Positions 1-64,000 of a stretch of 64,000 nt of DNA are shown in pieces. A model generated the notes under the pieces. It had not been told where the DNA came from and did no database searches. It saw only the letters and a program-made list of their open reading frames with translations. A program made the position numbers and the translations under genes. Where the stretch lies: the NCBI RefSeq assembly GCF_003853705.1, contig NZ_QTQI01000003.1, positions 186,001 to 250,000 on the forward strand, read 5' to 3'. Origin of the DNA: Burkholderia sp. Bp8992. Lineage in GTDB: Bacteria; Pseudomonadota; Gammaproteobacteria; Burkholderiales; Burkholderiaceae. Every line of letters starts with the position of its first letter. Position 1 is the first letter of the stretch.

Positions 1-1
1 C

Positions 2-604
2 GCGCGGATGTTGTCGCTCGACGCGAGCGTCGCCCTCGTCGCGACCCTCGCGTCGATGGTGTTCGTGCCGCTCACCGCGCCGCTGCTGACGGCCTGGTTC
101 AGCCACGATGCCGCGGTGTCGATCTCGCCATTGAGTCTCGCGTTGCGGCTCGCGCTGCTGATCGGCAGTGCCGAGGGTGTCGCGCTGCTCGTGCGACGCT
201 TTGCCGGTTCGCGACTCGACCGCCATGCGACGCCGATCGACGCGACCGTCGTGGTCGCGCTGCTGGTGTTCGCGCTCGGCACGATGGCCGGCATGCAGCA
301 ATCGATCATCGATGCGCCGCACCGCGCGCTGAGCGCGATCGTGCTCGCGTTCGCGGTCAATGCCGGCTTCCAGGTCCTCGCGTACGGGCTCACGCCCGGC
401 GACGTCCGCACGCGGCTCAACGTCGCGCTGATCGTCGCCAATCGCAACGTCGGCCTGATGTGGGCCGCGCTCGGGCTGGCCGCGACGCCGACCATGGCAC
501 TCGTGTTCACGTGCGCGCAGTTGCCGATCTATACGCTGCCGCGCGTCGTCCAGCACCTGCTGCCGCGCCTCGAAGCGCAGCGCCTGCGCCGGCGCGCGCG
601 CTGA
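2..604 (+). CDS. Multi-pass membrane protein, 5' end outside window
   Basis: The reading frame is open to the left edge, so the first visible ATG at position 8 may be internal and only the C-terminal part (about 200 residues) is seen. It holds about five hydrophobic segments separated by short Arg-rich loops and ends in an Arg-rich tail. The stretch around VANRNVGLM resembles the conserved RN(M/V)GL region of bile-acid/sodium symporter-type transporters, but that is a weak match and the substrate cannot be told. It lies 37 bases before the ATP-grasp gene on the same strand, so the two may be co-transcribed. Membrane location is clear; family is tentative. Confidence 0.6.
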   Translation, partial: ARMLSLDASVALVATLASMVFVPLTAPLLTAWFSHDAAVSISPLSLALRLALLIGSAEGVALLVRRFAGSRLDRHATPIDATVVVALLVFALGTMAGMQQSIIDAPHRALSAIVLAFAVNAGFQVLAYGLTPGDVRTRLNVALIVANRNVGLMWAALGLAATPTMALVFTCAQLPIYTLPRVVQHLLPRLEAQRLRRRAR

Positions 605-641
605 CCGGCCCTACTCCTCCGTTCCCGATCAAGGACCCGAC

Positions 642-1895
642 ATGAAGCGACTCATCGTGATCGGCGCGCGCGCCACCGGCAGCAGCGTTGCGCTGGTCCG
701 CGCCGCGCTGGCACGCCAGCTGGCCGTCACCGTCATCACCGCGCCCGGCCATCGTCTCGACGGCGTGTTTCCCGACGCCGTCGAGACCGTCAACCTCGAG
801 CCCGATGCCGGCCGGCTCGCCGGCTGGCTGCGCACGCGCTTTCCCGGCGAACTCGATACGCTGCGCGTGACGACCGCCCACGACACCTATGCGCGCACCG
901 CCGCGTGGGTTGCCGACGCGCTCGGCCTGCCCGGCCCCGACGCGCGGCACGTCGCGCACGCGGTATCGAAATCGAACCAGAAGGCGCTGCTCGCCGCGCA
1001 CGGCATCCCGGCCGCCCGGTTCGTCACGGGCACGCTGGCCGCGCCGGCAGCGCTTGCGGCCGCGGCCGATCCGCTGCGCCTTCCGGTCGTCGTCAAGCCG
1101 TCGGAAGGCTCGGCGAGCGATGGTGTGCGGCGCTGCGAGGACATCGCCGACGTACGAGCGCAGCTCGACGCGCTCGCGGTCGCGGCCGCGCAAGCCGACG
1201 CGCAGTCGCTCGCAAACGAACGCGTCGTGATCGAGGAATTCCTGAGCGGCAGCGAATACTGCGTCGAGTATTTCGACGGCCGCTATGTCGGCGCGCTGCG
1301 CAAGCTGAAGCGGCATGGCGCCGGTTTTCTCGAACGCGGCTATACGTCCGAACTCGATCTCGATGGCGACACGCTGCGCGCGCTGATCGACGTCGGCACG
1401 CGCGCGACCGCGGCGGCCGGGCTCACGTGGGGGCCCGTGCACCTCGACTGCATCGTGCACGACGGCGTGCCGCACGTGATCGAGCTGAATCCGCGCATCG
1501 CGGGCAGCTTCATCTGCGACATCGTGCGCGACGGGTACGGCTTCAACGTCGTCGAAGCACTGCTCGACAAGCTCGACGGGCGTGCGGTGACGATCCCCGA
1601 GCTGTTCGAGCCGCACGCGTATGCACGCGCCGAATTCCTGCTCGACAGCGATCCGAGCGCGTGGCGCTTCGCGCAGGCCGGCGAACTGAACGACGGCGCG
1701 GTCACGCTCAGTTACGGGCCTCAAGTGCTGCCCGATCGCGAACGGCGCGCGTTTCTTTATGTACGGGTTGCGTTGCCGGCTGCGCACGGTTCGGCGGAAC
1801 ACGCGGAATCGTCGGCCGAGCGCGGTGAGGTCGTACAGCCGACGCAGGCTGCGGCATCTTCTGATCTGGAGCCTTCAACCGGAAAGGTTGGCTGA
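642..1895 (+). CDS. ATP-grasp domain ligase-like protein
   Basis: This 417-residue protein has an N-terminal Rossmann-like pre-ATP-grasp domain (MKRLIVIGARATGSS) followed by an ATP-grasp fold. Visible hallmarks are the ATP-contacting VVKPSEGSASDGV near residue 150, the acidic VIEEFLSGSEY near 200, and the metal-binding VIELNPRIAGSF near 285. Members of this superfamily join a carboxylate to an amine or thiol through an acyl-phosphate. The layout resembles L-amino-acid ligase and carbamoyl-phosphate-synthase-like enzymes. The last 50 residues are Ala/Glu-rich and probably disordered. The start follows AAGGACCC. Its placement after a membrane protein suggests a small biosynthesis-and-export pair, but the substrate is unknown. 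Confidence 0.8.
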   Translation: MKRLIVIGARATGSSVALVRAALARQLAVTVITAPGHRLDGVFPDAVETVNLEPDAGRLAGWLRTRFPGELDTLRVTTAHDTYARTAAWVADALGLPGPDARHVAHAVSKSNQKALLAAHGIPAARFVTGTLAAPAALAAAADPLRLPVVVKPSEGSASDGVRRCEDIADVRAQLDALAVAAAQADAQSLANERVVIEEFLSGSEYCVEYFDGRYVGALRKLKRHGAGFLERGYTSELDLDGDTLRALIDVGTRATAAAGLTWGPVHLDCIVHDGVPHVIELNPRIAGSFICDIVRDGYGFNVVEALLDKLDGRAVTIPELFEPHAYARAEFLLDSDPSAWRFAQAGELNDGAVTLSYGPQVLPDRERRAFLYVRVALPAAHGSAEHAESSAERGEVVQPTQAAASSDLEPSTGKVG

Positions 1896-1964
1896 TACGT
1901 CATAGGGTGTTCCGGAATGGCTGCGACGGTGCTTGAGCGCATCCGCGTCGCACTTCACGCGCAG

Positions 1965-2477
1965 TCACGCGCGCTGTTCGTCGATGTGCGCACGGATACG
2001 ACGGGCGCCTTCCTCCGGGCTGCATGTCGACGTATCGATGCGCATCGCGTACGGCCGTGAATAGGCGGGATGCCCGAACTGGGATCTGGCCATTCCCTCG
2101 CCTCGGTCCGGCCTCGCACGTTCGCGCTGCTCGAGGACGGCCAACGGACACGAAACGCCCACGACGATGGCGCGACGAGGAGATAGTGCAGCGATGCACG
2201 CGTCCAGCGCGGACGTATCCCGAAGTACGAGATCGAGGACGATGTCGAAATGACTGGCCGCGACGCGGCTGAGCGTCGACTGCAGGTTCAGATGATGAAG
2301 CCTGAGCGCCTCGTCGAGTTCCTCGGCCGACCGCATGTCACGCCTGCGCGACATTTCGACGAACGCGTCCAGCGAAATGTGAAACATGGGTATGTCGGCA
2401 CTGTCCTGGAGCGCCCTCGCCAGGCTGCTCTTTCCCGCGCTGGTCGGGCCATGCAATACGATCGCGATCGGGTTCAT
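1965..2477 (-). CDS. Chloramphenicol phosphotransferase-like P-loop kinase
   Basis: This 170-residue P-loop kinase has a Walker A motif GPTSAGKS at residues 10-17. An Asp at position 37 (SLDAF) aligns with the catalytic base proposed for the Streptomyces chloramphenicol 3-O-phosphotransferase. The region VLDLVLRDTS near residue 80 and the Arg-rich lid QRERARPDRGEG near 130 also fit that family, and the length agrees. The natural substrate in Proteobacteria is generally not established, so drug resistance should not be assumed. It is convergent with the ATP-grasp gene (69 bases between stops). No strong ribosome site precedes the ATG. Confidence 0.75.
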   Translation of the reverse strand: MNPIAIVLHGPTSAGKSSLARALQDSADIPMFHISLDAFVEMSRRRDMRSAEELDEALRLHHLNLQSTLSRVAASHFDIVLDLVLRDTSALDACIAALSPRRAIVVGVSCPLAVLEQRERARPDRGEGMARSQFGHPAYSRPYAMRIDTSTCSPEEGARRIRAHIDEQRA

Positions 2478-2821
2478 GTCGAATGGCGGTGGTATGGGTG
2501 GGCAGGTGCTGTGGGCGTGGTACCGCAGCGGCTGACAATCGGTTCGTCGAACGGTCGTATGGCGATCGGACGTCGCAGGCGAGTTTCAGTCCGGCGCGAA
2601 GAACCTGTTTCATCGTCGCCTACTTCCACGGTTTTGTGGATCGACAGCTATCGATCCCTTCTCTGTCATTCGGCACCTCCACGACAGTTCGTCTCATTAG
2701 CAATTGACATCGGCCACTCGACGGTATCGACGTGCGGCACATCGGGCCTGCAACGATGAATTGCTTGCTCGCTTACGCCACATTCAGCGGATCGCATATG
2801 AGCTGAGGTGCCGTTCGCCGG
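2478..2821. other. Intergenic stretch, no gene seen
   Basis: This 344-base stretch lies between the kinase start and the LysR stop. It has only short overlapping frames without ribosome sites or recognisable domains. It should contain the promoter for the kinase; no clear hairpin terminator was seen. Confidence 0.5.
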
Positions 2822-3727
2822 TCACCGCGCTCGACTCTTATAGCCGCTCTTCAATGCCTCGACTACAAGCTCCACTGCGCGGGATGATTTTCTGCGACTG
2901 GGGTAGTAGACGTGATGCCCGACGAACGTAGGGAACCAGTCCTCCAGCACCCAACGCAGACGTCCATCCCGGACATGTTTCTCGGCCAGGTCTTTGGGGA
3001 CGTATGCAAGCCCAAATCCTTCAAGCGCCGCGTCCAACATCTGGTAGACATTGTTGAACGTGAGCTGACCGTCGACCCGCACCTGCAGTTCTCGTCGCCC
3101 CTTCCGTAGCTCCCAGGGAAGCAGTGAATCTCGCGTTGGCAATCTCAGATTGATGCAGTTGTGCATCGTCAGATCCTGCGGAGTCTTCGCGAGTGCGGTC
3201 GATTGCAGGTACCCTGGGGAGCCCACGATTGCCATAGTCATGTCCGGCGCGATCCGCATCGCAACCATGTCTTTGGCAACTTGATCGCCTAGCCGCACGC
3301 CAACATCGTAACGATCCGCGACGATATCCGCTAACCCGTAGTCATTGACCAATTCGATCTTGAGGTTCGGGTACTGGCGTAGCAACGTTTGCAGACGCGG
3401 CCAAACGTACGAGTTTGCGGCGTAGTCCGTGGCCGTGATGCGGACGGTTCCGCCTGGACTGCTTGTCATCGCGCGCAAAGACTCGACCTCCGCTTCGATT
3501 TCCTGGAAACGGGGTGCAATCGCCGTCAGTAGCCGTTCGCCAGCATCCGTCAACGAGACGCTGCGGGTAGTGCGCGTCAACAACTGAAGGCCCATCCGCT
3601 TTTCGAGGCCGGCAACCGTACGGCTCAAGGCCGACTGCGAGACTCCCAGCTGGGCGGCCGCCCGCGTGAAATTGCGCTCACGCGCGACGTTCATGAAGCC
3701 GACGAGGTCGTTGAAATCCTCTTTCAA
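2822..3727 (-). CDS. LysR-family transcriptional regulator
   Basis: This 301-residue LysR-type regulator has an N-terminal winged helix-turn-helix (residues 4-63, with FTRAAAQLGVSQSALSRTV) and a C-terminal co-inducer domain of the DsdA/PgrR-like subgroup. The start is most likely a TTG. A GGAG lies about seven bases upstream, a stop codon sits directly before it in frame, and the protein then begins as its relatives do; the next Met is residue 12. It is transcribed away from the cupin-SDR-tautomerase-MFS unit, so it probably controls that unit and itself from the shared intergenic region. Confidence 0.9.
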   Translation of the reverse strand: MKEDFNDLVGFMNVARERNFTRAAAQLGVSQSALSRTVAGLEKRMGLQLLTRTTRSVSLTDAGERLLTAIAPRFQEIEAEVESLRAMTSSPGGTVRITATDYAANSYVWPRLQTLLRQYPNLKIELVNDYGLADIVADRYDVGVRLGDQVAKDMVAMRIAPDMTMAIVGSPGYLQSTALAKTPQDLTMHNCINLRLPTRDSLLPWELRKGRRELQVRVDGQLTFNNVYQMLDAALEGFGLAYVPKDLAEKHVRDGRLRWVLEDWFPTFVGHHVYYPSRRKSSRAVELVVEALKSGYKSRAR

Positions 3728-3730
3728 TTA

Positions 3731-3804
3731 ATGCTCCACAGCATAAGGGCATGCCAATATTGCCATCTAGTCGCATCAATTGCCAGGAGTTAAATTAGCT
3801 GGCA
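3731..3804. promoter_or_regulatory. Candidate LysR operator region between divergent genes
   Basis: The divergent promoter region holds a perfect inverted repeat ATGCT-CCAC-AGCAT at 3731-3744, which overlaps the ribosome site of the regulator. It also holds TGCCAG-N12-CTGGCA at 3781-3804, just before the cupin gene. Paired dyads of this size fit LysR recognition and activation sites. This is inference from symmetry and position only. Confidence 0.45.
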
Positions 3805-3834
3805 GTGGCATATCGCCATCGACGAGGAATAGTC

Positions 3835-4245
3835 ATGGAATTGAAACGTGCGGGCTCTCAGCCCTCGAAGAAAGGCCCTGAAGAATGGTTCACGGGCACT
3901 GTGCGGCTCGACCCACTGAACGCTCCGCCCCCGCCGGCCCGCGTCTCGTGTGCCAGCGTCACCTTTGAACCAGGCGCGCGGACCAACTGGCACACCCATC
4001 CGCTTGGTCAAACCCTGATCGTTACGGCCGGCTGTGGCTGGACCCAATGCGAAGGTGAGCTGCGCGTCGAAATCCGCGCCGGCGACGTGATCTGGTGCTC
4101 GCCGGGCCACAAGCACTGGCATGGTGCGACTTTGACGACCGCGATGACGCATATCGCCATTCAGGAAGCGCTCGACGGCAAGAACGTCGAATGGCTGGAA
4201 AGGGTCACGGACGCGCAGTATCTCGGCAGTGGCGAGCAGGCGTAA
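3835..4245 (+). CDS. Single-domain cupin protein
   Basis: This 136-residue cupin has both cupin motifs. Motif 1 runs as [16 protein letters not shown] near residues 60-75 with two metal-binding His and a Gln in place of the usual Glu. Motif 2 is [16 protein letters not shown] near 88-103. The ATG at 3835 follows GACGAGGAA and is preferred to an in-frame ATG 30 bases upstream. Such small cupins next to an SDR, tautomerase and MFS pump are common in LysR-controlled catabolic or quinone/aldehyde response units. The gene begins a four-gene run on this strand. The metal and reaction are unknown. Confidence 0.85.
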
Positions 4246-4305
4246 TGCGATCCAGGGTGCTGCGCCGGCACGCTCGGGTACAGATTCATACCGATGAGGG
4301 AAGTC

Positions 4306-5043
4306 ATGAGCGAAAACATTAGCGGCAAAGTCGTCGTCATTACGGGCGCCAGCAGCGGCCTGGGTGCGGAGACCGCACGCCACCTCGCAAATCAGGGTGC
4401 CAAAGTTGTCCTTGGTGCGCGTCGCCTTGACCGGCTGGAAGCGCTTGCAAACGAATTGGGACTTGATGCGAAAGCAATTGTGCAGACCGACGTCACCGAT
4501 CGTAGCCAGGTCAAGACGCTGGTTGATCGTGCGGTGGAATTGTACGGTCGCATCGATGTGATGCTAAACAATGCTGGTCTCATGCCGAGCTCGATGCTCG
4601 ACAAACTCAAGATCGACGAGTGGGACCGGATGATCGACGTCAATATCAAGGGTGTGTTGTACGGCATTGCGGCCACGCTGCCCCACATGCAGTCGCAGAA
4701 GAGCGGCCAGATCATCAATGTTTCGTCCGTCGCGGGCCACAAGGTTGGTCCCGGTGGCGCAGTGTATGCCGGCACGAAGTGGGCAGTGCGTGCCATCTCG
4801 GAAGGACTGCGCCAGGAGGTCAAGCCCTGGAACATCCGGACGACCATCGTTTCGCCGGGGGCAGTCGCGACCGAGTTGATCGACACGATCACCGATCAGG
4901 ACATCGCAACGGGAATGGCGAAAACGTACGAGAACGCCATCCCGGCCAGCTCGTTTGCACGGGTCGTGGCCTTCGCCATCAGCCAGCCCGAAGACGTGGA
5001 CATCAACGAAGTGCTTTTCCGCCCCACCACGCAAGCGTATTGA
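4306..5043 (+). CDS. Short-chain dehydrogenase/reductase
   Basis: This 245-residue classical SDR has the cofactor motif TGASSGLG near residue 13, NNAG near 88, catalytic Ser in the NVSSVAG segment near 138 and the YAGTKWA Tyr/Lys pair near 151. It resembles the YdfG/clavulanate-dehydrogenase-like oxidoreductases acting on 3-hydroxy acids or aldehydes with NADP(H). The ATG at 4306 is chosen because GAGGGAAG lies just before it; the ATG at 4294 lacks such a site. It lies between the cupin and the tautomerase in one transcription unit. The substrate cannot be read from sequence. Confidence 0.9.
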
Positions 5044-5107
5044 GCGCTATTCAACCGGGCGCGCGATTTCACCTGCCTGGTCTTGTCAACTACAGGAGAA
5101 AGACGCA

Positions 5108-5401
5108 ATGCCCCATGTCATCGTTAAAGCATGGCCCGGAAAGACGGAGGAGCAGAAGCGACGTCTGGCCGAGGCCATCACCCGTGATGTGATGCAGATC
5201 CTTGGCTACGGCGAGGAATCCGTTTCAGTCGGCTTTGAAGAAATCCCACCTGATCGATGGATGGAGGAAGTCTATCGGCCGGACATCGAGGAACGTTCTC
5301 AAACGCTTTACAAAAAACCCGGATACAGAATGTATGGGCAGGCCTCATGCACAAGTCACCTGCGGCAGCAACTGCCGCGCAGTCCGTCGTTGCGCCACTG
5401 A
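5108..5401 (+). CDS. 4-oxalocrotonate tautomerase family protein with C-terminal extension
   Basis: After Met removal the protein begins [10 protein letters not shown], exposing the Pro that acts as the catalytic base in this superfamily. The first 76 residues look like a typical complete family member ending at KKPGYRM. The frame then continues for about 21 residues of unrelated sequence to a TGA at 5399. This makes 97 residues instead of about 76, and the extension overlaps the start of the MFS gene by 55 bases. The codon after the usual end is TAT, one base from a stop. A ribosome site (AGGAGAAAG) precedes the ATG. Confidence 0.85.
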
Positions 5402-6543
5402 TGCCGGTGATGGCCTCGGTGCTCGCCGGTTTCATCATCATTGGCGCCGCACTTCCGGTACTGCCTTTGCATGTCAGCAACGATCTTGGCTTCGGTCCGT
5501 TCGTGGTCGGTCTCGTCGCAGGAGCGCAGTTCGCCGCATCGTTGTTTTCGCGCGTATGGGCGGGGTCCTTTTCCGACAGGCGGGGTACGAAAAGCGCCGT
5601 CCTCGCCGGTCTCATTGCTGCTGTGGTGGCGGGGCTGCTGTATTTACTTTCGCTTGCCTTGCTCAATGTGCCCGCGCTGTCCGTTGCCATCCTGCTAGCA
5701 GGTCGCGCGGTGCTCGGAGGAGCTGAGAGCTTCATCATCACAGGAGCGGTCGCCTGGGGGCTCTGCCTGGTAGACAGACAACATGCCGGGAAAGTGATTG
5801 CATGGGTCGGAACCGCGATGTTCGCTGCGATGGCGCTCGGCGGACCCATCGGGTCCATCATTTACACGACATTCGGATTTTCGGCGATCGCACTTATAAC
5901 AGGTCTCGTGCCCTTGATGGTGCTGGGTTATCTGATCCGAATGCCAGCAGTCGCGCCCCACGCACATGGAGAGCATGCCTCCTTCAACACGATCATGCAG
6001 GCTGTCTGGCTACCCGGTCTCGGCGCAGCGCTCGCCAGTATCGGCTACTGCGCAATCCTGGCATTCAGTTCGCTTTTCTTCACAGACATGCACTGGCGGC
6101 CGGTATGGATGGCCTTCACCGCATTTGGTGTCGCACTGATCGCCGCGCGCACAGTTGTCGGGCACCTTCCAGACCAGCTTGGCGGGGCGAAAGTCGCGGC
6201 GATATTCGTCATCGTTCAAGCCGCGGGCCTGCTGCTCGTCTGGCTGGCCAAGACTTCGTTGCTTGCATCGGCGGGGGCCGCTCTTGCCGGCTTCGGCTAT
6301 TCGCTTGTGTATCCGGGGCTGGGCGTTGAAGCAGTCAGGGGGATAACGCCAAAGAACCGAGGCACGGCGATGGGCATCTACACGGCCTTTCTCGACGTTG
6401 CGATGGCCGTCGGCAGTCCCGCTCTGGGATGGGTTGGCGGACACGCCGGCCTGCGTGCCGTGTTTCTGGTCAGTGCCGTCGTTGCTGCTTGCACGGCAGG
6501 CGTGGCGTTCCAACTGCTCCGGAAGCATCGCGTCGCTGTGTGA
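5347..6543 (+). CDS. MFS transporter, YhhS/arabinose-efflux-like
   Basis: This major facilitator of about 398 residues has twelve predicted membrane segments. The loop between segments 2 and 3 ([16 protein letters not shown]) matches the MFS signature, and the C-terminal half ([18 protein letters not shown], then [11 protein letters not shown]) strongly resembles the YhhS group of proton-driven exporters. The start is placed at 5347 because membrane sequence begins shortly after it; an in-frame ATG at 5257 would add residues that merely shadow the tautomerase. It overlaps that gene, so translation is probably coupled. The likely role is export of the compound handled by the upstream enzymes. 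Confidence 0.85.
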
Positions 6544-6848
6544 CTCAACGGCTTCGCTGCTGCCTGTCTGGGCTGTCACAAGTGGATCGCATTTGCCGGT
6601 AGCGTTCCTCCGGCCACTGGTTTCCAGCAAACGATCGCTGACACCTTCCAGTTGCGAAGCAGCCGTTCGAATGACAGCGTCGAGTATCAGGCGAGCGGCC
6701 GCAACTGGCCGGATGCAGCCCGACTCGATCGATCGCACCCACGCGGTTCATGAGACGGGTCATGTGTCATCGGCTTTGCTCGAAAGATGTCGAATTCAGC
6801 GTTGTCGGCCCTGTATGACGGGTACGCTCAATCCCCCGCTCCGAATAA
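6544..6848. other. Intergenic stretch between convergent genes, no gene seen
   Basis: This 305-base gap lies between the MFS stop and the hydrolase stop. Frames crossing it have no ribosome site or domain. No clear terminator hairpin was found. Confidence 0.45.
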
Positions 6849-7724
6849 TCAACGAACGGGAAACCCCCAACGCTCGAGAACCTCGGATACCACGGGCTCC
6901 CATACGTCGGTACCGCGCGCGAACAGCAGGTGCCCGTTATTCTCGAATGGCGGAAGCAGCCGATAGTCGGCATGGCCGCCCGCGCGAACGAATGCATCGT
7001 GCCACGCGCTGCTGTATGTCGGTGCGAAGTACTGATCGTTTTCGGTATAGATCCACAGCATCGGGACACGCGCCGTTTCTCCGAAGCGCGAATACATGGC
7101 TTCCAGGCGTTCGCCCTGACAAGGCACGCCGGGATGCTCGACCGGATCGCCGCCGGACCCGCCGGCGAAGTTGATCGCCCCGACCACGCCGTCCGGATTG
7201 TCGGCCGCCATGGCCGTCGTGACGAAGCCGCCGACCGATTGCCCGACGATGACGATGCGATGCGGGTCGACATGGGGCTGCCGCCTCGAGTAGTCCAGTA
7301 CGGCAAGCTCTTCCGTGCGCGCCGCCGCGATCATCGGTGCGTAGTCCTTCTGACGACATTTGCCGCTGTATTCCGGGTCGAACTGTGTGCCGAACTGACC
7401 GTAGCCGATGCGCGTCGGCTCGAATACGGCGAAGCCCCGTTTCACGAAAAAGGCGACTTGCCGGGTGAAACGAAAGCGCGGCGGCGTACCGCGATCCGTC
7501 GGGCTGCGGCCATGATTGAGAATCAGGATCGGAAACGGCCCATCGCCATCCGGGAGGAATTGCGTGATCGCAACCTTGCCCGTTTGTTCCGTCCCGTAAA
7601 GATCCTTGACGGTCACGTCGATCGTCGACACGGATTCGTGGAGGTCCGTCCTGAGCCGTTCGGCATGGGCGCCGGGGATCACGAGCGCAAGGCACATCCA
7701 AAGCAGGCTTCGGGTCGTTGTCAT
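6849..7724 (-). CDS. Secreted alpha/beta hydrolase (dienelactone-hydrolase-like)
   Basis: This 291-residue protein starts with a signal peptide (TTTRSLLWMCLALVIPGAHA, cleavage after residue 21), so it should act in the periplasm or outside. The alpha/beta hydrolase core shows the oxyanion strand LILNHGRSP near residue 70, the nucleophile elbow GQSVGG near residue 160, an acid in the YTENDQYF segment near 225 and a catalytic His in NNGHLLF near 265. It is probably an esterase or peptidase-like hydrolase; the substrate is not evident. It stands alone between the MFS gene and a GNAT gene. Confidence 0.8.
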   Translation of the reverse strand: MTTTRSLLWMCLALVIPGAHAERLRTDLHESVSTIDVTVKDLYGTEQTGKVAITQFLPDGDGPFPILILNHGRSPTDRGTPPRFRFTRQVAFFVKRGFAVFEPTRIGYGQFGTQFDPEYSGKCRQKDYAPMIAAARTEELAVLDYSRRQPHVDPHRIVIVGQSVGGFVTTAMAADNPDGVVGAINFAGGSGGDPVEHPGVPCQGERLEAMYSRFGETARVPMLWIYTENDQYFAPTYSSAWHDAFVRAGGHADYRLLPPFENNGHLLFARGTDVWEPVVSEVLERWGFPVR

Positions 7725-7787
7725 AAGGCCTACATATCGAGCAAGGAGGGATTCAGCATCGCCATAACCGAAGCGTGACGCGCGCCG

Positions 7788-8348
7788 TCACAAACGGCGC
7801 CCGAGCAATTGCCCCGGCCAACCGTCCACGTCGAAGGTTGAAATTCGCTCATACCCGCAGGATTCGTAGAAACGCACCAGCGCCCCTGTCCCGCCGCCGT
7901 AGCAGTCCACGCGCAAGCGGGTCACCCCGGCTGCCCGGGCGCGGTCGTCCGCAAAGGCCATCAGGCGCCGGCCGACACCGCGGGCCCGTGCGTCGCGCGA
8001 CGCAACCAGCACTCTCACGTAGATTTCCGGCTCGGTCGCGGCAGGCACGTAGGGCATCGCCTCGCCCAGGATCAATGCGCCCAGGATGCGGCCGCCCGGC
8101 CCTTCCGCCACCCACGCTTCGGGCAGCGCACAGGCGTCGGTCACGAGCGCAATCCGCTTCGGCGACGTCGACCAAGGCTCGCGGCCCCATTGCCCCTCGT
8201 TGCCGATGGCGGCGAACCAGGCGATCACCTCGTCGAAGATCGCCAGCACCGCGGGCACATCCGGCGCGCCGGCTCGGCGTATCACCCGTTCGTCGGTTCC
8301 TGTCACCGTCACGTTCCACGCTCCTTCGCCGGATTCGACGACCGGCAC
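7788..8348 (-). CDS. GNAT-family N-acetyltransferase
   Basis: This GNAT enzyme of about 186 residues has the acetyl-CoA pyrophosphate-binding motif RDARARGVGRRLM near residues 118-130. The C-terminal RFYESCGYERI strand-helix follows near 165. The frame opens with a GTG; other GTG codons lie slightly downstream, so the exact N terminus is uncertain. The substrate amine cannot be predicted. It is separated from the hydrolase by 63 bases on the same strand. Confidence 0.8.
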   Translation of the reverse strand: MPVVESGEGAWNVTVTGTDERVIRRAGAPDVPAVLAIFDEVIAWFAAIGNEGQWGREPWSTSPKRIALVTDACALPEAWVAEGPGGRILGALILGEAMPYVPAATEPEIYVRVLVASRDARARGVGRRLMAFADDRARAAGVTRLRVDCYGGGTGALVRFYESCGYERISTFDVDGWPGQLLGRRL

Positions 8349-8516
8349 ACGATTGTTGGCAACGCCGGGCCGCCCGCGGACGAGCGATGAAGGCCAGGCG
8401 ATCCAGCCTGCTACGGTACTGAAATTCGACCCGTTTGATCAAGGCATGGCGGCCCACGACGTGCCCATGTCGCCCGTTGCGGCAAAACTATACAATCGAC
8501 GCGATGCATCGATGAC

Positions 8517-9752
8517 ATGAAGTGCCAGCCGCCCATCTCGTCTGCCGCCATGAACGCACCCGCTGCTCCCTCCTCCTCCGGCCCGTCAGTGCTCGGCGTC
8601 TACCGGCAACTGGCCGCCCCGTCCGCCGGACAATGGGTCGTCAGCCGTTCCGAACGGGCGCACATGTACCGGATCCAGCATCACCGGCCCGACGGCAGCA
8701 CGTCGGTCGACACGGTCGTCGATGCGGACAACCTCGACGCAAAGCTGCACAAGTGGCTGCAGGAAGGCTTCGTCCGGCGCGAAGCCGGCGACCGCGCAGC
8801 GCCGGCCCATCGCGCCGGGTTCATGCAGGACCTGCGGCGCGCGCACGCATCGCGACCGGCGGCGGCCATCGACGCGCCGCACATCGTGCACGTAGGCGGC
8901 GTGCCGATGCCGCGCGGGCCGGGCGGGCCGCTCGTGCCGCCGCCGAATCCGGCCTACCTGTTCACCGCGCGCACGACGAACGTGCTCGAAGACATCGTCG
9001 AGAACCGCCGCATCCTGCTGATCGGTCATACGGGCACGGGGAAGACGAGCCTCGTCGAACAGGCCGCCGCGCAAGCAGGCCACGGCGTGCTGCGCTCGAA
9101 CATGAACGGGCAGACGACGGTCGGCGACTTCGTCGGCTTCTGGACCGTCAAGGGCGGCGAGACGATCTGGGTCGACGGCGTGCTGCCGACCGCGATGCGC
9201 GAAGGGCTGTGGCTCATCGTCGACGAGATCGACTTCGCGGAACCGGCGATCCTCGCGGTGCTGACCGCCGTGCTCGAACCGGGCGGCCGCCTGCTGCTGA
9301 AGGAGAAGGGCAACGAGATCGTGGTCCCGCATCCGTCGTTCCGGCTGTTCGCGACCGCCAATGCAGTGGGTGCGATGGGCCGGTTCCGCCACCTGTACCA
9401 GGGCGCCAACGTGATGAACGAGGCGTTCCTCGATCGCTGGCGCGTGTACCACCTCGACTACCTGCCGCCGGCCGACGAGGCGCGCGTGCTGCAACGGACC
9501 TTCGGTGCGGCGATGTCGGCGGCAATGGCCGACACGCTCGCGGCGATCGCCGCCGACTGCCGCGCCGCGTTCGTCCGCGAGGATCTGGCCAGCGCGTTCT
9601 CGACGCGCCGCCTGCTCGACTGGGCCGAACTGATGCTGCGCACCGGCGACCCCGAATCGGCCGCCGGCCCGACCCTCTACGCGAAGGTCAGCACGGAAGA
9701 CGCCGACCTGATCCGCAGCATCATCCGCCACTACATCGACGTCGAGGCCTGA
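8517..9752 (+). CDS. MoxR/CobS-type AAA+ ATPase
   Basis: This 411-residue AAA+ protein has Walker A GHTGTGKTS near residue 170, Walker B LWLIVDEIDFA near 237 and sensor FATANAVG near 280. The pattern is that of MoxR-group ATPases (CbbQ/NorQ/CobS-like), which work with a VWA-domain partner to insert metals or remodel enzymes. The 150 residues before the ATPase carry a short domain unlike NorQ. It lies four bases before the VWA gene, so the two form one unit. The ATG at 8517 is taken; another in frame is at 8550. No obvious client enzyme lies next to the pair. Confidence 0.85.
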   Translation: MKCQPPISSAAMNAPAAPSSSGPSVLGVYRQLAAPSAGQWVVSRSERAHMYRIQHHRPDGSTSVDTVVDADNLDAKLHKWLQEGFVRREAGDRAAPAHRAGFMQDLRRAHASRPAAAIDAPHIVHVGGVPMPRGPGGPLVPPPNPAYLFTARTTNVLEDIVENRRILLIGHTGTGKTSLVEQAAAQAGHGVLRSNMNGQTTVGDFVGFWTVKGGETIWVDGVLPTAMREGLWLIVDEIDFAEPAILAVLTAVLEPGGRLLLKEKGNEIVVPHPSFRLFATANAVGAMGRFRHLYQGANVMNEAFLDRWRVYHLDYLPPADEARVLQRTFGAAMSAAMADTLAAIAADCRAAFVREDLASAFSTRRLLDWAELMLRTGDPESAAGPTLYAKVSTEDADLIRSIIRHYIDVEA

Positions 9753-9756
9753 CGCG

Positions 9757-11463
9757 ATGGACCGGGACGACGACGCGCGGTCGCAGCACCTGACACGGCT
9801 GGCCCGCACGCTCACGCAACGGCACGGCATCGACGTGCGGTTCGCGCGCCACGGGCCGGCCGTGCAGCGCGACGTGCTGGTGTTGCCCGATACGCTGCTC
9901 GCCGGCGAGATCGACGACGATGCGATCACCGGCTTCGTCGATCTCCATGCGGCAAGGTTGCGCTTTGGCGCGATCGATGACGTTGCCGCGCTCGCATCGC
10001 CCGGTGTGCAGGCCATTGCGCAAGCGATCGACGACCGCCGCGCATCCGGTTGCCTTGTCGCGATCTATCCCGGCGCGAACACGTTCCTGCGCCGGATGCG
10101 CGCGGTGTCGGCCGCCGACACGCTGCGCCGCTGGCCGCGCATGGCGTGGCGCGACAAGCTGCTGTGGCGGATCGAACGCGCGCTGTGGGACGAGCCGCCT
10201 TCGTCGATGGAACGCGTTCCGTCGCTCGACGCCACGCTCGCCGCGGCCGACGATCTCGTCGACGAAGCGCGCGCGTCGACGTCGACGGCCGACAGCATCC
10301 GCGCCGCGCGACGGATCGTCGAACGCGTGCGCATGCTGGCATCGGCCGGCGCGAACAACATGATGTTCACGGCCGATCCTGACGGCACGATCGACGGCAC
10401 GGCCATCGCCGCCGAATTCGAATCGGACGAACACGGTGCGTCGGAGGACGACGCACGCGCACCGGTTTCAGCCGAATCCGCCGCCAGTGCGATCGCGGAC
10501 ATGGCGTCATCAACGGACACCCCAACGCCGGGCGACGCGTCGCCCGGCACGATTCGCCTGTCCGCGGAGAACCGACCGTTGCTTTCCGTCCCGCTGACGA
10601 CCGCGTTCGACACGGTAATGGACTTCACCGGCCAGGGTGACGCGGCCGGCTGGCATCGTCTGCGCGGTGCGGCCCGCGCGCAGACCGAACCGCTCAAGCG
10701 TCGGCTCGAACGTGCGTTGAAAGTGGACGAGCAGACGCGCTGGAAGCGCGAACAGGAGCGCGGCGCGCTCGACCGGACGTCACTCGTGCGCCTGGCGACC
10801 ACACCGGGCTATCGCACGCCGTTCCGCACCCCGCGCGCGGCACCGGGACGCGACGCGGCCGTCAGCCTGCTGATCGACTGCAGCGGCTCGATGGCCGGCA
10901 GGAAAATCGAACTCGCCAGACTCTGCGCGGCCGCACTGTGCGACGCGCTGATGCAACTCGGCTTCGCCTGCGAAGTGCTCGGCTACAGCTCGGTCGAGGA
11001 TGCCGCGATGCGTGCGCACTACCAGCGCTGGATCGACGACGGCCGCCGCACGTTCGGCTACAACCGGTTCGTCGAACGGCTCGATCTGCGCGTCTACAAG
11101 CGGTTCGATTCCGACAACCCGAGCGGCCTCGCGTGCATCGAATGCGGACACGAGAATCCCGATGGCGAGGCCTTGAGCTGGGCCGCCGGGCGGCTCCTGT
11201 CGAAACGTGCGCGCCGGCGAATCCTGATGGTGCTGTCGGACGGCTATCCGGCCACCGGCGACGGCAACCCGGCGATCCTGCGCACCGACCTGAGTGCCCG
11301 CGTCGATGCGCTGCGCGCGCAACGCGTCGAGCTGATCGGCGTCGGGATTCTCGACGATTCGGTCGAGTCGTTCTATCCGGTCAGCAGCGTGGTCGAACAC
11401 CTGAACGAGCTGCCGGGCGCGGCGTTCAGCGTGTTGAGCGATACGCTGCTGGATCGGCGCTAG
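9757..11463 (+). CDS. VWA-domain protein, CobT-like partner of AAA+ ATPase
   Basis: This 568-residue protein has a C-terminal von Willebrand A domain with an intact metal-ion-dependent adhesion site: DCSGSMAG near residue 374 and LMVLSDGYP near 490. The middle section is acidic and Ala/Asp/Glu-rich (residues 220-270) as in CobT. The N-terminal 200 residues are helical. CobT and CobS form the chaperone part of aerobic cobaltochelatase, but no CobN or other cobalamin gene is nearby. A general MoxR-VWA chaperone pair is therefore more likely than cobalt insertion. The gene follows its ATPase partner by four bases. Confidence 0.85.
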   Translation: MDRDDDARSQHLTRLARTLTQRHGIDVRFARHGPAVQRDVLVLPDTLLAGEIDDDAITGFVDLHAARLRFGAIDDVAALASPGVQAIAQAIDDRRASGCLVAIYPGANTFLRRMRAVSAADTLRRWPRMAWRDKLLWRIERALWDEPPSSMERVPSLDATLAAADDLVDEARASTSTADSIRAARRIVERVRMLASAGANNMMFTADPDGTIDGTAIAAEFESDEHGASEDDARAPVSAESAASAIADMASSTDTPTPGDASPGTIRLSAENRPLLSVPLTTAFDTVMDFTGQGDAAGWHRLRGAARAQTEPLKRRLERALKVDEQTRWKREQERGALDRTSLVRLATTPGYRTPFRTPRAAPGRDAAVSLLIDCSGSMAGRKIELARLCAAALCDALMQLGFACEVLGYSSVEDAAMRAHYQRWIDDGRRTFGYNRFVERLDLRVYKRFDSDNPSGLACIECGHENPDGEALSWAAGRLLSKRARRRILMVLSDGYPATGDGNPAILRTDLSARVDALRAQRVELIGVGILDDSVESFYPVSSVVEHLNELPGAAFSVLSDTLLDRR

Positions 11464-11707
11464 CCGTCGGCGACGGGACCCAGCGCACGTCGCTTCGCAG
11501 TCGCGTCACATCGGACGACTAGCCTCGTTGTCGTCCGACGCGAATCGCAGCTGCCCGCAGGATGCAGCCTTCCACCGCATTCGATCGGCCAACGGTTCCG
11601 ATGCGCGTGTGTCGGGCAGCACGAATCTTGCTCGGCATCTTACGATTTTCACCCGAAGGTGGATTCGGCCGTATCGTCCTGCCACGGCCGCCCGCACGAC
11701 ACTGCTC

Positions 11708-12814
11708 ATGCCCAGGAAAAAGAAGTCCAGCATCTGGTTGCGGCCGCTCGAACTGTTTTCCGTTGCGACCGGGGCCCGCCCGAAGAAACCGGCCACCCAA
11801 CCGCGGCCGGCGGCCAAGCGGGCGAGCAAGCCGGTGCCCCGACCTGCCGCCCCCGCCCGTGCCGCCCGACGCACCGGCGCGGTGCATGCCGCCCGCACGC
11901 CGTCGAACAAGGCACCCGGCACGTGGCGCCGCGCATTTCACTCCGCCGGCCCGAGTGCCGGCCGGCTCGTCAACCATCTTGCGTACGCGCTGTATCTTCC
12001 CGCCGCACCGGTGACGACGGCGGGCATGCCGACCGTCGTCATGCTGCACGGCTGCAAGCAGACCGCCGAGTCGTTTGCCGCGGGTACACGCATGTTCGAA
12101 CTCGCGGAACGATCGGGGTTTGCCGTGCTGTTTCCCGAGCAGGCCAAGACAACCCATCCGCACCGCTGCTGGCACTGGCATGGCGACGCGACCCAGTCCG
12201 AAGCCGCGGCGGTCGCTTCGCTGATCGACGCCGTCGTGCAGCAGCACGGCTTCGACCGCGACCGGATCTACGTCGCCGGCATGTCCGCCGGCGCCGGGCT
12301 CGCCGCGGCACTGGCGATCCGGTTTCCCGACCGCTTCGCGGCCGTCGGCCTGCACTCCGGGCCGGCCATCGCGCCGCCGCTGTCGACGATGGCCGCCATG
12401 AGCCTGATGCGTCGCGGCCTCCGCGACGATCCGGTACGCGCGATCGATGCCTGCGCCGACATCGCGGCCTATCCCGGCATGCCGGCCCTCGTCATCCATG
12501 GCGAACTGGATACGGTCGTGACCGACCGGAACGCGACGCAACTCGGCGTCGCGTTCGCGCGGCTCAACTGGCTCGTCGACGAACACGGCGCGATACGCGT
12601 CGGCGAGCAACGCACCTACGCGCGCGACGGTTCGGGCTTCACCGACTATCTCAAGGGCGGCCGGCTCGTCGTCAGGGTCTGCCTCGTCAGCCGGCTGCAG
12701 CATGCATGGAGCGGCGGAGACCCGCGCGAGCCGTTCCATTCCGCCACCGGGCCGGACGCCTCCGCCATGTTCTGGCATTTCTTTCGTCGCCAGCGCCGCA
12801 AGCGAACGCGATGA
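11708..12814 (+). CDS. PHB depolymerase-family esterase
   Basis: This 368-residue protein belongs to the esterase PHB depolymerase family common in Burkholderia. The start at 11708 (MPRKKKSSIW) gives the usual basic N terminus followed by a Pro/Ala/Arg-rich linker. An upstream in-frame ATG at 11528 would add 60 non-conserved residues. The hydrolase domain starts near residue 75 with MLHGCKQTAESF, has FPEQ and WHWH near 140-155, a lipase box GMSAG near 193, and a C-terminal HAWSGG likely carrying the catalytic His. No typical signal peptide is seen, so intracellular action on short polyesters or feruloyl-type esters is possible. Confidence 0.85.
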   Translation: MPRKKKSSIWLRPLELFSVATGARPKKPATQPRPAAKRASKPVPRPAAPARAARRTGAVHAARTPSNKAPGTWRRAFHSAGPSAGRLVNHLAYALYLPAAPVTTAGMPTVVMLHGCKQTAESFAAGTRMFELAERSGFAVLFPEQAKTTHPHRCWHWHGDATQSEAAAVASLIDAVVQQHGFDRDRIYVAGMSAGAGLAAALAIRFPDRFAAVGLHSGPAIAPPLSTMAAMSLMRRGLRDDPVRAIDACADIAAYPGMPALVIHGELDTVVTDRNATQLGVAFARLNWLVDEHGAIRVGEQRTYARDGSGFTDYLKGGRLVVRVCLVSRLQHAWSGGDPREPFHSATGPDASAMFWHFFRRQRRKRTR

Positions 12815-12869
12815 CGTGCGGCACCCGCGCCGGTTTCGCGCGAGCGGCCGTCGTCATGGCGTCACGGCG

Positions 12870-14639
12870 TCATGCACGTTGCGCGAGTGCGGCCGCGCTC
12901 GCGCGGTCGCCTGCCTGCCGGACCGGCAGCCTCACGCGGAAGGTGGTACCGCGCCCCGGCTCGCTGGTCACGTCGATCGCACCGCGATGGCGCTCGACGA
13001 TGCCGTGCGACACCGACAACCCGAGCCCCGTGCCCTGCCCGACCGGTTTCGTCGTGAAGAACGGATCGAAGATCCGCCGGACGACGTCGGGCGTCATGCC
13101 CGCGCCGGTATCGCTGATCGCGATCGACACCTGGTCGCCGTCGCTCGACGTGCGGATCGTGATCACGCCATGTTCGGGAATCGCCTGCGCCGCGTTGACC
13201 AGCAGGTTCATGAATACCTGGTTCAGTTGCGACGGCAAGCATTCGACCTGCGGGACATCGCCGTAGTCGCGCACGACGTCGGCCTTGTACTTGAGTTCGT
13301 TGTGGACGACGTTGAGCGTGCTCTCGAGGCCCGCATGCAGATCGACGACGTGCCATTCGTCGCTCGCCGGTCGCGAGAAATCGCGCAGGTCCTGCACGAT
13401 GCGCCGCACGCGCAGCGCGCCGTCGATCGATTCGTCGATCAGCGTCACGATCTCGTCGCGGACGTAGTCGAGATCCGCCGCGCGGCGCACCGCTGTCAAC
13501 GCGTCGCGTGCGGCCGGGTCGTGCTGCGGCAGCGCGGCTTCATGTGCGGCGACCACGTCGAGCAGGCTGCGCACCCACGTCTTCAACGTATTGAGGTTCG
13601 CGCTGACGAAGCCGATCGGATTGTTGATCTCGTGCGCGACGCCGGCCGCGAGCTGGCCGATCGACGCGAGCTTTTCCGACTGCAGCAACTGCTCGTGCGT
13701 TTCCGCGAGCGCATGCAGCAGGCGCCGCTGTTCGTCCTTTTCCTGTTCGAGCAGCACGTGCGCGGCCTTGCGTTCGTCGATCTCGGCCGCCATGTTTTCG
13801 CGCGTGCGTTGCAGCATCTGCGTCGTCTGCTCGTAGCGTCGCAGCGCGCGTTCGAGCTCGTCGGTTCGCAACCGCACGAGCCGTTCGAGCGTGTCGGTCA
13901 TCCCGCGCAGGAACGTGGTGCGCGCATCGAAACGGCACAGCATCAGCGTGACGACCAGCGTCGCCATCGTAAACAGCGCAACCGTCGTCGCGAGCCACGG
14001 TGCGTCGACGCCTCGTGCGGCGCCGCATCGCGCATCCGGCGCGAAATGGGCGGCCGCCATCGCCGTGTAATGCATCCCGGTAATCGCAATCCCCATGATG
14101 AAGGCCGCGCCGACGCGTTGCGCGGTCGCATGGCGTGCCTGCTGCGCGCGCAGCGCCTGTGCAATCCATAGCGCGGCCGTCGATGCGATCACCGCGATGC
14201 CGATCGATGCGGCAAACAGCACGGCATCGTAACGAATGGCCGGCTGCATGTGCATCGCGGCCATGCCCGTGTAATGCATGCCGGCGATCCCGCCGCCCAT
14301 CAGCACGCCGCCCGCGCATAGCCGCCGCCAGCCCAGCCGCGCGCGCGTGACGACGTTGAGCGCGAAATACGACACGAGCACGGCGATCGCCAGCGAGATC
14401 CCGGTGCCCTGCCACGCATAGCCGAGCGGGATCGGCAGCGAGAATGCGAGCATCCCGACGAAATGCATCGACCAGATGCCGGTGCCCATTGCCGCCGCGC
14501 CGCCGCCCAGCCACGCCCGCTTCAGCTTCGGATCGTCGAGCAGCGAAATGAAGGCCGCGAGGTCGAGCGTCGTATAGGAGGCGAGCGTCGCGATCGCGAG
14601 CGACAGCAGGACGAGGGAGACGTTGTAGGTGCCATGCAT
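12870..14639 (-). CDS. MHYT-domain sensor histidine kinase
   Basis: The 589-residue protein begins with seven membrane helices carrying three MHYT-type motifs (MHFVG, MHYTG, MHYTA), thought to bind copper and sense redox-active gases. A coiled-coil linker (about residues 230-310) leads to a HisKA domain with HEINNPIGF at His336. The ATPase domain follows with NQVFMNLLVNAAQA (N box), DTGAGM (G1) and GTGLGLSV (G2). The start at 14639 is chosen because AGGGG lies about nine bases before it. It is 65 bases downstream of the response-regulator gene on the same strand, so the two probably form a signalling pair. Confidence 0.9.
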   Translation of the reverse strand: MHGTYNVSLVLLSLAIATLASYTTLDLAAFISLLDDPKLKRAWLGGGAAAMGTGIWSMHFVGMLAFSLPIPLGYAWQGTGISLAIAVLVSYFALNVVTRARLGWRRLCAGGVLMGGGIAGMHYTGMAAMHMQPAIRYDAVLFAASIGIAVIASTAALWIAQALRAQQARHATAQRVGAAFIMGIAITGMHYTAMAAAHFAPDARCGAARGVDAPWLATTVALFTMATLVVTLMLCRFDARTTFLRGMTDTLERLVRLRTDELERALRRYEQTTQMLQRTRENMAAEIDERKAAHVLLEQEKDEQRRLLHALAETHEQLLQSEKLASIGQLAAGVAHEINNPIGFVSANLNTLKTWVRSLLDVVAAHEAALPQHDPAARDALTAVRRAADLDYVRDEIVTLIDESIDGALRVRRIVQDLRDFSRPASDEWHVVDLHAGLESTLNVVHNELKYKADVVRDYGDVPQVECLPSQLNQVFMNLLVNAAQAIPEHGVITIRTSSDGDQVSIAISDTGAGMTPDVVRRIFDPFFTTKPVGQGTGLGLSVSHGIVERHRGAIDVTSEPGRGTTFRVRLPVRQAGDRASAAALAQRA

Positions 14640-14704
14640 GATCGAGCGCCCCTGGCTGGGTGAAGGCATCGGCGCGGTGCGCGATCGATCGCGCACCGCG
14701 GCCG

Positions 14705-16120
14705 TCAGGCCAGCGGCGCGCCTGCGCCGGGCGCCTGCGCCGACGCCGCCGCCGGGCCGGCCAGCACGAGGATGTCGAACGGTGTTCCTTCCCGCGTCTC
14801 GAAGCGCCGCACCAGTTCGATCTGGTGGGCCGACATCACGCTGCCCTTCGTCATCAGCAGCACGCCGCGATGCGTGCGCAGATCGTCGGCGAGCCGCATC
14901 CCTTCGCGCAGTTGCGCCGACCGGATCTCGGTGACGGACGCCGCGATGCCGAGACTCGCGGGATCGCGCATCAGCTCGGTGAAGCGCTCGACCAGCTGCG
15001 GGTCGTAACGCACGCCGGCCTGCGAGCGCAACACGTCGATCGCCTGTTCGATCGAATGCGGCGCACCGATCTCGCCGTGGCGCAGCCCTTCGAAATCGCG
15101 TGCGATCGCAACGATCCGCGAGCCGGGCGGGATCGCGTCGCCGATCAGCCCGTCCGGCGTGCCGCGCCCGTTGAAACGCTCGTACTGGTGCAGCACGATC
15201 GACGCGACCTTGTGCAATTGCGCGACAGGCGTCAGCACCATCTGCGCACGCAGCGGATGTTCGTGGAACAGCCGCTGCTCGTCCGTCGTCATCCGCGTGA
15301 GCGGCTTGTGCAGCAATTCATCCGGCAGCGACAGCTTGCCGATGCCGTGCAACAGCCCCGCGAAATAGACATCCTGCGCGTGCAGCTCGCTCATTTCTGC
15401 CGCCAGCGCGAGCCGACGCGCGATCTCGCCGACCCGCATCGAGTGCCCGCTGGCGGCCCCGCAACGCAGCTCGATCATGCTCGCGCAAACCTGCACCATC
15501 GCCGTGAAGCTGCGTTTCAGGTCGCGTTGCGCGGCCTCGAGGAACATCACGGTCTGGCCGAGTTCTTCGGTGCGCGCCCGCACCTGCGTTTCAAGTTCCG
15601 TGTTGAACAGCCGCAGCGCGTCGTTCTGCGCTTCCGTCAGCGCAGCCAGCCGGGCTGCTTCGCGGCGCAAACGGCGCTGCTCCAGCGCCTGCTCGATGGT
15701 CAGCAGCAGGTCGTGATCGTCCCACGGCTTGTTCAGGTAGCGATACACGCCGCCTTCGTTGACGGCCTGCACGACCGACGCGATCTCCGCATAACCGGTC
15801 AGCAGGATGCGCATCGTGTCCGGATACAGCGCCCGTGCGCGTGCCAGGAATTCCGCGCCGCTCATGTGCGGCATCCGCATGTCGGACACGATCAGGTCGA
15901 TCTCCGTCGACGCCAGGATCCCGAGTGCGGCCTCGCCGCTGCCGGCGGTCAGGATCTCGTAGCCGGTGGGCCGCAATACGCGCCTGAGCGCCGACAACAC
16001 ATTCGGCTCGTCGTCGACCAGCAGGATCGACGGTGCGCGGCCCGCGTCGCCGGATGCCGCGGTTGCGTCGGGAATTTCGGATGGCACGCCATTCACGTCG
16101 TTCGTTGCAGATGTCGGCAT
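14705..16120 (-). CDS. Response regulator with degenerate HD-GYP output domain
   Basis: This 471-residue protein has an N-terminal receiver (DD at 36-37, phospho-acceptor Asp80 in LIVSDMRMP, Lys131 in LNKPW), a coiled coil at about 145-205, and an HD-GYP-like C-terminal domain. The catalytic motifs are altered: HD reads HG (258-259), the later HH reads HQ (311-312) and GYP reads GTP (320-322). Loss of the metal-binding Asp argues against normal cyclic-di-GMP phosphodiesterase activity. It sits directly upstream of the MHYT kinase, its probable partner. It likely acts by protein contacts rather than catalysis. Confidence 0.85.
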   Translation of the reverse strand: MPTSATNDVNGVPSEIPDATAASGDAGRAPSILLVDDEPNVLSALRRVLRPTGYEILTAGSGEAALGILASTEIDLIVSDMRMPHMSGAEFLARARALYPDTMRILLTGYAEIASVVQAVNEGGVYRYLNKPWDDHDLLLTIEQALEQRRLRREAARLAALTEAQNDALRLFNTELETQVRARTEELGQTVMFLEAAQRDLKRSFTAMVQVCASMIELRCGAASGHSMRVGEIARRLALAAEMSELHAQDVYFAGLLHGIGKLSLPDELLHKPLTRMTTDEQRLFHEHPLRAQMVLTPVAQLHKVASIVLHQYERFNGRGTPDGLIGDAIPPGSRIVAIARDFEGLRHGEIGAPHSIEQAIDVLRSQAGVRYDPQLVERFTELMRDPASLGIAASVTEIRSAQLREGMRLADDLRTHRGVLLMTKGSVMSAHQIELVRRFETREGTPFDILVLAGPAAASAQAPGAGAPLA

Positions 16121-16231
16121 AATTGGCCTCGGTTCAATTATTCACATCCTCTCTGCAACATCGGCCGGCCTCGCGTTTTCCCATATTGGTGAAAACGCTA
16201 ATACGTGCGCGCCGATTTCAATGAACGGGCG

Positions 16232-16681
16232 CTACGCCGTGGTCGAACCCGGTTCGCGCACGTAGTAGATGTCCCATTCCGCTTCGTCGGTCTGCACGAA
16301 GCCGTGCCGTTCGTAGAAGCGGTTCGACGCGCTGTCGCGCAACGCGCCGACGCGCACCGTGATGCGTTGCGCATCGGCCCGCGCGAAGATCTCGCGCAGC
16401 ACGGCCGCGCCGATCCCCTTGCCCTGATGCGCGGGCACGATGTACAGGTGATCGAGCAGCCAGTGATCTGCGTTCGGCCGGACCATGTAAAAGCCCGCGC
16501 GTGCGCCATCGGCTTCGATGAAACGGCAGAGCGCCGGATCGAACGACGCAAGAAACCGGTCGCGTGCACGCTGCGGATCGAAACGGCCGATGCGCTCGAG
16601 GCTGTCGCGCATCGCGGCGATGCGGATCGCGACCAGGGTTTCCGCGTCGGATTGCGAAGTCGGGACGAAGGTCAGGTTCAT
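16232..16681 (-). CDS. GNAT-family N-acetyltransferase
   Basis: This compact 149-residue GNAT has the acetyl-CoA loop VPAHQGKGIGAAVL near residues 88-101 and the C-terminal NRFYERHGF near 121-129, followed by an acidic end typical of the family. It is probably a small-molecule or peptide amine acetyltransferase. It lies just upstream (in transcription) of the response-regulator/kinase pair and 39 bases after the TPR gene, all on the minus strand, but a functional link is not evident. Confidence 0.85.
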   Translation of the reverse strand: MNLTFVPTSQSDAETLVAIRIAAMRDSLERIGRFDPQRARDRFLASFDPALCRFIEADGARAGFYMVRPNADHWLLDHLYIVPAHQGKGIGAAVLREIFARADAQRITVRVGALRDSASNRFYERHGFVQTDEAEWDIYYVREPGSTTA

Positions 16682-16720
16682 TGATCGGGACTGGAGTGAT
16701 ACGGACGAAACGCGTGCCCG

Positions 16721-17158
16721 TCAGGGCGCCTGGATCCCGTCGGCCCGCGTGGCCAGGAATCGCAGGAACTTGCCGTCCTCGTCTTCGAATAGCTCCGGCC
16801 CGCCGCCCATGTAGGCGCGCATCAGTTCGTCCGCCGCGCGGTCGAGATTGCCGAGTTCGAACTGGCACTGGCCGAGCCTCAGATGCAGGAACGGGTTGCC
16901 GACTGCATTGGGGAAATGCATCGCGTGGCCGAGATTGTCGCGGCCGGCCGCGTAGTCTTCCTGAAAGAAATTCGCGTCGCCGATCGCGGCCATGAGCCAG
17001 GTGCCGGCCTCCCAGTTGGTCTTGGGCTCGGGAAGCAGGTCGAACGCTTCCCAGTATTTCGCGAGTGCGCCTTCGAAATCCTCGTCTTCCGCCAACGCGT
17101 CGCCCGCCTCGCTCAGCGCGCCGATCTGCTCGTAAAGTGCGTTGTCCAGTTCTGCCAT
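16721..17158 (-). CDS. TPR-like protein
   Basis: This 145-residue acidic helical protein has tetratricopeptide-like repeats: paired helices around ALAKYWEAFDLLPEP, YAAGRDNLGHAMHF and LRLGQCQFELGNLDRAADELM. It has no signal peptide or membrane segment, so it is cytosolic and probably a protein-interaction scaffold. Similar short proteins in Proteobacteria are annotated only as TPR or as polymorphic-toxin immunity-like proteins; nothing here identifies a toxin partner. A ribosome site (AAGGACCCC in mRNA sense) precedes the ATG. Confidence 0.7.
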   Translation of the reverse strand: MAELDNALYEQIGALSEAGDALAEDEDFEGALAKYWEAFDLLPEPKTNWEAGTWLMAAIGDANFFQEDYAAGRDNLGHAMHFPNAVGNPFLHLRLGQCQFELGNLDRAADELMRAYMGGGPELFEDEDGKFLRFLATRADGIQAP

Positions 17159-17360
17159 GAGGGGTCCTTTTTTCTGGAAATGGAAGGGGCGTCGGGCGGC
17201 GAACGAGGCGTTGCAAATGCGGTATCGACCGCACCCTGCAGCGCCGTGCTTGATGGGTTCGCCACGCTAGCCAACAGTGACGCAGCATACCCGAGCGCCG
17301 TGACGCTTGCGCATCGCTTTCCGATGGACTGGCTCGACGCGTGCCGGCGGGCGTGTTACT

Positions 17361-17969
17361 TCAATGACCGACCCGATAGACGCGGCCGCTATGTACCCCC
17401 TCCACACTGCGTCGATAAGCCATTGCCACACGTGCCGCCGGCACGCCCTCGTAGCCGGGAAAGAACGGCCCGAACCGGTCCATGGACTCCGTCAGCACGG
17501 TCGGGCTCACGGCATTGATGCGCAGACCGCGCGGAAAATCGCAAGCCGCGGCACGCACGAACCCTTCGATCGCGGCATTCGACGCCGCGGCATGGGCACC
17601 CTGCGCAATCGGATCGTCGACCGCGATGCCGGACGTCAGCGTGATCGAGCCGCGGTCGCTCAGGTAATGCTGGCCAATCAGCGCGACGCGTACCTGCCCG
17701 AGCAGTTTGTCCTGCAGGCCTTGATGGAACTCGGCCGCCGTCATCCTTTCGATGGGCGCCAGAATGACGTTGCCTGCAGCGACGACGATGGCGTCGACGC
17801 GCCCGATCTGCTCGAACAGCGACCCCACGCTGTCGTCGCGGGTAATGTCGGCCAGACGGTCACCACGGGTGCGGCCGACACGAATGATTTCGTGCGTGCC
17901 GTCACGCGCCAACTCGTCTGCCGCGGCACGGCCGACGTCCCCGCCGGCACCGATTACGACGATCTTCAT
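17361..17969 (-). CDS. Atypical short-chain dehydrogenase
   Basis: This 202-residue SDR starts MKIVVIGAGGDVGRA, a TGxxGxxG-like nucleotide site of the short atypical type. It has AAGN near residue 68, a Ser in LTSGIA near 112, and a conserved Asn near ASNAAIEGF where the usual YxxxK is replaced, so catalysis may differ from classical SDRs. The ATG at 17969 is chosen over the longer frame because AGGAG lies ten bases before it. It is divergent from the LysR gene at 18077 with 107 bases between, so that regulator is a likely controller. Confidence 0.8.
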   Translation of the reverse strand: MKIVVIGAGGDVGRAAADELARDGTHEIIRVGRTRGDRLADITRDDSVGSLFEQIGRVDAIVVAAGNVILAPIERMTAAEFHQGLQDKLLGQVRVALIGQHYLSDRGSITLTSGIAVDDPIAQGAHAAASNAAIEGFVRAAACDFPRGLRINAVSPTVLTESMDRFGPFFPGYEGVPAARVAMAYRRSVEGVHSGRVYRVGH

Positions 17970-18076
17970 CGAACACTCCTTTTCGCGTTCAGGTTGAGAC
18001 GCCGCCATTCTTCACCGAACCGACGAGCCCATAAATGTGCTCTAATTTCCGACACTACTAACCCCCAGTTCGCAAT

Positions 18077-18970
18077 ATGGACCGACTGCGTGCCATGGAA
18101 ACCTTCGTTGCCGTCGTGGAAGGCGGCAACTTCACCGAGGCCGCGCAGCGGCTGGAAATCTCGGCGGTCATGGTCGGCAAATATGTGCGCGAACTGGAGG
18201 AGCGTCTCGGTGCGCGCCTGCTGGAGCGCACCACCCGGCGCCAGAGCCTGACCGATGCCGGCCGCGGGTTTTACGAAGACGCCAAGCGTGCGCTCGAACA
18301 CATGCGTATCGCCGAAACGTCGGTCGAACGGCTGCGCGCGTCACCGTCCGGTACGTTGCGAATCAGCGCGCCGATCACCTTTGGCGCCTGCGTCGTCGCG
18401 CCGCTGGCCGCGACGTTCCGGCAGATGTTTCCGCACGTGCGTGTCGAGCTGGAACTGAGCAATCGCAACGTCGACCTGATCGACGAGGGCTTTGACCTGG
18501 CGATCCGTATTGGCGACCTGGGCGACGCCGATCTCGTTGCAAAACCGTTGACGCTGTATCGCATGGTGATCTGTGCGTCGCCGGGCTATCTCGCCCAGTA
18601 CGGACGGCCGGAGACGCCGCAGGATCTGGGCGCGCATCATTGCCTGTCTCACACGGTGTGGAACCGCCGCAACGGCTGGAAGCTCGGGGACGATGACAGC
18701 CCGCACTTTTCGGCGGAATCGGTGTTCACATGCAATGACGGCAACGGCTTGCGGATGGCCGCGATCGCAGGGGCAGGATTGCTGCTGCAACCGGAAGTTC
18801 TCGTGAGCCACGATCTGGCAAGCGGCGCGTTGGTGCAGGTGCTGCACGACTATTCACCGAAGGCGCATCCCGTCCATGTCGTGTATCGGCACGACCGGCG
18901 CCCGCTACCGAAGCTCACCCGCTTTGTTGCGCATTTGCTCGAGCATGTGACGGCGCGTGAAGCGTCGTAG
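18077..18970 (+). CDS. LysR-family transcriptional regulator
   Basis: This 297-residue LysR regulator has an N-terminal helix-turn-helix (MDRLRAMETFVAVVEGGNF onward, residues 1-60) and a substrate-binding domain of the CrgA/DsdC-type with the conserved DLAIRIGDL segment near residue 140. It is transcribed away from the atypical SDR gene and probably regulates it and itself. It is followed by a 440-base gap with a hairpin terminator at 19230-19254. Confidence 0.9.
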   Translation: MDRLRAMETFVAVVEGGNFTEAAQRLEISAVMVGKYVRELEERLGARLLERTTRRQSLTDAGRGFYEDAKRALEHMRIAETSVERLRASPSGTLRISAPITFGACVVAPLAATFRQMFPHVRVELELSNRNVDLIDEGFDLAIRIGDLGDADLVAKPLTLYRMVICASPGYLAQYGRPETPQDLGAHHCLSHTVWNRRNGWKLGDDDSPHFSAESVFTCNDGNGLRMAAIAGAGLLLQPEVLVSHDLASGALVQVLHDYSPKAHPVHVVYRHDRRPLPKLTRFVAHLLEHVTAREAS

Positions 18971-19090
18971 CGTGCGGTTTCCGCTTGAGGGTATGCGCGA
19001 GAACGGGGGTGTTCGCTTCGGTCTGCGGCAGGACGCGGGATACGCGGTCACGTGAAAGCCCGCCTACCGACACTTCTGCCAATATCACGC

Positions 19091-19129
19091 CGATGATGCG
19101 GCAGTACCTGCGCGTTATCTGACAAGGCT
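19091..19129 (+). repeat. Degenerate direct repeat, copy A
   Basis: The 39 bases here match 19801-19840 at about 27 of the last 32 positions, in the same orientation. Both contain CAGTACCTGCG and, in one shared frame, end in a QYLR-x-x-stop. This suggests relics of the 3' end of a duplicated coding sequence or an unclassified intergenic repeat. The two copies flank the small membrane protein gene at 19413. Confidence 0.5.
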
Positions 19130-19229
19130 AGATACGCAAAGCTACGCCAAGACCTACGCCACCCCGTCAGTCAGGAGATGGAATGACGGCGGCATTCGGC
19201 CACTGCTACAGCAAAGTCGTTGCGCCCAG

Positions 19230-19254
19230 AAAAGCCCGCTCCCAGCGGGCTTTT
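19230..19254 (+). terminator. Rho-independent terminator
   Basis: An 11-base perfect stem (AAAAGCCCGCT with AGCGGGCTTTT) closes a CCC loop and ends in TTTT then CGTTGT on the plus strand. It is the only strong terminator on this strand in the gap, 260 bases beyond the LysR stop. It either ends a long LysR 3' region or a small RNA. Confidence 0.8.
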
Positions 19255-19412
19255 CGTTGTCTATGCACTCGCCGTCCGCATCCAGTTGCAATACTGCATC
19301 CCATATCCGATGATGAATGGACGAGACACATGATAGGCGCATCCGCGACATTCTTCGCCCCGTCGTGCACACACCATCACCGCTTTCGAAGCCTTCCAAC
19401 AGGAGGTGCAAG

Positions 19413-19721
19413 ATGGAAAAAATTGCGGCAGATCAAACCAAGATCGTAATCAGCCTACTCGTTCTCCATGTTTTTCTTGCGCTCTGTCTGCTGGTATCGA
19501 TTATTTTGTTTAGGTTTGCGCCGATTCTAATCGTTGGTCTCCTTACGGCCGGTTGCGGCATTTTACTTAGCCGGATCAGTCGCAATAGCAATGCCGCGCG
19601 CCACGTAATCAAGAGCCGCGGTGGTAAGGTGTATCTGTACTGCATGTGGGGCATTGCGGCATGTTCAGCGCTCGTTTTGGTTGTACCGAATTACCTAGGA
19701 ATATTTACGCATCACCGTTAA
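19413..19721 (+). CDS. Small membrane protein, function unknown
   Basis: This 102-residue protein has a very strong ribosome site (AGGAGGT, seven bases before the ATG), which makes it a convincing small gene. It has three hydrophobic segments (about residues 11-30, 32-50 and 75-97) and a basic loop SRISRNSNAARHV between the second and third. Its GC content is clearly lower than that of its neighbours, suggesting recent acquisition. It resembles no family recognised here. It stands alone between the two degenerate repeat copies. Confidence 0.65.
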   Translation: MEKIAADQTKIVISLLVLHVFLALCLLVSIILFRFAPILIVGLLTAGCGILLSRISRNSNAARHVIKSRGGKVYLYCMWGIAACSALVLVVPNYLGIFTHHR

Positions 19722-19800
19722 ACAGATGCCCCATGTGGGCTCACTGGTAATCTGGCTGCCAAAGCAACTTTTCACGGTTACATGAGCACGCAACCCACGG

Positions 19801-19840
19801 CGATACCTGCAGCAGTACCTGCGTCTTGTCTGACGAGGCT
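19801..19840 (+). repeat. Degenerate direct repeat, copy B
   Basis: This is the second copy of the repeat seen at 19091-19129, about 710 bases downstream in the same orientation. It contains an internal echo (TACCTGCAGCAGTACCTGCG) and the same QYLR-x-x-stop reading in one frame. Confidence 0.5.
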
Positions 19841-19940
19841 CAGCAGTCGAGCTGGTGCTCGTCGCCCTTGCACCTTGGCGCCACTGGCCGCTCAGATACG
19901 CCACACGCGGATGCGGCGCGTGGCGATGTGCAAACCTTGG

Positions 19941-20267
19941 TCAGTCTTCCGAACGCTCCACGACCACCTCACTGATTTGCAGCACGGGGCGTATATCCGT
20001 GTAATTGGCGATGTCGGCCATGATCTCCTGCGCGTGCGGGTCGCGGGCTGCCTCGAAAGCTTCGACGGAAGTGCAGACGAAGTCGCATTTGGCCACGTAA
20101 ACAGGATCGGTGCCCGGCGCACCGCCTGCGATACCCTTGTCTATCGTGTAGTACAGACACGCAGCGCCGAGCCGCTGTTTCACCATCGGCATATGTCTCT
20201 CGCGATAGTAGACATGATCGAATCGCGCGCCTGCGGCGTAGGGATACATGACACTGACCTTGATCAT
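19941..20267 (-). CDS. EthD-family dimeric alpha/beta-barrel protein
   Basis: This 108-residue protein begins MIKVSVMYPYAAGARFDHVYYRERHMPMV, the signature of the EthD family: a short beta strand, then a Tyr/His pair on a helix. EthD proteins fold as small ferredoxin-like dimers, and members assist cytochrome P450 or catalyse dehydration and cyclisation steps. The ATG at 20267 is preferred because AGGAGAA lies just before it. It stands alone upstream of a LysR gene on the same strand; no P450 is in the window. Confidence 0.85.
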   Translation of the reverse strand: MIKVSVMYPYAAGARFDHVYYRERHMPMVKQRLGAACLYYTIDKGIAGGAPGTDPVYVAKCDFVCTSVEAFEAARDPHAQEIMADIANYTDIRPVLQISEVVVERSED

Positions 20268-20421
20268 CGGGTTCTCCTGTTGCTGCACGGTAATCGAGGC
20301 GCCACCGACATCGAGGCCGCCGACATGAGGCGTGGCGAAGCGCTTGCTGCGGAATCGGCATCGTCACTCTTCTGATTGTAAGCACTCTGGCGAACCTGCC
20401 GCCTTCGAAAGCGGCCGCACG

Positions 20422-21345
20422 TCATGTCGACTTCGCTCTGCGCACCCTTTGCGAAGGACAATTGCCGAGAAGCTCGACCAGCCGTGTCTCGCATCCGGAA
20501 AACGCGTACCCGCGCCGCTGCGAGATCATGAACGTAAGGGGCCGCATGTGCCATGCGCGCCGTTGTAGCTCGACGAGTGTTCCCTTCGCGAGGTCTTCCT
20601 CGACCATATGGCGCGGCATGTGCCCCCAGCACAGGCTCCCCCTGAGCAGGTCGTGCTTCGCGCCGAGATCATTCACCCACCACTGGCGTTCGCTGGCGAC
20701 CCCTTGCTGCGTCTTTTCCGCATCGGGCTGATTGTCGGTGACGACGAGCTGGATGTGCCGTCCGAACTCCTCCCGCGGGATCGGCTTCGCCATTGCAGCC
20801 AGTGGATGCAATGGCCCACAAACGGTCACCATTTGTGCATCGAGTAAATGATGCCGTTCCACGGTGCCGGGGCTCAGCTCGGGCACGTCCGTGATCGTCA
20901 CCGCCAATGCGCACGTGCCTTGGAGAACCAGACGCTCGCCGCCCTGCATGGTTGTCATGCGCAGATTGATCGCGACCGTCGGAAAGTCCGCCTGCAGCGT
21001 GCGAAGGCATGCAATCAGGTGCGCACGCGGAAAATAGGTGTCCACGGCGATCGACACCTGCGGGACGCCGGTTTCCGCAATCGCAACCGCGCGCATCTTC
21101 ATTTCCTCGGTGCGCGAGATCACGCCGCGCGCATCGGGCAGGAGGCTGCGGCCCGCGGCCGTGAGCGTCGCCTTGCGCGTGTTGCGCTCGAACAGCACCA
21201 CGTCGAAGGCACTCTCGAGCGCGCTGATCGCGTGACTGATCGCCGACTGTGCACGCCTCAACTCGCGTGCAGCCCCCGAAAAGCTCCCCTGGTCACACAC
21301 GGCGACGAACGCCCGAAGCTGATTGATGGTGACGTTGTCCAGCAT
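20422..21345 (-). CDS. LysR-family transcriptional regulator
   Basis: This 307-residue LysR regulator has an N-terminal DNA-binding domain (residues 6-64, containing RRAQSAISHAISALE) and an effector domain. It is divergent from the SDR/SDR/oxidoreductase operon starting at 21452 with 106 bases between start codons, so it is the likely regulator of that operon. Such triplets (LysR with SDRs and a NADP-binding reductase) often answer to quinones, aldehydes or aromatic compounds, but the inducer cannot be named from sequence. Confidence 0.9.
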   Translation of the reverse strand: MLDNVTINQLRAFVAVCDQGSFSGAARELRRAQSAISHAISALESAFDVVLFERNTRKATLTAAGRSLLPDARGVISRTEEMKMRAVAIAETGVPQVSIAVDTYFPRAHLIACLRTLQADFPTVAINLRMTTMQGGERLVLQGTCALAVTITDVPELSPGTVERHHLLDAQMVTVCGPLHPLAAMAKPIPREEFGRHIQLVVTDNQPDAEKTQQGVASERQWWVNDLGAKHDLLRGSLCWGHMPRHMVEEDLAKGTLVELQRRAWHMRPLTFMISQRRGYAFSGCETRLVELLGNCPSQRVRRAKST

Positions 21346-21451
21346 ATGTATCTAAAAAATAGATGGAATCTATAGATATTCAGTCAATTGTCTTCATGAA
21401 TCAAGCGTCCCAGAATCGGGTTTTCCGCTCTTGTTTCGAAGGATGCACGAC
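21346..21451. promoter_or_regulatory. Divergent promoter and LysR operator candidate
   Basis: This AT-rich 106-base intergenic region contains the palindrome ATCTATAGAT at 21368-21377 and a related half, TAGATGGAATCTA, just before it. Position between the divergent LysR gene and its presumed target operon makes this the probable regulator-binding site. Symmetry and location are the only evidence. Confidence 0.5.
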
Positions 21452-22186
21452 ATGAACAGACTGAATGGAAAGACCGCCGTGATCACGGGCGGCGCAACCG
21501 GCATCGGTCGCGCCGCCGCAAAACGCTTCATCGAGGAAGGCGCTTTCGTCTTCCTCTTCGGCCGCCGCCAGGCGCCACTCGACGCCGCGGTGGCCGACCT
21601 TGGGCCCCATGCCCGCGCGGTGAAAGGCTCGGTCTCCGAACCGGCCGATCTCGACCGGCTCTACGCGGCGGTGAAGGCGGAGCGCGGAACCCTCGACATC
21701 GTCTTCGCCAACGCCGGCACGGGAAGCCCGCTTCCGCTCGGCCAGATCACCGTCGAGCACATCGACGACACCTTCGACACCAATGTGAAGGGGACGATCT
21801 TGACGGTCCAGAAGGCGCTGCCGCTGATGGGCCCGGGCGGTTCGATCATCCTGACCGGATCGAGCGCCGGTACCACCGGCGCCCCCGGATTCACGGCCTA
21901 CAGCGCGAGCAAGGCCGCCGTGCGCAACCTCGCCCGGACTTGGGCCGAGGACCTCAAGGGCACCGGCATCCGCGTGAACGTGCTGTCGCCCGGGGCGACG
22001 GCGACCGAACTGGCCAAGGAAGCGCAGGGCGAAGAGGGCCAGAAGGCCTACGGTGCGATGACGCCGCTCCAGCGAATGGCCGATCCGGCAGAGATCGGGG
22101 CCGTGGCCGCCTTTCTTGCGTCGCCGGACAGCAGCTTCATGACCGCCAGCGAGGTCGCCGTCGACGGCGGCCTGGCGCAACTCTGA
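21452..22186 (+). CDS. Short-chain dehydrogenase/reductase
   Basis: This 244-residue classical SDR has TGGATGIG near residue 12, NAG near 84, catalytic Ser in TGSSAG near 135 and YSASKAA near 149. The ATG at 21452 follows GAAGGA and is preferred over one at 21431. It is the first gene of a three-gene operon that also encodes a second SDR (13 bases downstream) and a NADP-binding oxidoreductase. It is probably under the divergent LysR regulator. Confidence 0.9.
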   Translation: MNRLNGKTAVITGGATGIGRAAAKRFIEEGAFVFLFGRRQAPLDAAVADLGPHARAVKGSVSEPADLDRLYAAVKAERGTLDIVFANAGTGSPLPLGQITVEHIDDTFDTNVKGTILTVQKALPLMGPGGSIILTGSSAGTTGAPGFTAYSASKAAVRNLARTWAEDLKGTGIRVNVLSPGATATELAKEAQGEEGQKAYGAMTPLQRMADPAEIGAVAAFLASPDSSFMTASEVAVDGGLAQL

Positions 22187-22199
22187 GGAGAAGTACCCC

Positions 22200-22967
22200 A
22201 TGACCCAATCGCTAAAGGGCAAGACCGCACTCGTGACCGGCGCGTCAAGAGGCATTGGCCGCGCCATCGCCGAACGTCTCGCCAACGACGGGGCGACAGT
22301 CGCACTGACCTACAACGCCAGCAAAGCCGGCGCGGACGAGGCCATCGCGGCCATCGAGAAAGCGGGAGGCGCCGCGTTTGCCGTCCATGCCGATCTCGTC
22401 GATCCGGCGAGCGTCCCGGCCTTGTTCGAACGACTCGACGACGAGTTCACCAGGCGGAACGGCAGCAAGGCCCTCGACATCCTGGTCAACAACGCCGGCA
22501 ATTCCGGCTGGGTCGGCTTCAAGGACGCGACACCGGAGAGTTGGGACACGCTGATGGCGGTCTACGCCCGCGCGCCCTTCTTCATCATCCAGGCCGCGCT
22601 GGATTGCCTCGCCGATGGCGGGCGCATCGTCAACATTACTTCCGCTGCCGCGACGAAGCCCGTCACGGCGGCGCCCGTCTACTCGATGGCGAAAGCGGCC
22701 ATCAACACGCTGACCCATACGCTCGCCATCGAGCTGGGGCCGCGCGGCATCACCGCGAACGCGGTAGCGCCGGGCTTCACGCGAACGGATGCGAACGCCG
22801 CCCTTCGCGAGAATCCCGAACTCGTCAAGGCGGCCGAGGCCCAGATCGCGCTGGGGCGCTTCGGCGAGCCTGCGGAAATCGCCGCCGTGGTGGCGTTTCT
22901 GGCTTCCGATGACGGTCATTGGGTGACCGGCCAGACGATCGAGGCGAGCGGCGGCTACAAGCTCTGA
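22200..22967 (+). CDS. Short-chain dehydrogenase/reductase
   Basis: This 255-residue classical SDR of the FabG-like group has TGASRGIGRA near residue 13, NNAGN near 94, a Ser in NITSAAA near 147 and YSMAKAA near 160. GAGGAG precedes its ATG. FabG-type enzymes reduce 3-oxoacyl or related carbonyls with NADPH. Two SDRs in one operon with a NADP-binding reductase suggest a redox detoxification or carbonyl-reduction pathway rather than fatty-acid synthesis. Confidence 0.9.
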   Translation: MTQSLKGKTALVTGASRGIGRAIAERLANDGATVALTYNASKAGADEAIAAIEKAGGAAFAVHADLVDPASVPALFERLDDEFTRRNGSKALDILVNNAGNSGWVGFKDATPESWDTLMAVYARAPFFIIQAALDCLADGGRIVNITSAAATKPVTAAPVYSMAKAAINTLTHTLAIELGPRGITANAVAPGFTRTDANAALRENPELVKAAEAQIALGRFGEPAEIAAVVAFLASDDGHWVTGQTIEASGGYKL

Positions 22968-22994
22968 GCGCACCGGGAAACGAAGGAGGAACAC

Positions 22995-23591
22995 ATGAGT
23001 TACGCAATCATCGGCTTCGGCAAGATCGGTCAAGCGCTTGCCAAGGCGTTCGCCCGCAACGGCATCGATGTGGCCGTTGCAACCACGCGCGCCCCGGCAA
23101 GTTTTGCGCCGGATGCAGCAGCGATCGGACCGACTGTCATTCCCACGACCCTGGCGGAAGCAGTCAAGGCGGACGTCATCTTTCTGGCGGTTCGTTTCGA
23201 GTCACACCCGGCTGTCGCGAAGGCGCTGGCCGACTGGACGGGGAAGACCGTCATCGACGCGATGAACACGCAGGCCCCGCTTGACGAACTGGGCGGCCTC
23301 CCGTCCTCGGCCGTCGTCGCGAAGGCGTTCAACGGAGCCAGGCTGGTGAAAGGCTTCAACCATCTGGCCGCTGCCGTCCTTGACCAGGACCCGGCCGTCC
23401 ACGGCGGCAGGAGAGTCGTGTTTCTGGCGAGCGACGATGACGATGCCGCCGCGGACGTGGGTGCGCTTGCGGAAAAACTCGGTTTCGCGCCGATCCGGCT
23501 TGGCAGCCTTTCGGAAGGCGGATGGCTCGTGCACGCGCGCGGAAAAAGCTGGGGACACCTGATCTTCAAGGACTTGATCAGGTTTGACTGA
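22995..23591 (+). CDS. NADP-dependent F420-reductase-like oxidoreductase
   Basis: This 198-residue Rossmann-fold protein begins MSYAIIGFGKIGQALA, the nucleotide site of the F420-dependent NADP reductase-like family. FLAVRF near residue 60 and AFNGARLVKGFNHL near 112 support that family. Since Burkholderia does not normally make F420, members here are taken to use NADP(H) with another acceptor. AGGAGG lies nine bases before the ATG. It ends the LysR-linked three-gene operon. Confidence 0.8.
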   Translation: MSYAIIGFGKIGQALAKAFARNGIDVAVATTRAPASFAPDAAAIGPTVIPTTLAEAVKADVIFLAVRFESHPAVAKALADWTGKTVIDAMNTQAPLDELGGLPSSAVVAKAFNGARLVKGFNHLAAAVLDQDPAVHGGRRVVFLASDDDDAAADVGALAEKLGFAPIRLGSLSEGGWLVHARGKSWGHLIFKDLIRFD

Positions 23592-23866
23592 CGAACTTCG
23601 GTGTTCGGAAATCCGGCCGGCTCGAGTGGACAGTCGCCGGGCACGGCCGACGTCCCGACGGCAACAAGCGGGAATGAGTGCTCGTGGCTGGCAACCGCCG
23701 CTATGGATGGGTCAACCGATCGTGACGAGGCAACACACTCAACGCGCATCGACGACCCACCTTCGATTTCACCACGAGTCGAACCACGGACCTTGATATC
23801 CGCATAAACACTGTTAGACTGCGGACGCCTTCCCCGTACCTGTGCTCAACCATTCAGGACAGCGAC

Positions 23867-24436
23867 ATGACCGAATGCGCGCTAACGTTTACCAGTCAGG
23901 CCGAATGGGAAAGCTGGTTGACGCAGAACGGCAGCACTTCGGCCGGAGCATGGCTGCGTCTGGCGAAAAAAGGCGCCGGGCAACCAACCATCACCTACGA
24001 ACAGGCGCTGGAAAGCGCGCTCTGCCATGGCTGGATCGATGGTCAAAAGCGGGCCGAGAGCGAGACATTCTGGTTACAACGCTTCACCCCGCGCTCCGCA
24101 AAAAGCATCTGGTCCAAGCTCAACACGGACAGGGCTGAAGCGCTGATCGCCGCAGGCAGAATGCGGCCGCCCGGCATGGCTGAAATCGAGAAGGCCAGGA
24201 AAGACGGCCGCTGGAAGGCTGCGTATACGTCGCCCGCCAACTCGGTCGTGCCGGACGATCTGCAGGCGGCCTTGGACGCGCATCCGAAGGCCAAGCGGTT
24301 TTTTGCAACGCTGAACAGCCGTAACCGCTATGCCATTCTGTTTCGGATACAGAATGCCAAAAGGCCGGAAACGCGGGCGCGCAAGATCGGCGAATTCATC
24401 GACATGCTGAACCGCGGCGAAACCTTCCATCCATAG
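23867..24436 (+). CDS. YdeI/OmpD-associated family protein
   Basis: This 189-residue protein matches the YdeI family: an N-terminal WLxLAKKGAG region, then GWIDGQKR and the conserved FTPRSAKSIWSKLN near residue 75. The C-terminal helical region contains KRPETRARKI. Members have been linked to bacteriocin resistance and stress, but the biochemical role is poorly defined. It has no signal peptide, so it is cytosolic. It stands alone, convergent with the chromate transporter gene. Confidence 0.85.
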   Translation: MTECALTFTSQAEWESWLTQNGSTSAGAWLRLAKKGAGQPTITYEQALESALCHGWIDGQKRAESETFWLQRFTPRSAKSIWSKLNTDRAEALIAAGRMRPPGMAEIEKARKDGRWKAAYTSPANSVVPDDLQAALDAHPKAKRFFATLNSRNRYAILFRIQNAKRPETRARKIGEFIDMLNRGETFHP

Positions 24437-24517
24437 AGCTTGCGCGTCCGGCAGACTCGAACCCCCTGTCGATCCCGGCAGCTCGTCGCATCATCCACTG
24501 CATGACAGCCGCCACGG

Positions 24518-25690
24518 TCAGTGATGCAACAGCGGATACACGATCAAGCCAATCACGGCGGCGCCTGCCACGACCACCGGTTCCGACAGCTTCCTGAACC
24601 TGACCAGCAGCACGATCGTCGCAAGTGCCATCAATGCGGTGGGCACATCGACGATCGAACGTCTGGCCAGAACGATCACCGAACCCGTGATGGCCCCCAC
24701 GGCTGCGGCCGTTACGCCGTCGACGAACGCCAGAATGGCCGGCAGCTTGCCGTACTTCTTGAAGTACGGAGCCGGCAATACCGTGAACAGGTAGCACGGC
24801 AGGAACGTGCCGGCTGCCGCCACGCATGCGCCTGGCAGGCCCGCCACCAGGTAGCCGATGAAACCCACCGTGATGACGACCGGCCCCGGCGTGATCATCG
24901 CGACCGCAACGGCGTCGACGAACTGTTTCTCGTTGAGCCACTGGTGCTCCGTGACCACCCCCCCATAGAGGAACGGTACGATCGCCAGTCCCGAGCCGAA
25001 CACGAAGGCGCCGGCCTTGGCAAAGAAGGCGGCAAGTTGCGCAAGCTGCGGCCAGTCGACGCCCCCCAGCCATGCGCCGGTAGCCGATACCGGCAATGCG
25101 ACGATCGCATCGACGCGCCGCTGGCGAAGCCACCTGGGCGGCGAGCGCGTGAACCAGACGAGCAGGCCGGCTGCGAGAAACAGCCACGCCACTTCCGATT
25201 CGGTGATCACCGTCACGGCAACCAGCCCCAGATAGATCGCCCAAAGCAGCTTGTCCCGACCGATGCTCTTGGCGGTCAGCTTGCGTGCGCTGATCGCGAT
25301 GATGCCGATCACCGCCGCGCCGACACCGTAGAACACCGACTGCATCCACGTCAGGCCGCCGAATCGGGTGTACGCGTAGCCAAGCAGCACAACCATCAGA
25401 AACGACGGCAGCACGAACGCGATCCCGACCATCGTCGCGCCGAGAATGCGATAGTGCACATAGCCGAGATATATCGCCAATTGCGCTGCCAGCGGGCCGG
25501 GAGCGAGCTGCGCGAGCGCGAGGCCTTCCTTGTAGTCCGCATCGGCGATCCATTTGCGTGTGTCGACGAGGTCTCGATGCATGTAGCCGGCGAGCGCAAC
25601 CGGGCCGCCGAAGCCCGTCGTGCCAAGCCACGCGAAGTACATGATCAGTTGCCACAGCGTATAGGCAGGGCGATCGCGATGTGGGTTCAT
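24518..25690 (-). CDS. chrA: Chromate transporter ChrA
   Basis: This 390-residue two-domain CHR-family protein is made of two homologous membrane halves. The first half carries WLGTTGFGGPVALAGYMH near residue 25 and LAPGPLAAQLAIYLG near 65. The second repeats the pattern with FVFGSGLAIVPFLYGG near 220 and VAMITPGPVVITVGFIGY near 255. Long-chain ChrA proteins export chromate driven by membrane potential. It follows chrB by 20 bases on the same strand, the standard chrBA layout, and is probably controlled through the inverted repeat ahead of chrB. Confidence 0.95.
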   Translation of the reverse strand: MNPHRDRPAYTLWQLIMYFAWLGTTGFGGPVALAGYMHRDLVDTRKWIADADYKEGLALAQLAPGPLAAQLAIYLGYVHYRILGATMVGIAFVLPSFLMVVLLGYAYTRFGGLTWMQSVFYGVGAAVIGIIAISARKLTAKSIGRDKLLWAIYLGLVAVTVITESEVAWLFLAAGLLVWFTRSPPRWLRQRRVDAIVALPVSATGAWLGGVDWPQLAQLAAFFAKAGAFVFGSGLAIVPFLYGGVVTEHQWLNEKQFVDAVAVAMITPGPVVITVGFIGYLVAGLPGACVAAAGTFLPCYLFTVLPAPYFKKYGKLPAILAFVDGVTAAAVGAITGSVIVLARRSIVDVPTALMALATIVLLVRFRKLSEPVVVAGAAVIGLIVYPLLHH

Positions 25691-25710
25691 AGGATGGCCG
25701 AGCAGCGGGG

Positions 25711-26673
25711 TTACGATTTCCGGTTGCCGCGAAAATGGGCGTACAGCGAATCGAGTACGGTCCCGATCTCCGCCAGCAAGGCGTCGTCGCCGACAAGGCG
25801 CTTGCGGGCACCGGCCAGAATGGCTTCGAATCCACCGGCTTCCGGCACGGTCGACCCGCCCACGTCCAGCGCATGCACCATCGCACCCAACCGGACGAGT
25901 CCCTCGTTGTCGTCCAGCCCGAAGCTGGCGATCAGGACTTCGAATGAAACGCGATCGCCCACATGCGTGAACGAGGCGCCGTCGAAATCGAAGCCGACAG
26001 CATCAACGGGACATTCCGCGATGTTGTCCAGCCAGACAAAGCGTGCATGCGGATCGATGAAGCGCTGGATCAGCCATGCGCTGGCGACGCGATCGACCCA
26101 CAGGTGCCGCCGCGTCGCCCACAACCTGCCTTGATATCGAGCCGTGTCGCGGCGTGGAATGCCGCCCCGGGCAGCACGCGGCTCGCCGGGAGATCGAAGC
26201 GCTTCGATGGCGGCGGTGAAATCCCGCCATTGCGCACTTGCGCGCAGCGAGGTTTCGCCGGGAAAGAAATCGATGCTGCGAATGGCCTCATACGTGCGAG
26301 CGTGGCGACGTTGCAGGCGATTGAGATCGGCAGCGGCGAGCTCGGGCAGTGTCTTGCGGTCCTCCGAAAGCTCGGCGAGCCAGTCGACGTATTCCTCGGC
26401 GCGATCGAACAGCGCCCGGTACGCGTCCTCGTCGGACGAATTTTCCGAACGGACTTGCAACAACCACGCTTGCCCGTCGCCGTTACGCGCATCGTCGGCC
26501 AGATCGCGCAACTGCGCCGCCTGATCGGCATGCGCCGGCAACAGATATGCGCCGTCGCGCAATGCCCCACAGCCGAGTGCCTTGACGGCACGCCAGATGC
26601 GCATCCGTGCCGTCGCGCCGGAGGTCGGCAGACTGACGATCAGCAGGAGCCAGGTAGTGAAGGCGGCGTTCAT
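25711..26673 (-). CDS. chrB: Chromate resistance protein ChrB
   Basis: This 320-residue ChrB-like protein has an N-terminal Ala/Arg-rich DNA-binding-like region (ARMRIWRAVKALGCGALRDG near residue 25). The C-terminal domain carries the conserved RHLWVDRVASAWLIQRFIDP and FVWLDNIAE segments near 195-225. ChrB proteins sense chromate and regulate chrA. The ATG at 26673 is chosen because upstream frame extension is not conserved. A perfect 12-base inverted repeat lies 31-60 bases before this start. ChrB is co-transcribed with chrA. Confidence 0.9.
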   Translation of the reverse strand: MNAAFTTWLLLIVSLPTSGATARMRIWRAVKALGCGALRDGAYLLPAHADQAAQLRDLADDARNGDGQAWLLQVRSENSSDEDAYRALFDRAEEYVDWLAELSEDRKTLPELAAADLNRLQRRHARTYEAIRSIDFFPGETSLRASAQWRDFTAAIEALRSPGEPRAARGGIPRRDTARYQGRLWATRRHLWVDRVASAWLIQRFIDPHARFVWLDNIAECPVDAVGFDFDGASFTHVGDRVSFEVLIASFGLDDNEGLVRLGAMVHALDVGGSTVPEAGGFEAILAGARKRLVGDDALLAEIGTVLDSLYAHFRGNRKS

Positions 26674-26704
26674 GACGGCAGCATAGCCATCCGTCACAAG
26701 CGCT

Positions 26705-26734
26705 GCAAGTGTGTAGAGATCGCTACACACTTGC
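26705..26734. promoter_or_regulatory. Perfect inverted repeat, candidate ChrB operator
   Basis: Two 12-base arms (GCAAGTGTGTAG at 26705-26716 and its exact complement at 26723-26734) enclose a six-base spacer. The repeat sits 31-60 bases upstream of the chrB start on the minus strand, where a repressor site would block the promoter. It is too strongly symmetrical to be chance and has no U-run, so an operator is more likely than a terminator. Confidence 0.75.
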
Positions 26735-26963
26735 GATCGACTTCGGAACGAAGGAACCAGGGAGCAATGCCGGCCGGTGAGTTCGACGAACCTCACGTCG
26801 GAACGCTACGTCGTCAGGACGCACAAATTCAAAAGCGGCGCTGCGAGTCACGCCGACTTGTTCGACACATATCCGTCAGCCAATCGAACCAGGATATGCG
26901 CTGCAATCACCAAAGAAACGAAATACGACCATTCGTCGGCTGGCTACTCGACTGAGCAAAGCC

Positions 26964-27194
26964 CTATTTTCCGTGCAGCGATGAAAGGACAAACGTGCCC
27001 AGTTCAACAACCATACTGAACGCAACGAAAAACAACACGACCTGCCCGACGGCTTTGGCCATATCCATCATGCGCTGTTCGAACGCGCTGACTGCGATAG
27101 GCTCCCGTTCCCGGCGGGCGTTACGTGTCAGCGCCGCATACCCGACAACGACAAAGATTACCCGTGCAATCCACCCCGCCGTGTGGAGATTCAT
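26964..27194 (-). CDS. Small membrane protein, function unknown
   Basis: The 76-residue protein starts at the ATG at 27194, which follows GAGGGG; an upstream extension to 27305 is basic and unconvincing. It has two hydrophobic segments (about residues 5-20 and 47-68) with a charged loop TRNARREREPI between. No family is recognised. It stands in a stretch of lower GC between chrB and the solute-binding protein. This is a tentative gene supported by its ribosome site and coherent membrane pattern. Confidence 0.5.
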   Translation of the reverse strand: MNLHTAGWIARVIFVVVGYAALTRNARREREPIAVSAFEQRMMDMAKAVGQVVLFFVAFSMVVELGTFVLSSLHGK

Positions 27195-27573
27195 ATTTTT
27201 GGCCCCTCTGGAAGAGTATTTGTCTTTTAGCTCCATAAGCATATACAAGTCCCGGAGCCGAATCCAAATTTTCCCCGCTTTGATTGCCCGGGAAAAAAAA
27301 GTCACAACTCGTTCGATCGATGACGATTTTACGTTTCCGTAGGCGACATCGATTTCCTTGATGCCATCCCCGCCCGTTCACGACGAAGCGTATGAACTAA
27401 CCCGCGCGAACCGCTGGGTCGACTGGCCCGACAGGCCGCTCGGCGATCATGACGGGATGCCGGGCTGATGCATGCAGCGCCTCGTCCGCGGCACGCCGGC
27501 CCGAACCCGGTGATAAGCTGCGGGGCGTTACGCAGTCGCATCCGCCCGCCCACGTCCCCAACGAGAGCCCGTC
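27195..27573. other. Intergenic stretch with lower GC, no gene seen
   Basis: These 379 bases separate the small membrane protein from the solute-binding protein and are divergent. GC is lower than average, and an A-tract follows CCCGGG near 27290. It probably holds promoters for both flanking genes. No convincing open frame or hairpin was seen. Confidence 0.45.
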
Positions 27574-28308
27574 ATGCCCGTCGCCCCGTCCGTCGTCTCC
27601 GCCTTCACGCCCACCGGCAAGCTCCGCGCGTCGATCAACCTCGGCAACCCGATCCTCGCGAACCGCGATCCGGCGACCGGCGAACCGTTCGGCGTATCGA
27701 TCGACCTCGCGCGCGCATTCGCCGAGCGCCTGTCGGCCGAACTGGAACTCGTCGTATTCGACGCCGCCGGCAAATCGGTGCAGGCGCTGACCGAGGAGCG
27801 CGCCGATTTCGGCTTCTTCGCAATCGATCCGCTGCGCGGCGAAACAGTCGCGTTCACCGCCCCGTATGTGCTGATCGAAGGCTTCTATCTCGTGCCCGAC
27901 GCTTCGCCGATCCGCACCAACGACGACGTCGACCAGCCGCACAACCGCGTGGCCGTCGGCAAGGGCAGCGCGTACGACCTGTTCCTCACGCGCGAATTGA
28001 AATCAGCCGAGATCGTGCGCGCGCCGACGTCGCCGGCCGTCGTGCCGACGTTTCTCGAACAGTCGCTGGAAGTCGCCGCCGGCGTGAGGCAGCAGCTCGA
28101 AGCCGACGCCGCGAAAACGACCGGCCTGCGCCTGCTCGACGAGCGCTTCATGGTGATCCGGCAGGCGATGGGCGTGCCGAAGAGCCGCGGCGAAGCTGCC
28201 GCAGCGGAGCTGAACGCATTCGTCGAGGAAATGAAGGTGTCGGGCTTCGTCGCCGATTCGCTGCGTCGGCACGGCATCACGGGCGCGTCCGTCGCACCGG
28301 CCGCCTGA
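27574..28308 (+). CDS. Periplasmic-binding-protein-like domain without signal peptide
   Basis: This 244-residue protein has the amino-acid-type (family 3) solute-binding fold: LRASINLGNPI at residues 11-21, GEPFGVSIDLARAFAERL near 37-54, ADFGFFAIDPLRGETVAFTAPY near 77-98, and the second lobe with VAVGKGSAYDLFL near 128. Unlike typical family members it starts directly with the binding domain; no signal peptide or lipobox is present. No permease or ATPase genes are adjacent. It may be a cytosolic ligand binder, or an arogenate/cyclohexadienyl dehydratase-like enzyme; neither can be proved. Confidence 0.8.
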   Translation: MPVAPSVVSAFTPTGKLRASINLGNPILANRDPATGEPFGVSIDLARAFAERLSAELELVVFDAAGKSVQALTEERADFGFFAIDPLRGETVAFTAPYVLIEGFYLVPDASPIRTNDDVDQPHNRVAVGKGSAYDLFLTRELKSAEIVRAPTSPAVVPTFLEQSLEVAAGVRQQLEADAAKTTGLRLLDERFMVIRQAMGVPKSRGEAAAAELNAFVEEMKVSGFVADSLRRHGITGASVAPAA

Positions 28309-28335
28309 CCGAACACTGCTAGACGAAATAAAACA

Positions 28336-28363
28336 GCCGCGGTGTCTCGCCAGACACCGCGGC
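28336..28363 (-). terminator. Rho-independent terminator of the double uvrA gene
   Basis: A 12-base stem (GCCGCGGTGTCT with its complement) with a CGCC loop lies 25 bases after the uvrA stop. On the minus strand it is followed by TGTTTTATTT, giving the U-rich end required of a terminator. The plus strand has no such run. Confidence 0.85.
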
Positions 28364-28387
28364 CGTTGACGGGACGAAACCGCGCGC

Positions 28388-31300
28388 TCAACCGACGCGT
28401 GCTTGTCCCTCGCGCTCGGCTTCACCCTCATCCGAACCCGTACGCGCCAGCACCGGCTTCAACGCCTGCCCCGTATGGCTCGCGTTCACCTTCACGAGTG
28501 CTTCGGGCGGCGCCGCCGCGACGATCGTGCCGCCGCCCACGCCGCCTTCCGGCCCGAGATCGATGATCCAGTCGGCTTCCGCGATCACGTCGAGATCGTG
28601 CTCGATCACGACGACGCTATGCCCCGCATCGACGAGCCGGTGCAGCACGCGGATCAGCTTCGCGACGTCCGCCATGTGCAGGCCGACCGTCGGTTCGTCG
28701 AGCACGTACAGCGTGTGCGGCGCCTTCTGCCCGCGCCGCGTGATGTCGTCGCGCACCTTCGTCAGCTCGGTGACTAGCTTGATACGCTGCGCCTCGCCGC
28801 CGGACAACGTCGGCGACGGTTGGCCGAGCGTCAGGTAGCCGAGCCCGACATCCTTCATCAGCTGCAGCGGATGCGCGATGTTCGAGATCGGCGCGAAGAA
28901 TTCCACGGCCTCATCGATCTCCATCGTCAGCACGTCGCCGATGTTCCGGCCGCGCCACGTGACGGCGAGCGTCTCCGGGTTGAAGCGCTGCCCGTGGCAC
29001 ACGTCGCACGGCACCTTCACGTCGGGCAGGAAGCTCATGCCGATCGTGCGCACGCCTTGCCCTTCGCACGCGGGGCAGCGCCCGTCGCCGGTATTGAACG
29101 AGAACCGCGACGCCGTGTAGCCGCGTGCGCGCGCTTCCAGCGTATCCGCGAACAGCTTGCGGATCGTGTCCCACACGCCGATATAGGTGGCCGGACACGA
29201 ACGCGGCGTCTTGCCGATCGGCGTCTGGTCGACCTCGAGCACGCGATCGATCTGCTCCCAGCCACTCAGCGACTCGCAGCCCTGCCACGCATGCGTGACG
29301 TTCAGCGACGGCCGCGGCGCGCTGCGCGCGAGCACGCTCGAACGGCGGTTGGCCGCCGGCGCGTCCTGCTGCGCGGCCTTGCGCGCGCGCCGCGTGGCCG
29401 GCGACGACAGCACCGAGCGGCCGACCGCGTCGAGCAGGTTGGTCATCAGCACGTCGCGCGCGAGCGTCGACTTACCCGAGCCGCTGACGCCCGTCACAGC
29501 GACGAGCCGCGCGAGCGGAATGCCGACCGTGACGTCGCGCAGGTTGTGCAGCCGTGCGCCGTGCACGGTCAGCCACGCTTCCGGCACCGCCTCACCGCCC
29601 TTCTTGCCCGGCAGGCTCACGCTGCGGCGCGGCTGCAGCGGGTGCAGCATCGGCTGCGCGAGCAGGCGCCCCGTCACCGAATCCGGCTGGGCGGCCAGAT
29701 CGGCGACCGCGCCCTCGGCGACCAGCGTGCCGCCGCGCTTGCCGGCGCCCGGGCCGACGTCGATGATGTGATCGGCGCGGCGGATCGTGTCCTCGTCATG
29801 CTCGACGACAACGAGCGTGTTGCCCTTGTCGCCGAGCTTGCGCAGCGCGTCCAGCAGGATCTGGTTGTCGCGTGGATGCAGGCCGATCGTCGGCTCGTCG
29901 AGCACGTAGCACACGCCCTGCAGGTTGCTGCCGAGCTGCGCGGCGAGCCGGATGCGCTGCGCTTCGCCGCCCGACAGGCTCGGCGCCGCGCGGTCGAGGC
30001 TCAGGTAGCCGAGCCCGACTTCCTCGAGAAACGCAAGGCGGCTGCCGATCTCGCTGACGATGTCGCGTGCGATCTGCGCATCGCGCCCGGTAAGTTCGAG
30101 CGCGTCGATCCAGCGGCGCGTATCCGATACCGTCCACTGCGCGACCTCGACGATCGGATGCGCATCGAACGTGACCGCGCGCGCGGACGGGTTCAGCCGC
30201 GTGCCGTGGCAATCCGGGCACGGCTCGTTGCCGACGCCTTCCGGTTCCTGCTCGTCCGACGGCAAGGTTTGCTCGCGGCCGCGGCCGTCCTCGGCAAGCA
30301 CCGTGTCGTCGTACGCGGCGCGCTGTTCGCGCGTGAGCGTGACGCCGGTGCCGACGCAGGTCGTGCACCAGCCGTGCTTGCTGTTGTACGAGAACATCCG
30401 CGGGTCCAGCTCCGGATAGCTCGTGCCGCACACCGGGCAGGCACGCTTGACCGACAGCACCTTGACCGTGCCGACGCGCGCGGTCGACCGTTCGCCCTGC
30501 ATCGCATCGTGCAGCCCGTCGAGCGGCGCGAGCAGGTGCATCACGCCCTTGCCGAGTTCGAGCGTCTCGTCGAGCCTGCGCCGCAACTCGGCCTCGTTGT
30601 CCGGCGACACGACGAGATCGGCGACCGGCAGCTCGATCGTATGCTCGCGGAAGCGGTCGAGCTTCGGCCACGGATCGACCGGCACGAACTCGCCGTCGAC
30701 GCGCAGATGCGTGCTGCCGCGCGCCTTCGCCCACTTCGCGAGATCCGTGTACACGCCCTTGCGGTTCACGACGAGCGGCGCGAGCAGCCCGACGTGTTCG
30801 CCGCGATGGTCGCGCAGCAACTGCGCGGCGATCGATTCGACCGACTGCGACGTGACCGGCGTACCGTCGTGGATGCAATGCTGCAGGCCGAGCTTCACAT
30901 ACAGCAGCCGCAGGAAGTGCCACACCTCGGACGTGGTCGCGACCGTACTCTTGCGCCCGCCGCGCGACAGCCGCTGCTCGATCGCGACGGTCGGCGGAAT
31001 GCCGTACACCGCATCGACCTCGGGGCGGCCGGCCGGCTGCACGATCGAGCGCGCATATGCGTTCAACGATTCGAGGTAGCGGCGCTGGCCTTCGTGGAAC
31101 AGGATGTCGAACGCGAGCGTCGACTTGCCGGACCCCGACACGCCGGTGATCACGTTGAATTTGCCGTGCGGGATATCGACGTCGAGCGCCTTCAGGTTGT
31201 GCTCGCGCGCGTTGACGATCCGCACGACGTCCTCGCCCTCGATCGCACGGCGCGCGCGCGCCGCGTTCACCACGGCCTGCAGCGGCACGCCTTCGTCGGC

Positions 31301-34282
31301 GCGCGCCGCTTCGGCATCCATCGCGCGGTCGTACTGCAGCAGCGCCACGCCCGTATGCGATCCGGCGCAGGCCTTCACGTCGTCGGGCGTGCCCGCGCAC
31401 AGCACGAGGCCGCCGCCGTCGCCGCCTTCCGGGCCGAGATCGATCAGCCAGTCGGCCGCGCGGATCACGTCGAGGTTGTGCTCGATCACGATCAGCGAAT
31501 GGCCGGCCGCGAGCAGCTTGCCGAACGCCTGCATCAGCTTCGCGATGTCGTCGAAGTGCAGCCCGGTGGTCGGCTCGTCGAACATGAACAGCTTCGCGCG
31601 TGCGATGCGCGCCTCTTCCGTCGCGACCCGGCGCCCGTTGGCCGCCGCCGCGGATTCGGCGAGGAAGCCGGCAAGCTTCAGGCGCTGCGCCTCGCCGCCC
31701 GACAGCGTCGGCACCGGCTGGCCGAGCTTCACGTATTCGAGGCCGACGTCGACGATCGGCTGCAGCACGCGCAGCACCTCGCCGTCGGTCGCGAAGAACG
31801 CGGCCGCTTCGCTGACGGTCAGGTCGAGCACGTCGGCGATGTTCAGCGCGCGGCCGTCGCGCTCGATGCGCACTTCGAGGATCTCGGCGCGGTAGCGGCT
31901 GCCGTCGCAGTCCGGGCAGCGCAGGTACACGTCGCTCAGGAACTGCATCTCGATGTGCTCGAAGCCCGAGCCGCCGCAGGTCGGGCAACGGCCGTCGCCC
32001 GAGTTGAAGCTGAACGTGCCGGCGCCGTAGCCGCGCTGCAGCGCGAGCGGCGCCTTCGCGAACAGCTTGCGGATCTCGTCGAACGCGCCGACGTAGCTCG
32101 CCGGGTTCGAGCGCGTGGTCTTGCCGATCGGCGACTGGTCGACGAACACGACGTCGCCGACCTGGTCGGCGCCCGTGAGGCTGCGGTACGCGCCCGGCGA
32201 CTCGGTCGCCTTGCCGTGGTGCCGCGCCATCGCCGGATACAGCACGTCCTGCAGCAGCGTCGATTTGCCGGAACCCGACACGCCCGTCACGCACACGAGC
32301 CGCTGCAGCGGAATCTCGACCGTCACGTCGCGCAGGTTGTGTTCAGTCGCGCCTTCGAGCACGATGCGCGGCGTATTCGCGTCGACGACGCGGCGCGCCC
32401 AGTTCGACGCATGCGCGACCTGCTTGCGGCCGCCCAGGTACTCGCCCGTCAGCGTGTGCGCCGAACGGATGTCGGACGGCGTGCCGTCGTAGACGATCGT
32501 GCCGCCGCGCTCGCCCGGGCCGGGCCCCATGTCGATCAGCCGGTCGGCCGCGAGCATCACCGACGGATCGTGCTCGACGACGACCAGCGTATTACCCGCG
32601 TCGCGCAGCCGCTGCATTGCCTCGACGATCCGCGTCAGGTCGCGCGGATGGAGCCCGATGCTCGGTTCGTCGAGGACGAACAGGGTTTTGGTCAGCGACG
32701 TGCCGAGCGCCGTCGTCAGGTTGATCCGCTGCACCTCGCCGCCCGACAGCGTGCGGCTCTGCCGGTCGAGCGTCAGGTAGCCGAGCCCCACGTCGCACAG
32801 GTACTTCAGGCGCGTGCGCACTTCGGCGAGCAGCAGTTTCAGCGCATCGTCGAGCAGCGCACTCGGCAGGCTGATGCCGTCGAAAAAGCGCCGGATGCGC
32901 TCGATCGGCAGCAGCATCAGGTCGTGAACGGTCAGGCCCGGCAACGCTTCGAGCTGCGCGCGGCTCCACTCGACGCCGCGCGGCATGAAGCGCTCGGCCG
33001 GCGCGAGCACGGCGTCGGCGTTCTCTTTCGAGCCGAGCCGCCATTGCAGCGATTCCGTCTTCAGGCGCGCGCCGCCGCATACGTCACACGGCGTGTAGCT
33101 GCGGTATTTCGACAGCAGCACGCGAATGTGCATCTTGTACGCTTTCGATTCGAGGTAGCCGAAGAAGCGCTTCACGCCGTACCACTGGCTCTGCCACTTG
33201 CCGTTCCAGTCCGGCGAGCCGTTGACGACCCAGTCGCGCTCGGCGTCCGTCAGCTCGGACCACGCCACGTCGCGCCGGATGCCGGCCTTCGCCGCGTAGC
33301 GCATCAGGTCGTCCTGGCACTCTTTCCATGCGGGCGTCTGCATCGGCTTGATCGCGCCGCCGCGCAGCGTCTTGCGCGCGTCCGGAATCACGAGGCCGAG
33401 ATCGACGCCGATCACGCGGCCGAAGCCGCGGCAGGTTTCGCACGCGCCGTACGCCGAGTTGAACGAGAACAGCGCCGCCTGCGGCTCCGCGTAGCGCAGG
33501 TCGCTGTCGGGATCGTGGAGCCCGGTGGAGAAGCGCCAGATCAACGGCTCGGCGATCGCGTTTTCCGCCTCCAGCGCCAGCACGTACACGTTCACGCGGC
33601 CGCCGCCGCGCTTCAGCGACGCCTCGATCGCCTCGACCACGCGCACCTTGTCGGCCTGCTGCACGCGGAAGCGGTCGGCCACCACGTCGAGCACCTTGCG
33701 CGGCCCGGTGGGCGACGCGACTTCGCGCTGCGCCTGCACGCGCGTGTACCCGCTCGCGGACAGCCACTGCGCGATTTCCTCGTCGGACACCGCTTCCGGC
33801 AACTCGACCGGAAACGTGACGACGACGCGCGGATCGTCGGCTCGCGTGCGTGCGACGAGATCCGCGTAGATCGTTTCCGGCGTGTCGTGCCGCACCTGGC
33901 GCGCGGTCTGGCGGTCGAACAGCTCGGCCGCGCGCGCGTACAGCAGCTTCAGGTGGTCGTTCAGCTCGGTCATCGTGCCGACCGTCGAGCGCGAACTGCG
34001 CACCGGGTTGGTCTGGTCGATCGCGATCGCGGGCGGCACGCCGTCGACGCGCTCGACCTGCGGGCGGTCCATCCGGTCGAGGAACTGGCGCGCGTACGCG
34101 CTGAAGGTTTCGACATAGCGCCGCTGCCCTTCCGCGTACAGCGTGTCGAACACGAGACTCGACTTGCCGGAGCCCGACGGGCCGGTGACGACCGTCATTT
34201 CGCCGGTGCGCAGGTCGAGATCGAGATTCTTGAGGTTGTGCTGACGTGCTCCGCGAATGCGGATCAGATTGCTGGATGACAA
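28388..34282 (-). CDS. uvrA: Double-length UvrA-like excinuclease ATPase
   Basis: This 1964-residue protein is two UvrA units fused head to tail, about twice the usual 940. Each half holds two ABC ATPase modules. Walker A GSGKS motifs lie near residues 37, 670, 1049 and 1600, and each module has an LSGGE signature and DEP Walker B. Each half has zinc-finger CxxC pairs (such as CETCRG/CDVCGG and CPTCGG/CPDCDG). UvrA finds bulky DNA damage and loads UvrB. The start is a TTG: the next Met lies past the first conserved strand. A LexA box stands 128 bases upstream, so SOS control is likely. Confidence 0.9.
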
Positions 34283-34409
34283 TTTGCCTGCCCGTCTGAA
34301 TGAGTTAGCCGGAATTCACGGTGCCGGAACGCTGCGGCGGATACCCGCAGGCGCGGCGCACGTGCCGCAAGGGTTGCACCTGTGCGGCTCGAGTTCGACG
34401 GGTACTATA

Positions 34410-34425
34410 CTGTATATTCATACAG
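34410..34425. promoter_or_regulatory. LexA (SOS) box upstream of the double uvrA
   Basis: The 16 bases CTGTATATTCATACAG match the LexA consensus CTGT-N8-ACAG perfectly and lie within TACTGTATATTCATACAGTT. The core closely resembles the E. coli uvrA SOS box. It is 128 bases upstream of the TTG start of uvrA and about 80 bases beyond the end of the oxidase operon, so uvrA is the obvious target. Confidence 0.85.
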
Positions 34426-34458
34426 TTTTCCATGACGACCCTGCGGACGTCATGGGCA

Positions 34459-34479
34459 GGCGGCCGGCGAAAGGCCGCC
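34459..34479 (-). terminator. Hairpin after the oxidase operon
   Basis: A seven-base GC stem (GGCGGCC/GGCCGCC) with a seven-base loop lies eight bases beyond the last oxidase gene's stop. No U-run follows on the minus strand. It may be a transcript-stabilising hairpin or a weak terminator. Confidence 0.4.
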
Positions 34480-34486
34480 AGGGGAA

Positions 34487-34828
34487 TCAGCGGAAGAAGA
34501 GTTCCCGCATGCCGAACGTGTGATGCGCTTCGGCGGCCATCAGCACCATGAGCACCAGCAGGCACAGCGGCGGAATCAGGATCGCGTACACCAGCGCCAG
34601 CCGCTCCCACATCATGTGCATGAAGATCGACACGATCAGCCCGGCCTTGGCGATCATGAGCACGACGATCAGCACCCAGCGCAGCACGCCCTGCACGCGG
34701 AAGTAATCGACCAGGTAGGACATCGTGCTCAGCAGGAACAGCAGGCCCCAGATCTTCACGTAGAGGCCGATCGGATGCTGCTGGCCGTGCGCGGCACCGG
34801 GTCGACCGGCGGAATCGGGATGGTCCAT
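34487..34828 (-). CDS. Cytochrome c oxidase subunit IV-like small membrane protein
   Basis: This 113-residue protein has three membrane helices (about residues 22-42, 50-72 and 78-100) in the pattern of bacterial oxidase subunit IV (CyoD/CoxD type), including the conserved LIVSIFMHMMWE. Such subunits stabilise the haem-copper oxidase complex. It starts eight bases after the stop of the preceding subunit III gene and ends the five-gene oxidase operon. The gene symbol is uncertain between naming schemes, so none is given. Confidence 0.85.
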   Translation of the reverse strand: MDHPDSAGRPGAAHGQQHPIGLYVKIWGLLFLLSTMSYLVDYFRVQGVLRWVLIVVLMIAKAGLIVSIFMHMMWERLALVYAILIPPLCLLVLMVLMAAEAHHTFGMRELFFR

Positions 34829-34836
34829 GGCCTGCC

Positions 34837-35544
34837 TCACCACAAATAGAACAGCGCGAAGATGAACACCCATACGAGGTCGACGAAGTGCCAGTACAGG
34901 CCGGCGATCTCGACGATCTGGAAGTTGCCGTGCCCGGTGAACCCCGGCTGCAGGATCTTGCGCGCGACCAGCAGCAGGTAGATCACGCCGCAGGTCACGT
35001 GAAAGCCGTGAAACCCGGTGATGGCGAAGAAGCACGCGCCGAACTGCGCGGCGCCCAGCGGGTTGCCCCACGGCCGGATGCCTTCGTGGACGATCAGCTT
35101 GGTCCATTCGAGGGCCTGCATCGACACGAAGGCCGCGCCCAGCAGCGCGGTCGCGAGCAGCAGCGCGCCGGCGCGCCTCGCGTTGCGCCGGTAGCCGAAG
35201 TTGACGGCCATCGCCATGGTGCCGCTGCTCGTGATCAGGATGAACGTCATGATGGCGATCAGCAGCAACGGCACATCCAGGCCGCCCACCGTGAGCCCGA
35301 ATACCTTCGACGTGTCGGGCCACGGCGCCGTGGTCGACATGCGCACCGTCATGTAGCCGATCAGGAAGTTGCTGAAGACGAAGGTATCCGACAGCAGGAA
35401 GATCCACATCATCGCCTTGCCCCACGGCACCTTGAAGGCTTCGCGGTCGGCCGACCAGTCGGTGACGATGCCGCGCCAGCCGTCAGGCCCGGCGTCATCC
35501 GGCGGCGGCGGCGCGGATTCGGTGGGGAGCGGGGGCGAGGTCAC
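34837..35544 (-). CDS. ctaE: Cytochrome c oxidase subunit III
   Basis: This 235-residue subunit III starts at a GTG whose first base pairs with the previous gene's stop in a four-base GTGA overlap, indicating coupled translation. The N terminus is Pro-rich and cytosolic, followed by five membrane helices. Conserved features include WIFLLSDTFVFSNFL near residue 50, a Glu in QALEWTKL near 130 and FHGFHVTCGVIYLL near 175. Subunit III supports proton uptake and stability of the oxidase. It is the second of two subunit III-like genes in this operon and the closer to the canonical family. Confidence 0.9.
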   Translation of the reverse strand: MTSPPLPTESAPPPPDDAGPDGWRGIVTDWSADREAFKVPWGKAMMWIFLLSDTFVFSNFLIGYMTVRMSTTAPWPDTSKVFGLTVGGLDVPLLLIAIMTFILITSSGTMAMAVNFGYRRNARRAGALLLATALLGAAFVSMQALEWTKLIVHEGIRPWGNPLGAAQFGACFFAITGFHGFHVTCGVIYLLLVARKILQPGFTGHGNFQIVEIAGLYWHFVDLVWVFIFALFYLW

Positions 35545-36152
35545 GGCGCGGCTCCATACGACGGCCCGCAGAGGGCGGCGACGATCGCCGGGGTCAGCCA
35601 CCACATCGCCGCCAGCAGCACGAGCCAGACGGCCAGCAGGAAATGCCAGTAGAGGGCGCATAGCGCGACGGCGCGCTGGACCCGGAACGGGTCGGCGTGC
35701 CGGAGCATCGAGAGCGTCATGGCCCATGCCGCCAGCCCGCCCAGCACATGCAGCCCGTGCAGGCCGGTCAGCAGATACAGGAAGCTGTCGGACGGATTGA
35801 CGATGACGGTCTGCCCGGCCGCCGACAGCATGCGCCAGACGGTCAGTTGCCCGGCCACGAATACGGCCGCCAGCACGCCGCCGCACACCAGCCACGCGAC
35901 GCGATGCGGAGCAGGCTGCCGGGCACGCTGCATGGCGACGCTCGCCAGTGCCAGCGCGACGGTGTTCCACCCCAGCAGCGCCGGATGCGGAACCGGCTGC
36001 CAGTCGGGTTCGCGCATGCGCATCGCATAGGCGAGCAGCAGCAGCGAAAACAACGTCGTGGCGACCGCCATGAAGACGATCAGGCCGACACGGCCCGCAT
36101 TCTGCACGCCAGGTCGCGGATCGGGAACGAGGGGGCGCGGCAGCGTGGTCAT
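35541..36152 (-). CDS. Second cytochrome c oxidase subunit III-like protein
   Basis: This 203-residue membrane protein has about five helices, with SFLYLLTGLHGLHVLGGL near residue 125 and CALYWHFLLAVWLVL near 168, both of the subunit III family. It overlaps ctaD by four bases and the following subunit III by four bases, so all are co-translated. Two subunit III-like genes in one caa3-type operon is known from some Proteobacteria but less usual than one. It may complete a split or duplicated subunit, or help in assembly. Confidence 0.85.
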   Translation of the reverse strand: MTTLPRPLVPDPRPGVQNAGRVGLIVFMAVATTLFSLLLLAYAMRMREPDWQPVPHPALLGWNTVALALASVAMQRARQPAPHRVAWLVCGGVLAAVFVAGQLTVWRMLSAAGQTVIVNPSDSFLYLLTGLHGLHVLGGLAAWAMTLSMLRHADPFRVQRAVALCALYWHFLLAVWLVLLAAMWWLTPAIVAALCGPSYGAAP

Positions 36153-37906
36153 TCGCGCGCCTCGCCGGGTTGAAGCGTCGGGTGGGCCGGTTCGGGCGAC
36201 GCCGCGGGCGGCGGCAGATTTTGCGGGACGAAGTCTTCCCCCTGCCCCGGCGGGCTGTATTCGTATGCCCCGCGGTAAACCACGGGCAGCGCGGCGCCCC
36301 AGTTACCGTGCGCGGGCGGCGTTTGCGGCGTCTGCCACTCCAGCGTGGTAGCGCGCCACGGATTGCCGTCGGCTCGCTTGCCGCGCACGAGGCTCCACGC
36401 CAGGTTGAACAGGAACAGCAGCTGCGCCGCCGCGACGACCAGCGCAACGAGGGTGATGAAGGTGTTGAGCGTCTGCGCCGAATGCGGGATGAAGCTGTAG
36501 CCCTGATACGCGTAATACCGTCGCGGCATGCCCAGGATGCCGAGATAGTGCATCGGGAAGTAGATCGCATAGGTCCCGACGAAGGTGATCCAGAAGTGCG
36601 CGCGCCCGAGCGTGTCGTCGAGCATGCGGCCCGTCACCTTCGGGTACCAGTGGTAGAGGCCGCCGAACACGACCAGGATCGGCGACACGGCCATCACCAT
36701 ATGGAAGTGCGCGACCACGAAGTACGTGTTCGACAGCGGAATGTCGACGCTCACGTTGCCGAGGTAGAGCCCAGTCAGCCCGCCCAGCACGAACGTGCTG
36801 ATGAAGCCGATGGCGAACAGCATCGGCACGGTCAGGTGGATGTCGCCGCGCCACAGCGTCAGCACCCAGTTGTAGACCTTGAGGGCGGTCGGCACCGCGA
36901 TGATCAGCGTCGTGGTCGCGAAGAAGAAGCCGAAATACGGATTCATGCCGGCGATGAACATGTGGTGCGCCCAGACCACGAAGCTCAACGCGCCGATGAT
37001 CACGATCGCCCACACCATCATCCGGTAGCCGAAGATGCTCTTGCGCGCGTGCGTGCTGATGAGATCCGACGCGATGCCGAAGGCCGGCAAAGCGACGATG
37101 TAGACCTCCGGATGCCCGAAGAACCAGAACAGGTGCTGGAACAGCAGCGGGCTGCCGCCGGCGTGCCTGAGCGTCTGCCCCATCGACACCACGGCCGGTA
37201 CGAAGAAACTGGTGCCGAGCGTCCGGTCGAGCAGCATCATCACCGCCGACACGAACAGCGCCGGAAACGCCAGCAGCGCCATGATGGTCGCGATGAAGAT
37301 GCCCCATACCGTGAGCGGCATGCGCATCAGCGTCATGCCGCGCGTGCGTGCCTGCAGCGTGGTGGTCACGTAGTTCAGGCCGCCCATGGTCGCCGCGACG
37401 ATGAAGATCGCCAGCGACACGAGCATCAGCACGATGCCCCACTCGACGCCCGGCGTGCCGGGCAGGATCGCCTGCGGCGGATACAGCGTCCAGCCCGCGC
37501 CGGTCGGCCCGCCCGGCACGAAGAAGCTCGCGAGCAGCACCAGCACGGCCAGCAGGTAGACCCAGTAGCTCAACATGTTGAGAAACGGGAACACCATGTC
37601 GCGCGCGCCGAGCATCAGCGGAATCAGGTAGTTGCCGAAGCCGCCCAGGAACAGCGCCGTCAGCAGGTAGATCACCATGATCATCCCGTGCATGGTGACG
37701 AACTGGTAGTAGTGGTTGGCATCGATGAAGTCGAACTTGCCCGGAAACCCGAGCTGCAGCCGCATCAGGTCCGACAACACGAGGCCGACCAGGCCGATGG
37801 CGATGGCCGTCAGCGCATACTGCACCGCGATGACCTTGTGGTCCTGGCTCCAGACATAGCGCGTCCAGAAGCTGTGCGGGAGGTGGTCGCTGTGTGCGTA
37901 GGACAT
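36149..37906 (-). CDS. ctaD: Cytochrome c oxidase subunit I (haem-copper)
   Basis: This 585-residue subunit I has twelve membrane helices. Visible ligands and channels are HGMIM (haem a His), GHPEVYI (CuB His with the cross-linked Tyr and the D-channel Glu), WAHHMF (two CuB His) and the AHFHMVM pair near residue 395 (haem a3 and haem a). The GHPEVY motif places it in the A-type family. The C terminus of about 60 residues is Pro-rich and polar. It is the second gene of the operon, 13 bases after ctaC, and overlaps the next gene by four bases. Confidence 0.95.
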   Translation of the reverse strand: MSYAHSDHLPHSFWTRYVWSQDHKVIAVQYALTAIAIGLVGLVLSDLMRLQLGFPGKFDFIDANHYYQFVTMHGMIMVIYLLTALFLGGFGNYLIPLMLGARDMVFPFLNMLSYWVYLLAVLVLLASFFVPGGPTGAGWTLYPPQAILPGTPGVEWGIVLMLVSLAIFIVAATMGGLNYVTTTLQARTRGMTLMRMPLTVWGIFIATIMALLAFPALFVSAVMMLLDRTLGTSFFVPAVVSMGQTLRHAGGSPLLFQHLFWFFGHPEVYIVALPAFGIASDLISTHARKSIFGYRMMVWAIVIIGALSFVVWAHHMFIAGMNPYFGFFFATTTLIIAVPTALKVYNWVLTLWRGDIHLTVPMLFAIGFISTFVLGGLTGLYLGNVSVDIPLSNTYFVVAHFHMVMAVSPILVVFGGLYHWYPKVTGRMLDDTLGRAHFWITFVGTYAIYFPMHYLGILGMPRRYYAYQGYSFIPHSAQTLNTFITLVALVVAAAQLLFLFNLAWSLVRGKRADGNPWRATTLEWQTPQTPPAHGNWGAALPVVYRGAYEYSPPGQGEDFVPQNLPPPAASPEPAHPTLQPGEARE

Positions 37907-37919
37907 GACGTCTGCTCCA

Positions 37920-39068
37920 TCAGGGCTGGGCCGCAGTGTTGGCGGGCGGCCCGCCTTGCGCCTTGATATAGGCCACCAGCGCGGCCAGCTCCTGGTCGCT
38001 CAGGTCGAAGTGCGGCATGATCGGCGAGAAGCCCTTCACGACGCGGGCCGTCGGGTCGCGGATGAACGCGCGCAGATAGGCTTCGTCCACCTTCGCGGTG
38101 CTGCCGTCGGCCATCGTTTCGGTCTTGCCGTACAGGCCCTTCCAGGTCGGGCCCACGCGCGGGCTGCCGTCCACGGTATGGCACGCGACGCAGCCCTTGG
38201 CCGCCGCGAGCGTCTTGCCGAGGTCGGCAAGCGCCTGCGCGCTGCCGCCGGCGGCGGCCGGCGCTGCCTGCACCCGCGCCTGCTGCCGCTGCGCGAACGT
38301 GGCCTGCTGCGCCAGCCAGTGCGCGAACGACGCTTCGTCTTCCACCACCACCACGCCACGCATGTTCGAGTGCCCGATGCCGCAGAGCTGCGCGCACAGG
38401 ATGTCGTAGCGCCCTGCCTTGGTCGGCGTGAACCAGAAGGTGGTCACCATGCCGGGCACCATGTTCATGCGCGCCCGGAACGGCGGGACATAGAAGTCGT
38501 GCAGCACGTCGCGCGATCGCGTCAGGACCTGGATCGGCCGGTTGAGCGGCAGGTGCACCTCGGGCGTCTCGATCAGGTAGTTGTCGCGGCCGTCGGGATC
38601 GGCCGGGTTCAGCCCGAACGGGTTGTCGTTGCCGATGAAGCGCACGTCCGTCGTGCCCAGCTTGCCGCCGGGCCCGGCGAAGCGGAAGCGCCATTGCCAT
38701 TGCTGGCCGAGCACCTCCATCTGCAGCACGTTGCGCGGCGGCCGGACATAGTCCGCGTAGACGAAGAGACCGGGAGCCAGCAACGCCGCCACGCCGACAG
38801 CGGTCAGGCCGATCAGCCACCATTCGAGCCGCCGGTTGTGCGGCTCGTAGGCCGCGCGATGCCCGCTGCGATGGCGGTAGCGCACCAGTGCGATCGCGAT
38901 GAACAGGTTGATTGCGATGAACAACACGCCGGTAATGACGAGCGTGATCGTCAGCATGTCGTCCATGCGCACCCAGTTCGATGCAATCGGCGTGATCCAC
39001 CAGGGACTGGCAAAGTGAAACCCCACCGCCAGCATGACGATCAGGATCAGGGCAATCGCAAGCGCCAC
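37920..39068 (-). CDS. ctaC: caa3-type cytochrome c oxidase subunit II with fused cytochrome c
   Basis: This 382-residue subunit II has two N-terminal membrane helices, a cupredoxin domain with CuA ligands (CAQLCGIGHSNM near residues 235-246) and a C-terminal cytochrome c domain with CVACH near 300 and a distal Met in SPIMPHF near 355. The fused cytochrome c defines it as a caa3-type oxidase that takes electrons without separate cytochrome c docking. The start is a GTG preceded by GAGGCGG. It opens the operon, and no haem A synthesis or copper-assembly genes are nearby. Confidence 0.95.
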   Translation of the reverse strand: MALAIALILIVMLAVGFHFASPWWITPIASNWVRMDDMLTITLVITGVLFIAINLFIAIALVRYRHRSGHRAAYEPHNRRLEWWLIGLTAVGVAALLAPGLFVYADYVRPPRNVLQMEVLGQQWQWRFRFAGPGGKLGTTDVRFIGNDNPFGLNPADPDGRDNYLIETPEVHLPLNRPIQVLTRSRDVLHDFYVPPFRARMNMVPGMVTTFWFTPTKAGRYDILCAQLCGIGHSNMRGVVVVEDEASFAHWLAQQATFAQRQQARVQAAPAAAGGSAQALADLGKTLAAAKGCVACHTVDGSPRVGPTWKGLYGKTETMADGSTAKVDEAYLRAFIRDPTARVVKGFSPIMPHFDLSDQELAALVAYIKAQGGPPANTAAQP

Positions 39069-39378
39069 AGGCCGCCTCGCTGCATGTCACTCGCCGGAGC
39101 CAGCCGCAATCGCGTGCTCCTGCGCCGTCGCGCCGCCCTGTCGTCATTCGAATTGTTTTCGTCGGCAGTGCGCCAGGCCCGATTCGCCCGGCGTTGTTAG
39201 CGGCCCTAAATAAAAGGTAGATCGCTCCCCCGTATCGTGCAAGGCAGTGCATCGACGGCACGCGCTCCTGGACGAACCGCGCGAACGACGGCGTCGCATG
39301 GCTGCGTCGCGTGCGACGATGCCATGCGAAACGGGCGCCCGGTCTTCAGGGTCGGCGCACCGGAAAGCGCGCGCCGCG
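39069..39378. other. Intergenic stretch ahead of the oxidase operon
   Basis: These 310 bases hold the promoter region of the caa3 operon. An AT-rich patch (CCCTAAATAAAAGG near 39203) could be part of it. No convincing open reading frame or hairpin was seen. Confidence 0.45.
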
Positions 39379-39894
39379 TCAGTCCGCGGCGTTCCGCTCG
39401 CGTCGCCGTTCCAGCATGCCGTAAGTGACCGCGGCCACCACGCCGAACAGCAGGTTGGCCAGCAAGGGGCCGGAACCGCGTTCCGAGATGAACCATGGGA
39501 ACACGGCTGTCATCACGTAGAAGTTCCAGCCGTACGCGACGATCCCGAACGCCAGCCCGATGACGGCCTCCATGCCCACGCTCGAATCGAAGCGGAACGG
39601 CGCCATGATCGCGGCGAGCATCATCCCCATGATCGCGCCGAGCACGTAGTGCAGCAGCAGCGCCATCGCGACGATCTCGAGGTTGAATTGCGACATCTGA
39701 CCGAGCGCGCTGCGGCCCATCACCATCGCCGCGATCTTGTGAGTCGGTTGCCACGGGCTTTCACCGATCACCAGCGTCGACCAGAAGAATTCCAGCGCGA
39801 TCACCAGCGCGCCGCCCGCAAGGCCAGCCACGGCAGCGCAAAGCCAGTCGGGGGTGCGCCGCTCCCAGTGGTGTGATTGCATGTGCAGTTCCAT
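39379..39894 (-). CDS. Conserved membrane protein, function unknown
   Basis: This 171-residue protein has four membrane segments (about residues 16-38, 72-94, 104-128 and 140-160). The strong ribosome site AGGAGG precedes its ATG. The loop ESPWQPTHKIAAMVMG between segments 1 and 2 is a pattern of DUF-type membrane proteins often seen near respiratory oxidases. No catalytic motif was recognised. It lies upstream of the caa3 operon on the same strand, but 310 bases away, so it may have its own promoter. Confidence 0.7.
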   Translation of the reverse strand: MELHMQSHHWERRTPDWLCAAVAGLAGGALVIALEFFWSTLVIGESPWQPTHKIAAMVMGRSALGQMSQFNLEIVAMALLLHYVLGAIMGMMLAAIMAPFRFDSSVGMEAVIGLAFGIVAYGWNFYVMTAVFPWFISERGSGPLLANLLFGVVAAVTYGMLERRRERNAAD

Positions 39895-40124
39895 ACGACC
39901 TCCTTGCAGACGGTTCCACCTCGGCGCTTGAGTTCGGAAGGCGCCGTGCGCGTCGGATCGGATGCACGTCCGTTGCGCGCTTCATCAGGGCATAAAGGGG
40001 CGGCGGGCACGCTGCGCCGGTTCGGCATCGGCGCGTCACGCAGGCCTTGGTCACGGCAACGCGACGATGCGCCCGGCGATACGCGGCGACGCGATCGGGC
40101 ATCGTGCATGCCGGTATTCACGTG

Positions 40125-40634
40125 TCAGGGAAAGATCGGTGTCGTGGACTCGCCCCCCTCCAGGTCCGCCCGCGGAAAATGCTGGGCGACCATCTGCTCG
40201 ATTTCCTGCTCTCGCAACGCCGGCACATCGGCCATGATCAGGATCTGGCCGTCCTTGATCGCTTCACGAAATCGCTCGAGTCGCGCGTTCGGCTCGGCAA
40301 TGCCGATCATCGCGGCCGTCCACGCACCGAAGCCCGCCCCCACTACCGTCAATGCCACGACAGCGCCGCCCGCGATCACGAGCTCCGCAGGGGGAAACAC
40401 CAACGCGACGAGGCCGATCAGCGCGCCCGTCGCGCCGCCGAACGCGACGCCGCGCTCCAGTGCATGTACGACATCGCTGCTCTGCAGCAACGATGCTTCG
40501 GGCAACTGATCGAGTGTGACGCTGTGATTGGCGAGGACATGGATATGACGCCAGGTGATTCGCGCGCGCAGCAAGTCATCGACGATCGCCTTCGCCATCT
40601 GCGTATCAGGTACGAGGAAATAAAGGCGTCTCAT
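40125..40634 (-). CDS. DUF1269-family membrane-associated protein
   Basis: This 169-residue protein starts RRLYFLVPDTQMAKAIVDDLL, the N-terminal signature of DUF1269-type proteins. A Gly-rich double hydrophobic region follows (about residues 62-112, such as VAFGGATGALIGLVAL). The C-terminal part carries the conserved GQILIMADVPALREQEIE. The family is linked to stress and envelope functions but lacks a known biochemical role. AGGGGTG precedes the ATG. It is a single-gene unit. Confidence 0.8.
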   Translation of the reverse strand: MRRLYFLVPDTQMAKAIVDDLLRARITWRHIHVLANHSVTLDQLPEASLLQSSDVVHALERGVAFGGATGALIGLVALVFPPAELVIAGGAVVALTVVGAGFGAWTAAMIGIAEPNARLERFREAIKDGQILIMADVPALREQEIEQMVAQHFPRADLEGGESTTPIFP

Positions 40635-40730
40635 GTTGGCACCCCTTTTTGCCGTGAACTGCTCTCTCCATTCTAGGTCAGCATCGGCGACGTGGTAGGT
40701 GCACGCAGGGCCATTCGCCCCTGATTGACG

Positions 40731-40946
40731 CTATCCGCGCTTGCGCAACGGCGCCAGCAAGTCCCTCAGGCCGTTGTGATCGATTTCGTGCATCAGCGCC
40801 AGTTGCCGGCCGATTTCGCCGCGCGGGAATCCTTCGCGGGCCAGCCAGTTGAGGTAAGGCCCGGGCAGGTCGGCCAGGAGCCGGCCCTTGTACTTGCCAA
40901 AGGGCATGGTGACGGTGACGAGGTGTTCGAGGTCCGGGGTTTGCAT
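40731..40946 (-). CDS. DUF3820-family protein
   Basis: The 71-residue protein contains TMPFGKYKGRLLADLPGPYLNWLAREGFPRG in outline (residues 13-43), the characteristic exonuclease-like fragment of DUF3820. The conserved element is MPFGKYKG with PxxYLxW. The ATG at 40946 gives the usual length; an upstream start at 41012 adds poorly conserved residues. The family has been reported as a putative quorum-regulated virulence factor in Pseudomonas, but its function is not established. Confidence 0.75.
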   Translation of the reverse strand: MQTPDLEHLVTVTMPFGKYKGRLLADLPGPYLNWLAREGFPRGEIGRQLALMHEIDHNGLRDLLAPLRKRG

Positions 40947-41099
40947 GCGCGTATTGTGCACGGCTTTCCGATGCTGTCGCACGCCGGGCCAATGCGCGGC
41001 CTCCGGCAACAACCTCGCGGACAGGACGCTGCAAACCGCCTGAGCCCCTTTTCCGGCCTGCTAGACTGGAATTCCCCCCTGCAAACGATGGAGGGAATC

Positions 41100-41288
41100 A
41101 TGTTGTCCGTCTACGTCGTGAAGACCGGCGAGCAGTTCCTCTGCACCGCCGAGGATGGCGATATCGGCATGGCGCCGGCGGTTGAAGACGCCACGTCGTT
41201 TCGTTCGTATGAAGAAGCGGAAAAGGCGGCGCACGTGCATGCCGATCCCGGATACGAAATCGTGGCCGTTTGCGTGCTCAGACACTGA
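41100..41288 (+). CDS. Small conserved-looking protein, function unknown
   Basis: The 62-residue protein has a clear ribosome site (GGAGGGAA) before its ATG at 41100; an earlier ATG at 41088 would overlap that site. The protein is acidic and predicted soluble with mixed strands and a helix (SYEEAEKAAHVHA). It has no motif I recognise. It is divergent from the DUF3820 gene and stands alone. Confidence 0.55.
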   Translation: MLSVYVVKTGEQFLCTAEDGDIGMAPAVEDATSFRSYEEAEKAAHVHADPGYEIVAVCVLRH

Positions 41289-41445
41289 CGCTGCGGGCGC
41301 CGACGGACCCACGTCATCGGCGCCTCAACCCGGCCCGAAGGCCGGTCATGCAGCATCAGCCTGCCTTGCTCGCCGCCCCCTTCCCGCCGAACGCCTCGCA
41401 CCCCGGCTTGTCCCACCGCGTATTGGCAACGCGGTTATCCGAATC

Positions 41446-41533
41446 GAACTGCATCTGGCAGTTCGACCGGGAACGTGACGACAACGCGCGGATCGTCCGC
41501 CTGCGTGCGCGCAACGAGATCCGCGTAGATCGT
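41446..41533 (-). pseudogene. Remnant of a UvrA-like gene
   Basis: The 79 bases at 41455-41533 match 33796-33874 of the double uvrA at 69 positions, in the same orientation. Read in the uvrA frame they encode 26 residues identical to UvrA residues 137-162 except one Arg to Gln. Similarity then runs three or so residues further before breaking down and reaching a stop. The neighbouring sequence shows no similarity. Most differences are synonymous, so the fragment came from a functional relative of the gene. Confidence 0.75.
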
Positions 41534-41870
41534 CGTCGCGCGCCGTCGTCATTCATGACGCCTCGCCGGTATCTGCCGCCACCTTCCCGGCAAAGCACCC
41601 CTTCGCGCCCCTCCTCGCTGGTCGTCTTCGGCTCCATTTCGACGCATCACGCCGGCAGGTAAAAATTCCCTTGAGACATCTTGTTGCATCCCTTTTTACC
41701 TGCGCTGTATTTCATACGACGAATTCACAAAATGTCACAATCGCGTGCATTATCGTTGCTTTATATTGCTTAACCGTTTGTTCCATAAATCAAAACGCAA
41801 ACGTTTGCTCGCACGCAAAAAGCAGGTTTGCGGGTGCCGGTCGAGGAACCAGGATAATTGGGGTGCATGA
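41534..41870. other. Promoter region of the OmpR-type regulator, AT-rich
   Basis: This stretch between the uvrA remnant and the response-regulator gene falls from high to low GC from about 41650 onward, with TTTTTACC and TTTATATTGCTTAA patches. It very probably holds the regulator promoter. No second gene or hairpin was found. Confidence 0.5.
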
Positions 41871-42608
41871 ATGCGCATATTGGTTGTGGAGGATGATCCC
41901 GTTCAGGTCGAGGAAGTGCAAAACGCACTGGCGCCGTTCCGCCATACGATCAAGGTCGTCGTCGATGGCGAACAGGCGTTGCGGTTTCTGCGATCCGAAT
42001 CGGTCGACGCAGTCGTGCTCGACTGGCACTTGCCCAGCGTGACGGGAATCGAAGTCCTGAACTGGATTCGCACGCGCGCCGATGTCGAATACGGCGTGCT
42101 GTTCCTTACCAGCCGTGTCGACGAACTCGATGTCGTCAGGGCGCTGGAGGCCGGCGCCGACGATTATCTGAGCAAGCCGTTCCGCGCCGACGAACTCGCC
42201 GCACGAGTCAACGCGTTGTTGCGCCGGGTCGCGCGGAACGTGAAGCGCGACGAGCCGATCCGGGCAGGCCAATACGTGCTGGATCCGGTGGAGCGTGCCG
42301 TTCGGCTTCGTGACACCACGATCGAATTGACGACGAAGGAATTTCAGCTCGTCGCGTGCCTGTTTCACAATCTCGGCAAGATCATGTCCCGCGAGTTGCT
42401 GGCAACGACAGCCTGGGGACGCGAACTCGGGACGGAGTCGCGTTCGCTCGATACGCATATCTATCGCATCCGGCAAAAATTGAAGCTCGGCGTCGAGAAC
42501 GGCTTGCGTCTGTCGGCCATCTATACGCTGGGTTACCGACTGGATCAGATCAAGGCATCGGTCGACATGCCGTGCGACGCCGGCATGCTGGTCGAAGACC
42601 GGGCTTGA
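41871..42608 (+). CDS. OmpR-family response regulator
   Basis: This 245-residue regulator has a receiver domain with acidic pair at residues 8-9, phospho-acceptor Asp51 (VVLDWHLP), a Thr/Ser switch near 80 and Lys in SKPF near 104. A C-terminal winged-helix domain follows, ending in LDTHIYRIRQKL and AIYTLGYRL. GGGGTG precedes the ATG. No kinase gene follows directly; the nearest is the CHASE2 kinase at 50583-52769. Its place just ahead of the trimeric autotransporter suggests it controls adhesin expression. Confidence 0.9.
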   Translation: MRILVVEDDPVQVEEVQNALAPFRHTIKVVVDGEQALRFLRSESVDAVVLDWHLPSVTGIEVLNWIRTRADVEYGVLFLTSRVDELDVVRALEAGADDYLSKPFRADELAARVNALLRRVARNVKRDEPIRAGQYVLDPVERAVRLRDTTIELTTKEFQLVACLFHNLGKIMSRELLATTAWGRELGTESRSLDTHIYRIRQKLKLGVENGLRLSAIYTLGYRLDQIKASVDMPCDAGMLVEDRA

Positions 42609-43526
42609 GCATGCGTCGCATGTCGTAGGGCGCGTCGACGGCACGAGGCATCGCCCCATACGGGGCCAGGCATCTGCTCCTGCCCGGAAAATCCGGGCAC
42701 GCCCGGTGCGAAGACGCCGTCGCCTCCAGTCGCATCCGTCCTTTAGAAATTACGGTCTCCTCTGTTTCTATCCGGAAATCCGATGTCGATGTCGATTTGG
42801 CTGCCCGTTCAATCGGCGTGCGCTCGCCGCCCCCCCTGCCGATCTAGGTCAGTTCGTTCGCGATAGATGGGTGTTTCAATCCACCGCAACGGACCGGTGT
42901 CATCGTCGTTCCACAGTTTTCGCAAGGGTGACAAATGTTCACTTTTTGATTTTCAAATCCTCTCCTAACATCTATCCATCGCAATACCCATCAAATTTAA
43001 TTCATTAAATCCGAAAATAAATTACCAAATTTTCGTCGAAACAATGGATTTTGATTTTTTAAAGATGAGCGCCATGACGGCACTCCCATCTGAAAAGCAA
43101 TCAGGCATAGCAGCGGGTTTATAAAGTAACGGCGCCCCATCGCCGGTCGTGATTTGTTCCTATCGAGATGCCGAGATGTCGAACCTCCCGAGACGATCCA
43201 TAGTCGTCAAAAGTGCCTGCCGTTGCCCAGGACATCGCTCACCCGGATCGGCCTGCGTCGCCGAGGACAAGGGTGGCATTCGCACACGCCCGTCATCCCG
43301 GAGCCGATGGGGTGATACCCGCTTCCGTAAGACGCGCGGCCATTTCACGCCCCTTCAAAATCAACTCTTCCATACGAAAAATAAACTCCACCACCTCAAT
43401 CCTTGACGATCAATTTCGGATCGAATCACTGATCGATTATGAAGTTGTTTTTACTTCAACCATAAAATTAGCATCACTACATAATTTACTCCAACAGAAC
43501 GTGATCATTTCACATGGAGCATCAAC
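42609..43526. other. 918-base AT-rich intergenic region before the adhesin
   Basis: This long region contains no convincing gene. From about 42940 to 43060 and again 43340-43520 it is markedly AT-rich against its GC-rich surroundings, with runs such as TTTTTGATTTTC and AATTTAATTCATTAAA. It is the upstream region of the adhesin gene, probably with a long leader or complex regulation. The AT content is typical of regions bound by H-NS-like silencers. Confidence 0.6.
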
Positions 43527-46500
43527 ATGAACAGAATGCACAAGATCATATGGAGCAAGACGCGCGGTGCGCTGGTCGCGGTATCGGAAGTCGACGGGGC
43601 CGGCGGAAAAGGGAAACCGGGGGCGTCGGGCACCGTCGACCGACGCGGCAAAGCCGTTGAGCGTGAATTCACCGCCAAGCATCGTGCATCGGCTGCCCTG
43701 TCGATCGAACGCATACAGCAACCGTCCCGGCGGGCGATCGTCGCCGCTTCGATCGGCCTCTTCGCCATAGGCACGCCTACGTTAGGGTATGCACAGGCAC
43801 AAGGGTCCGCCACGTTGAACGGCTTCAACTGCGGCGCGGCTGCAGCAACCACCAACGCGATTGCTGCCGGGTGCTCAGCCAATGCCGCCGGGCAGGGATC
43901 GATGGCACTCGGTTTCGCAGCCGGTGCCGGCGGCGGCAATGCAGTGGCCGTCGGGGAAAACTCGCAGGCAAACGGGAACGCCGCGACTGCGATTGGTGCC
44001 GCGACGATCGCGACGTCCAGCGGTGGCGTAGCGCTCGGGGTACGAGCCGCAGCCACTGGATCGGGCAACTCGATCGCAATCGGCTCGAATACCGGTGCGA
44101 GCGGGTTCAACGCGACGGCGATCGGTGCCACCGCCATCGCGAGCGACACAGGCGCAAGCGCATTCGGGCAGGCCTCGACGGCGTCCGCCAGCAGCGCGAC
44201 CGCCATCGGCGGCAGCGCCACGGCAAGCGGTATTGGCGCAACCGTCATCGGGCATGCGTCGGTAGCGACCGGCACGAACGCCTCCGCCCTCGGCACGTCG
44301 GCCGCCGCCACTGCGGAAAACGCGAACGCACTGGGCGATTTCGCCACGGCGTCCGGCGTCGGCAGCACGGCATTGGGTCCGGGCGCCCGTGCGAGCGCCG
44401 ACAACGCCGTAGCCGCCGGATTGAACGCGGCCGCTTCCGGCATTTCATCGATTTCGCTCGGAAACGCGTCGGTTGCATCCAACAATTCCGCGACGGCACT
44501 CGGCGCCGGAAGCACCGCATCGGGCGATCATTCGACCGCGTTCACGACGCTGTCGACTGCAGCAGGCGATTATTCGATCGCCGTGGGCTTCAAATCGATC
44601 ACGACGAACACCGCCGCCGCCGGCATGGCGCTCGGCTCGGGTGCGTCGGTCAGCGGCGCGTCCGGCATCGCGATCGGCGTCAACAGCGGCGTGTCCGGTA
44701 CGAGCTCGATCGCAATCGGCCCCGGCGGCACGGCCGGCGTCCCCGGCTCCGGCACGCAGGCAACCGGCGATCAGGCGGTTGCGCTCGGCAACAACGCGCT
44801 CGCCAGCGGCCTCCATTCCCAGGCATCCGGCAATCAGGCAACGGCCAGCGGAACGAGTTCGATCGCCATCGGCGATACCGCCACGGCATCCACGCTGTCC
44901 GGCATTGCCGTCGGCAACCTGGCCACCGCTGCCGGCGTCTCTGCCGTTGCACTTGGCTCAGGTTCGACCGCCAGCGCCGACAACACGGTGGCCGTCGGCA
45001 TCAATGCGAAAGCCGCCAGCGTCGCTGGCGTCGCGATCGGCTCGACGTCCCAGGCGCTTGCCGCATCGACCGTCGCGATCGGCGACACCAACACCGTCGC
45101 CGCGGCCGCAGGCACCGGCTCCATCGCCGGCGGCCACAACTCGCAAGTGACGGGCGGCACCGGCGCCGTCGCACTCGGCGAAGGGCAGACCGCGAGCGGC
45201 AACGGCGCGGTGGCGATCGGCGATCCGAATACGGCCACCGGTAACGGCGCAGTCGCGATGGGCGCCAACAACACCGCGAACGGCAACGGCGCGATCGCGC
45301 TGGGCAACACGAACGTCGCGACCGGACAGGGCTCGGTTGCGCTCGGCAACACGTCGCAGGCCAATGTCGCGGGCGCGATCGCGATCGGCGATTCGGCCAA
45401 CGTCCAGGCCGCTGCAACAGGCGGCGTCGCGCTCGGATCGGGCGCGACGGCAAGCGTGGCCAACAGCGTCGCGCTGGGCGCGAATGCGGCGACCACCGCG
45501 GCCACGCCGACGTCGAACGCCGTCATCGGCGGCGCGACCTACAACTTCGCAGGCGCCGCACCCGCAGGCGTCGTGAGCGTCGGCGCGCCGGGCGCGGAAC
45601 GACAGATCCAGAACGTCGCGGCCGGCCAGTTGAGCGGCACCAGCACCGACGCGGTCAACGGCTCGCAGTTGTTCGCCACCAACCAGCAGGTGACGGCGAA
45701 CACGACTGCCATCTCGAACATCAACAACGGCGCCGGCATCAAGTACTTCCACGCGAATTCCACCGATCCCGACTCGACGGCGAGCGGTGCCGATTCGGTG
45801 GCAATCGGCGGCAACGCGCAAGCGACGCAGCCGAATTCGGTCGCGCTCGGTTCGAATGCGGCGACCGTCGCCGCGACCCCGACCGCCAGCGCCGTCATCG
45901 GCGGCGTGACCTACAACTTCGCAGGCGCCGCACCCGCAGGCGTCGTGAGCGTCGGCGCGCCGGGCGCGGAACGACAGATCCAGAACGTCGCGGCCGGCCA
46001 GTTGAGCGGCACCAGCACCGACGCGGTCAACGGTTCGCAGTTGTTCGCCACCAACCAGCAGGTGACGGCGAACACGACGGCCATCTCGAACATCAACAAC
46101 GGCGCCGGCATCAAGTACTTCCACGCGAACTCGACGGCTCCCGACTCGTCGGCGACCGGCACCGATGCCGTGGCGATCGGCGGCAACGCCCAGGCGACAC
46201 AGCCGAACTCGGTCGCGCTCGGTGCGAATGCAACGACCACCGCGGCCACCCCGACCGCCAGCGCCGTGATCGGCGGTGTAACGTACAACTTCGCGGGCGC
46301 CGCGCCTGCGGGTGTCGTGAGCGTCGGCTCGGCGGGCGCGGAACGACAGATCCAGAATGTTGCCGCCGGCCAGTTGAGCGGCACCAGCACGGACGCAGTC
46401 AACGGCTCGCAGCTGTTCGCCACCAACCAGCAGGTCACGTCGAATACCACCGCCATCTCGAACATCAACAACGGCGCCGGCATCAAGTACTTCCACGCGA

Positions 46501-48491
46501 ATTCCACCGATCCCGACTCGACGGCGAGCGGTGCCGATTCGGTGGCAATCGGCGGCAACGCGCAAGCGACGCTCGCGAATTCGGTCGCACTCGGCGCGAA
46601 CGCGACAACGACCGCGGCCACGCCGACGTCGAACGCCGTCATCGGCGGCGTGACCTACAACTTCGCGGGCGCGACGCCCGCAGGCGTCGTGAGCGTCGGC
46701 TCGGCGGGCGCGGAACGACAGATCCAGAACGTCGCCGCCGGCCAGTTGAGCGGTACCAGCACCGACGCAGTCAACGGTTCGCAGCTGTTCGCCACCAATC
46801 AGCAGGTGACGTCCAACACGACGGCCATCTCGAACATCAGCAACGGTGCCGGAATCAAGTACTTCCACGCCAATTCGACGCTGGCCGACAGTCAGGCGAC
46901 CGGCACGGACAGCATTGCCGTCGGCCCTCAGGCAGTGGCGAGCGCAGCCAGCAGCCTTGCAGCGGGCACCGGTGCGCAGGCGAGCGCGGCGAACGGCGTA
47001 GCACTCGGCGCGCAGACGGCCGTTTCGATCAACGGCGGTGTCGCGATCGGCTCGGGCTCCGTGTCGGATCGCGCCATCGCGGCAGGCAGCGGTACGATTC
47101 CGGCCGGCAGCCACACGGTGCCGTTCAATACGTCCGACGCGACCCTGCTGGGCGCCGTGTCGTTCGGCAGCGCATCGGGCAATACCTACCGGCAACTGGT
47201 CAACGTGGCCGACGGGACCGATGCGCACGATGCGGTAACGGTCCGGCAGTTGACCGGCGCGCTGCAATCGTTCTCCGTGACGCCGACGATGTACTTCCAC
47301 GCCAACTCGACCGCAGCCGATTCGCTCGCCGTAGGCGCCGAGTCGATCGCGGTGGGACCCACGACGGTCGTCAACGGAGATAACGGCGTCGGGATCGGCA
47401 ACGGTGCGATCGTGCAGCAAACGGCGCCCGGCGGCGTGGCCATCGGCCAGGCCGCGAATTCCGGGCAGGCCGACGCCATCGCGCTCGGCAGCGGCGCGAA
47501 CGCAACAGGGCCGCAATCGATCGCACAGGGCGCCAACGCCGTCGCCGGCACGTCGGGCGGTATCGCGATCGGCTCGGGGGCAAACAGCAGCGCAGCCGAC
47601 GCCATCGCGCTGGGCTCGGGCGCCAGCGCGAACTTCGCGAACAGCATCGCGCTCGGCGCAGGATCCGTCACGACGGTCGGTGCGCAGTCGAACTACATTG
47701 CTTACGGCTTGAGCAGCCCGCAATCGTCGGCCGGCGAAATCAACATCGGCAACCGCAAGATCACCGGCCTCGCCGCCGGCTCGGCCGGCACCGACGCAGT
47801 CAACGTCAGCCAGCTCGAAGCCGTCAACCAGAACCTGACGACCCTGATCCAGAACATCAGCAATACCAACGGCGGGACCGGCGGCTTCCCCTCGACACCG
47901 GGATCGTCGACCCCGCCTGCGTCGACGGGTTCGAACTCGTCGGCCGGCGGCAACGGCGCCGTCGCGTCCGGCTCGAACAGCACGGCGGTCGGCAACGGCT
48001 CGACCGCGTCCGGCACCGGCTCGACGACGATCGGCGCGGGCGCGACGTCCTCCGGCAACAGCTCCGTGGCGATCGGCTCGGGCAGCAACGACGGTGGCCG
48101 AAACAACGTCGTCTCGATCGGCACGGCGAATTCGACGCGGCAGCTCACAAACGTCGCGGCCGGCACCGCGCCGACCGATGGCGTGAATGTCCAGCAGCTG
48201 AATGCCGCCGTCGGAAACGCGAATGCGTATACCGACGCGAAGATTCAAAGCCTGCGACGCGACGCGGACGGCGGCACCGCCAGTGCGATGGCCGTCGCGG
48301 GGCTGCCGCAGCCGTCCGGACCGGGCAAGAGCATGGTCGCGATCGCCGGCAGCGTCTATCGCAGCCAGTCGGGCCAGGCAATCGGCATCTCGACGATCTC
48401 CGAAAACAATCACTGGATCTATAAGGCCGCCGTCACGACCAACACCCGCAACGACTACGGCGCCGTGATCGGCGCGGGTTATCAGTGGTGA
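43527..48491 (+). CDS. Trimeric autotransporter adhesin (YadA/Hia type)
   Basis: This 1654-residue protein opens with an ESPR domain ([21 protein letters not shown]) and a long signal peptide ending near AQAQG at about residue 90. A head of many YadA-like repeats of the AIGxxAxAS type runs from 95 to about 650. Four near-identical 124-residue head-neck-stalk units (652-1108) follow, then further head repeats, a coiled-coil stalk, and a C-terminal membrane anchor (about 1580-1654, ending IGAGYQW) that forms a beta-barrel as a trimer. Such proteins mediate attachment and serum resistance. GGAG precedes the ATG. Confidence 0.95.
45477..46890 (+). repeat. Four tandem 372-base units within the adhesin gene
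   Basis: Equivalent Pro codons lie at 45561, 45933, 46305 and 46677, exactly 372 bases (124 residues) apart. Each unit contains a neck-stalk block ([20 protein letters not shown], then QVT-x-NTTAISNI) followed by a head repeat. Units differ only at scattered positions. Units of this size allow copy-number change by recombination. Confidence 0.9.
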
Positions 48492-48597
48492 TCGCGGGAA
48501 AACCGATGTCCTGCAGCGATATGCGGCAGCGGCCCGCAACGAGCGATCGTTGCCGCCGCGCCGGATACGCGGCTCCTTATACGATGAGAGACTGATC

Positions 48598-49392
48598 ATG
48601 AAAATCCAATGGGTACTTGCGTTGTCTGTCGCCTTGTTTTCCGTTGCATCACTGGAAGGCTGTGCCGTCGACGGACCGCCCCGCTTTCCGGATCCGCAAT
48701 CCGCCAGCCCGAAAGGCGGCACGTTCGTGAACGTGGACAACCTGCGTAACGTCGGGCCCGGCCTGAACAAGGACCAGATGTTCGATCTTCTCGGCCCCCC
48801 TCACTTCAACGAGTGGTTCGTCGGGAGTCATGTCTGGAACTACCTGTTCGACTTCCGCCGCGGCAACGAAGTCGTCGCGTGTCAGTACCAGGTGCGATAC
48901 GACGCGCACATGAAGGTGAGCGACACCTACTGGCGCGATCCCGCATGCGCGGACTTCGTGCGGCCGAAATCGGCCGCGCCGGCAGCTGCGGCACAGCCGC
49001 CGGCCTCGACGCTCGAGCAATTCACGTTGCAGAGCGACGCGCTGTTCGCGTTCGGCAAATCGAGCGTCGAATCGATGCAGCCCGCCGGCAGGGCGCAGCT
49101 CGACGATGCAATCGAACGAATCAAGCGTCACCAGGCGATCACGCGAATCGCCGTCGTCGGTCATACCGACCGTATCGGCACCAGCGAGATCAACGACCCG
49201 CTGTCGCGCGCACGCGCGCAAACGGTTCGCAGCTATCTGATCTCGCATGGCCTGGACGGCAACGTCATTCAGGCAGACGGCGTGGGGTCGCGCGAGCCTG
49301 TCACGCATTGCCCGCCAGGCCGAAGCAGCGCCGTGATCGCGTGTCTGCAACCCGATCGGCGGGTCTCGATCACCGTAAGCGGGCGCGATTGA
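48598..49392 (+). CDS. OmpA-like lipoprotein with SmpA/BamE-like N-terminal domain
   Basis: This 264-residue protein has a lipoprotein signal with LEGC at residues 19-22, so it is probably anchored in the outer membrane. The middle region (about 45-110, with NKDQMFDLLGPPHFNEW) resembles the SmpA/OmlA fold of BamE. The C-terminal 110 residues form an OmpA-like peptidoglycan-binding domain with the Asp/Arg-rich VVGHTDRIGTSEINDPLS loop and a final VSITV strand. The ATG at 48598 is preferred over an earlier one. It lies 106 bases after the adhesin gene and probably helps place or stabilise it. Confidence 0.85.
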   Translation: MKIQWVLALSVALFSVASLEGCAVDGPPRFPDPQSASPKGGTFVNVDNLRNVGPGLNKDQMFDLLGPPHFNEWFVGSHVWNYLFDFRRGNEVVACQYQVRYDAHMKVSDTYWRDPACADFVRPKSAAPAAAAQPPASTLEQFTLQSDALFAFGKSSVESMQPAGRAQLDDAIERIKRHQAITRIAVVGHTDRIGTSEINDPLSRARAQTVRSYLISHGLDGNVIQADGVGSREPVTHCPPGRSSAVIACLQPDRRVSITVSGRD

Positions 49393-49638
49393 CGGACGGC
49401 GACGCCGGTGGCGCCAATCACGCTTCGCCCGCGTGACGGGTGCCGCCATTGACCGACAGGACGCGCTTGCGGGCAGCGGGCCGCGCATTGCGCTTCCCCC
49501 CGCGTTGCGCGCGACATCCGGCCGCCCGCCGTAACGGCCGCACGCCCGCAAAGCGCCGTACTGCTGCAGCGTAGACGAGCGGCACGGTTCGACGGCGCTT
49601 GATTCAGTTACCCGAGCGACAACCCACCAGCAATCCGG

Positions 49639-50457
49639 ATGACGACAATGAGAAGGGTCGGCGTGTATGTGGATGGAAGCAGCATCGACGCAAATGGCGG
49701 CCACCAGATGCGATACGAGGTGCTGCGCGCGCTCGCAGGCCGGGCCGACGCCACGATTCAGCGGCTGCATGCGTATCTGAGCGTCGACGAACGCCGCGCC
49801 GCGCGCTCCGCCGACTACGATGCGCGGATCAAGGGATATCAGGCGGCGCTCCGCGACAAGGGGTTCCGCGTCACGGTCAAGCCGCTCAGGCACGTTGCAG
49901 ACGAGGACGGCACCGAGACCGTCAAATCCAATTCGGATCTCGGCATGGCCGTTGACGCGCTATCCGAATCGGACCGGCTGGACACCGTGCTCGTCGCAAC
50001 CTGCGACGGCGATTTCGTCGAAGTCGTGCGAGCACTTCAGAAGAAAGGCTGCCGGGTCGAAGTCCTCGGTTTCGACAACGTGCCGTTCGAGTTGCGCGAT
50101 ACCGCCGACCAGTTCATCAGCGGCTATCTGGTCCCCGGCCTGCTTCCGGTTCGCGATGCGGCCGCCGGCTTGTCCGCCTGGGGCCAGGTCGGCTCGCGCG
50201 TGCGCGGCGTGTGCAACCGGTTCGAGCCGGATGACGGATACGGTTTCATCGCGTTCTGGGCAACGTTGCCCGATACGCCGCTGCTCGCGGCGGCCGAAAC
50301 GAGTCCGGCCTACTTTCGCGGCAGCAGTCTCCAGGATCCGTCAGTTCTCTCACGGCTGCCCTCCAGAAACACGATCCTGGAATTCGACCTTGCCATGCCC
50401 GCGAAACAGACCGGCGCGCCTGAAGCGCGCCGGATCCAGGTCGTTTCCGCCGCCTAG
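49639..50457 (+). CDS. NYN-domain (LabA-like) protein with cold-shock-like C terminus
   Basis: This 272-residue protein starts with a NYN domain (residues 5-160), a PIN-like nuclease fold: VYVDGSS with the conserved Asp near residue 11, KSNSDLGMAVDAL near 95 and ATCDGDFVEVV near 115. These acidic residues are the expected metal-binding site. The C-terminal part carries GVCNRFEPDDGYGFIAFW near 190, which resembles an RNA-binding cold-shock fold. A role in RNA processing is likely. It lies between the OmpA-like lipoprotein and the convergent CHASE2 kinase. Confidence 0.8.
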   Translation: MTTMRRVGVYVDGSSIDANGGHQMRYEVLRALAGRADATIQRLHAYLSVDERRAARSADYDARIKGYQAALRDKGFRVTVKPLRHVADEDGTETVKSNSDLGMAVDALSESDRLDTVLVATCDGDFVEVVRALQKKGCRVEVLGFDNVPFELRDTADQFISGYLVPGLLPVRDAAAGLSAWGQVGSRVRGVCNRFEPDDGYGFIAFWATLPDTPLLAAAETSPAYFRGSSLQDPSVLSRLPSRNTILEFDLAMPAKQTGAPEARRIQVVSAA

Positions 50458-50582
50458 CGGCCGATGGACCTCTGCCGGCGCCCTACGCGATGCGCAGCAG
50501 CCGCGTCGTCGCACGCCGTTGCCGCGGAGAGCGCCTGCCCCGCCTTGTGGTTTACGCAGCTCCTCCAGTACCCGCACCGGGA

Positions 50583-52769
50583 TCAACGCCCCAGCGCGGC
50601 GTCGTGATCATGCTTCGACAGAAACATGAGGAAGGTCGTGCCCTCCCCGAGCGTCGACCGGACCTGCAGTTTGCCGCCAAGCGAATCGACGACCGTCTTG
50701 ACGAACGCCAGGCCCAGTCCATGCCCGGACATCGTCGCTTTTCCGTCCAGTTGCGTGAATTCGCGAAACAGCTTTTCCTGGTCGCGCTCGGATATGCCGG
50801 CGCCATAATCCGTCACGGTGATCTTCACGTGTCGATCCGTTGCCGACAGTTCCACGTCGACCGTAGACGCTTCCCGACCGAACTTGATCGCGTTGCCGAT
50901 CAGATTGACGAATGCCCGCCGCAGCAGCTGCACATCGGCGATCGTACTGAGCCCGGGCTCCGCCATCAGGTTGACGGTCGTGGATTTCGCGCTCGCCTGC
51001 GGCAGCAGATCGTCGACGGCATCGCCAAGCACCAGTGCGGGATCCACGGCGGTCAGCTTCGGCGGCAGATTCTCGGCCCTGGCAAGAAAGAGGAAATCGT
51101 CGGACAGGCTGAGCGCGCGCGTCGCATACTGCGAGACCAGTTCCGAGAAACGTTGTGGCGTGTACCGCGACGGATCCCGCTGTATCTGGGAAACGAGCGC
51201 GAGAATCGAGGCCTGCGGAGACCGCATGTCATGCGACAGGAATCGCAAGGCCATGTCGCGCTGCCGTTCGGCCATCCGCACGGACGAGACGTCCGCGACA
51301 TGAAAGACCAGCGCATTCTCGCCGTAAACGGACGGGCGGATCGGCGCGCACTTGATCAGCAGCGAGCGGCCCCATCGGGCATTGGCAATCTCGATCCCCT
51401 GATCGAGCTGGGATTTCGTCTGCGCCGACAGCGCATCGCCATCGGGCCAGTCATCCAGCGACGCCATTGCCTGCGCGACAAATTCACTCGCCCGATGCGA
51501 CGCGGTGATCTGAAACAGCACGTCCGAGACCAGCCGTCCCACCGGCGGCCCGCCGGAAACCGAATGCTCGTCGAGATCCGCGCACCATGCGGCGATTCGC
51601 TCGTTCGCCAGCAGGACGACCCCGGCAGCCGACGCAATCAGCGTTGCCTCCGGAAGACTGTCGACCCATGCATCGATCAGCGCACGATAACGACGCACCC
51701 GCACCTCAAGATTCGCAGTCCTGTCAAGTTGCCGGCGAACCGGGTCCATGGACCGCACGGCCTCCGCCGGCTCCACATGCAGCGACGGTTCTGCAGCCAT
51801 CCGGTCCGCCAGGCGGCCAATGAAGCGCGACAACACTTCGACGCATCGCCAAAACCACAGCAAGCAGGCAAGTCCGCACATCAGCATGCCGGTGGCGGGC
51901 GGCAACGCCTCGCCTCCGAAAACGAACATGACGAACGAGATCCCCGCAATCGCACCGGCAACCCCGAGCGACGCAGCCAGGCCTGTGCGAGGACCGAACC
52001 GGAAGAGCAACAGGCACGTCAAGCAAACAACGGTCTCGTTGAAGAGCAGCACCCACGTGAGACCGATCTGGCGCGCCGGCGCATCCGATGCGCCGGCTGC
52101 CGCGACGACGTCGCCGATCGGCAAGGTAGCGTCCGGCGACACGATCGCCCCGCTGTCCGGGTTCTCGATCGCCGCGCGAATCAGGACCACGCTGCCGCGC
52201 AGACGGCTCGACGGCACCTTGCCGTCCAGCACATTGACGTACGAGTAGAGTGCGCAAGGTCCGCCCGCCTGAAACGCAGTGTCGCGCACGCAGGCGTTGC
52301 CGGCCGCCCGCGCCTGCGTCCGTCCGGCGTCGCGGCTTGCCGTCCCACCGATGGCCGAATGGCCGGCGCGAATGCGTGCGACGTCCCGCAGGCCGGTCAG
52401 GTCGAAACTGACGACCGCGACGCCGCTTCCGGCGAGCCGCTCCATCATCCGCTCCCGTGTTTCCACGCTGAACGGCCAGTCGCCCAGGCGCCCGGTCGTA
52501 CGATCGTCGACCATGATCACCGCGAGCGGCTTGATGGCTCCGTGTCGGACGGACTGCCACACGAACCCGAACCACGCCCGGTCGATGTGATGCAACGCGG
52601 ACGTCGCTGTCAGCACCACGCATACCAGAACAAGCGCAGACGTCAGGCGCATCCATTCCATCGAGCGTGGCGAGGACGCATGCCCGGTCGCCCGTTTTCC
52701 CTCATCACATGAACGGCGCCGCCCCGGCCCCAAAAATCTTCCGAACATGTCGATTAGATGACGCCCCAT
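50583..52769 (-). CDS. CHASE2-domain sensor histidine kinase
   Basis: This kinase of about 728 residues has an N-terminal membrane segment (about residues 40-60), a CHASE2 sensor region on the periplasmic side (VIMVDDRTTGRLGDWPF, then VVSFDLTG), and three further helices near 235-320. A PAS-like domain follows. The kinase core shows FLSHDMRSPQAS with His513, RAFVNLIGNAIKFG (N box), DYGAGI and GHGLGLAFV. The start is uncertain: ATG codons at 52769 and 52661, and others upstream, all lack strong ribosome sites. It has no receiver and could signal to the OmpR-type regulator at 41871. Confidence 0.85.
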   Translation of the reverse strand: MGRHLIDMFGRFLGPGRRRSCDEGKRATGHASSPRSMEWMRLTSALVLVCVVLTATSALHHIDRAWFGFVWQSVRHGAIKPLAVIMVDDRTTGRLGDWPFSVETRERMMERLAGSGVAVVSFDLTGLRDVARIRAGHSAIGGTASRDAGRTQARAAGNACVRDTAFQAGGPCALYSYVNVLDGKVPSSRLRGSVVLIRAAIENPDSGAIVSPDATLPIGDVVAAAGASDAPARQIGLTWVLLFNETVVCLTCLLLFRFGPRTGLAASLGVAGAIAGISFVMFVFGGEALPPATGMLMCGLACLLWFWRCVEVLSRFIGRLADRMAAEPSLHVEPAEAVRSMDPVRRQLDRTANLEVRVRRYRALIDAWVDSLPEATLIASAAGVVLLANERIAAWCADLDEHSVSGGPPVGRLVSDVLFQITASHRASEFVAQAMASLDDWPDGDALSAQTKSQLDQGIEIANARWGRSLLIKCAPIRPSVYGENALVFHVADVSSVRMAERQRDMALRFLSHDMRSPQASILALVSQIQRDPSRYTPQRFSELVSQYATRALSLSDDFLFLARAENLPPKLTAVDPALVLGDAVDDLLPQASAKSTTVNLMAEPGLSTIADVQLLRRAFVNLIGNAIKFGREASTVDVELSATDRHVKITVTDYGAGISERDQEKLFREFTQLDGKATMSGHGLGLAFVKTVVDSLGGKLQVRSTLGEGTTFLMFLSKHDHDAALGR

Positions 52770-53351
52770 CGATATTGCATTGATCGACGTTTGAAATAAC
52801 CCTATCCAACGCCAAGAACTCATTTCAAAAAGCATTGACAAACGATGCAAACCGAACGCGCATTACGACTTATCCACCGCTCTCCACCCTGCACGAGCCT
52901 CGCCGACACGCCCTGCCATTCTGACTCGGCCCATTACATTTCGCAATTAACATGCAATTATTATACGTTATTTATTTTCGCAATTAAATTTAATATTTAA
53001 TTACAATTAAATTTACATTCAATGAAAATTCTACCCCACCCTCATCAGCCAGCACGAACTACTGAATTTCGGTATATTCAAGCGCAATACCGGTAAAAAT
53101 TGCGCCAATCCGAATCCAAAAAAAACCAACACGCCATCATAATCAATATCAATTAATCAAACACAAGCATCAATGCAAAAAGATATTTGCACTCACAATT
53201 ATAATTCAATAAAAACCAAGCCAACGATACGACTATTGGTAACTGAATTTACATTTGTTCGTTTTTCACAAGTTGAAAATTTTCAACTCACTCCATAGAA
53301 TGAATCAACCGAAAACATCTTCCCCATATTTCAATCGGCCTACCCTACTTC
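52770..53351. other. AT-rich intergenic region, no gene seen
   Basis: From about 52930 to 53340 the sequence is strongly AT-rich, with long A/T runs (such as TTATACGTTATTTATTTTCG and AATTTAATATTTAATTAC). It separates the divergent CHASE2 kinase and EAL genes and must hold both promoters. No open frame is convincing. It resembles the stretch ahead of the adhesin gene. Confidence 0.6.
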
Positions 53352-54155
53352 ATGAGTCACCCATTCGCGTCAACTGATCCACTCGACGATGCCGCGCGAG
53401 GACTTCGTCAGGACGAGTTCTTTTTCCTCCTCCAACCCAAATTTGCACTCCACGGGGTTCGCCTGGCGGGCTTCGAATACCTGATGCGCTGGCATCATCC
53501 GGAGCGTGGGGTCCTGGAACCCGCGTCGTTCATCAGCATGATCGAGGATTCATGCCTTGCCACCGGATTCACGGACCTGCTCACCCGGCGCGCGACGTGC
53601 AGGCTGGCGCAGTGGAAGGCGGCGGGGTACGGCGAGTTGTCGCTCGCGATCAATTTGTCGCCGTCCGAGCTCGGGCACGCGGAGTTTCCCGCGCAACTTT
53701 CCGCACGGCTGGCGTCGCTCGGGCTCGAGCCAGGCCGTGTCGAAATCGAACTGACCGACGTCGTCCCCCCCGCCCGGCTCGATTGGCTGGTGGAAGCCAT
53801 CCATGCGGCGCAGGCGATCGGCGTGCGCATCGCACTGGATGACTTCGGAGCCGGCTTCAACTCGCTGACGCTCCTGCAGCAGTTGCCGGTGGATATCGTC
53901 AAGTTCGATCGATCGCTGATTCGCGAGGTGCTGCAAAACGGCGAGTCCATGCGGATTGTCGAAACCCTTGTGCAGCTTGCGAAAAGTCATGGCAAACACG
54001 TTGTAATGACGGGCATCGAAACCGCCGAACAGTTCGAATGGGCAAGCACACTGCCGGACGTCGACGGCCAGGGTTTCTACCTCGGCGAGCCGCTTCACGA
54101 AACCGATGTCGACGCTTTCATTGCCGAGCATCATCGCCGGATCCGTTCCTCCTAG
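53352..54155 (+). CDS. EAL-domain protein with altered active site
   Basis: This 267-residue protein is a single EAL domain without sensor or GGDEF parts. Several signature parts are present: FEYLMRW (EYL for EAL) near residue 41, INLSPSE near 99, EIELTD near 132, LDDFG near 160 and VKFDRS near 180. But in the EGVE segment the first Glu is replaced by Thr (MTGIET near 215). That Glu is needed for cyclic-di-GMP hydrolysis in studied enzymes, so activity may be lost, leaving a binding or protein-contact role. It is divergent from the CHASE2 kinase. Confidence 0.85.
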   Translation: MSHPFASTDPLDDAARGLRQDEFFFLLQPKFALHGVRLAGFEYLMRWHHPERGVLEPASFISMIEDSCLATGFTDLLTRRATCRLAQWKAAGYGELSLAINLSPSELGHAEFPAQLSARLASLGLEPGRVEIELTDVVPPARLDWLVEAIHAAQAIGVRIALDDFGAGFNSLTLLQQLPVDIVKFDRSLIREVLQNGESMRIVETLVQLAKSHGKHVVMTGIETAEQFEWASTLPDVDGQGFYLGEPLHETDVDAFIAEHHRRIRSS

Positions 54156-54482
54156 CATCCACGCGCCTGCAGGCCGATCTCGCCCCATCGTCGGAGCACC
54201 GGGTGCCGCAACACGGCGAACGATGCGACATGCAGCGACGCCTTCAGAACGCGGGGCACCGTTTACGCTCCGATCAGGCGGTTCTTTCGAGCCGCTGCTT
54301 GCGACATGCAGCCAGCATAAGACGGCGTTCCGAGGACGCAAAGTGAACTTTTGTCACTTTCTCGAGCAAATCCGCAGGATTCCCACATATCAGGACAACG
54401 CCGGTTCGGCGTACCCGAGACAGCCGCGATCCGCGCCCACGTCGCACCGTACCGACGCGCACGCCGATACGGTGCGCGTCGA
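54156..54482. other. Intergenic stretch with a hairpin after the PKS-cluster operon
   Basis: This 327-base gap lies between the convergent EAL and KAS III genes. A perfect nine-base inverted repeat (GACGCGCAC at 54454-54462 with GTGCGCGTC at 54472-54480) sits right after the KAS III stop. It has no U-run on either strand, so it is at most a weak terminator. No gene was found. Confidence 0.45.
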
Positions 54483-55475
54483 CTACCACCGGATCAACGC
54501 CGCGCCCCACGTGAATCCCGAGCCCATTGCAGGCGTCAGAACGAGATCGTTCTCCTTGATGCGCCCGTCGGATACGGCTTCGCAGAGCGCGAGCGGAATC
54601 GACGCTGCCGATGTGTTGCCGTGCTTGCTGACGGTGAGGACGACCTTCTCCATCGGGAGGTTCAGTTTTCCGCCGAGCGTTAGCACGATCCGCTGGTTTG
54701 CCTGATGCGGGACGATCCAGTCGAGGTCGTCCTGGGTCAGGCCGTGTGCCGCGAGCGCTTCCTGCGACGCGTCGGCGAGGTTGACGACGGCATGCAGAAA
54801 TACATCGCGACCCTCGAGATGCATCTTGCCGGCGCTCTGCGTCGATGACACCCCGCCGTCCGTGTGAATCTTGTCCCAGTACCGTCCGTCCGAATGCAGA
54901 TGCGTGGAGAGCACGCCGCGCGGCTTGTCGCCTTCGTTGCGTTCGCCGCGCAACACCAGCGCACCCGCACCGTCGCCGAACAGCACACAGCTATTGCGGT
55001 CCTGCCAGTCCACGATACGTGACATCGTTTCCGCCCCGATCACCAGCGCGGTGCGGGCCTGGCCCAGACGGATCATGTTGTCGGCGACCGACAGCGCGAA
55101 GACGAAGCCCGAACAGACTGCCTGCACGTCGAACGCAGCACCGCGCCGCACGCCGAGCGCTTCCTGAACACGGACGGCCGTCGCGGGCATCGTGCGATCG
55201 GGCGTGCAGGTCGCGAGCACGATGAGATCGACCTCGGCTGCGTCGATGCCGGCGCGATTCAGTGCGGCCCTGGCGGCGCCGATCGCGAGATCGGACGTGT
55301 TCTCGCCGTGCGCCGCGATTCTGCGCTCACGGATGCCCGTGCGCTGCGTGATCCACTCGTCCGTGGTGTCGACCATGCGCGCGATGTCATCATTCGTCAT
55401 GCGGTGCTCGGGCAACGCGGAACCGCAGCCGACGACGCGCGACGTCCATGCGTCCGCGCGATTGATTTGCACCAT
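54483..55475 (-). CDS. Beta-ketoacyl-ACP synthase III (KAS III-like)
   Basis: This 330-residue KAS III has the catalytic triad Cys121 (AVCSGF), His257 (VPHQAN) and Asn287 (HGNTSA), plus the closing [16 protein letters not shown] starts chains by condensing an acyl-CoA with malonyl-ACP. The start at 55475 follows GGAGTACGGAAG; the frame extends further upstream but that part shadows the ACP gene. It is the last gene of the CCR/PKS operon, 67 bases after the free-standing ACP. Here it more likely builds a short beta-ketoacyl-ACP for the cluster than serves primary fatty-acid synthesis. Confidence 0.9.
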
Positions 55476-55542
55476 CTTCCGTACTCCGATTGAAGTCGAT
55501 GAGGCGCCGGCCGCCTGAACGCTCGCTGCCGGCGTACACGTA

Positions 55543-55872
55543 TTACCAGCTTCCGACGTTCGCGTCTTCACCCGGCTCCGCGGCCGGGATCGTGTCCTTC
55601 CGTTGCAGCGAGACGAGATGCGCCGCCAGCGAATTGAAGGTCGGATAGTCGTAAAGGACCGTATCGTCGATCTTGATTCCGAGCCGCTCTTCGAGGAAGA
55701 ACGCGAGTTCGACGGAATGCATCGAATCGAATCCGGCGTCGGCGAAGGTCTGCTCGAGATCGGTCGGCACCTGAAGATTGTTTGCTTCGGTCCACTCTTG
55801 AATCCACGCAAGAATGGCTTCGGCAGTCACGTTCGACCCGTTGACGGCCGCGGCTTGAATTTGATCGCTCAT
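55543..55872 (-). CDS. Free-standing acyl carrier protein
   Basis: This 109-residue acidic protein has the phosphopantetheine site [18 protein letters not shown] with Ser50 and a following helical bundle ([13 protein letters not shown]). It is slightly longer than typical acyl carrier proteins at both ends. The ATG at 55872 is preferred over an upstream Met. It lies between the PKS (80 bases after its stop) and the KAS III gene, so it probably carries the substrate made by KAS III. It is distinct from the carrier domain built into the PKS. Confidence 0.9.
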
Positions 55873-55952
55873 GGTATCGATTCCTTGAAGTCGGATTGAG
55901 AACGATGAAGGCACGGCGGCAACGCCGCGCCCGGGAAACCGAAACGCAGTGC

Positions 55953-58900
55953 CTATGCGGGCGTCGCATGCACACGCGGTTCGTTGTCGGCGCAGCCTCC
56001 ACCGAGAAAGCGAGCCAGACGCTGCACGGAAGGCTCGCGCACGATGGAGTTGTGATCGTCATCGAACACACCCACCGCCACGCCGCCGCGCGCGAGGCGG
56101 CCCAGATGCTGTTCCACCTGGGTGCTCGACACTCCCCGCTTGTCGCGTGCGGCAAGCGCGTATCCGATGCGCGTATGCACCTGTCGGGGTTGATGACAGG
56201 CGAGCGCCGCCGCGCTCGCGGCGTGCAGACGCGCGATATGGTCGAACGTCGCGGGGTGGGCACGGCGCCGCACGTCGGCGAGGTAGAAGTCCTGGTCGAG
56301 CATGGCGTCGAAACGCGGATCGGCGAGCCATCGATCGACCGTTTGCCTGCCGTCGCCGGACGCGAGATCATCGGCCAGTGCACGCAACCGCAGGGTGAAT
56401 TCGCCGTCGTGGAGCGGGCTGTCGACGATCATCAGCGGCGGCGCAGTTTCGCCCTCCGCCTCCCATTGCGCGGCCATTTCATGCGCGACGATCCCGCCGA
56501 ACGACCAGCCGCCGAGCAGATCGGGCTGTCTGCCGTGTATTGCGAGCAAGGCCGCGCGATAGCGCGACGCCAGTTGCGCGATCGAAAGATACTCGGGTGC
56601 GTGGCCCTGGTCCGCGTACGGATGGCGGATCGCGACGACCGTCGGATCGCCGGGCCATGACGAAGCCAGTTCCTGATAACAGAGCACGTTTCCGCCGACC
56701 GGGTGGACGAGCGCGACGAGCGGCCCGGCCCCGTCGCGCAGCGTCACGACCAGCTCGCGGTCATCGTCCGTCCCGGCGGATTTCCGCATGTCGTTCGACA
56801 CCGCTTCGCGCGCCGGCATGGCGCCGTTCGTCGTGCCGAACCACGTCGCCAGCGTCCGGAGCGATGCCCCGCGCACAAGCATGGAGATCGGCGGCATCGT
56901 GCCGAGCTGTTGATGCAGGCGAACGCGCAGTTCCGTCAATGCAAGCGAGTCGAAGCCCTGGCTGACGAGCGAAAGACCGTCGTCGAGCACGACGGTATCC
57001 GGTGCGACCGTCGCCGCGACCGCACGCAGCATCGCGAGCGTCTGCGCGGCATCCGCCGGTGCGGCCTCGACGCGATCCGCCGCTCCCGGTCCCGGCACCC
57101 CGGTCCCGTCGTTCGACGCGTTGCCGCCTTGTCGTCGCACCGCGCCGCGCGCGGCCTCCGCAAGGTCCGGGAACGGCAGCTCGAAGCGCTCCGGATCGAA
57201 CGAGTAACCCGGCGCATCGGCCGGTCGCGGCGCCTTGCCGTACAGCTTGCTCCATGCGATCTTCTGCCCTTCGCTGTAAAGGCGTGCGCAGCCATGCGCG
57301 AAGCCGGTCGCCTCGGCTTCCTCGTCTCCCTCCGGACCGTCCGCGAGCGACGCGATCGCACAGTGCCAGTCGCCCCCCGCCGCGGCGCGTGCGAGCTTGG
57401 CCAGTGCCGCGCCGGGGCCCACTTCGACGAAGATCGTCCTGCCGTCCGACGCGGCCAGCAGCGCGTCGTGAAAACGCACCGGTTGCTCGACAAGATCGAG
57501 CCAGTGCTCGACGCCGGCGATCGCGTCGGTCGCGATGTCGCCCGTGAGCGTGGAGACGATCGGAATCGACGGCGGCGCAAACGTCAGCGGTTCGAGCGCT
57601 CGCCGGAACGCTTCGCGCATCGAACGCAACATCGGCGAATGGCCCGGCGTACCGTAGGTCTTGAGCAGCGACACCCGCTTGCCCGCGGCGACCATCGCGT
57701 CATGCACCCGCCCGACCGCTTCCGGCGTGCCGCTCACGACCGTCTGCCCCGGCCCGTTGATGCCGGCGACGAACAGATCCGTACCGAACGCGAACCGCCC
57801 CGCGAATTCGTCGACGCTGACGGCGACGGCGAGCATCGCGCCGCGCGGCGTCTCGGTATCGAACAGGCGACCACGCGCCTCCACTGCCTTGAGGCCATCG
57901 CCAAGCGACATCACGCCGCCGATCACCGCGGCCACGTGCTCGCCGAGCGAATGCCCGATCAGCAGGTCGGGCTGTACGCCCAGCTCCATCCATGTCCGCG
58001 CCAGCGCGTAGCACACGACGAAATGGGCAAGTTGCCCCGGATGATGGCGCACCGGTTGCGCGCTGTGGCCGAGAATCGCATCGAGCACGTCGCGCGCCGT
58101 CTCGCCGTCGAGCGCGCGCAGGCACACGTCCGCATGTTTGCGGAACAATCCGTTGCCGTTGTAGAGGTTCCCTCCGACGCCTGGCTGCCAGGCTCCCTGG
58201 CCTGGCACCAGAAACGCGAGGCGGGGCTTGCGCGGGTGTTCGCCGGCGTGCCATCCCCCGGACGGATTCTCCGCGAGAAAGTCGTCGAGCGCGGCAACGA
58301 AGTCCGCTTTCGTCGTGCCGACCAGCGCAACGCGATGGTCGAAATGATCGCGTCGTACGTTCGACGTGTGACACGCATCGCGCAGTGGTGCGGACATGTC
58401 CGCGAGCCAGGCCCGCCATGCCGACGCGACACGCCGGCGTGCGTCGGGCGAACGCCCGGAAAGCGTCAGCACGCGTTCGCGGGCAATCGGAGCGCCGAGG
58501 TCTGCTACGCGCTCCGGCGCGACCAGAATCAGGTGGACATTGGTCCCGGTGATGCCGAAACCGCTCACGCCGACGACCGTATCGCCCTCGGCGAGCGGCG
58601 CTCCCTCGCGCGGAATCTCGAGCTGCGAACCTTCCCAGTGAAAACGCGGGTTCGGTGTCTCGAAGTTCACCTGCGCGGGTACATGGCGGTGCCGCAGGAT
58701 CAGCATCGCCTTGATGAAGCCGGCCATGCCCGCGGCTCCCTCCAGATGCCCCAGCTGGGACTTCACCGAGCCGACGAGGATCGGCTTGTCGCGCACGACG
58801 GCGCGAGCATAGACGTTGCGCAACGCGGAAAGCTCGATCGGATCGCCGAGCGCCGTGCCCGTCCCATGCGCTTCCACGTAGGCGACCGCTTCCGGACGAA

Positions 58901-59843
58901 CGCCCGCGCGCGTCATCGCCCGGCGAATGACGGCTTCCTGAGCCGCACCGTTGGGCGCGGTCAGGCCGTTGCTCGCGCCGTCGCTGTTCACTGCCGAACC
59001 GGCCAGCACCGCATCGACACGGTCGCCATGCGATAGCGCGTCGGCAAGCCGCTTCATCACGATCACGCCGCCGCCTTCGCCACGAATGTAGCCGTCGGCG
59101 TTCGCGTCGAAGGGACGGCACCGGCCGGAGGGGGACATCGCCTGGAGCCGCGCAATGCCGATCGTTTCCTCCGGCCCCAGGATCAGGTTCACCCCGCCTG
59201 CGATCGCCACGTCGCACTCGCCGGCCTGCAGGCTCTGCGCGGCAAGATGGATCGCGACCAGCGAAGACGAACAGGTCGTATCGACGAAGATTGCCGGTCC
59301 GTTCAATCCCAGTATGTGCGCGACTCGCCCGGGCGCCATCGCGCGCAGGTTGCCGAGCTTCGAATAGGTGGTGATGCGGGCGGGATCGCCGGACCAGACC
59401 GTGCGCCGGCCATAGTCCGCCTCGCCGATCGTCATGAATACCCCGACGTTCGTGCCGCGCAGCCCGCCGGGTGCGACGCCTGCGTTCTCGAGCGCGCCCC
59501 AGGTCAGCTCGAGCATCCAGCGCTGTTGCGGATCCATCTCCATGGCCTCGGCCGCCGAAGTACGGAACAGCTTGCGATCGAAGCGGAACGGATCGTCGAC
59601 ATAGCCGGCCACGCGTGAATACGTGGTGCCGGGCTCGTCCGTATCCGGCGAATAAAACGCGTCGATATCGAAGCGTTCGCGCGGTGTTTCGCAAATGGCC
59701 GTCTGCCCTGAATTCAGCAGTGCCCAATAGCTCGATGCACTGGATGCCCCGCCGGGGAAGCGGCATGACATGCCGATGACGGCGACGCGTTGCGGATGTG
59801 GGTTCGATTGGTCCATCGCATTTTCTCGGCCAGAGGCGTTCAT
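55953..59843 (-). CDS. Single-module type I polyketide synthase KS-AT-ACP-TE
   Basis: This 1296-residue enzyme has one module. The KS shows Cys191 (DTTCSSS), His326 (EAHGTGT) and His366 (LGHLEG). The AT shows Ser632 (GHSLGE) with specificity motif TPGH at 732-735 in place of HAFH or YASH. The ACP shows Ser966 (GFDSLAL). The TE shows Ser1114 (GWSFGG) and His1264 (DDDHNS). Ketoreductase, dehydratase and methyltransferase domains are absent, so one extension leaves the beta-keto group. The start is taken at 59843, just after the CCR stop; an ATG at 59816 is an alternative. Genes upstream supply the extender. Confidence 0.9.
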   Translation of the reverse strand: MNASGRENAMDQSNPHPQRVAVIGMSCRFPGGASSASSYWALLNSGQTAICETPRERFDIDAFYSPDTDEPGTTYSRVAGYVDDPFRFDRKLFRTSAAEAMEMDPQQRWMLELTWGALENAGVAPGGLRGTNVGVFMTIGEADYGRRTVWSGDPARITTYSKLGNLRAMAPGRVAHILGLNGPAIFVDTTCSSSLVAIHLAAQSLQAGECDVAIAGGVNLILGPEETIGIARLQAMSPSGRCRPFDANADGYIRGEGGGVIVMKRLADALSHGDRVDAVLAGSAVNSDGASNGLTAPNGAAQEAVIRRAMTRAGVRPEAVAYVEAHGTGTALGDPIELSALRNVYARAVVRDKPILVGSVKSQLGHLEGAAGMAGFIKAMLILRHRHVPAQVNFETPNPRFHWEGSQLEIPREGAPLAEGDTVVGVSGFGITGTNVHLILVAPERVADLGAPIARERVLTLSGRSPDARRRVASAWRAWLADMSAPLRDACHTSNVRRDHFDHRVALVGTTKADFVAALDDFLAENPSGGWHAGEHPRKPRLAFLVPGQGAWQPGVGGNLYNGNGLFRKHADVCLRALDGETARDVLDAILGHSAQPVRHHPGQLAHFVVCYALARTWMELGVQPDLLIGHSLGEHVAAVIGGVMSLGDGLKAVEARGRLFDTETPRGAMLAVAVSVDEFAGRFAFGTDLFVAGINGPGQTVVSGTPEAVGRVHDAMVAAGKRVSLLKTYGTPGHSPMLRSMREAFRRALEPLTFAPPSIPIVSTLTGDIATDAIAGVEHWLDLVEQPVRFHDALLAASDGRTIFVEVGPGAALAKLARAAAGGDWHCAIASLADGPEGDEEAEATGFAHGCARLYSEGQKIAWSKLYGKAPRPADAPGYSFDPERFELPFPDLAEAARGAVRRQGGNASNDGTGVPGPGAADRVEAAPADAAQTLAMLRAVAATVAPDTVVLDDGLSLVSQGFDSLALTELRVRLHQQLGTMPPISMLVRGASLRTLATWFGTTNGAMPAREAVSNDMRKSAGTDDDRELVVTLRDGAGPLVALVHPVGGNVLCYQELASSWPGDPTVVAIRHPYADQGHAPEYLSIAQLASRYRAALLAIHGRQPDLLGGWSFGGIVAHEMAAQWEAEGETAPPLMIVDSPLHDGEFTLRLRALADDLASGDGRQTVDRWLADPRFDAMLDQDFYLADVRRRAHPATFDHIARLHAASAAALACHQPRQVHTRIGYALAARDKRGVSSTQVEQHLGRLARGGVAVGVFDDDHNSIVREPSVQRLARFLGGGCADNEPRVHATPA

Positions 59844-59848
59844 CGGGT

Positions 59849-61126
59849 CTAGTGGCGCGTTGCCGCGGCGAGATCGTCGCTGCTGCTCGCCTGGACGAGC
59901 ACGGCCATGTTGCCCGGCAGGTGCCGGTTCGCGCGAATCTTCGCGTGCGCCTCCGGCAAGCGGCTCCACGGAAACACTTCCGACAGGCACGGATCGATCT
60001 TGCCGCTCATCACGAGACGGTTCGCCTGTGCGGCTTCCTTGAGGCTCGCGAAGTGACTGCCCTGGATGCGCTTCTGTCGCATCCACACGTAGCGCGCATC
60101 GCAGGTCAGGTCGTAGCCGCTCGTCGCCGCGCAGAACACGACCATGCCTCCGCGCTTCACGACATAGCAGGACGGTGCGAACGTATTCCGGCCCGGGTGT
60201 TCGAACACCATGTCGACGTCGCGCTTCTCGCCGAGCGCGTCCCAGATCGCTTTTCCGAACTTCTTGACCGCATCGACATAGGCCGCGTACGCGGTCTGCG
60301 CATCGACCGGCGGTGGCGCGCCCCAGCACGAAAAATTCGAGCGATTGATCGCGCCCACCGCGCCGAGACGCTTGACGAACTCGATCTTCGAATCGTCGGA
60401 GACCACGGCGACGGGGCGCGCCCCAACCAGCGCCGCGAGCTGGATCGCCATCGTTCCGAGCCCGCCCGCCGCCCCCCATACGAGTACCGATTGCCCCGCC
60501 GAAAGCACGTGCGGCTTGTGGCCGAACAGCATCCGATACGCGGTAGCGAGCGTGAGCGTATAGCAGGCGCTGGCAGCCCATGTGAGGTGTTTCGGGCGCG
60601 GCATCAGTTGAGTCGACTGGACGCGCGCGAACTGCGCGAACGAGCCATGAGACGTTTCGTAACCCCAGATCCGTTGCGACGGCGACAACATCGGATCGCC
60701 GCCGTTGCATTCCTCGTCGTCGCCGTCGACCTGCGAACAGTGCGCGACCACCTCGTCGCCGACTCTCCACTTCTTCACGTTCGACCCGACGGCCCAGACG
60801 ATGCCCGCGGCGTCCGAGCCCGTGATGTGATAGGGATCGTCATGCAGGTCCAGCACCGAGAACGGCTGACCGAGGGCGGCCCACACGCCGTTGTAGTTGA
60901 CGCCGGCTGCCATCACGAGGACCAGAACGTCGTCGGGGCCGAGTGACGGCACGTCGACGATCTCGTTTGTGAATGCCCGCTGCGGCTCCCCATGGTTCTC
61001 GCGGCGAATCGTCCACGCGTGCATTCGCTTCGGCACCACACCCAACGGAATCGGCTCACCGATCTCGAACAACTCCGGCTGGTTGCTTCTCGCCTCGACA
61101 ACCAATTCAAATATTTTGGTATCCAT
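59849..61126 (-). CDS. ccr: Crotonyl-CoA carboxylase/reductase (CCR)
   Basis: This 425-residue medium-chain dehydrogenase matches the CCR family closely: GVNYNGVW near residue 75, GSDAAGIVWAVG near 103, CSQVDGDDEECNGGDPM near 130-146, GYETSHGSFAQF near 155, YTLTLATAYRMLFGH, then QKRIQGSHFASL near 355. CCR reduces and carboxylates an enoyl-CoA with NADPH and CO2 to give an alkylmalonyl-CoA, such as ethylmalonyl-CoA from crotonyl-CoA. The gene directly precedes the PKS with six bases between stop and start. This makes it the likely maker of the PKS extender unit. Confidence 0.92.
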   Translation of the reverse strand: MDTKIFELVVEARSNQPELFEIGEPIPLGVVPKRMHAWTIRRENHGEPQRAFTNEIVDVPSLGPDDVLVLVMAAGVNYNGVWAALGQPFSVLDLHDDPYHITGSDAAGIVWAVGSNVKKWRVGDEVVAHCSQVDGDDEECNGGDPMLSPSQRIWGYETSHGSFAQFARVQSTQLMPRPKHLTWAASACYTLTLATAYRMLFGHKPHVLSAGQSVLVWGAAGGLGTMAIQLAALVGARPVAVVSDDSKIEFVKRLGAVGAINRSNFSCWGAPPPVDAQTAYAAYVDAVKKFGKAIWDALGEKRDVDMVFEHPGRNTFAPSCYVVKRGGMVVFCAATSGYDLTCDARYVWMRQKRIQGSHFASLKEAAQANRLVMSGKIDPCLSEVFPWSRLPEAHAKIRANRHLPGNMAVLVQASSSDDLAAATRH

Positions 61127-61200
61127 ATCAATATTCCTGTAAGAGTTGATTCGATAAACAGTGCACTCGTGCTAGGGCGCCCGTGACGACGCCATCCGCA

Positions 61201-61959
61201 TCACGCCGCGGCCATTCCGCCGTCCACCGACAACGCGGTACCGGTCATGAAAGAGGAGGCGTCGCATGCGAGGAACGTGACAGCCTCCGCAATTTCCGTT
61301 TCCGTCCCCAAGCGACCGATCGGATGAAAACGCTTGATCTGATCGGTCATGCGGGTCTCGTCGAGAAACTTTTCCACCATCGCGGTTGCAACGAACGCAG
61401 GGCAAATCGCATTGACGCGGATATTCTGCTTCGCATATTCGAGCGCAGCCGCTTTCGTCAGTCCGATGATGCCCGCCTTCGAAGCGTGATATCCGCAGCC
61501 GCCGAATGCCGATGCGACGAGGCCGTAAGTGGACGACATATTGACGATGGAACCGCCGCCCGTTTTCAGCATTGCCGGAATTTCGTACTTCATCGAAAGG
61601 AACATGCCCTTCAGGTTGATATCGACGACATGGTCCCAGCTCTCCACGTCGGTATCGGCTACGGTTTTGCCGAATGCCTCCACGCCGGCGTTATTGAAGG
61701 CGACATCGAGCCGGCCGAATTCACGCATGGTCTCCTCGACCATGCGGGCGCAGTCTTCGGCCCTGGACACATCGGTCCTCACGAACAGCGCTTCGCCGCC
61801 GGCCTTGCGGATTTCCTCGACCACCGCCAGACCTTCGTCGATACGGCGCGATGCGATGGCAACCCGCGCACCTTCGCCGGCAAACAGCAATGCCGTCGTC
61901 CGTCCAATCCCGGAACTCCCCCCGGTCACGAGGGCAACCTTTTCAAGAAGCTTTTTCAC
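61201..61959 (-). CDS. Short-chain dehydrogenase (FabG-like)
   Basis: This 252-residue classical SDR has TGGSSGIG near residue 13, NNAG near 88, Ser in NMSSTYG near 140 and YHASKAG near 155, and ends with the FabG-type MTGTALSVDGG. The GTG at 61959 follows GGGAGAGC and gives a normal length; an ATG at 61992 and a still longer frame are less likely. It is the first gene of the CCR/PKS operon, 74 bases before CCR. It could reduce a beta-ketoacyl intermediate to the hydroxy form, which the MaoC protein could then dehydrate. Confidence 0.9.
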   Translation of the reverse strand: MKKLLEKVALVTGGSSGIGRTTALLFAGEGARVAIASRRIDEGLAVVEEIRKAGGEALFVRTDVSRAEDCARMVEETMREFGRLDVAFNNAGVEAFGKTVADTDVESWDHVVDINLKGMFLSMKYEIPAMLKTGGGSIVNMSSTYGLVASAFGGCGYHASKAGIIGLTKAAALEYAKQNIRVNAICPAFVATAMVEKFLDETRMTDQIKRFHPIGRLGTETEIAEAVTFLACDASSFMTGTALSVDGGMAAA

Positions 61960-62178
61960 TGTGCTCTCCCGGTTGCACTGAGATGCATGCATCGTTGCCG
62001 CTGTCCGGCAATCCCGTTTTTCAGATGGAAAATGTAATTTCCGGCTTGCAACGGAAATGATTCTAGATGGCGAAAAGCACGTACCGATGAAAAGTGAAAA
62101 AAGTTCAAATTTGATTTTCGGCCGGACGAATATCATCGCTCACGTCACTCCATTTCGCGTCCAATCCACGGGCTCACT
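61960..62178. promoter_or_regulatory. Divergent promoter region of the CCR/PKS cluster
   Basis: These 219 bases separate the minus-strand operon (SDR, CCR, PKS, ACP, KAS III) from the plus-strand pair (CMD-like, MaoC). The stretch around 62020-62120 is AT-rich, with GAAAAAAGTTCAAATTTGAT. No regulator gene lies in the cluster itself, and no clear operator symmetry beyond this was found. Confidence 0.5.
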
Positions 62179-63303
62179 ATGCGTGCGAATACGATCACCC
62201 GGCATGAACTTGGCATGTCCGTCATCCACGCGATCGGCGACGAAGGTTTCAACAGCCTCAGCGCGGCGCTCGACCGCCTCGACCCAGATTTCAAACGCTT
62301 GCTCGTCGAGGGCGCGTATGCCGACATCATTGCCCGGCCCAATCTCTCGCTGAAATATCGGGAACTCGTGACGGTCGCGGTTCTCGCAACGATGGGCAAT
62401 GCCGATTCCGCGCTGAAATACCATGCGGGCGGCATGCTGAATACCGGCTGGGCACCGCAAGCGGTGCTCGAAACGGTCTTCGATACGCTCTACTATGCAG
62501 GCGTGCCGGTGGCCACGGCCGGCATCCGTCATCTCGTGGCGTTGTTACGCGAGCGTGACATCGATATCGGTCGCGACGTCGATCGTCTCGGACGATACGA
62601 ATCGGCAACCGCACACATGCTCGAGCGGCGGCAACGGCCATTCGACGCGCTGACGCCAAAGGAGCGCCGGCTCGCCACACTCGCCATCGTCATCGCTCGC
62701 GAAAATCGTCACGACGAGGTTCGGGTCCACTTGAACGCATGTCTGCATGTCGGCTGGACGCGCAGCGAACTGACTGAAGTGCTGATTCAACTCACCGGCT
62801 ATATCGGCTGGCCGCTCATCCTGCCCGTGTCGCGCATTGCGCTCGACATATTCGACGAGTTCGCCGCGACACAGGGCGGCGCAACGGTCGGACAAGCGGA
62901 CGCATCGACCGGACGGAATGCGCTGGAGCGCGATCCGTGTATGCCGGAAGCGTCGGCCGGCCGGCCCGAGATGCCGGCGGCGATCGCAGGTTGTCTCGAT
63001 CGGATGGCCGACGCTGCGTCACGCGTCGAATCGGTCGAACACGTGAAGGCACGGCACCTGACGGCGATCGCGTGCCTGACCTGCCTTGCCCGAAATGCAG
63101 ATGCCGACGCGCTCGCCACGCATATCGTCGACGCGCGCTTGTCGGGCACGTCGCAGCACGAGATCGTCGACGCCATCGTCGGCGCACTGCCTCATGCCGG
63201 CGTGCTCGCCGTGCAATGGGCGCTGGCTGTGGCAAGCCGATCGTTTGCATCGACAGATCCGCATGCGGCGCGCGAGCACGACAACGTGGAGGCATCGGGA
63301 TGA
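62179..63303 (+). CDS. Triple carboxymuconolactone-decarboxylase-like protein
   Basis: The 374-residue protein holds three successive AhpD/CMD-like units. Each has the family's His followed by a hydrophobic helix, Gly and Glu: YHAGGMLNTGW with His82, VHLNACLHVGW with His184, and THIVDARLSGT with His315. The CxxC of redox-active AhpD proteins is absent in all three, so peroxidase activity is unlikely. Decarboxylase or lactone-related chemistry, or a scaffold role, is possible. One or two units per protein is usual; three in a row is uncommon. It is divergent from the CCR/PKS operon and upstream of the MaoC gene. Confidence 0.8.
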   Translation: MRANTITRHELGMSVIHAIGDEGFNSLSAALDRLDPDFKRLLVEGAYADIIARPNLSLKYRELVTVAVLATMGNADSALKYHAGGMLNTGWAPQAVLETVFDTLYYAGVPVATAGIRHLVALLRERDIDIGRDVDRLGRYESATAHMLERRQRPFDALTPKERRLATLAIVIARENRHDEVRVHLNACLHVGWTRSELTEVLIQLTGYIGWPLILPVSRIALDIFDEFAATQGGATVGQADASTGRNALERDPCMPEASAGRPEMPAAIAGCLDRMADAASRVESVEHVKARHLTAIACLTCLARNADADALATHIVDARLSGTSQHEIVDAIVGALPHAGVLAVQWALAVASRSFASTDPHAAREHDNVEASG

Positions 63304-63358
63304 CGACGCTCGAACCCTCCACCCACACCATGCTGCACGAACGACACAGGAGCAAACG

Positions 63359-63829
63359 ATGAACGACGAAGGCGGATACGACCTCGAGGACCTGATGCCC
63401 GGCATGAACGCATGTTTCTCGAAAACCCTGTCCGAGCACGACGTGCTCCTGTTTGCGAGCGCGTCCGGCGACCGGAATCCCGTGCACCTCGACGAAACCT
63501 ATGCACAGCAAACGCGCTTCGGCGGTCGCATCGCGCACGGCATGCTGTCCGCGTCGGTGATCTCGGCGGCGATCGCAACGCATCTGCCGGGGCCCGGCTC
63601 GATCTATCTGTCGCAGGACCTGCAGTTCCGCCGCCCGGTCAAGCTCGGTGAAACGGTTTGCGCGACCGTGACAGTCAAGGAGATACTCGCGAGCCGGCGT
63701 CGGGTCGTGCTGGAAACCTGCTGCCACGTGAACGGGCACGTGGTCGTGGAAGGCACGGCGGTGGTCATGCCCACCAACGCGGCAGCGCGGTCGCAAGAAG
63801 CATCGACCGCACGAGATCAGGAAGCCTGA
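63359..63829 (+). CDS. MaoC-family (R)-hydratase (PhaJ-like)
   Basis: This 156-residue hot-dog-fold protein has the hydratase-2 signature SGDRNPVHLDETYAQQTRFGGRIAHGML in outline (residues 35-62), with the catalytic Asp and His in the pattern D-x-NPVH. PhaJ-type enzymes interconvert enoyl-CoA and (R)-3-hydroxyacyl-CoA. AGGAG lies before its ATG, 55 bases after the CMD-like gene. In this cluster it could dehydrate a hydroxyacyl chain to the enoyl-CoA that CCR then carboxylates. Confidence 0.9.
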   Translation: MNDEGGYDLEDLMPGMNACFSKTLSEHDVLLFASASGDRNPVHLDETYAQQTRFGGRIAHGMLSASVISAAIATHLPGPGSIYLSQDLQFRRPVKLGETVCATVTVKEILASRRRVVLETCCHVNGHVVVEGTAVVMPTNAAARSQEASTARDQEA

Positions 63830-64000
63830 CGATCGTACGGGTCCGGCGTGTCGGATTCAGCTGTTGCCGGCATGCCGCGGCGCGACCGGATGCGGCGGCT
63901 GAAGCCCCGCTGCGTCGCGGTGCGGAACGCTGCCGAGTTGCCTTCCCCGTGACCGATCGCGGCACGTGAATCGCCGTGCGGCGGCGCGCATGCGACGGAC
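63830..64000. other. Window end, no gene seen
   Basis: This 171-base stretch follows the MaoC stop. A plus-strand frame running to 63969 overlaps the MaoC gene and reads as a shadow. A gene starting beyond the window may continue the cluster, so its right border is unknown. Confidence 0.4.

Follow-up and report, generated by a model that had tools for sequence, protein, structure and literature searches.

Background

In the mycolate condensation carried out by Pks13/FadD32, the starter is loaded by a FAAL (fatty-acyl-AMP ligase) and the α-alkyl-β-keto product is reduced by an SDR. CCR (crotonyl-CoA carboxylase/reductase) sets often serve large PKSs, and in actinobacteria sets of KAS III, 3-hydroxyacyl dehydrogenase and CCR supply extenders. 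The closest characterized unit to the cluster described here is AntD/AntE/AntM of the antimycin pathway of Streptomyces, for which the relevant part of PMC3869250 describes a KS-AT-ACP-TE single module, a CCR making alkylmalonyl-CoA and a discrete reductase acting on the PKS-bound β-keto intermediate. A second point of comparison is the TAA cluster of B. cenocepacia, where trimeric adhesins, an outer-membrane lipoprotein, kinases and regulators lie together; in the portion of PMC3404963 consulted, BCAM0227, a kinase of that cluster, is cited as the sensor of the fatty-acid signal BDSF, and no PKS is named.

Seven genes around a single-module PKS

The window (the whole 64,000-nucleotide stretch of Burkholderia DNA analysed) contains five minus-strand genes encoding a FabH-type ketoacyl-ACP synthase (KAS III, 54483..55475; TIGR00747, 389.7 bits, above the cut-off of 292.1), a free ACP (55543..55872; PF00550, 47.7 bits), a KS-AT-ACP-TE PKS (55953..59843; Pfam), a CCR (59849..61126; TIGR01751, 568.6 bits, above the cut-off of 378.55) and an SDR-family reductase (61201..61959; PF13561, adh_short_C2, 224.1 bits). 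Gene limits are likely starts and domains were called with Pfam and NCBIfam. The gaps from KAS III to SDR are 67, 80, 5 and 74 bp. Across a divergent gap of 219 bp, the plus strand encodes a CMD-like protein (62179..63303; PF02627, 92.1 bits over two stretches) and a MaoC-type hydratase/dehydratase (63359..63829; PF01575, MaoC_dehydratas, 83.1 bits). Domain profiles thus place all seven genes where the initial annotation had them. Its description of a triple CMD protein holds for two clear domains, while the third scores 17.9 bits in the window protein against a cut-off of 23; a homologue from another locus (L010) has three CMD stretches. The protein belongs to the CMD superfamily (PF02627), and its match to the 4-carboxymuconolactone decarboxylase PcaC (TIGR02425) is 109.4 bits, below the cut-off of 155.7. 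Among 17 sequences, the Cys, His and Asn of the KAS III stretches VCSG, PHQAN and NTSA are invariant, as are G, D, N, P, V and H of the MaoC motif GDRNPVH.

No KR, DH or ER domain was detected in the PKS at E 0.001 (Pfam). Its AT is predicted to load a branched extender, as had been proposed, since the motif is of a non-malonyl kind: TPGH occurs in 22 of 22 related PKSs, whereas three other Burkholderia PKSs (41-43% identity) have HAFH. Ethylmalonyl ATs are, in the part of PMC7496768 consulted, 'generally XAGH', and TPGH does not appear as a published ethylmalonyl signature in the literature consulted. The nearest solved AT, 5yda, has the run MPAAAH, which an excerpt of PMC6117356 states to be the AntD AT motif.

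The cluster resembles the antimycin unit in its KS-AT-ACP-TE module and CCR, in having AntE (4y0k) as the second-nearest solved CCR, and in having the AntD motif in the nearest solved AT. Its SDR may play the part of the discrete ketoreductase of the antimycin unit. It differs in its TPGH motif, in the addition of KAS III, MaoC and CMD and in an acyl starter that is probably carried on the free ACP, and none of the antimycin NRPS/aminosalicylate genes was found among the seven cluster proteins and six neighbours scanned. As in Pks13/FadD32, an ACP accompanies KS-AT-ACP-TE, some relatives have a FAAL that could load the starter, and the SDR would reduce an α-alkyl-β-keto product; unlike in Pks13, with its single ACP-KS-AT-ACP-TE chain, the extra ACP is encoded by a separate gene, a CCR takes the place of the carboxylase, and the PKS scores 630.2 bits against the mycolate synthase model NF040607, below the cut-off of 2100.

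A conserved cluster with a dedicated CCR

The gene set is conserved, and 21 loci with 22 related PKSs were assembled. Of the first 12 related loci, 10 contain the CCR, PKS, KAS III, ACP, CMD and MaoC genes together, and nine of these ten also have the SDR gene (the tenth, L008, reaches a contig end on that side), so that co-occurrence exceeds chance. The smallest version, in G408 and G411, has four genes (CCR, FAAL-ACP, PKS and acyl-CoA dehydrogenase), and at the other extreme one relative has two such PKSs. The PKS is rare, being found in 13 of 398 Burkholderiaceae genomes sampled; in a class-level sample it was found in one of 369 genomes, that of the window itself. Plasmid records gave 281 matches to the PKS at E 1e-100, one of which, from Burkholderia arboris, covers over 80% of it; the next among the matches listed has 41% identity over 69%.

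The CCR gene adjoins the PKS gene in each of the 21 loci (one CCR is truncated), and each of the 11 genomes from which the first 12 loci come has one CCR per PKS cluster. When the best four candidates per genome were scored in the 398 genomes, a CCR was present in 12, one in each and always beside this PKS. The CCR is thus dedicated to the PKS.

Proposed starter loading and reduction

By similarity, a FAAL-ACP (a FAAL fused to an ACP homologous to the free ACP of the window) is encoded in G009, where a domain scan confirmed it, and in G010, G038, G408 and G411. Five loci lack KAS III, and in four of them the FAAL-ACP replaces it; some relatives have an acyl-CoA oxidase or dehydrogenase instead of KAS III. 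These replacements make the free ACP the probable carrier of the starter, and KAS III, in whose place the FAAL-ACP stands, probably acts on the starter side. An acyl-CoA oxidase accompanies KAS III and ACP in G237 and in the second of the two G013 PKS units, which suggests that KAS III is dispensable for enoyl formation there.

Three KAS III-less loci (G009, G038 and G008b) retain genes for SDR and MaoC, whose products therefore probably do more than make extender. G008b is a weak case, as KAS III is encoded in another cluster of the same genome. SDR and MaoC are absent near the PKS in G164, G237, G408 and G411, so reduction in trans would not be universal.

Neighbouring signalling genes and a direct repeat

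The conserved neighbourhood extends beyond the interval given in the initial annotation to genes at 41871-54155. These encode, on the plus strand, a PhoB/OmpR-type response regulator (41871..42608; Response_reg plus Trans_reg_C), a YadA-type trimeric autotransporter adhesin with head, stalk and anchor (43527..48491) and an EAL-domain protein (53352..54155; PF00563, 190.1 bits) and, on the minus strand, a sensor histidine kinase (50583..52850; HATPase_c, 89.6 bits), called CHASE2-type from a match of 25.7 bits, just below the cut-off of 26.3. The regulator has the receiver and OmpR/PhoB-type DNA-binding architecture, and its top NCBIfam match, PhoB (TIGR02154), scores 159.1 bits, below the cut-off of 296.2.

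The cluster usually travels with the CHASE2-type kinase, the PhoB-like regulator and the EAL protein, a linkage that is new here. An EAL gene is near the cluster in 12 of the 21 loci and a YadA match in nine. A regulator orthologue is present in 12 of the 398 genomes and the PKS in 13, with both in 11; the co-occurrence value is 1e-18, for genomes that are related and without correction for descent. The regulator tree is mostly unresolved, good support being confined to 2 of its 22 inner branches.

The cluster and the regulator promoter often have in common an operator-like direct repeat, TTCA-N6-TTCA, also new here. In the SDR/CMD gap it lies at 62092..62113 (plus strand), in a block conserved over nine aligned loci that served as training site; the first half-site is degenerate in this window. 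A second copy (41722..41743, plus strand), starting 149 bp before the regulator gene and outside the training set, is the second-best site in the 64 kb window by matrix scan (24.8 bits). Outside the training gap there are 15 sites of at least 22 bits in 12 loci, compared with an average of 0.16 and a maximum of 3 for 300 permuted matrices, although 5 of the 15 are at neither cluster nor first-regulator promoter. Judged solely on where the hits fall, the repeat does not reach significance: the chosen promoters contain 7 of the 12 top hits, against a permuted average of 4.8, and 47 of 300 permuted matrices reach 7. Thus the score test is strong and the promoter-position test weak.

In G007 the repeat is found at both cluster and regulator even though they are about 270 kb apart, and in G007 and G008 alike it precedes a regulator gene far from the PKS. 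The two G008 clusters, one with its SDR side cut off, have no strong repeat (best 17.0 bits) and the regulator is elsewhere in that genome. No site of at least 20 bits was found in the loci of the regulator-less genomes G010, G164, G408 and G411, and G006 has the repeat without a regulator orthologue. The kinase/EAL gap contains a second conserved block, before the EAL gene, which is not the same repeat. Since the same kind of repeat occurs at the operon and at the regulator's own promoter, the kinase/regulator pair is most likely the switch of the pathway and would act via this predicted operator.

Alternative explanations

The CCR is of the same family as that of the ethylmalonyl-CoA pathway, and its closest solved structure is 4gi2 (604.7 bits), which we take to be the enzyme of that pathway from Rhodobacter sphaeroides. 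That it is a central enzyme lying beside the PKS by chance is nevertheless extremely improbable and was rejected on location, as in the relatives the CCR is beside the PKS, and among the best four candidates scored per genome in the Burkholderiaceae sample it occurs only there. The frequent service of CCR sets to large PKSs would fit a cluster that makes no product itself but supplies another assembly line with an unusual extender. This too is very improbable and was rejected, because the PKS has its own thioesterase (GGWSFGG plus a terminal DDDHNSI stretch in the motif inventory of 22 PKSs) and no second match to it lies in the 35-40 kb around the small G408 and G411 loci. The initial annotation had KAS III, SDR and MaoC build an enoyl chain on the free ACP for carboxylation by CCR, the PKS using the extender once on an ordinary acyl-CoA starter and its TE releasing an unreduced α-alkyl-β-keto acid. 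The actinobacterial extender sets are a precedent, and 13 of the 21 loci contain KAS III, ACP, SDR and MaoC, with a possible fourteenth (G008a) truncated at a contig end on the SDR side. We consider this scheme unlikely, though worth keeping in mind. The supply line is doubtful because SDR and MaoC persist without KAS III in G009, G038 and G008b, the enoyl-CoA could in G009 and G038 come from an acyl-CoA oxidase, and KAS III appears unneeded for it in G237 and the second G013 unit; release of the β-keto acid is doubtful because the antimycin unit, as excerpted in PMC3869250, reduces this intermediate on the PKS.

The signalling genes raise a separate question. It is possible, if somewhat doubtful, that the two-component and EAL genes form an adhesin island sharing its location with a PKS whose product is an ordinary, unrelated metabolite. 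This explanation was kept because relatives without the PKS (G058, G029 and G064) have a related regulator and YadA-type genes; moreover, G316 lacks the PKS but has both the signalling trio and the repeat, a second kinase-EAL pair adjoins an adhesin in G004, and the B. cenocepacia TAA cluster likewise unites adhesin, kinase and regulator in one neighbourhood. However, in G009, G038, G011 and G005 (where the stretch begins at a contig end) kinase and regulator lie close to the PKS and the stretch gave no YadA match, and in G007 the trio is about 270 kb from the PKS with the repeat at both places. In G008 the repeat is at the regulator only and not at the PKS clusters. Co-distribution and the shared repeat would also fit a new kind of cell-to-cell signalling circuit, in which the single-module PKS and its CCR would make a small α-branched signal of fatty-acid type, the CHASE2 kinase would sense it, the regulator would activate the adhesins and the synthase operon as well as its own gene via TTCA-N6-TTCA, and the EAL protein would bring in cyclic-di-GMP. 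The putative signal could be an acid or, after decarboxylation by CMD, a ketone. We regard this full circuit as rather unlikely.

Proposed pathway and significance

Overall, the initial annotation was borne out in its genes, its dedicated CCR and, as far as the AT motif predicts it, its branched extender; it had missed the two-component system, the repeat common to cluster and regulator, and the precedent of antimycin. The best reading is a regulated pathway to a short α-branched fatty-acid-type metabolite, possibly a signal. We put at roughly 0.55 the probability of a dedicated pathway coupling an acyl starter with a single alkylmalonyl unit, with reduction in trans, TE release and a kinase/regulator switch. 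In this pathway, MaoC hydratase would draw on the (R)-3-hydroxyacyl-CoA pool to provide a 2-enoyl-CoA, in the simplest case crotonyl-CoA, and CCR would convert this to alkylmalonyl-CoA, probably ethylmalonyl-CoA. The TPGH acyltransferase would place the alkylmalonyl unit on the PKS ACP, and the KS would condense it with an acyl chain arriving on the free ACP, presumably from KAS III here and from a FAAL in some relatives. The SDR may then reduce the α-alkyl-β-keto thioester in trans, as AntM does for AntD, perhaps followed by dehydration, before TE release; the CMD protein may act late, perhaps decarboxylating a β-keto acid.

A literature search turned up no named Burkholderia pathway with this gene set and no characterized pathway of which it is part. 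The pathway is rare, conserved and, as far as that search reaches, uncharacterized, and in it CCR and one PKS module stand alone. The short gene sets of the small relatives should lend themselves readily to reconstitution. Through the linked regulator, with its predicted operator, the cluster could be switched on or off directly and its product found, and one could ask whether that product is a signal governing adhesion.

Gene set and dedication of the CCR

All seven genes named in the initial annotation are open frames in the window (54483-63829). The minus-strand genes are transcribed in the order SDR, CCR, PKS (KS-AT-ACP-TE), free ACP and KAS III, with gaps of 74, 5, 80 and 67 bp, and on the divergent side a 219-bp gap is followed by a CMD-like protein and, after 55 bp, a MaoC hydratase. 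The PKS has all eight of the active-site stretches of KS, AT, ACP and TE that were sought.

With the CCR as query and one genome per species, 252 relatives were found and the best 80 loci kept. CCR occurred together with PKS, KAS III, ACP, CMD and MaoC in 10 of the first 12, and loci L009 and L010 combine CCR and PKS with a varied gene set. The other 68 of the best 80 had no match to PKS, KAS III, ACP, CMD or MaoC, and some had only SDR matches (30-49%). Genome searches contributed G013, G038, G074, G237, G164, G408 and G411. The 21 loci assembled (the window, L081 from a second B. arboris strain and 19 in other genomes) hold 22 PKSs, G013 having two PKSs and one CCR. CCR adjoined PKS in 21 of 21. 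The initial observation of the gene set is right and beyond chance. The PKS of G011 is split into two overlapping ORFs. The copy in G164 looks to be decaying, since its CCR matches over 222 residues only and SDR, CMD and MaoC were not found at that locus.

The proposal that the CCR is dedicated to the PKS is borne out. Each of the 11 genomes that supplied the first 12 loci has exactly one CCR per PKS cluster (two of each in G008). Among 398 sampled Burkholderiaceae genomes, CCR was found in 12 and adjoined this PKS in all of them; PKS was found in 13 of 398 in a sample drawn the same way, the additional one being G164. These family-level counts cover the top 2 to 6 candidates of each genome, so that absences are not proof. 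In the genus Burkholderia, PKS at ≥ 55% identity was present in 5 of 65 genomes, the three others in a tally of eight being 42% relatives lacking the TE part. In the order of G010, PKS was present in 3 of 17 genomes.

Extender, starter and product

Among solved structures the window AT matched 5yda best, the splenocin AT, which shows the run MPAAAH; the CCR matched 4gi2 best (604.7 bits), a crotonyl-CoA enzyme, and then AntE (417.3 bits). The closest known system is that of antimycin, where AntD is a single KS-AT-ACP-TE module, the CCR AntE feeds it a 2-carboxylated acyl-CoA and the discrete ketoreductase AntM acts next (PMC3869250). MPAAAH is given as the AntD motif in a second paper (PMC6117356). 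Pks13 with FadD32 is the other analogue of the cluster. The view that no named Burkholderia pathway has this gene set agrees with the literature searched, mostly outside subscription journals, in which no such characterised pathway was found.

The AT motif is TPGH in all 22 PKSs (TPGHT in G009, TPGHS in the others). Three other Burkholderia PKSs (41-43% identity) have the malonyl motif HAFH and no CCR match within the surrounding 4-6 kb. Ethylmalonyl ATs are said to have the motif XAGH, where X is F, T, V or H (PMC7496768). TPGH is near to this, not identical, so ethylmalonyl is only a likely guess for the extender; the single alkylmalonyl extension proposed initially is probably right.

KAS III is present in 16 of 21 loci and missing from G008b (one of two clusters of genome G008), G009, G038, G408 and G411. 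In four of these five, a homologue of the window free ACP is fused to a fatty-acyl-AMP ligase (FAAL-ACP); in G008b the ACP is free and the AMP-binding ligase is a different one. FAAL-ACP and KAS III coexist only in G010. G009, G038, G237 and the second PKS of G013 come with an acyl-CoA oxidase, and G010, G408 and G411 with an acyl-CoA dehydrogenase. G408 and G411 are reduced to CCR, FAAL-ACP, PKS and acyl-CoA dehydrogenase, a content that reads as one fatty acid activated as starter and another acyl-CoA desaturated and carboxylated by CCR, the two then being condensed. This four-gene logic, with FAAL-ACP in loci lacking KAS III, suggests that the free ACP probably carries the starter chain, which KAS III would provide.

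Of the 21 loci, 16 have SDR and 17 have MaoC. Because both persist in G009, G038 and G008b, all without KAS III, gene content suggests that they are not simply its partners in extender making; G008b is the weakest case, as G008 has a second cluster that carries KAS III. CMD is present in 15 loci, with KAS III alongside in 14. The initial choice of KAS III, SDR and MaoC as extender-making enzymes, and of a short α-alkyl β-keto acid, or a product of it, as the released compound, is doubtful.

Several loci have additional features. In both G008 clusters (L008, L010) a DJ-1/PfpI-type domain lies in frame ahead of CMD (by Pfam scan in L010, by similarity in L008). In G009 the acyl-CoA oxidase and MaoC genes flank a cytochrome P450 (L009:16453-17721), likely a tailoring step. 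G013 (L107-L109, 23-43 kb of the joined stretch) is composite: besides a diverged second PKS (~54%) it carries a second KAS III, a second ACP and a second SDR, together with an acyl-CoA oxidase, a 1208-residue POR-type oxidoreductase and a Rieske oxygenase, and there is one CCR for the two PKSs. Record L011 is titled Mycobacterium sp. KBS0706; its cluster groups with G408 and G411 (same GTDB order) and its CCR neighbours are alphaproteobacterial, and the name may be wrong.

A linked regulatory unit

The initial annotation missed a regulatory unit linked to the cluster. An EAL gene (53352-54155) and the gene for a CHASE2-type kinase (50583-52850) adjoin the cluster; farther away are an OmpA-type lipoprotein, a YadA-type adhesin and a PhoB-like response regulator (41871-42608). 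The EAL domain may be non-catalytic, since FEYLMR and TGIET replace the usual EALxR and AEGVET motifs.

In 13 of the 21 loci, spanning two well-separated PKS clades, the stretch that surrounds the cluster holds kinase and regulator. The split between the kinases of these loci and two PKS-less relatives is fully supported; most of the regulator tree lacks resolution. In 65 Burkholderia genomes, kinase (≥ 53%) and regulator (≥ 72%) occur in exactly the five with PKS at ≥ 55% (the next best kinase and regulator being at 42% and 57%), and EAL (≥ 70%) in four of those five. Across 398 family genomes the regulator (E ≤ 1e-86, ≥ 66%, a cut-off chosen after the genus result) occurs in 12 and PKS in 13, with 11 in common (hypergeometric 1e-18, a value that ignores descent). 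Some genomes speak against the link. G316 has the EAL-kinase-regulator trio and no PKS match. G006 and G164 have PKS and no regulator match at E 1e-60, G006 having a distant regulator (39%) adjoining KAS III; G010, G408 and G411 are likewise without a regulator match. Related regulator and adhesin loci without PKS exist.

A shared direct repeat

A direct repeat, TTCA-N6-TTCA with an A-rich centre, is conserved in the SDR/CMD gap of nine aligned loci; its first half is degenerate in the window and G002. With this gap masked, a matrix built from seven of the nine sites (two near-duplicates left out) scored ≥ 22 bits at 15 sites in 12 loci, and 10 of these loci had one or more of them; some of the sites come from close relatives and so are non-independent. 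The mean for 300 column-permuted matrices was 0.16 (maximum 3). Four of the 15 lie ahead of the regulator (window, G001, G074, G237), where the G002 site falls narrowly short (21.96 bits). CCR, acyl-CoA oxidase or SDR promoters in G009, G237 and G038 account for six more. The remaining five lie in other places, and three of these precede a second regulator by 400-430 bp (G003, G004, G005). Site location by itself had no significance against permuted matrices. Outside the training loci, the repeat is in the SDR/CMD gap of G007 (34.7 bits) and G006 (27.8 bits); G010, G164, G408, G411 and both G008 clusters had no site above 20 bits.

In 34 genomes, the exact word TTCANAAAANTTCA had 28 matches in the 18 with PKS, 15 of them at PKS loci, and eight in the 16 without; the reversed word had four in total. 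The form TTCAYAAAAGTTCA, chosen post hoc from the matches, had 13, all in PKS genomes and eight at PKS loci. Two of the five off-locus matches are directly ahead of the regulator of an EAL-kinase-regulator trio in G007 (~270 kb from PKS) and G008 (on a different contig from PKS), two are ahead of an orthologous ~300-residue gene in the same genomes (in G007 within the called frame, upstream of the aligning part), and the last is ahead of an autotransporter in G237. OmpR/PhoB-type regulators bind direct repeats of 10-11 bp. We infer that the linked PhoB-like regulator binds this one.

The orthologues L187:6208-7407 and L188:6679-7581 (88% identical over 288 residues), far from the cluster, have a strong direct repeat upstream of their aligned part and may be a further regulon member; their only domain matches were sub-threshold and FabA/FabZ-like. 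In G237 the exact repeat stands 75 bp ahead of the start of L190:6645-9737, a classical autotransporter that fits the adhesin theme. At 54338-54359 and 42926-42947 the window has the inverted repeat AAGTGA-N7-TCACTT or a near version of it. This inverted repeat, which is related to the direct one and recurs in G001, G002, G013, G074, G038 and G008b, may be an operator of a second type or act like a terminator.

The main alternative for the role of the product is that it is an ordinary regulated metabolite. A precedent for another role is the TAA cluster of B. cenocepacia, whose kinase BCAM0227 is cited as a sensor of BDSF (PMC3404963), so that a fatty-acid signal is sensed by an adhesin-cluster kinase. 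By analogy with that system, we hypothesize that the product of the PKS cluster may itself be a signal.
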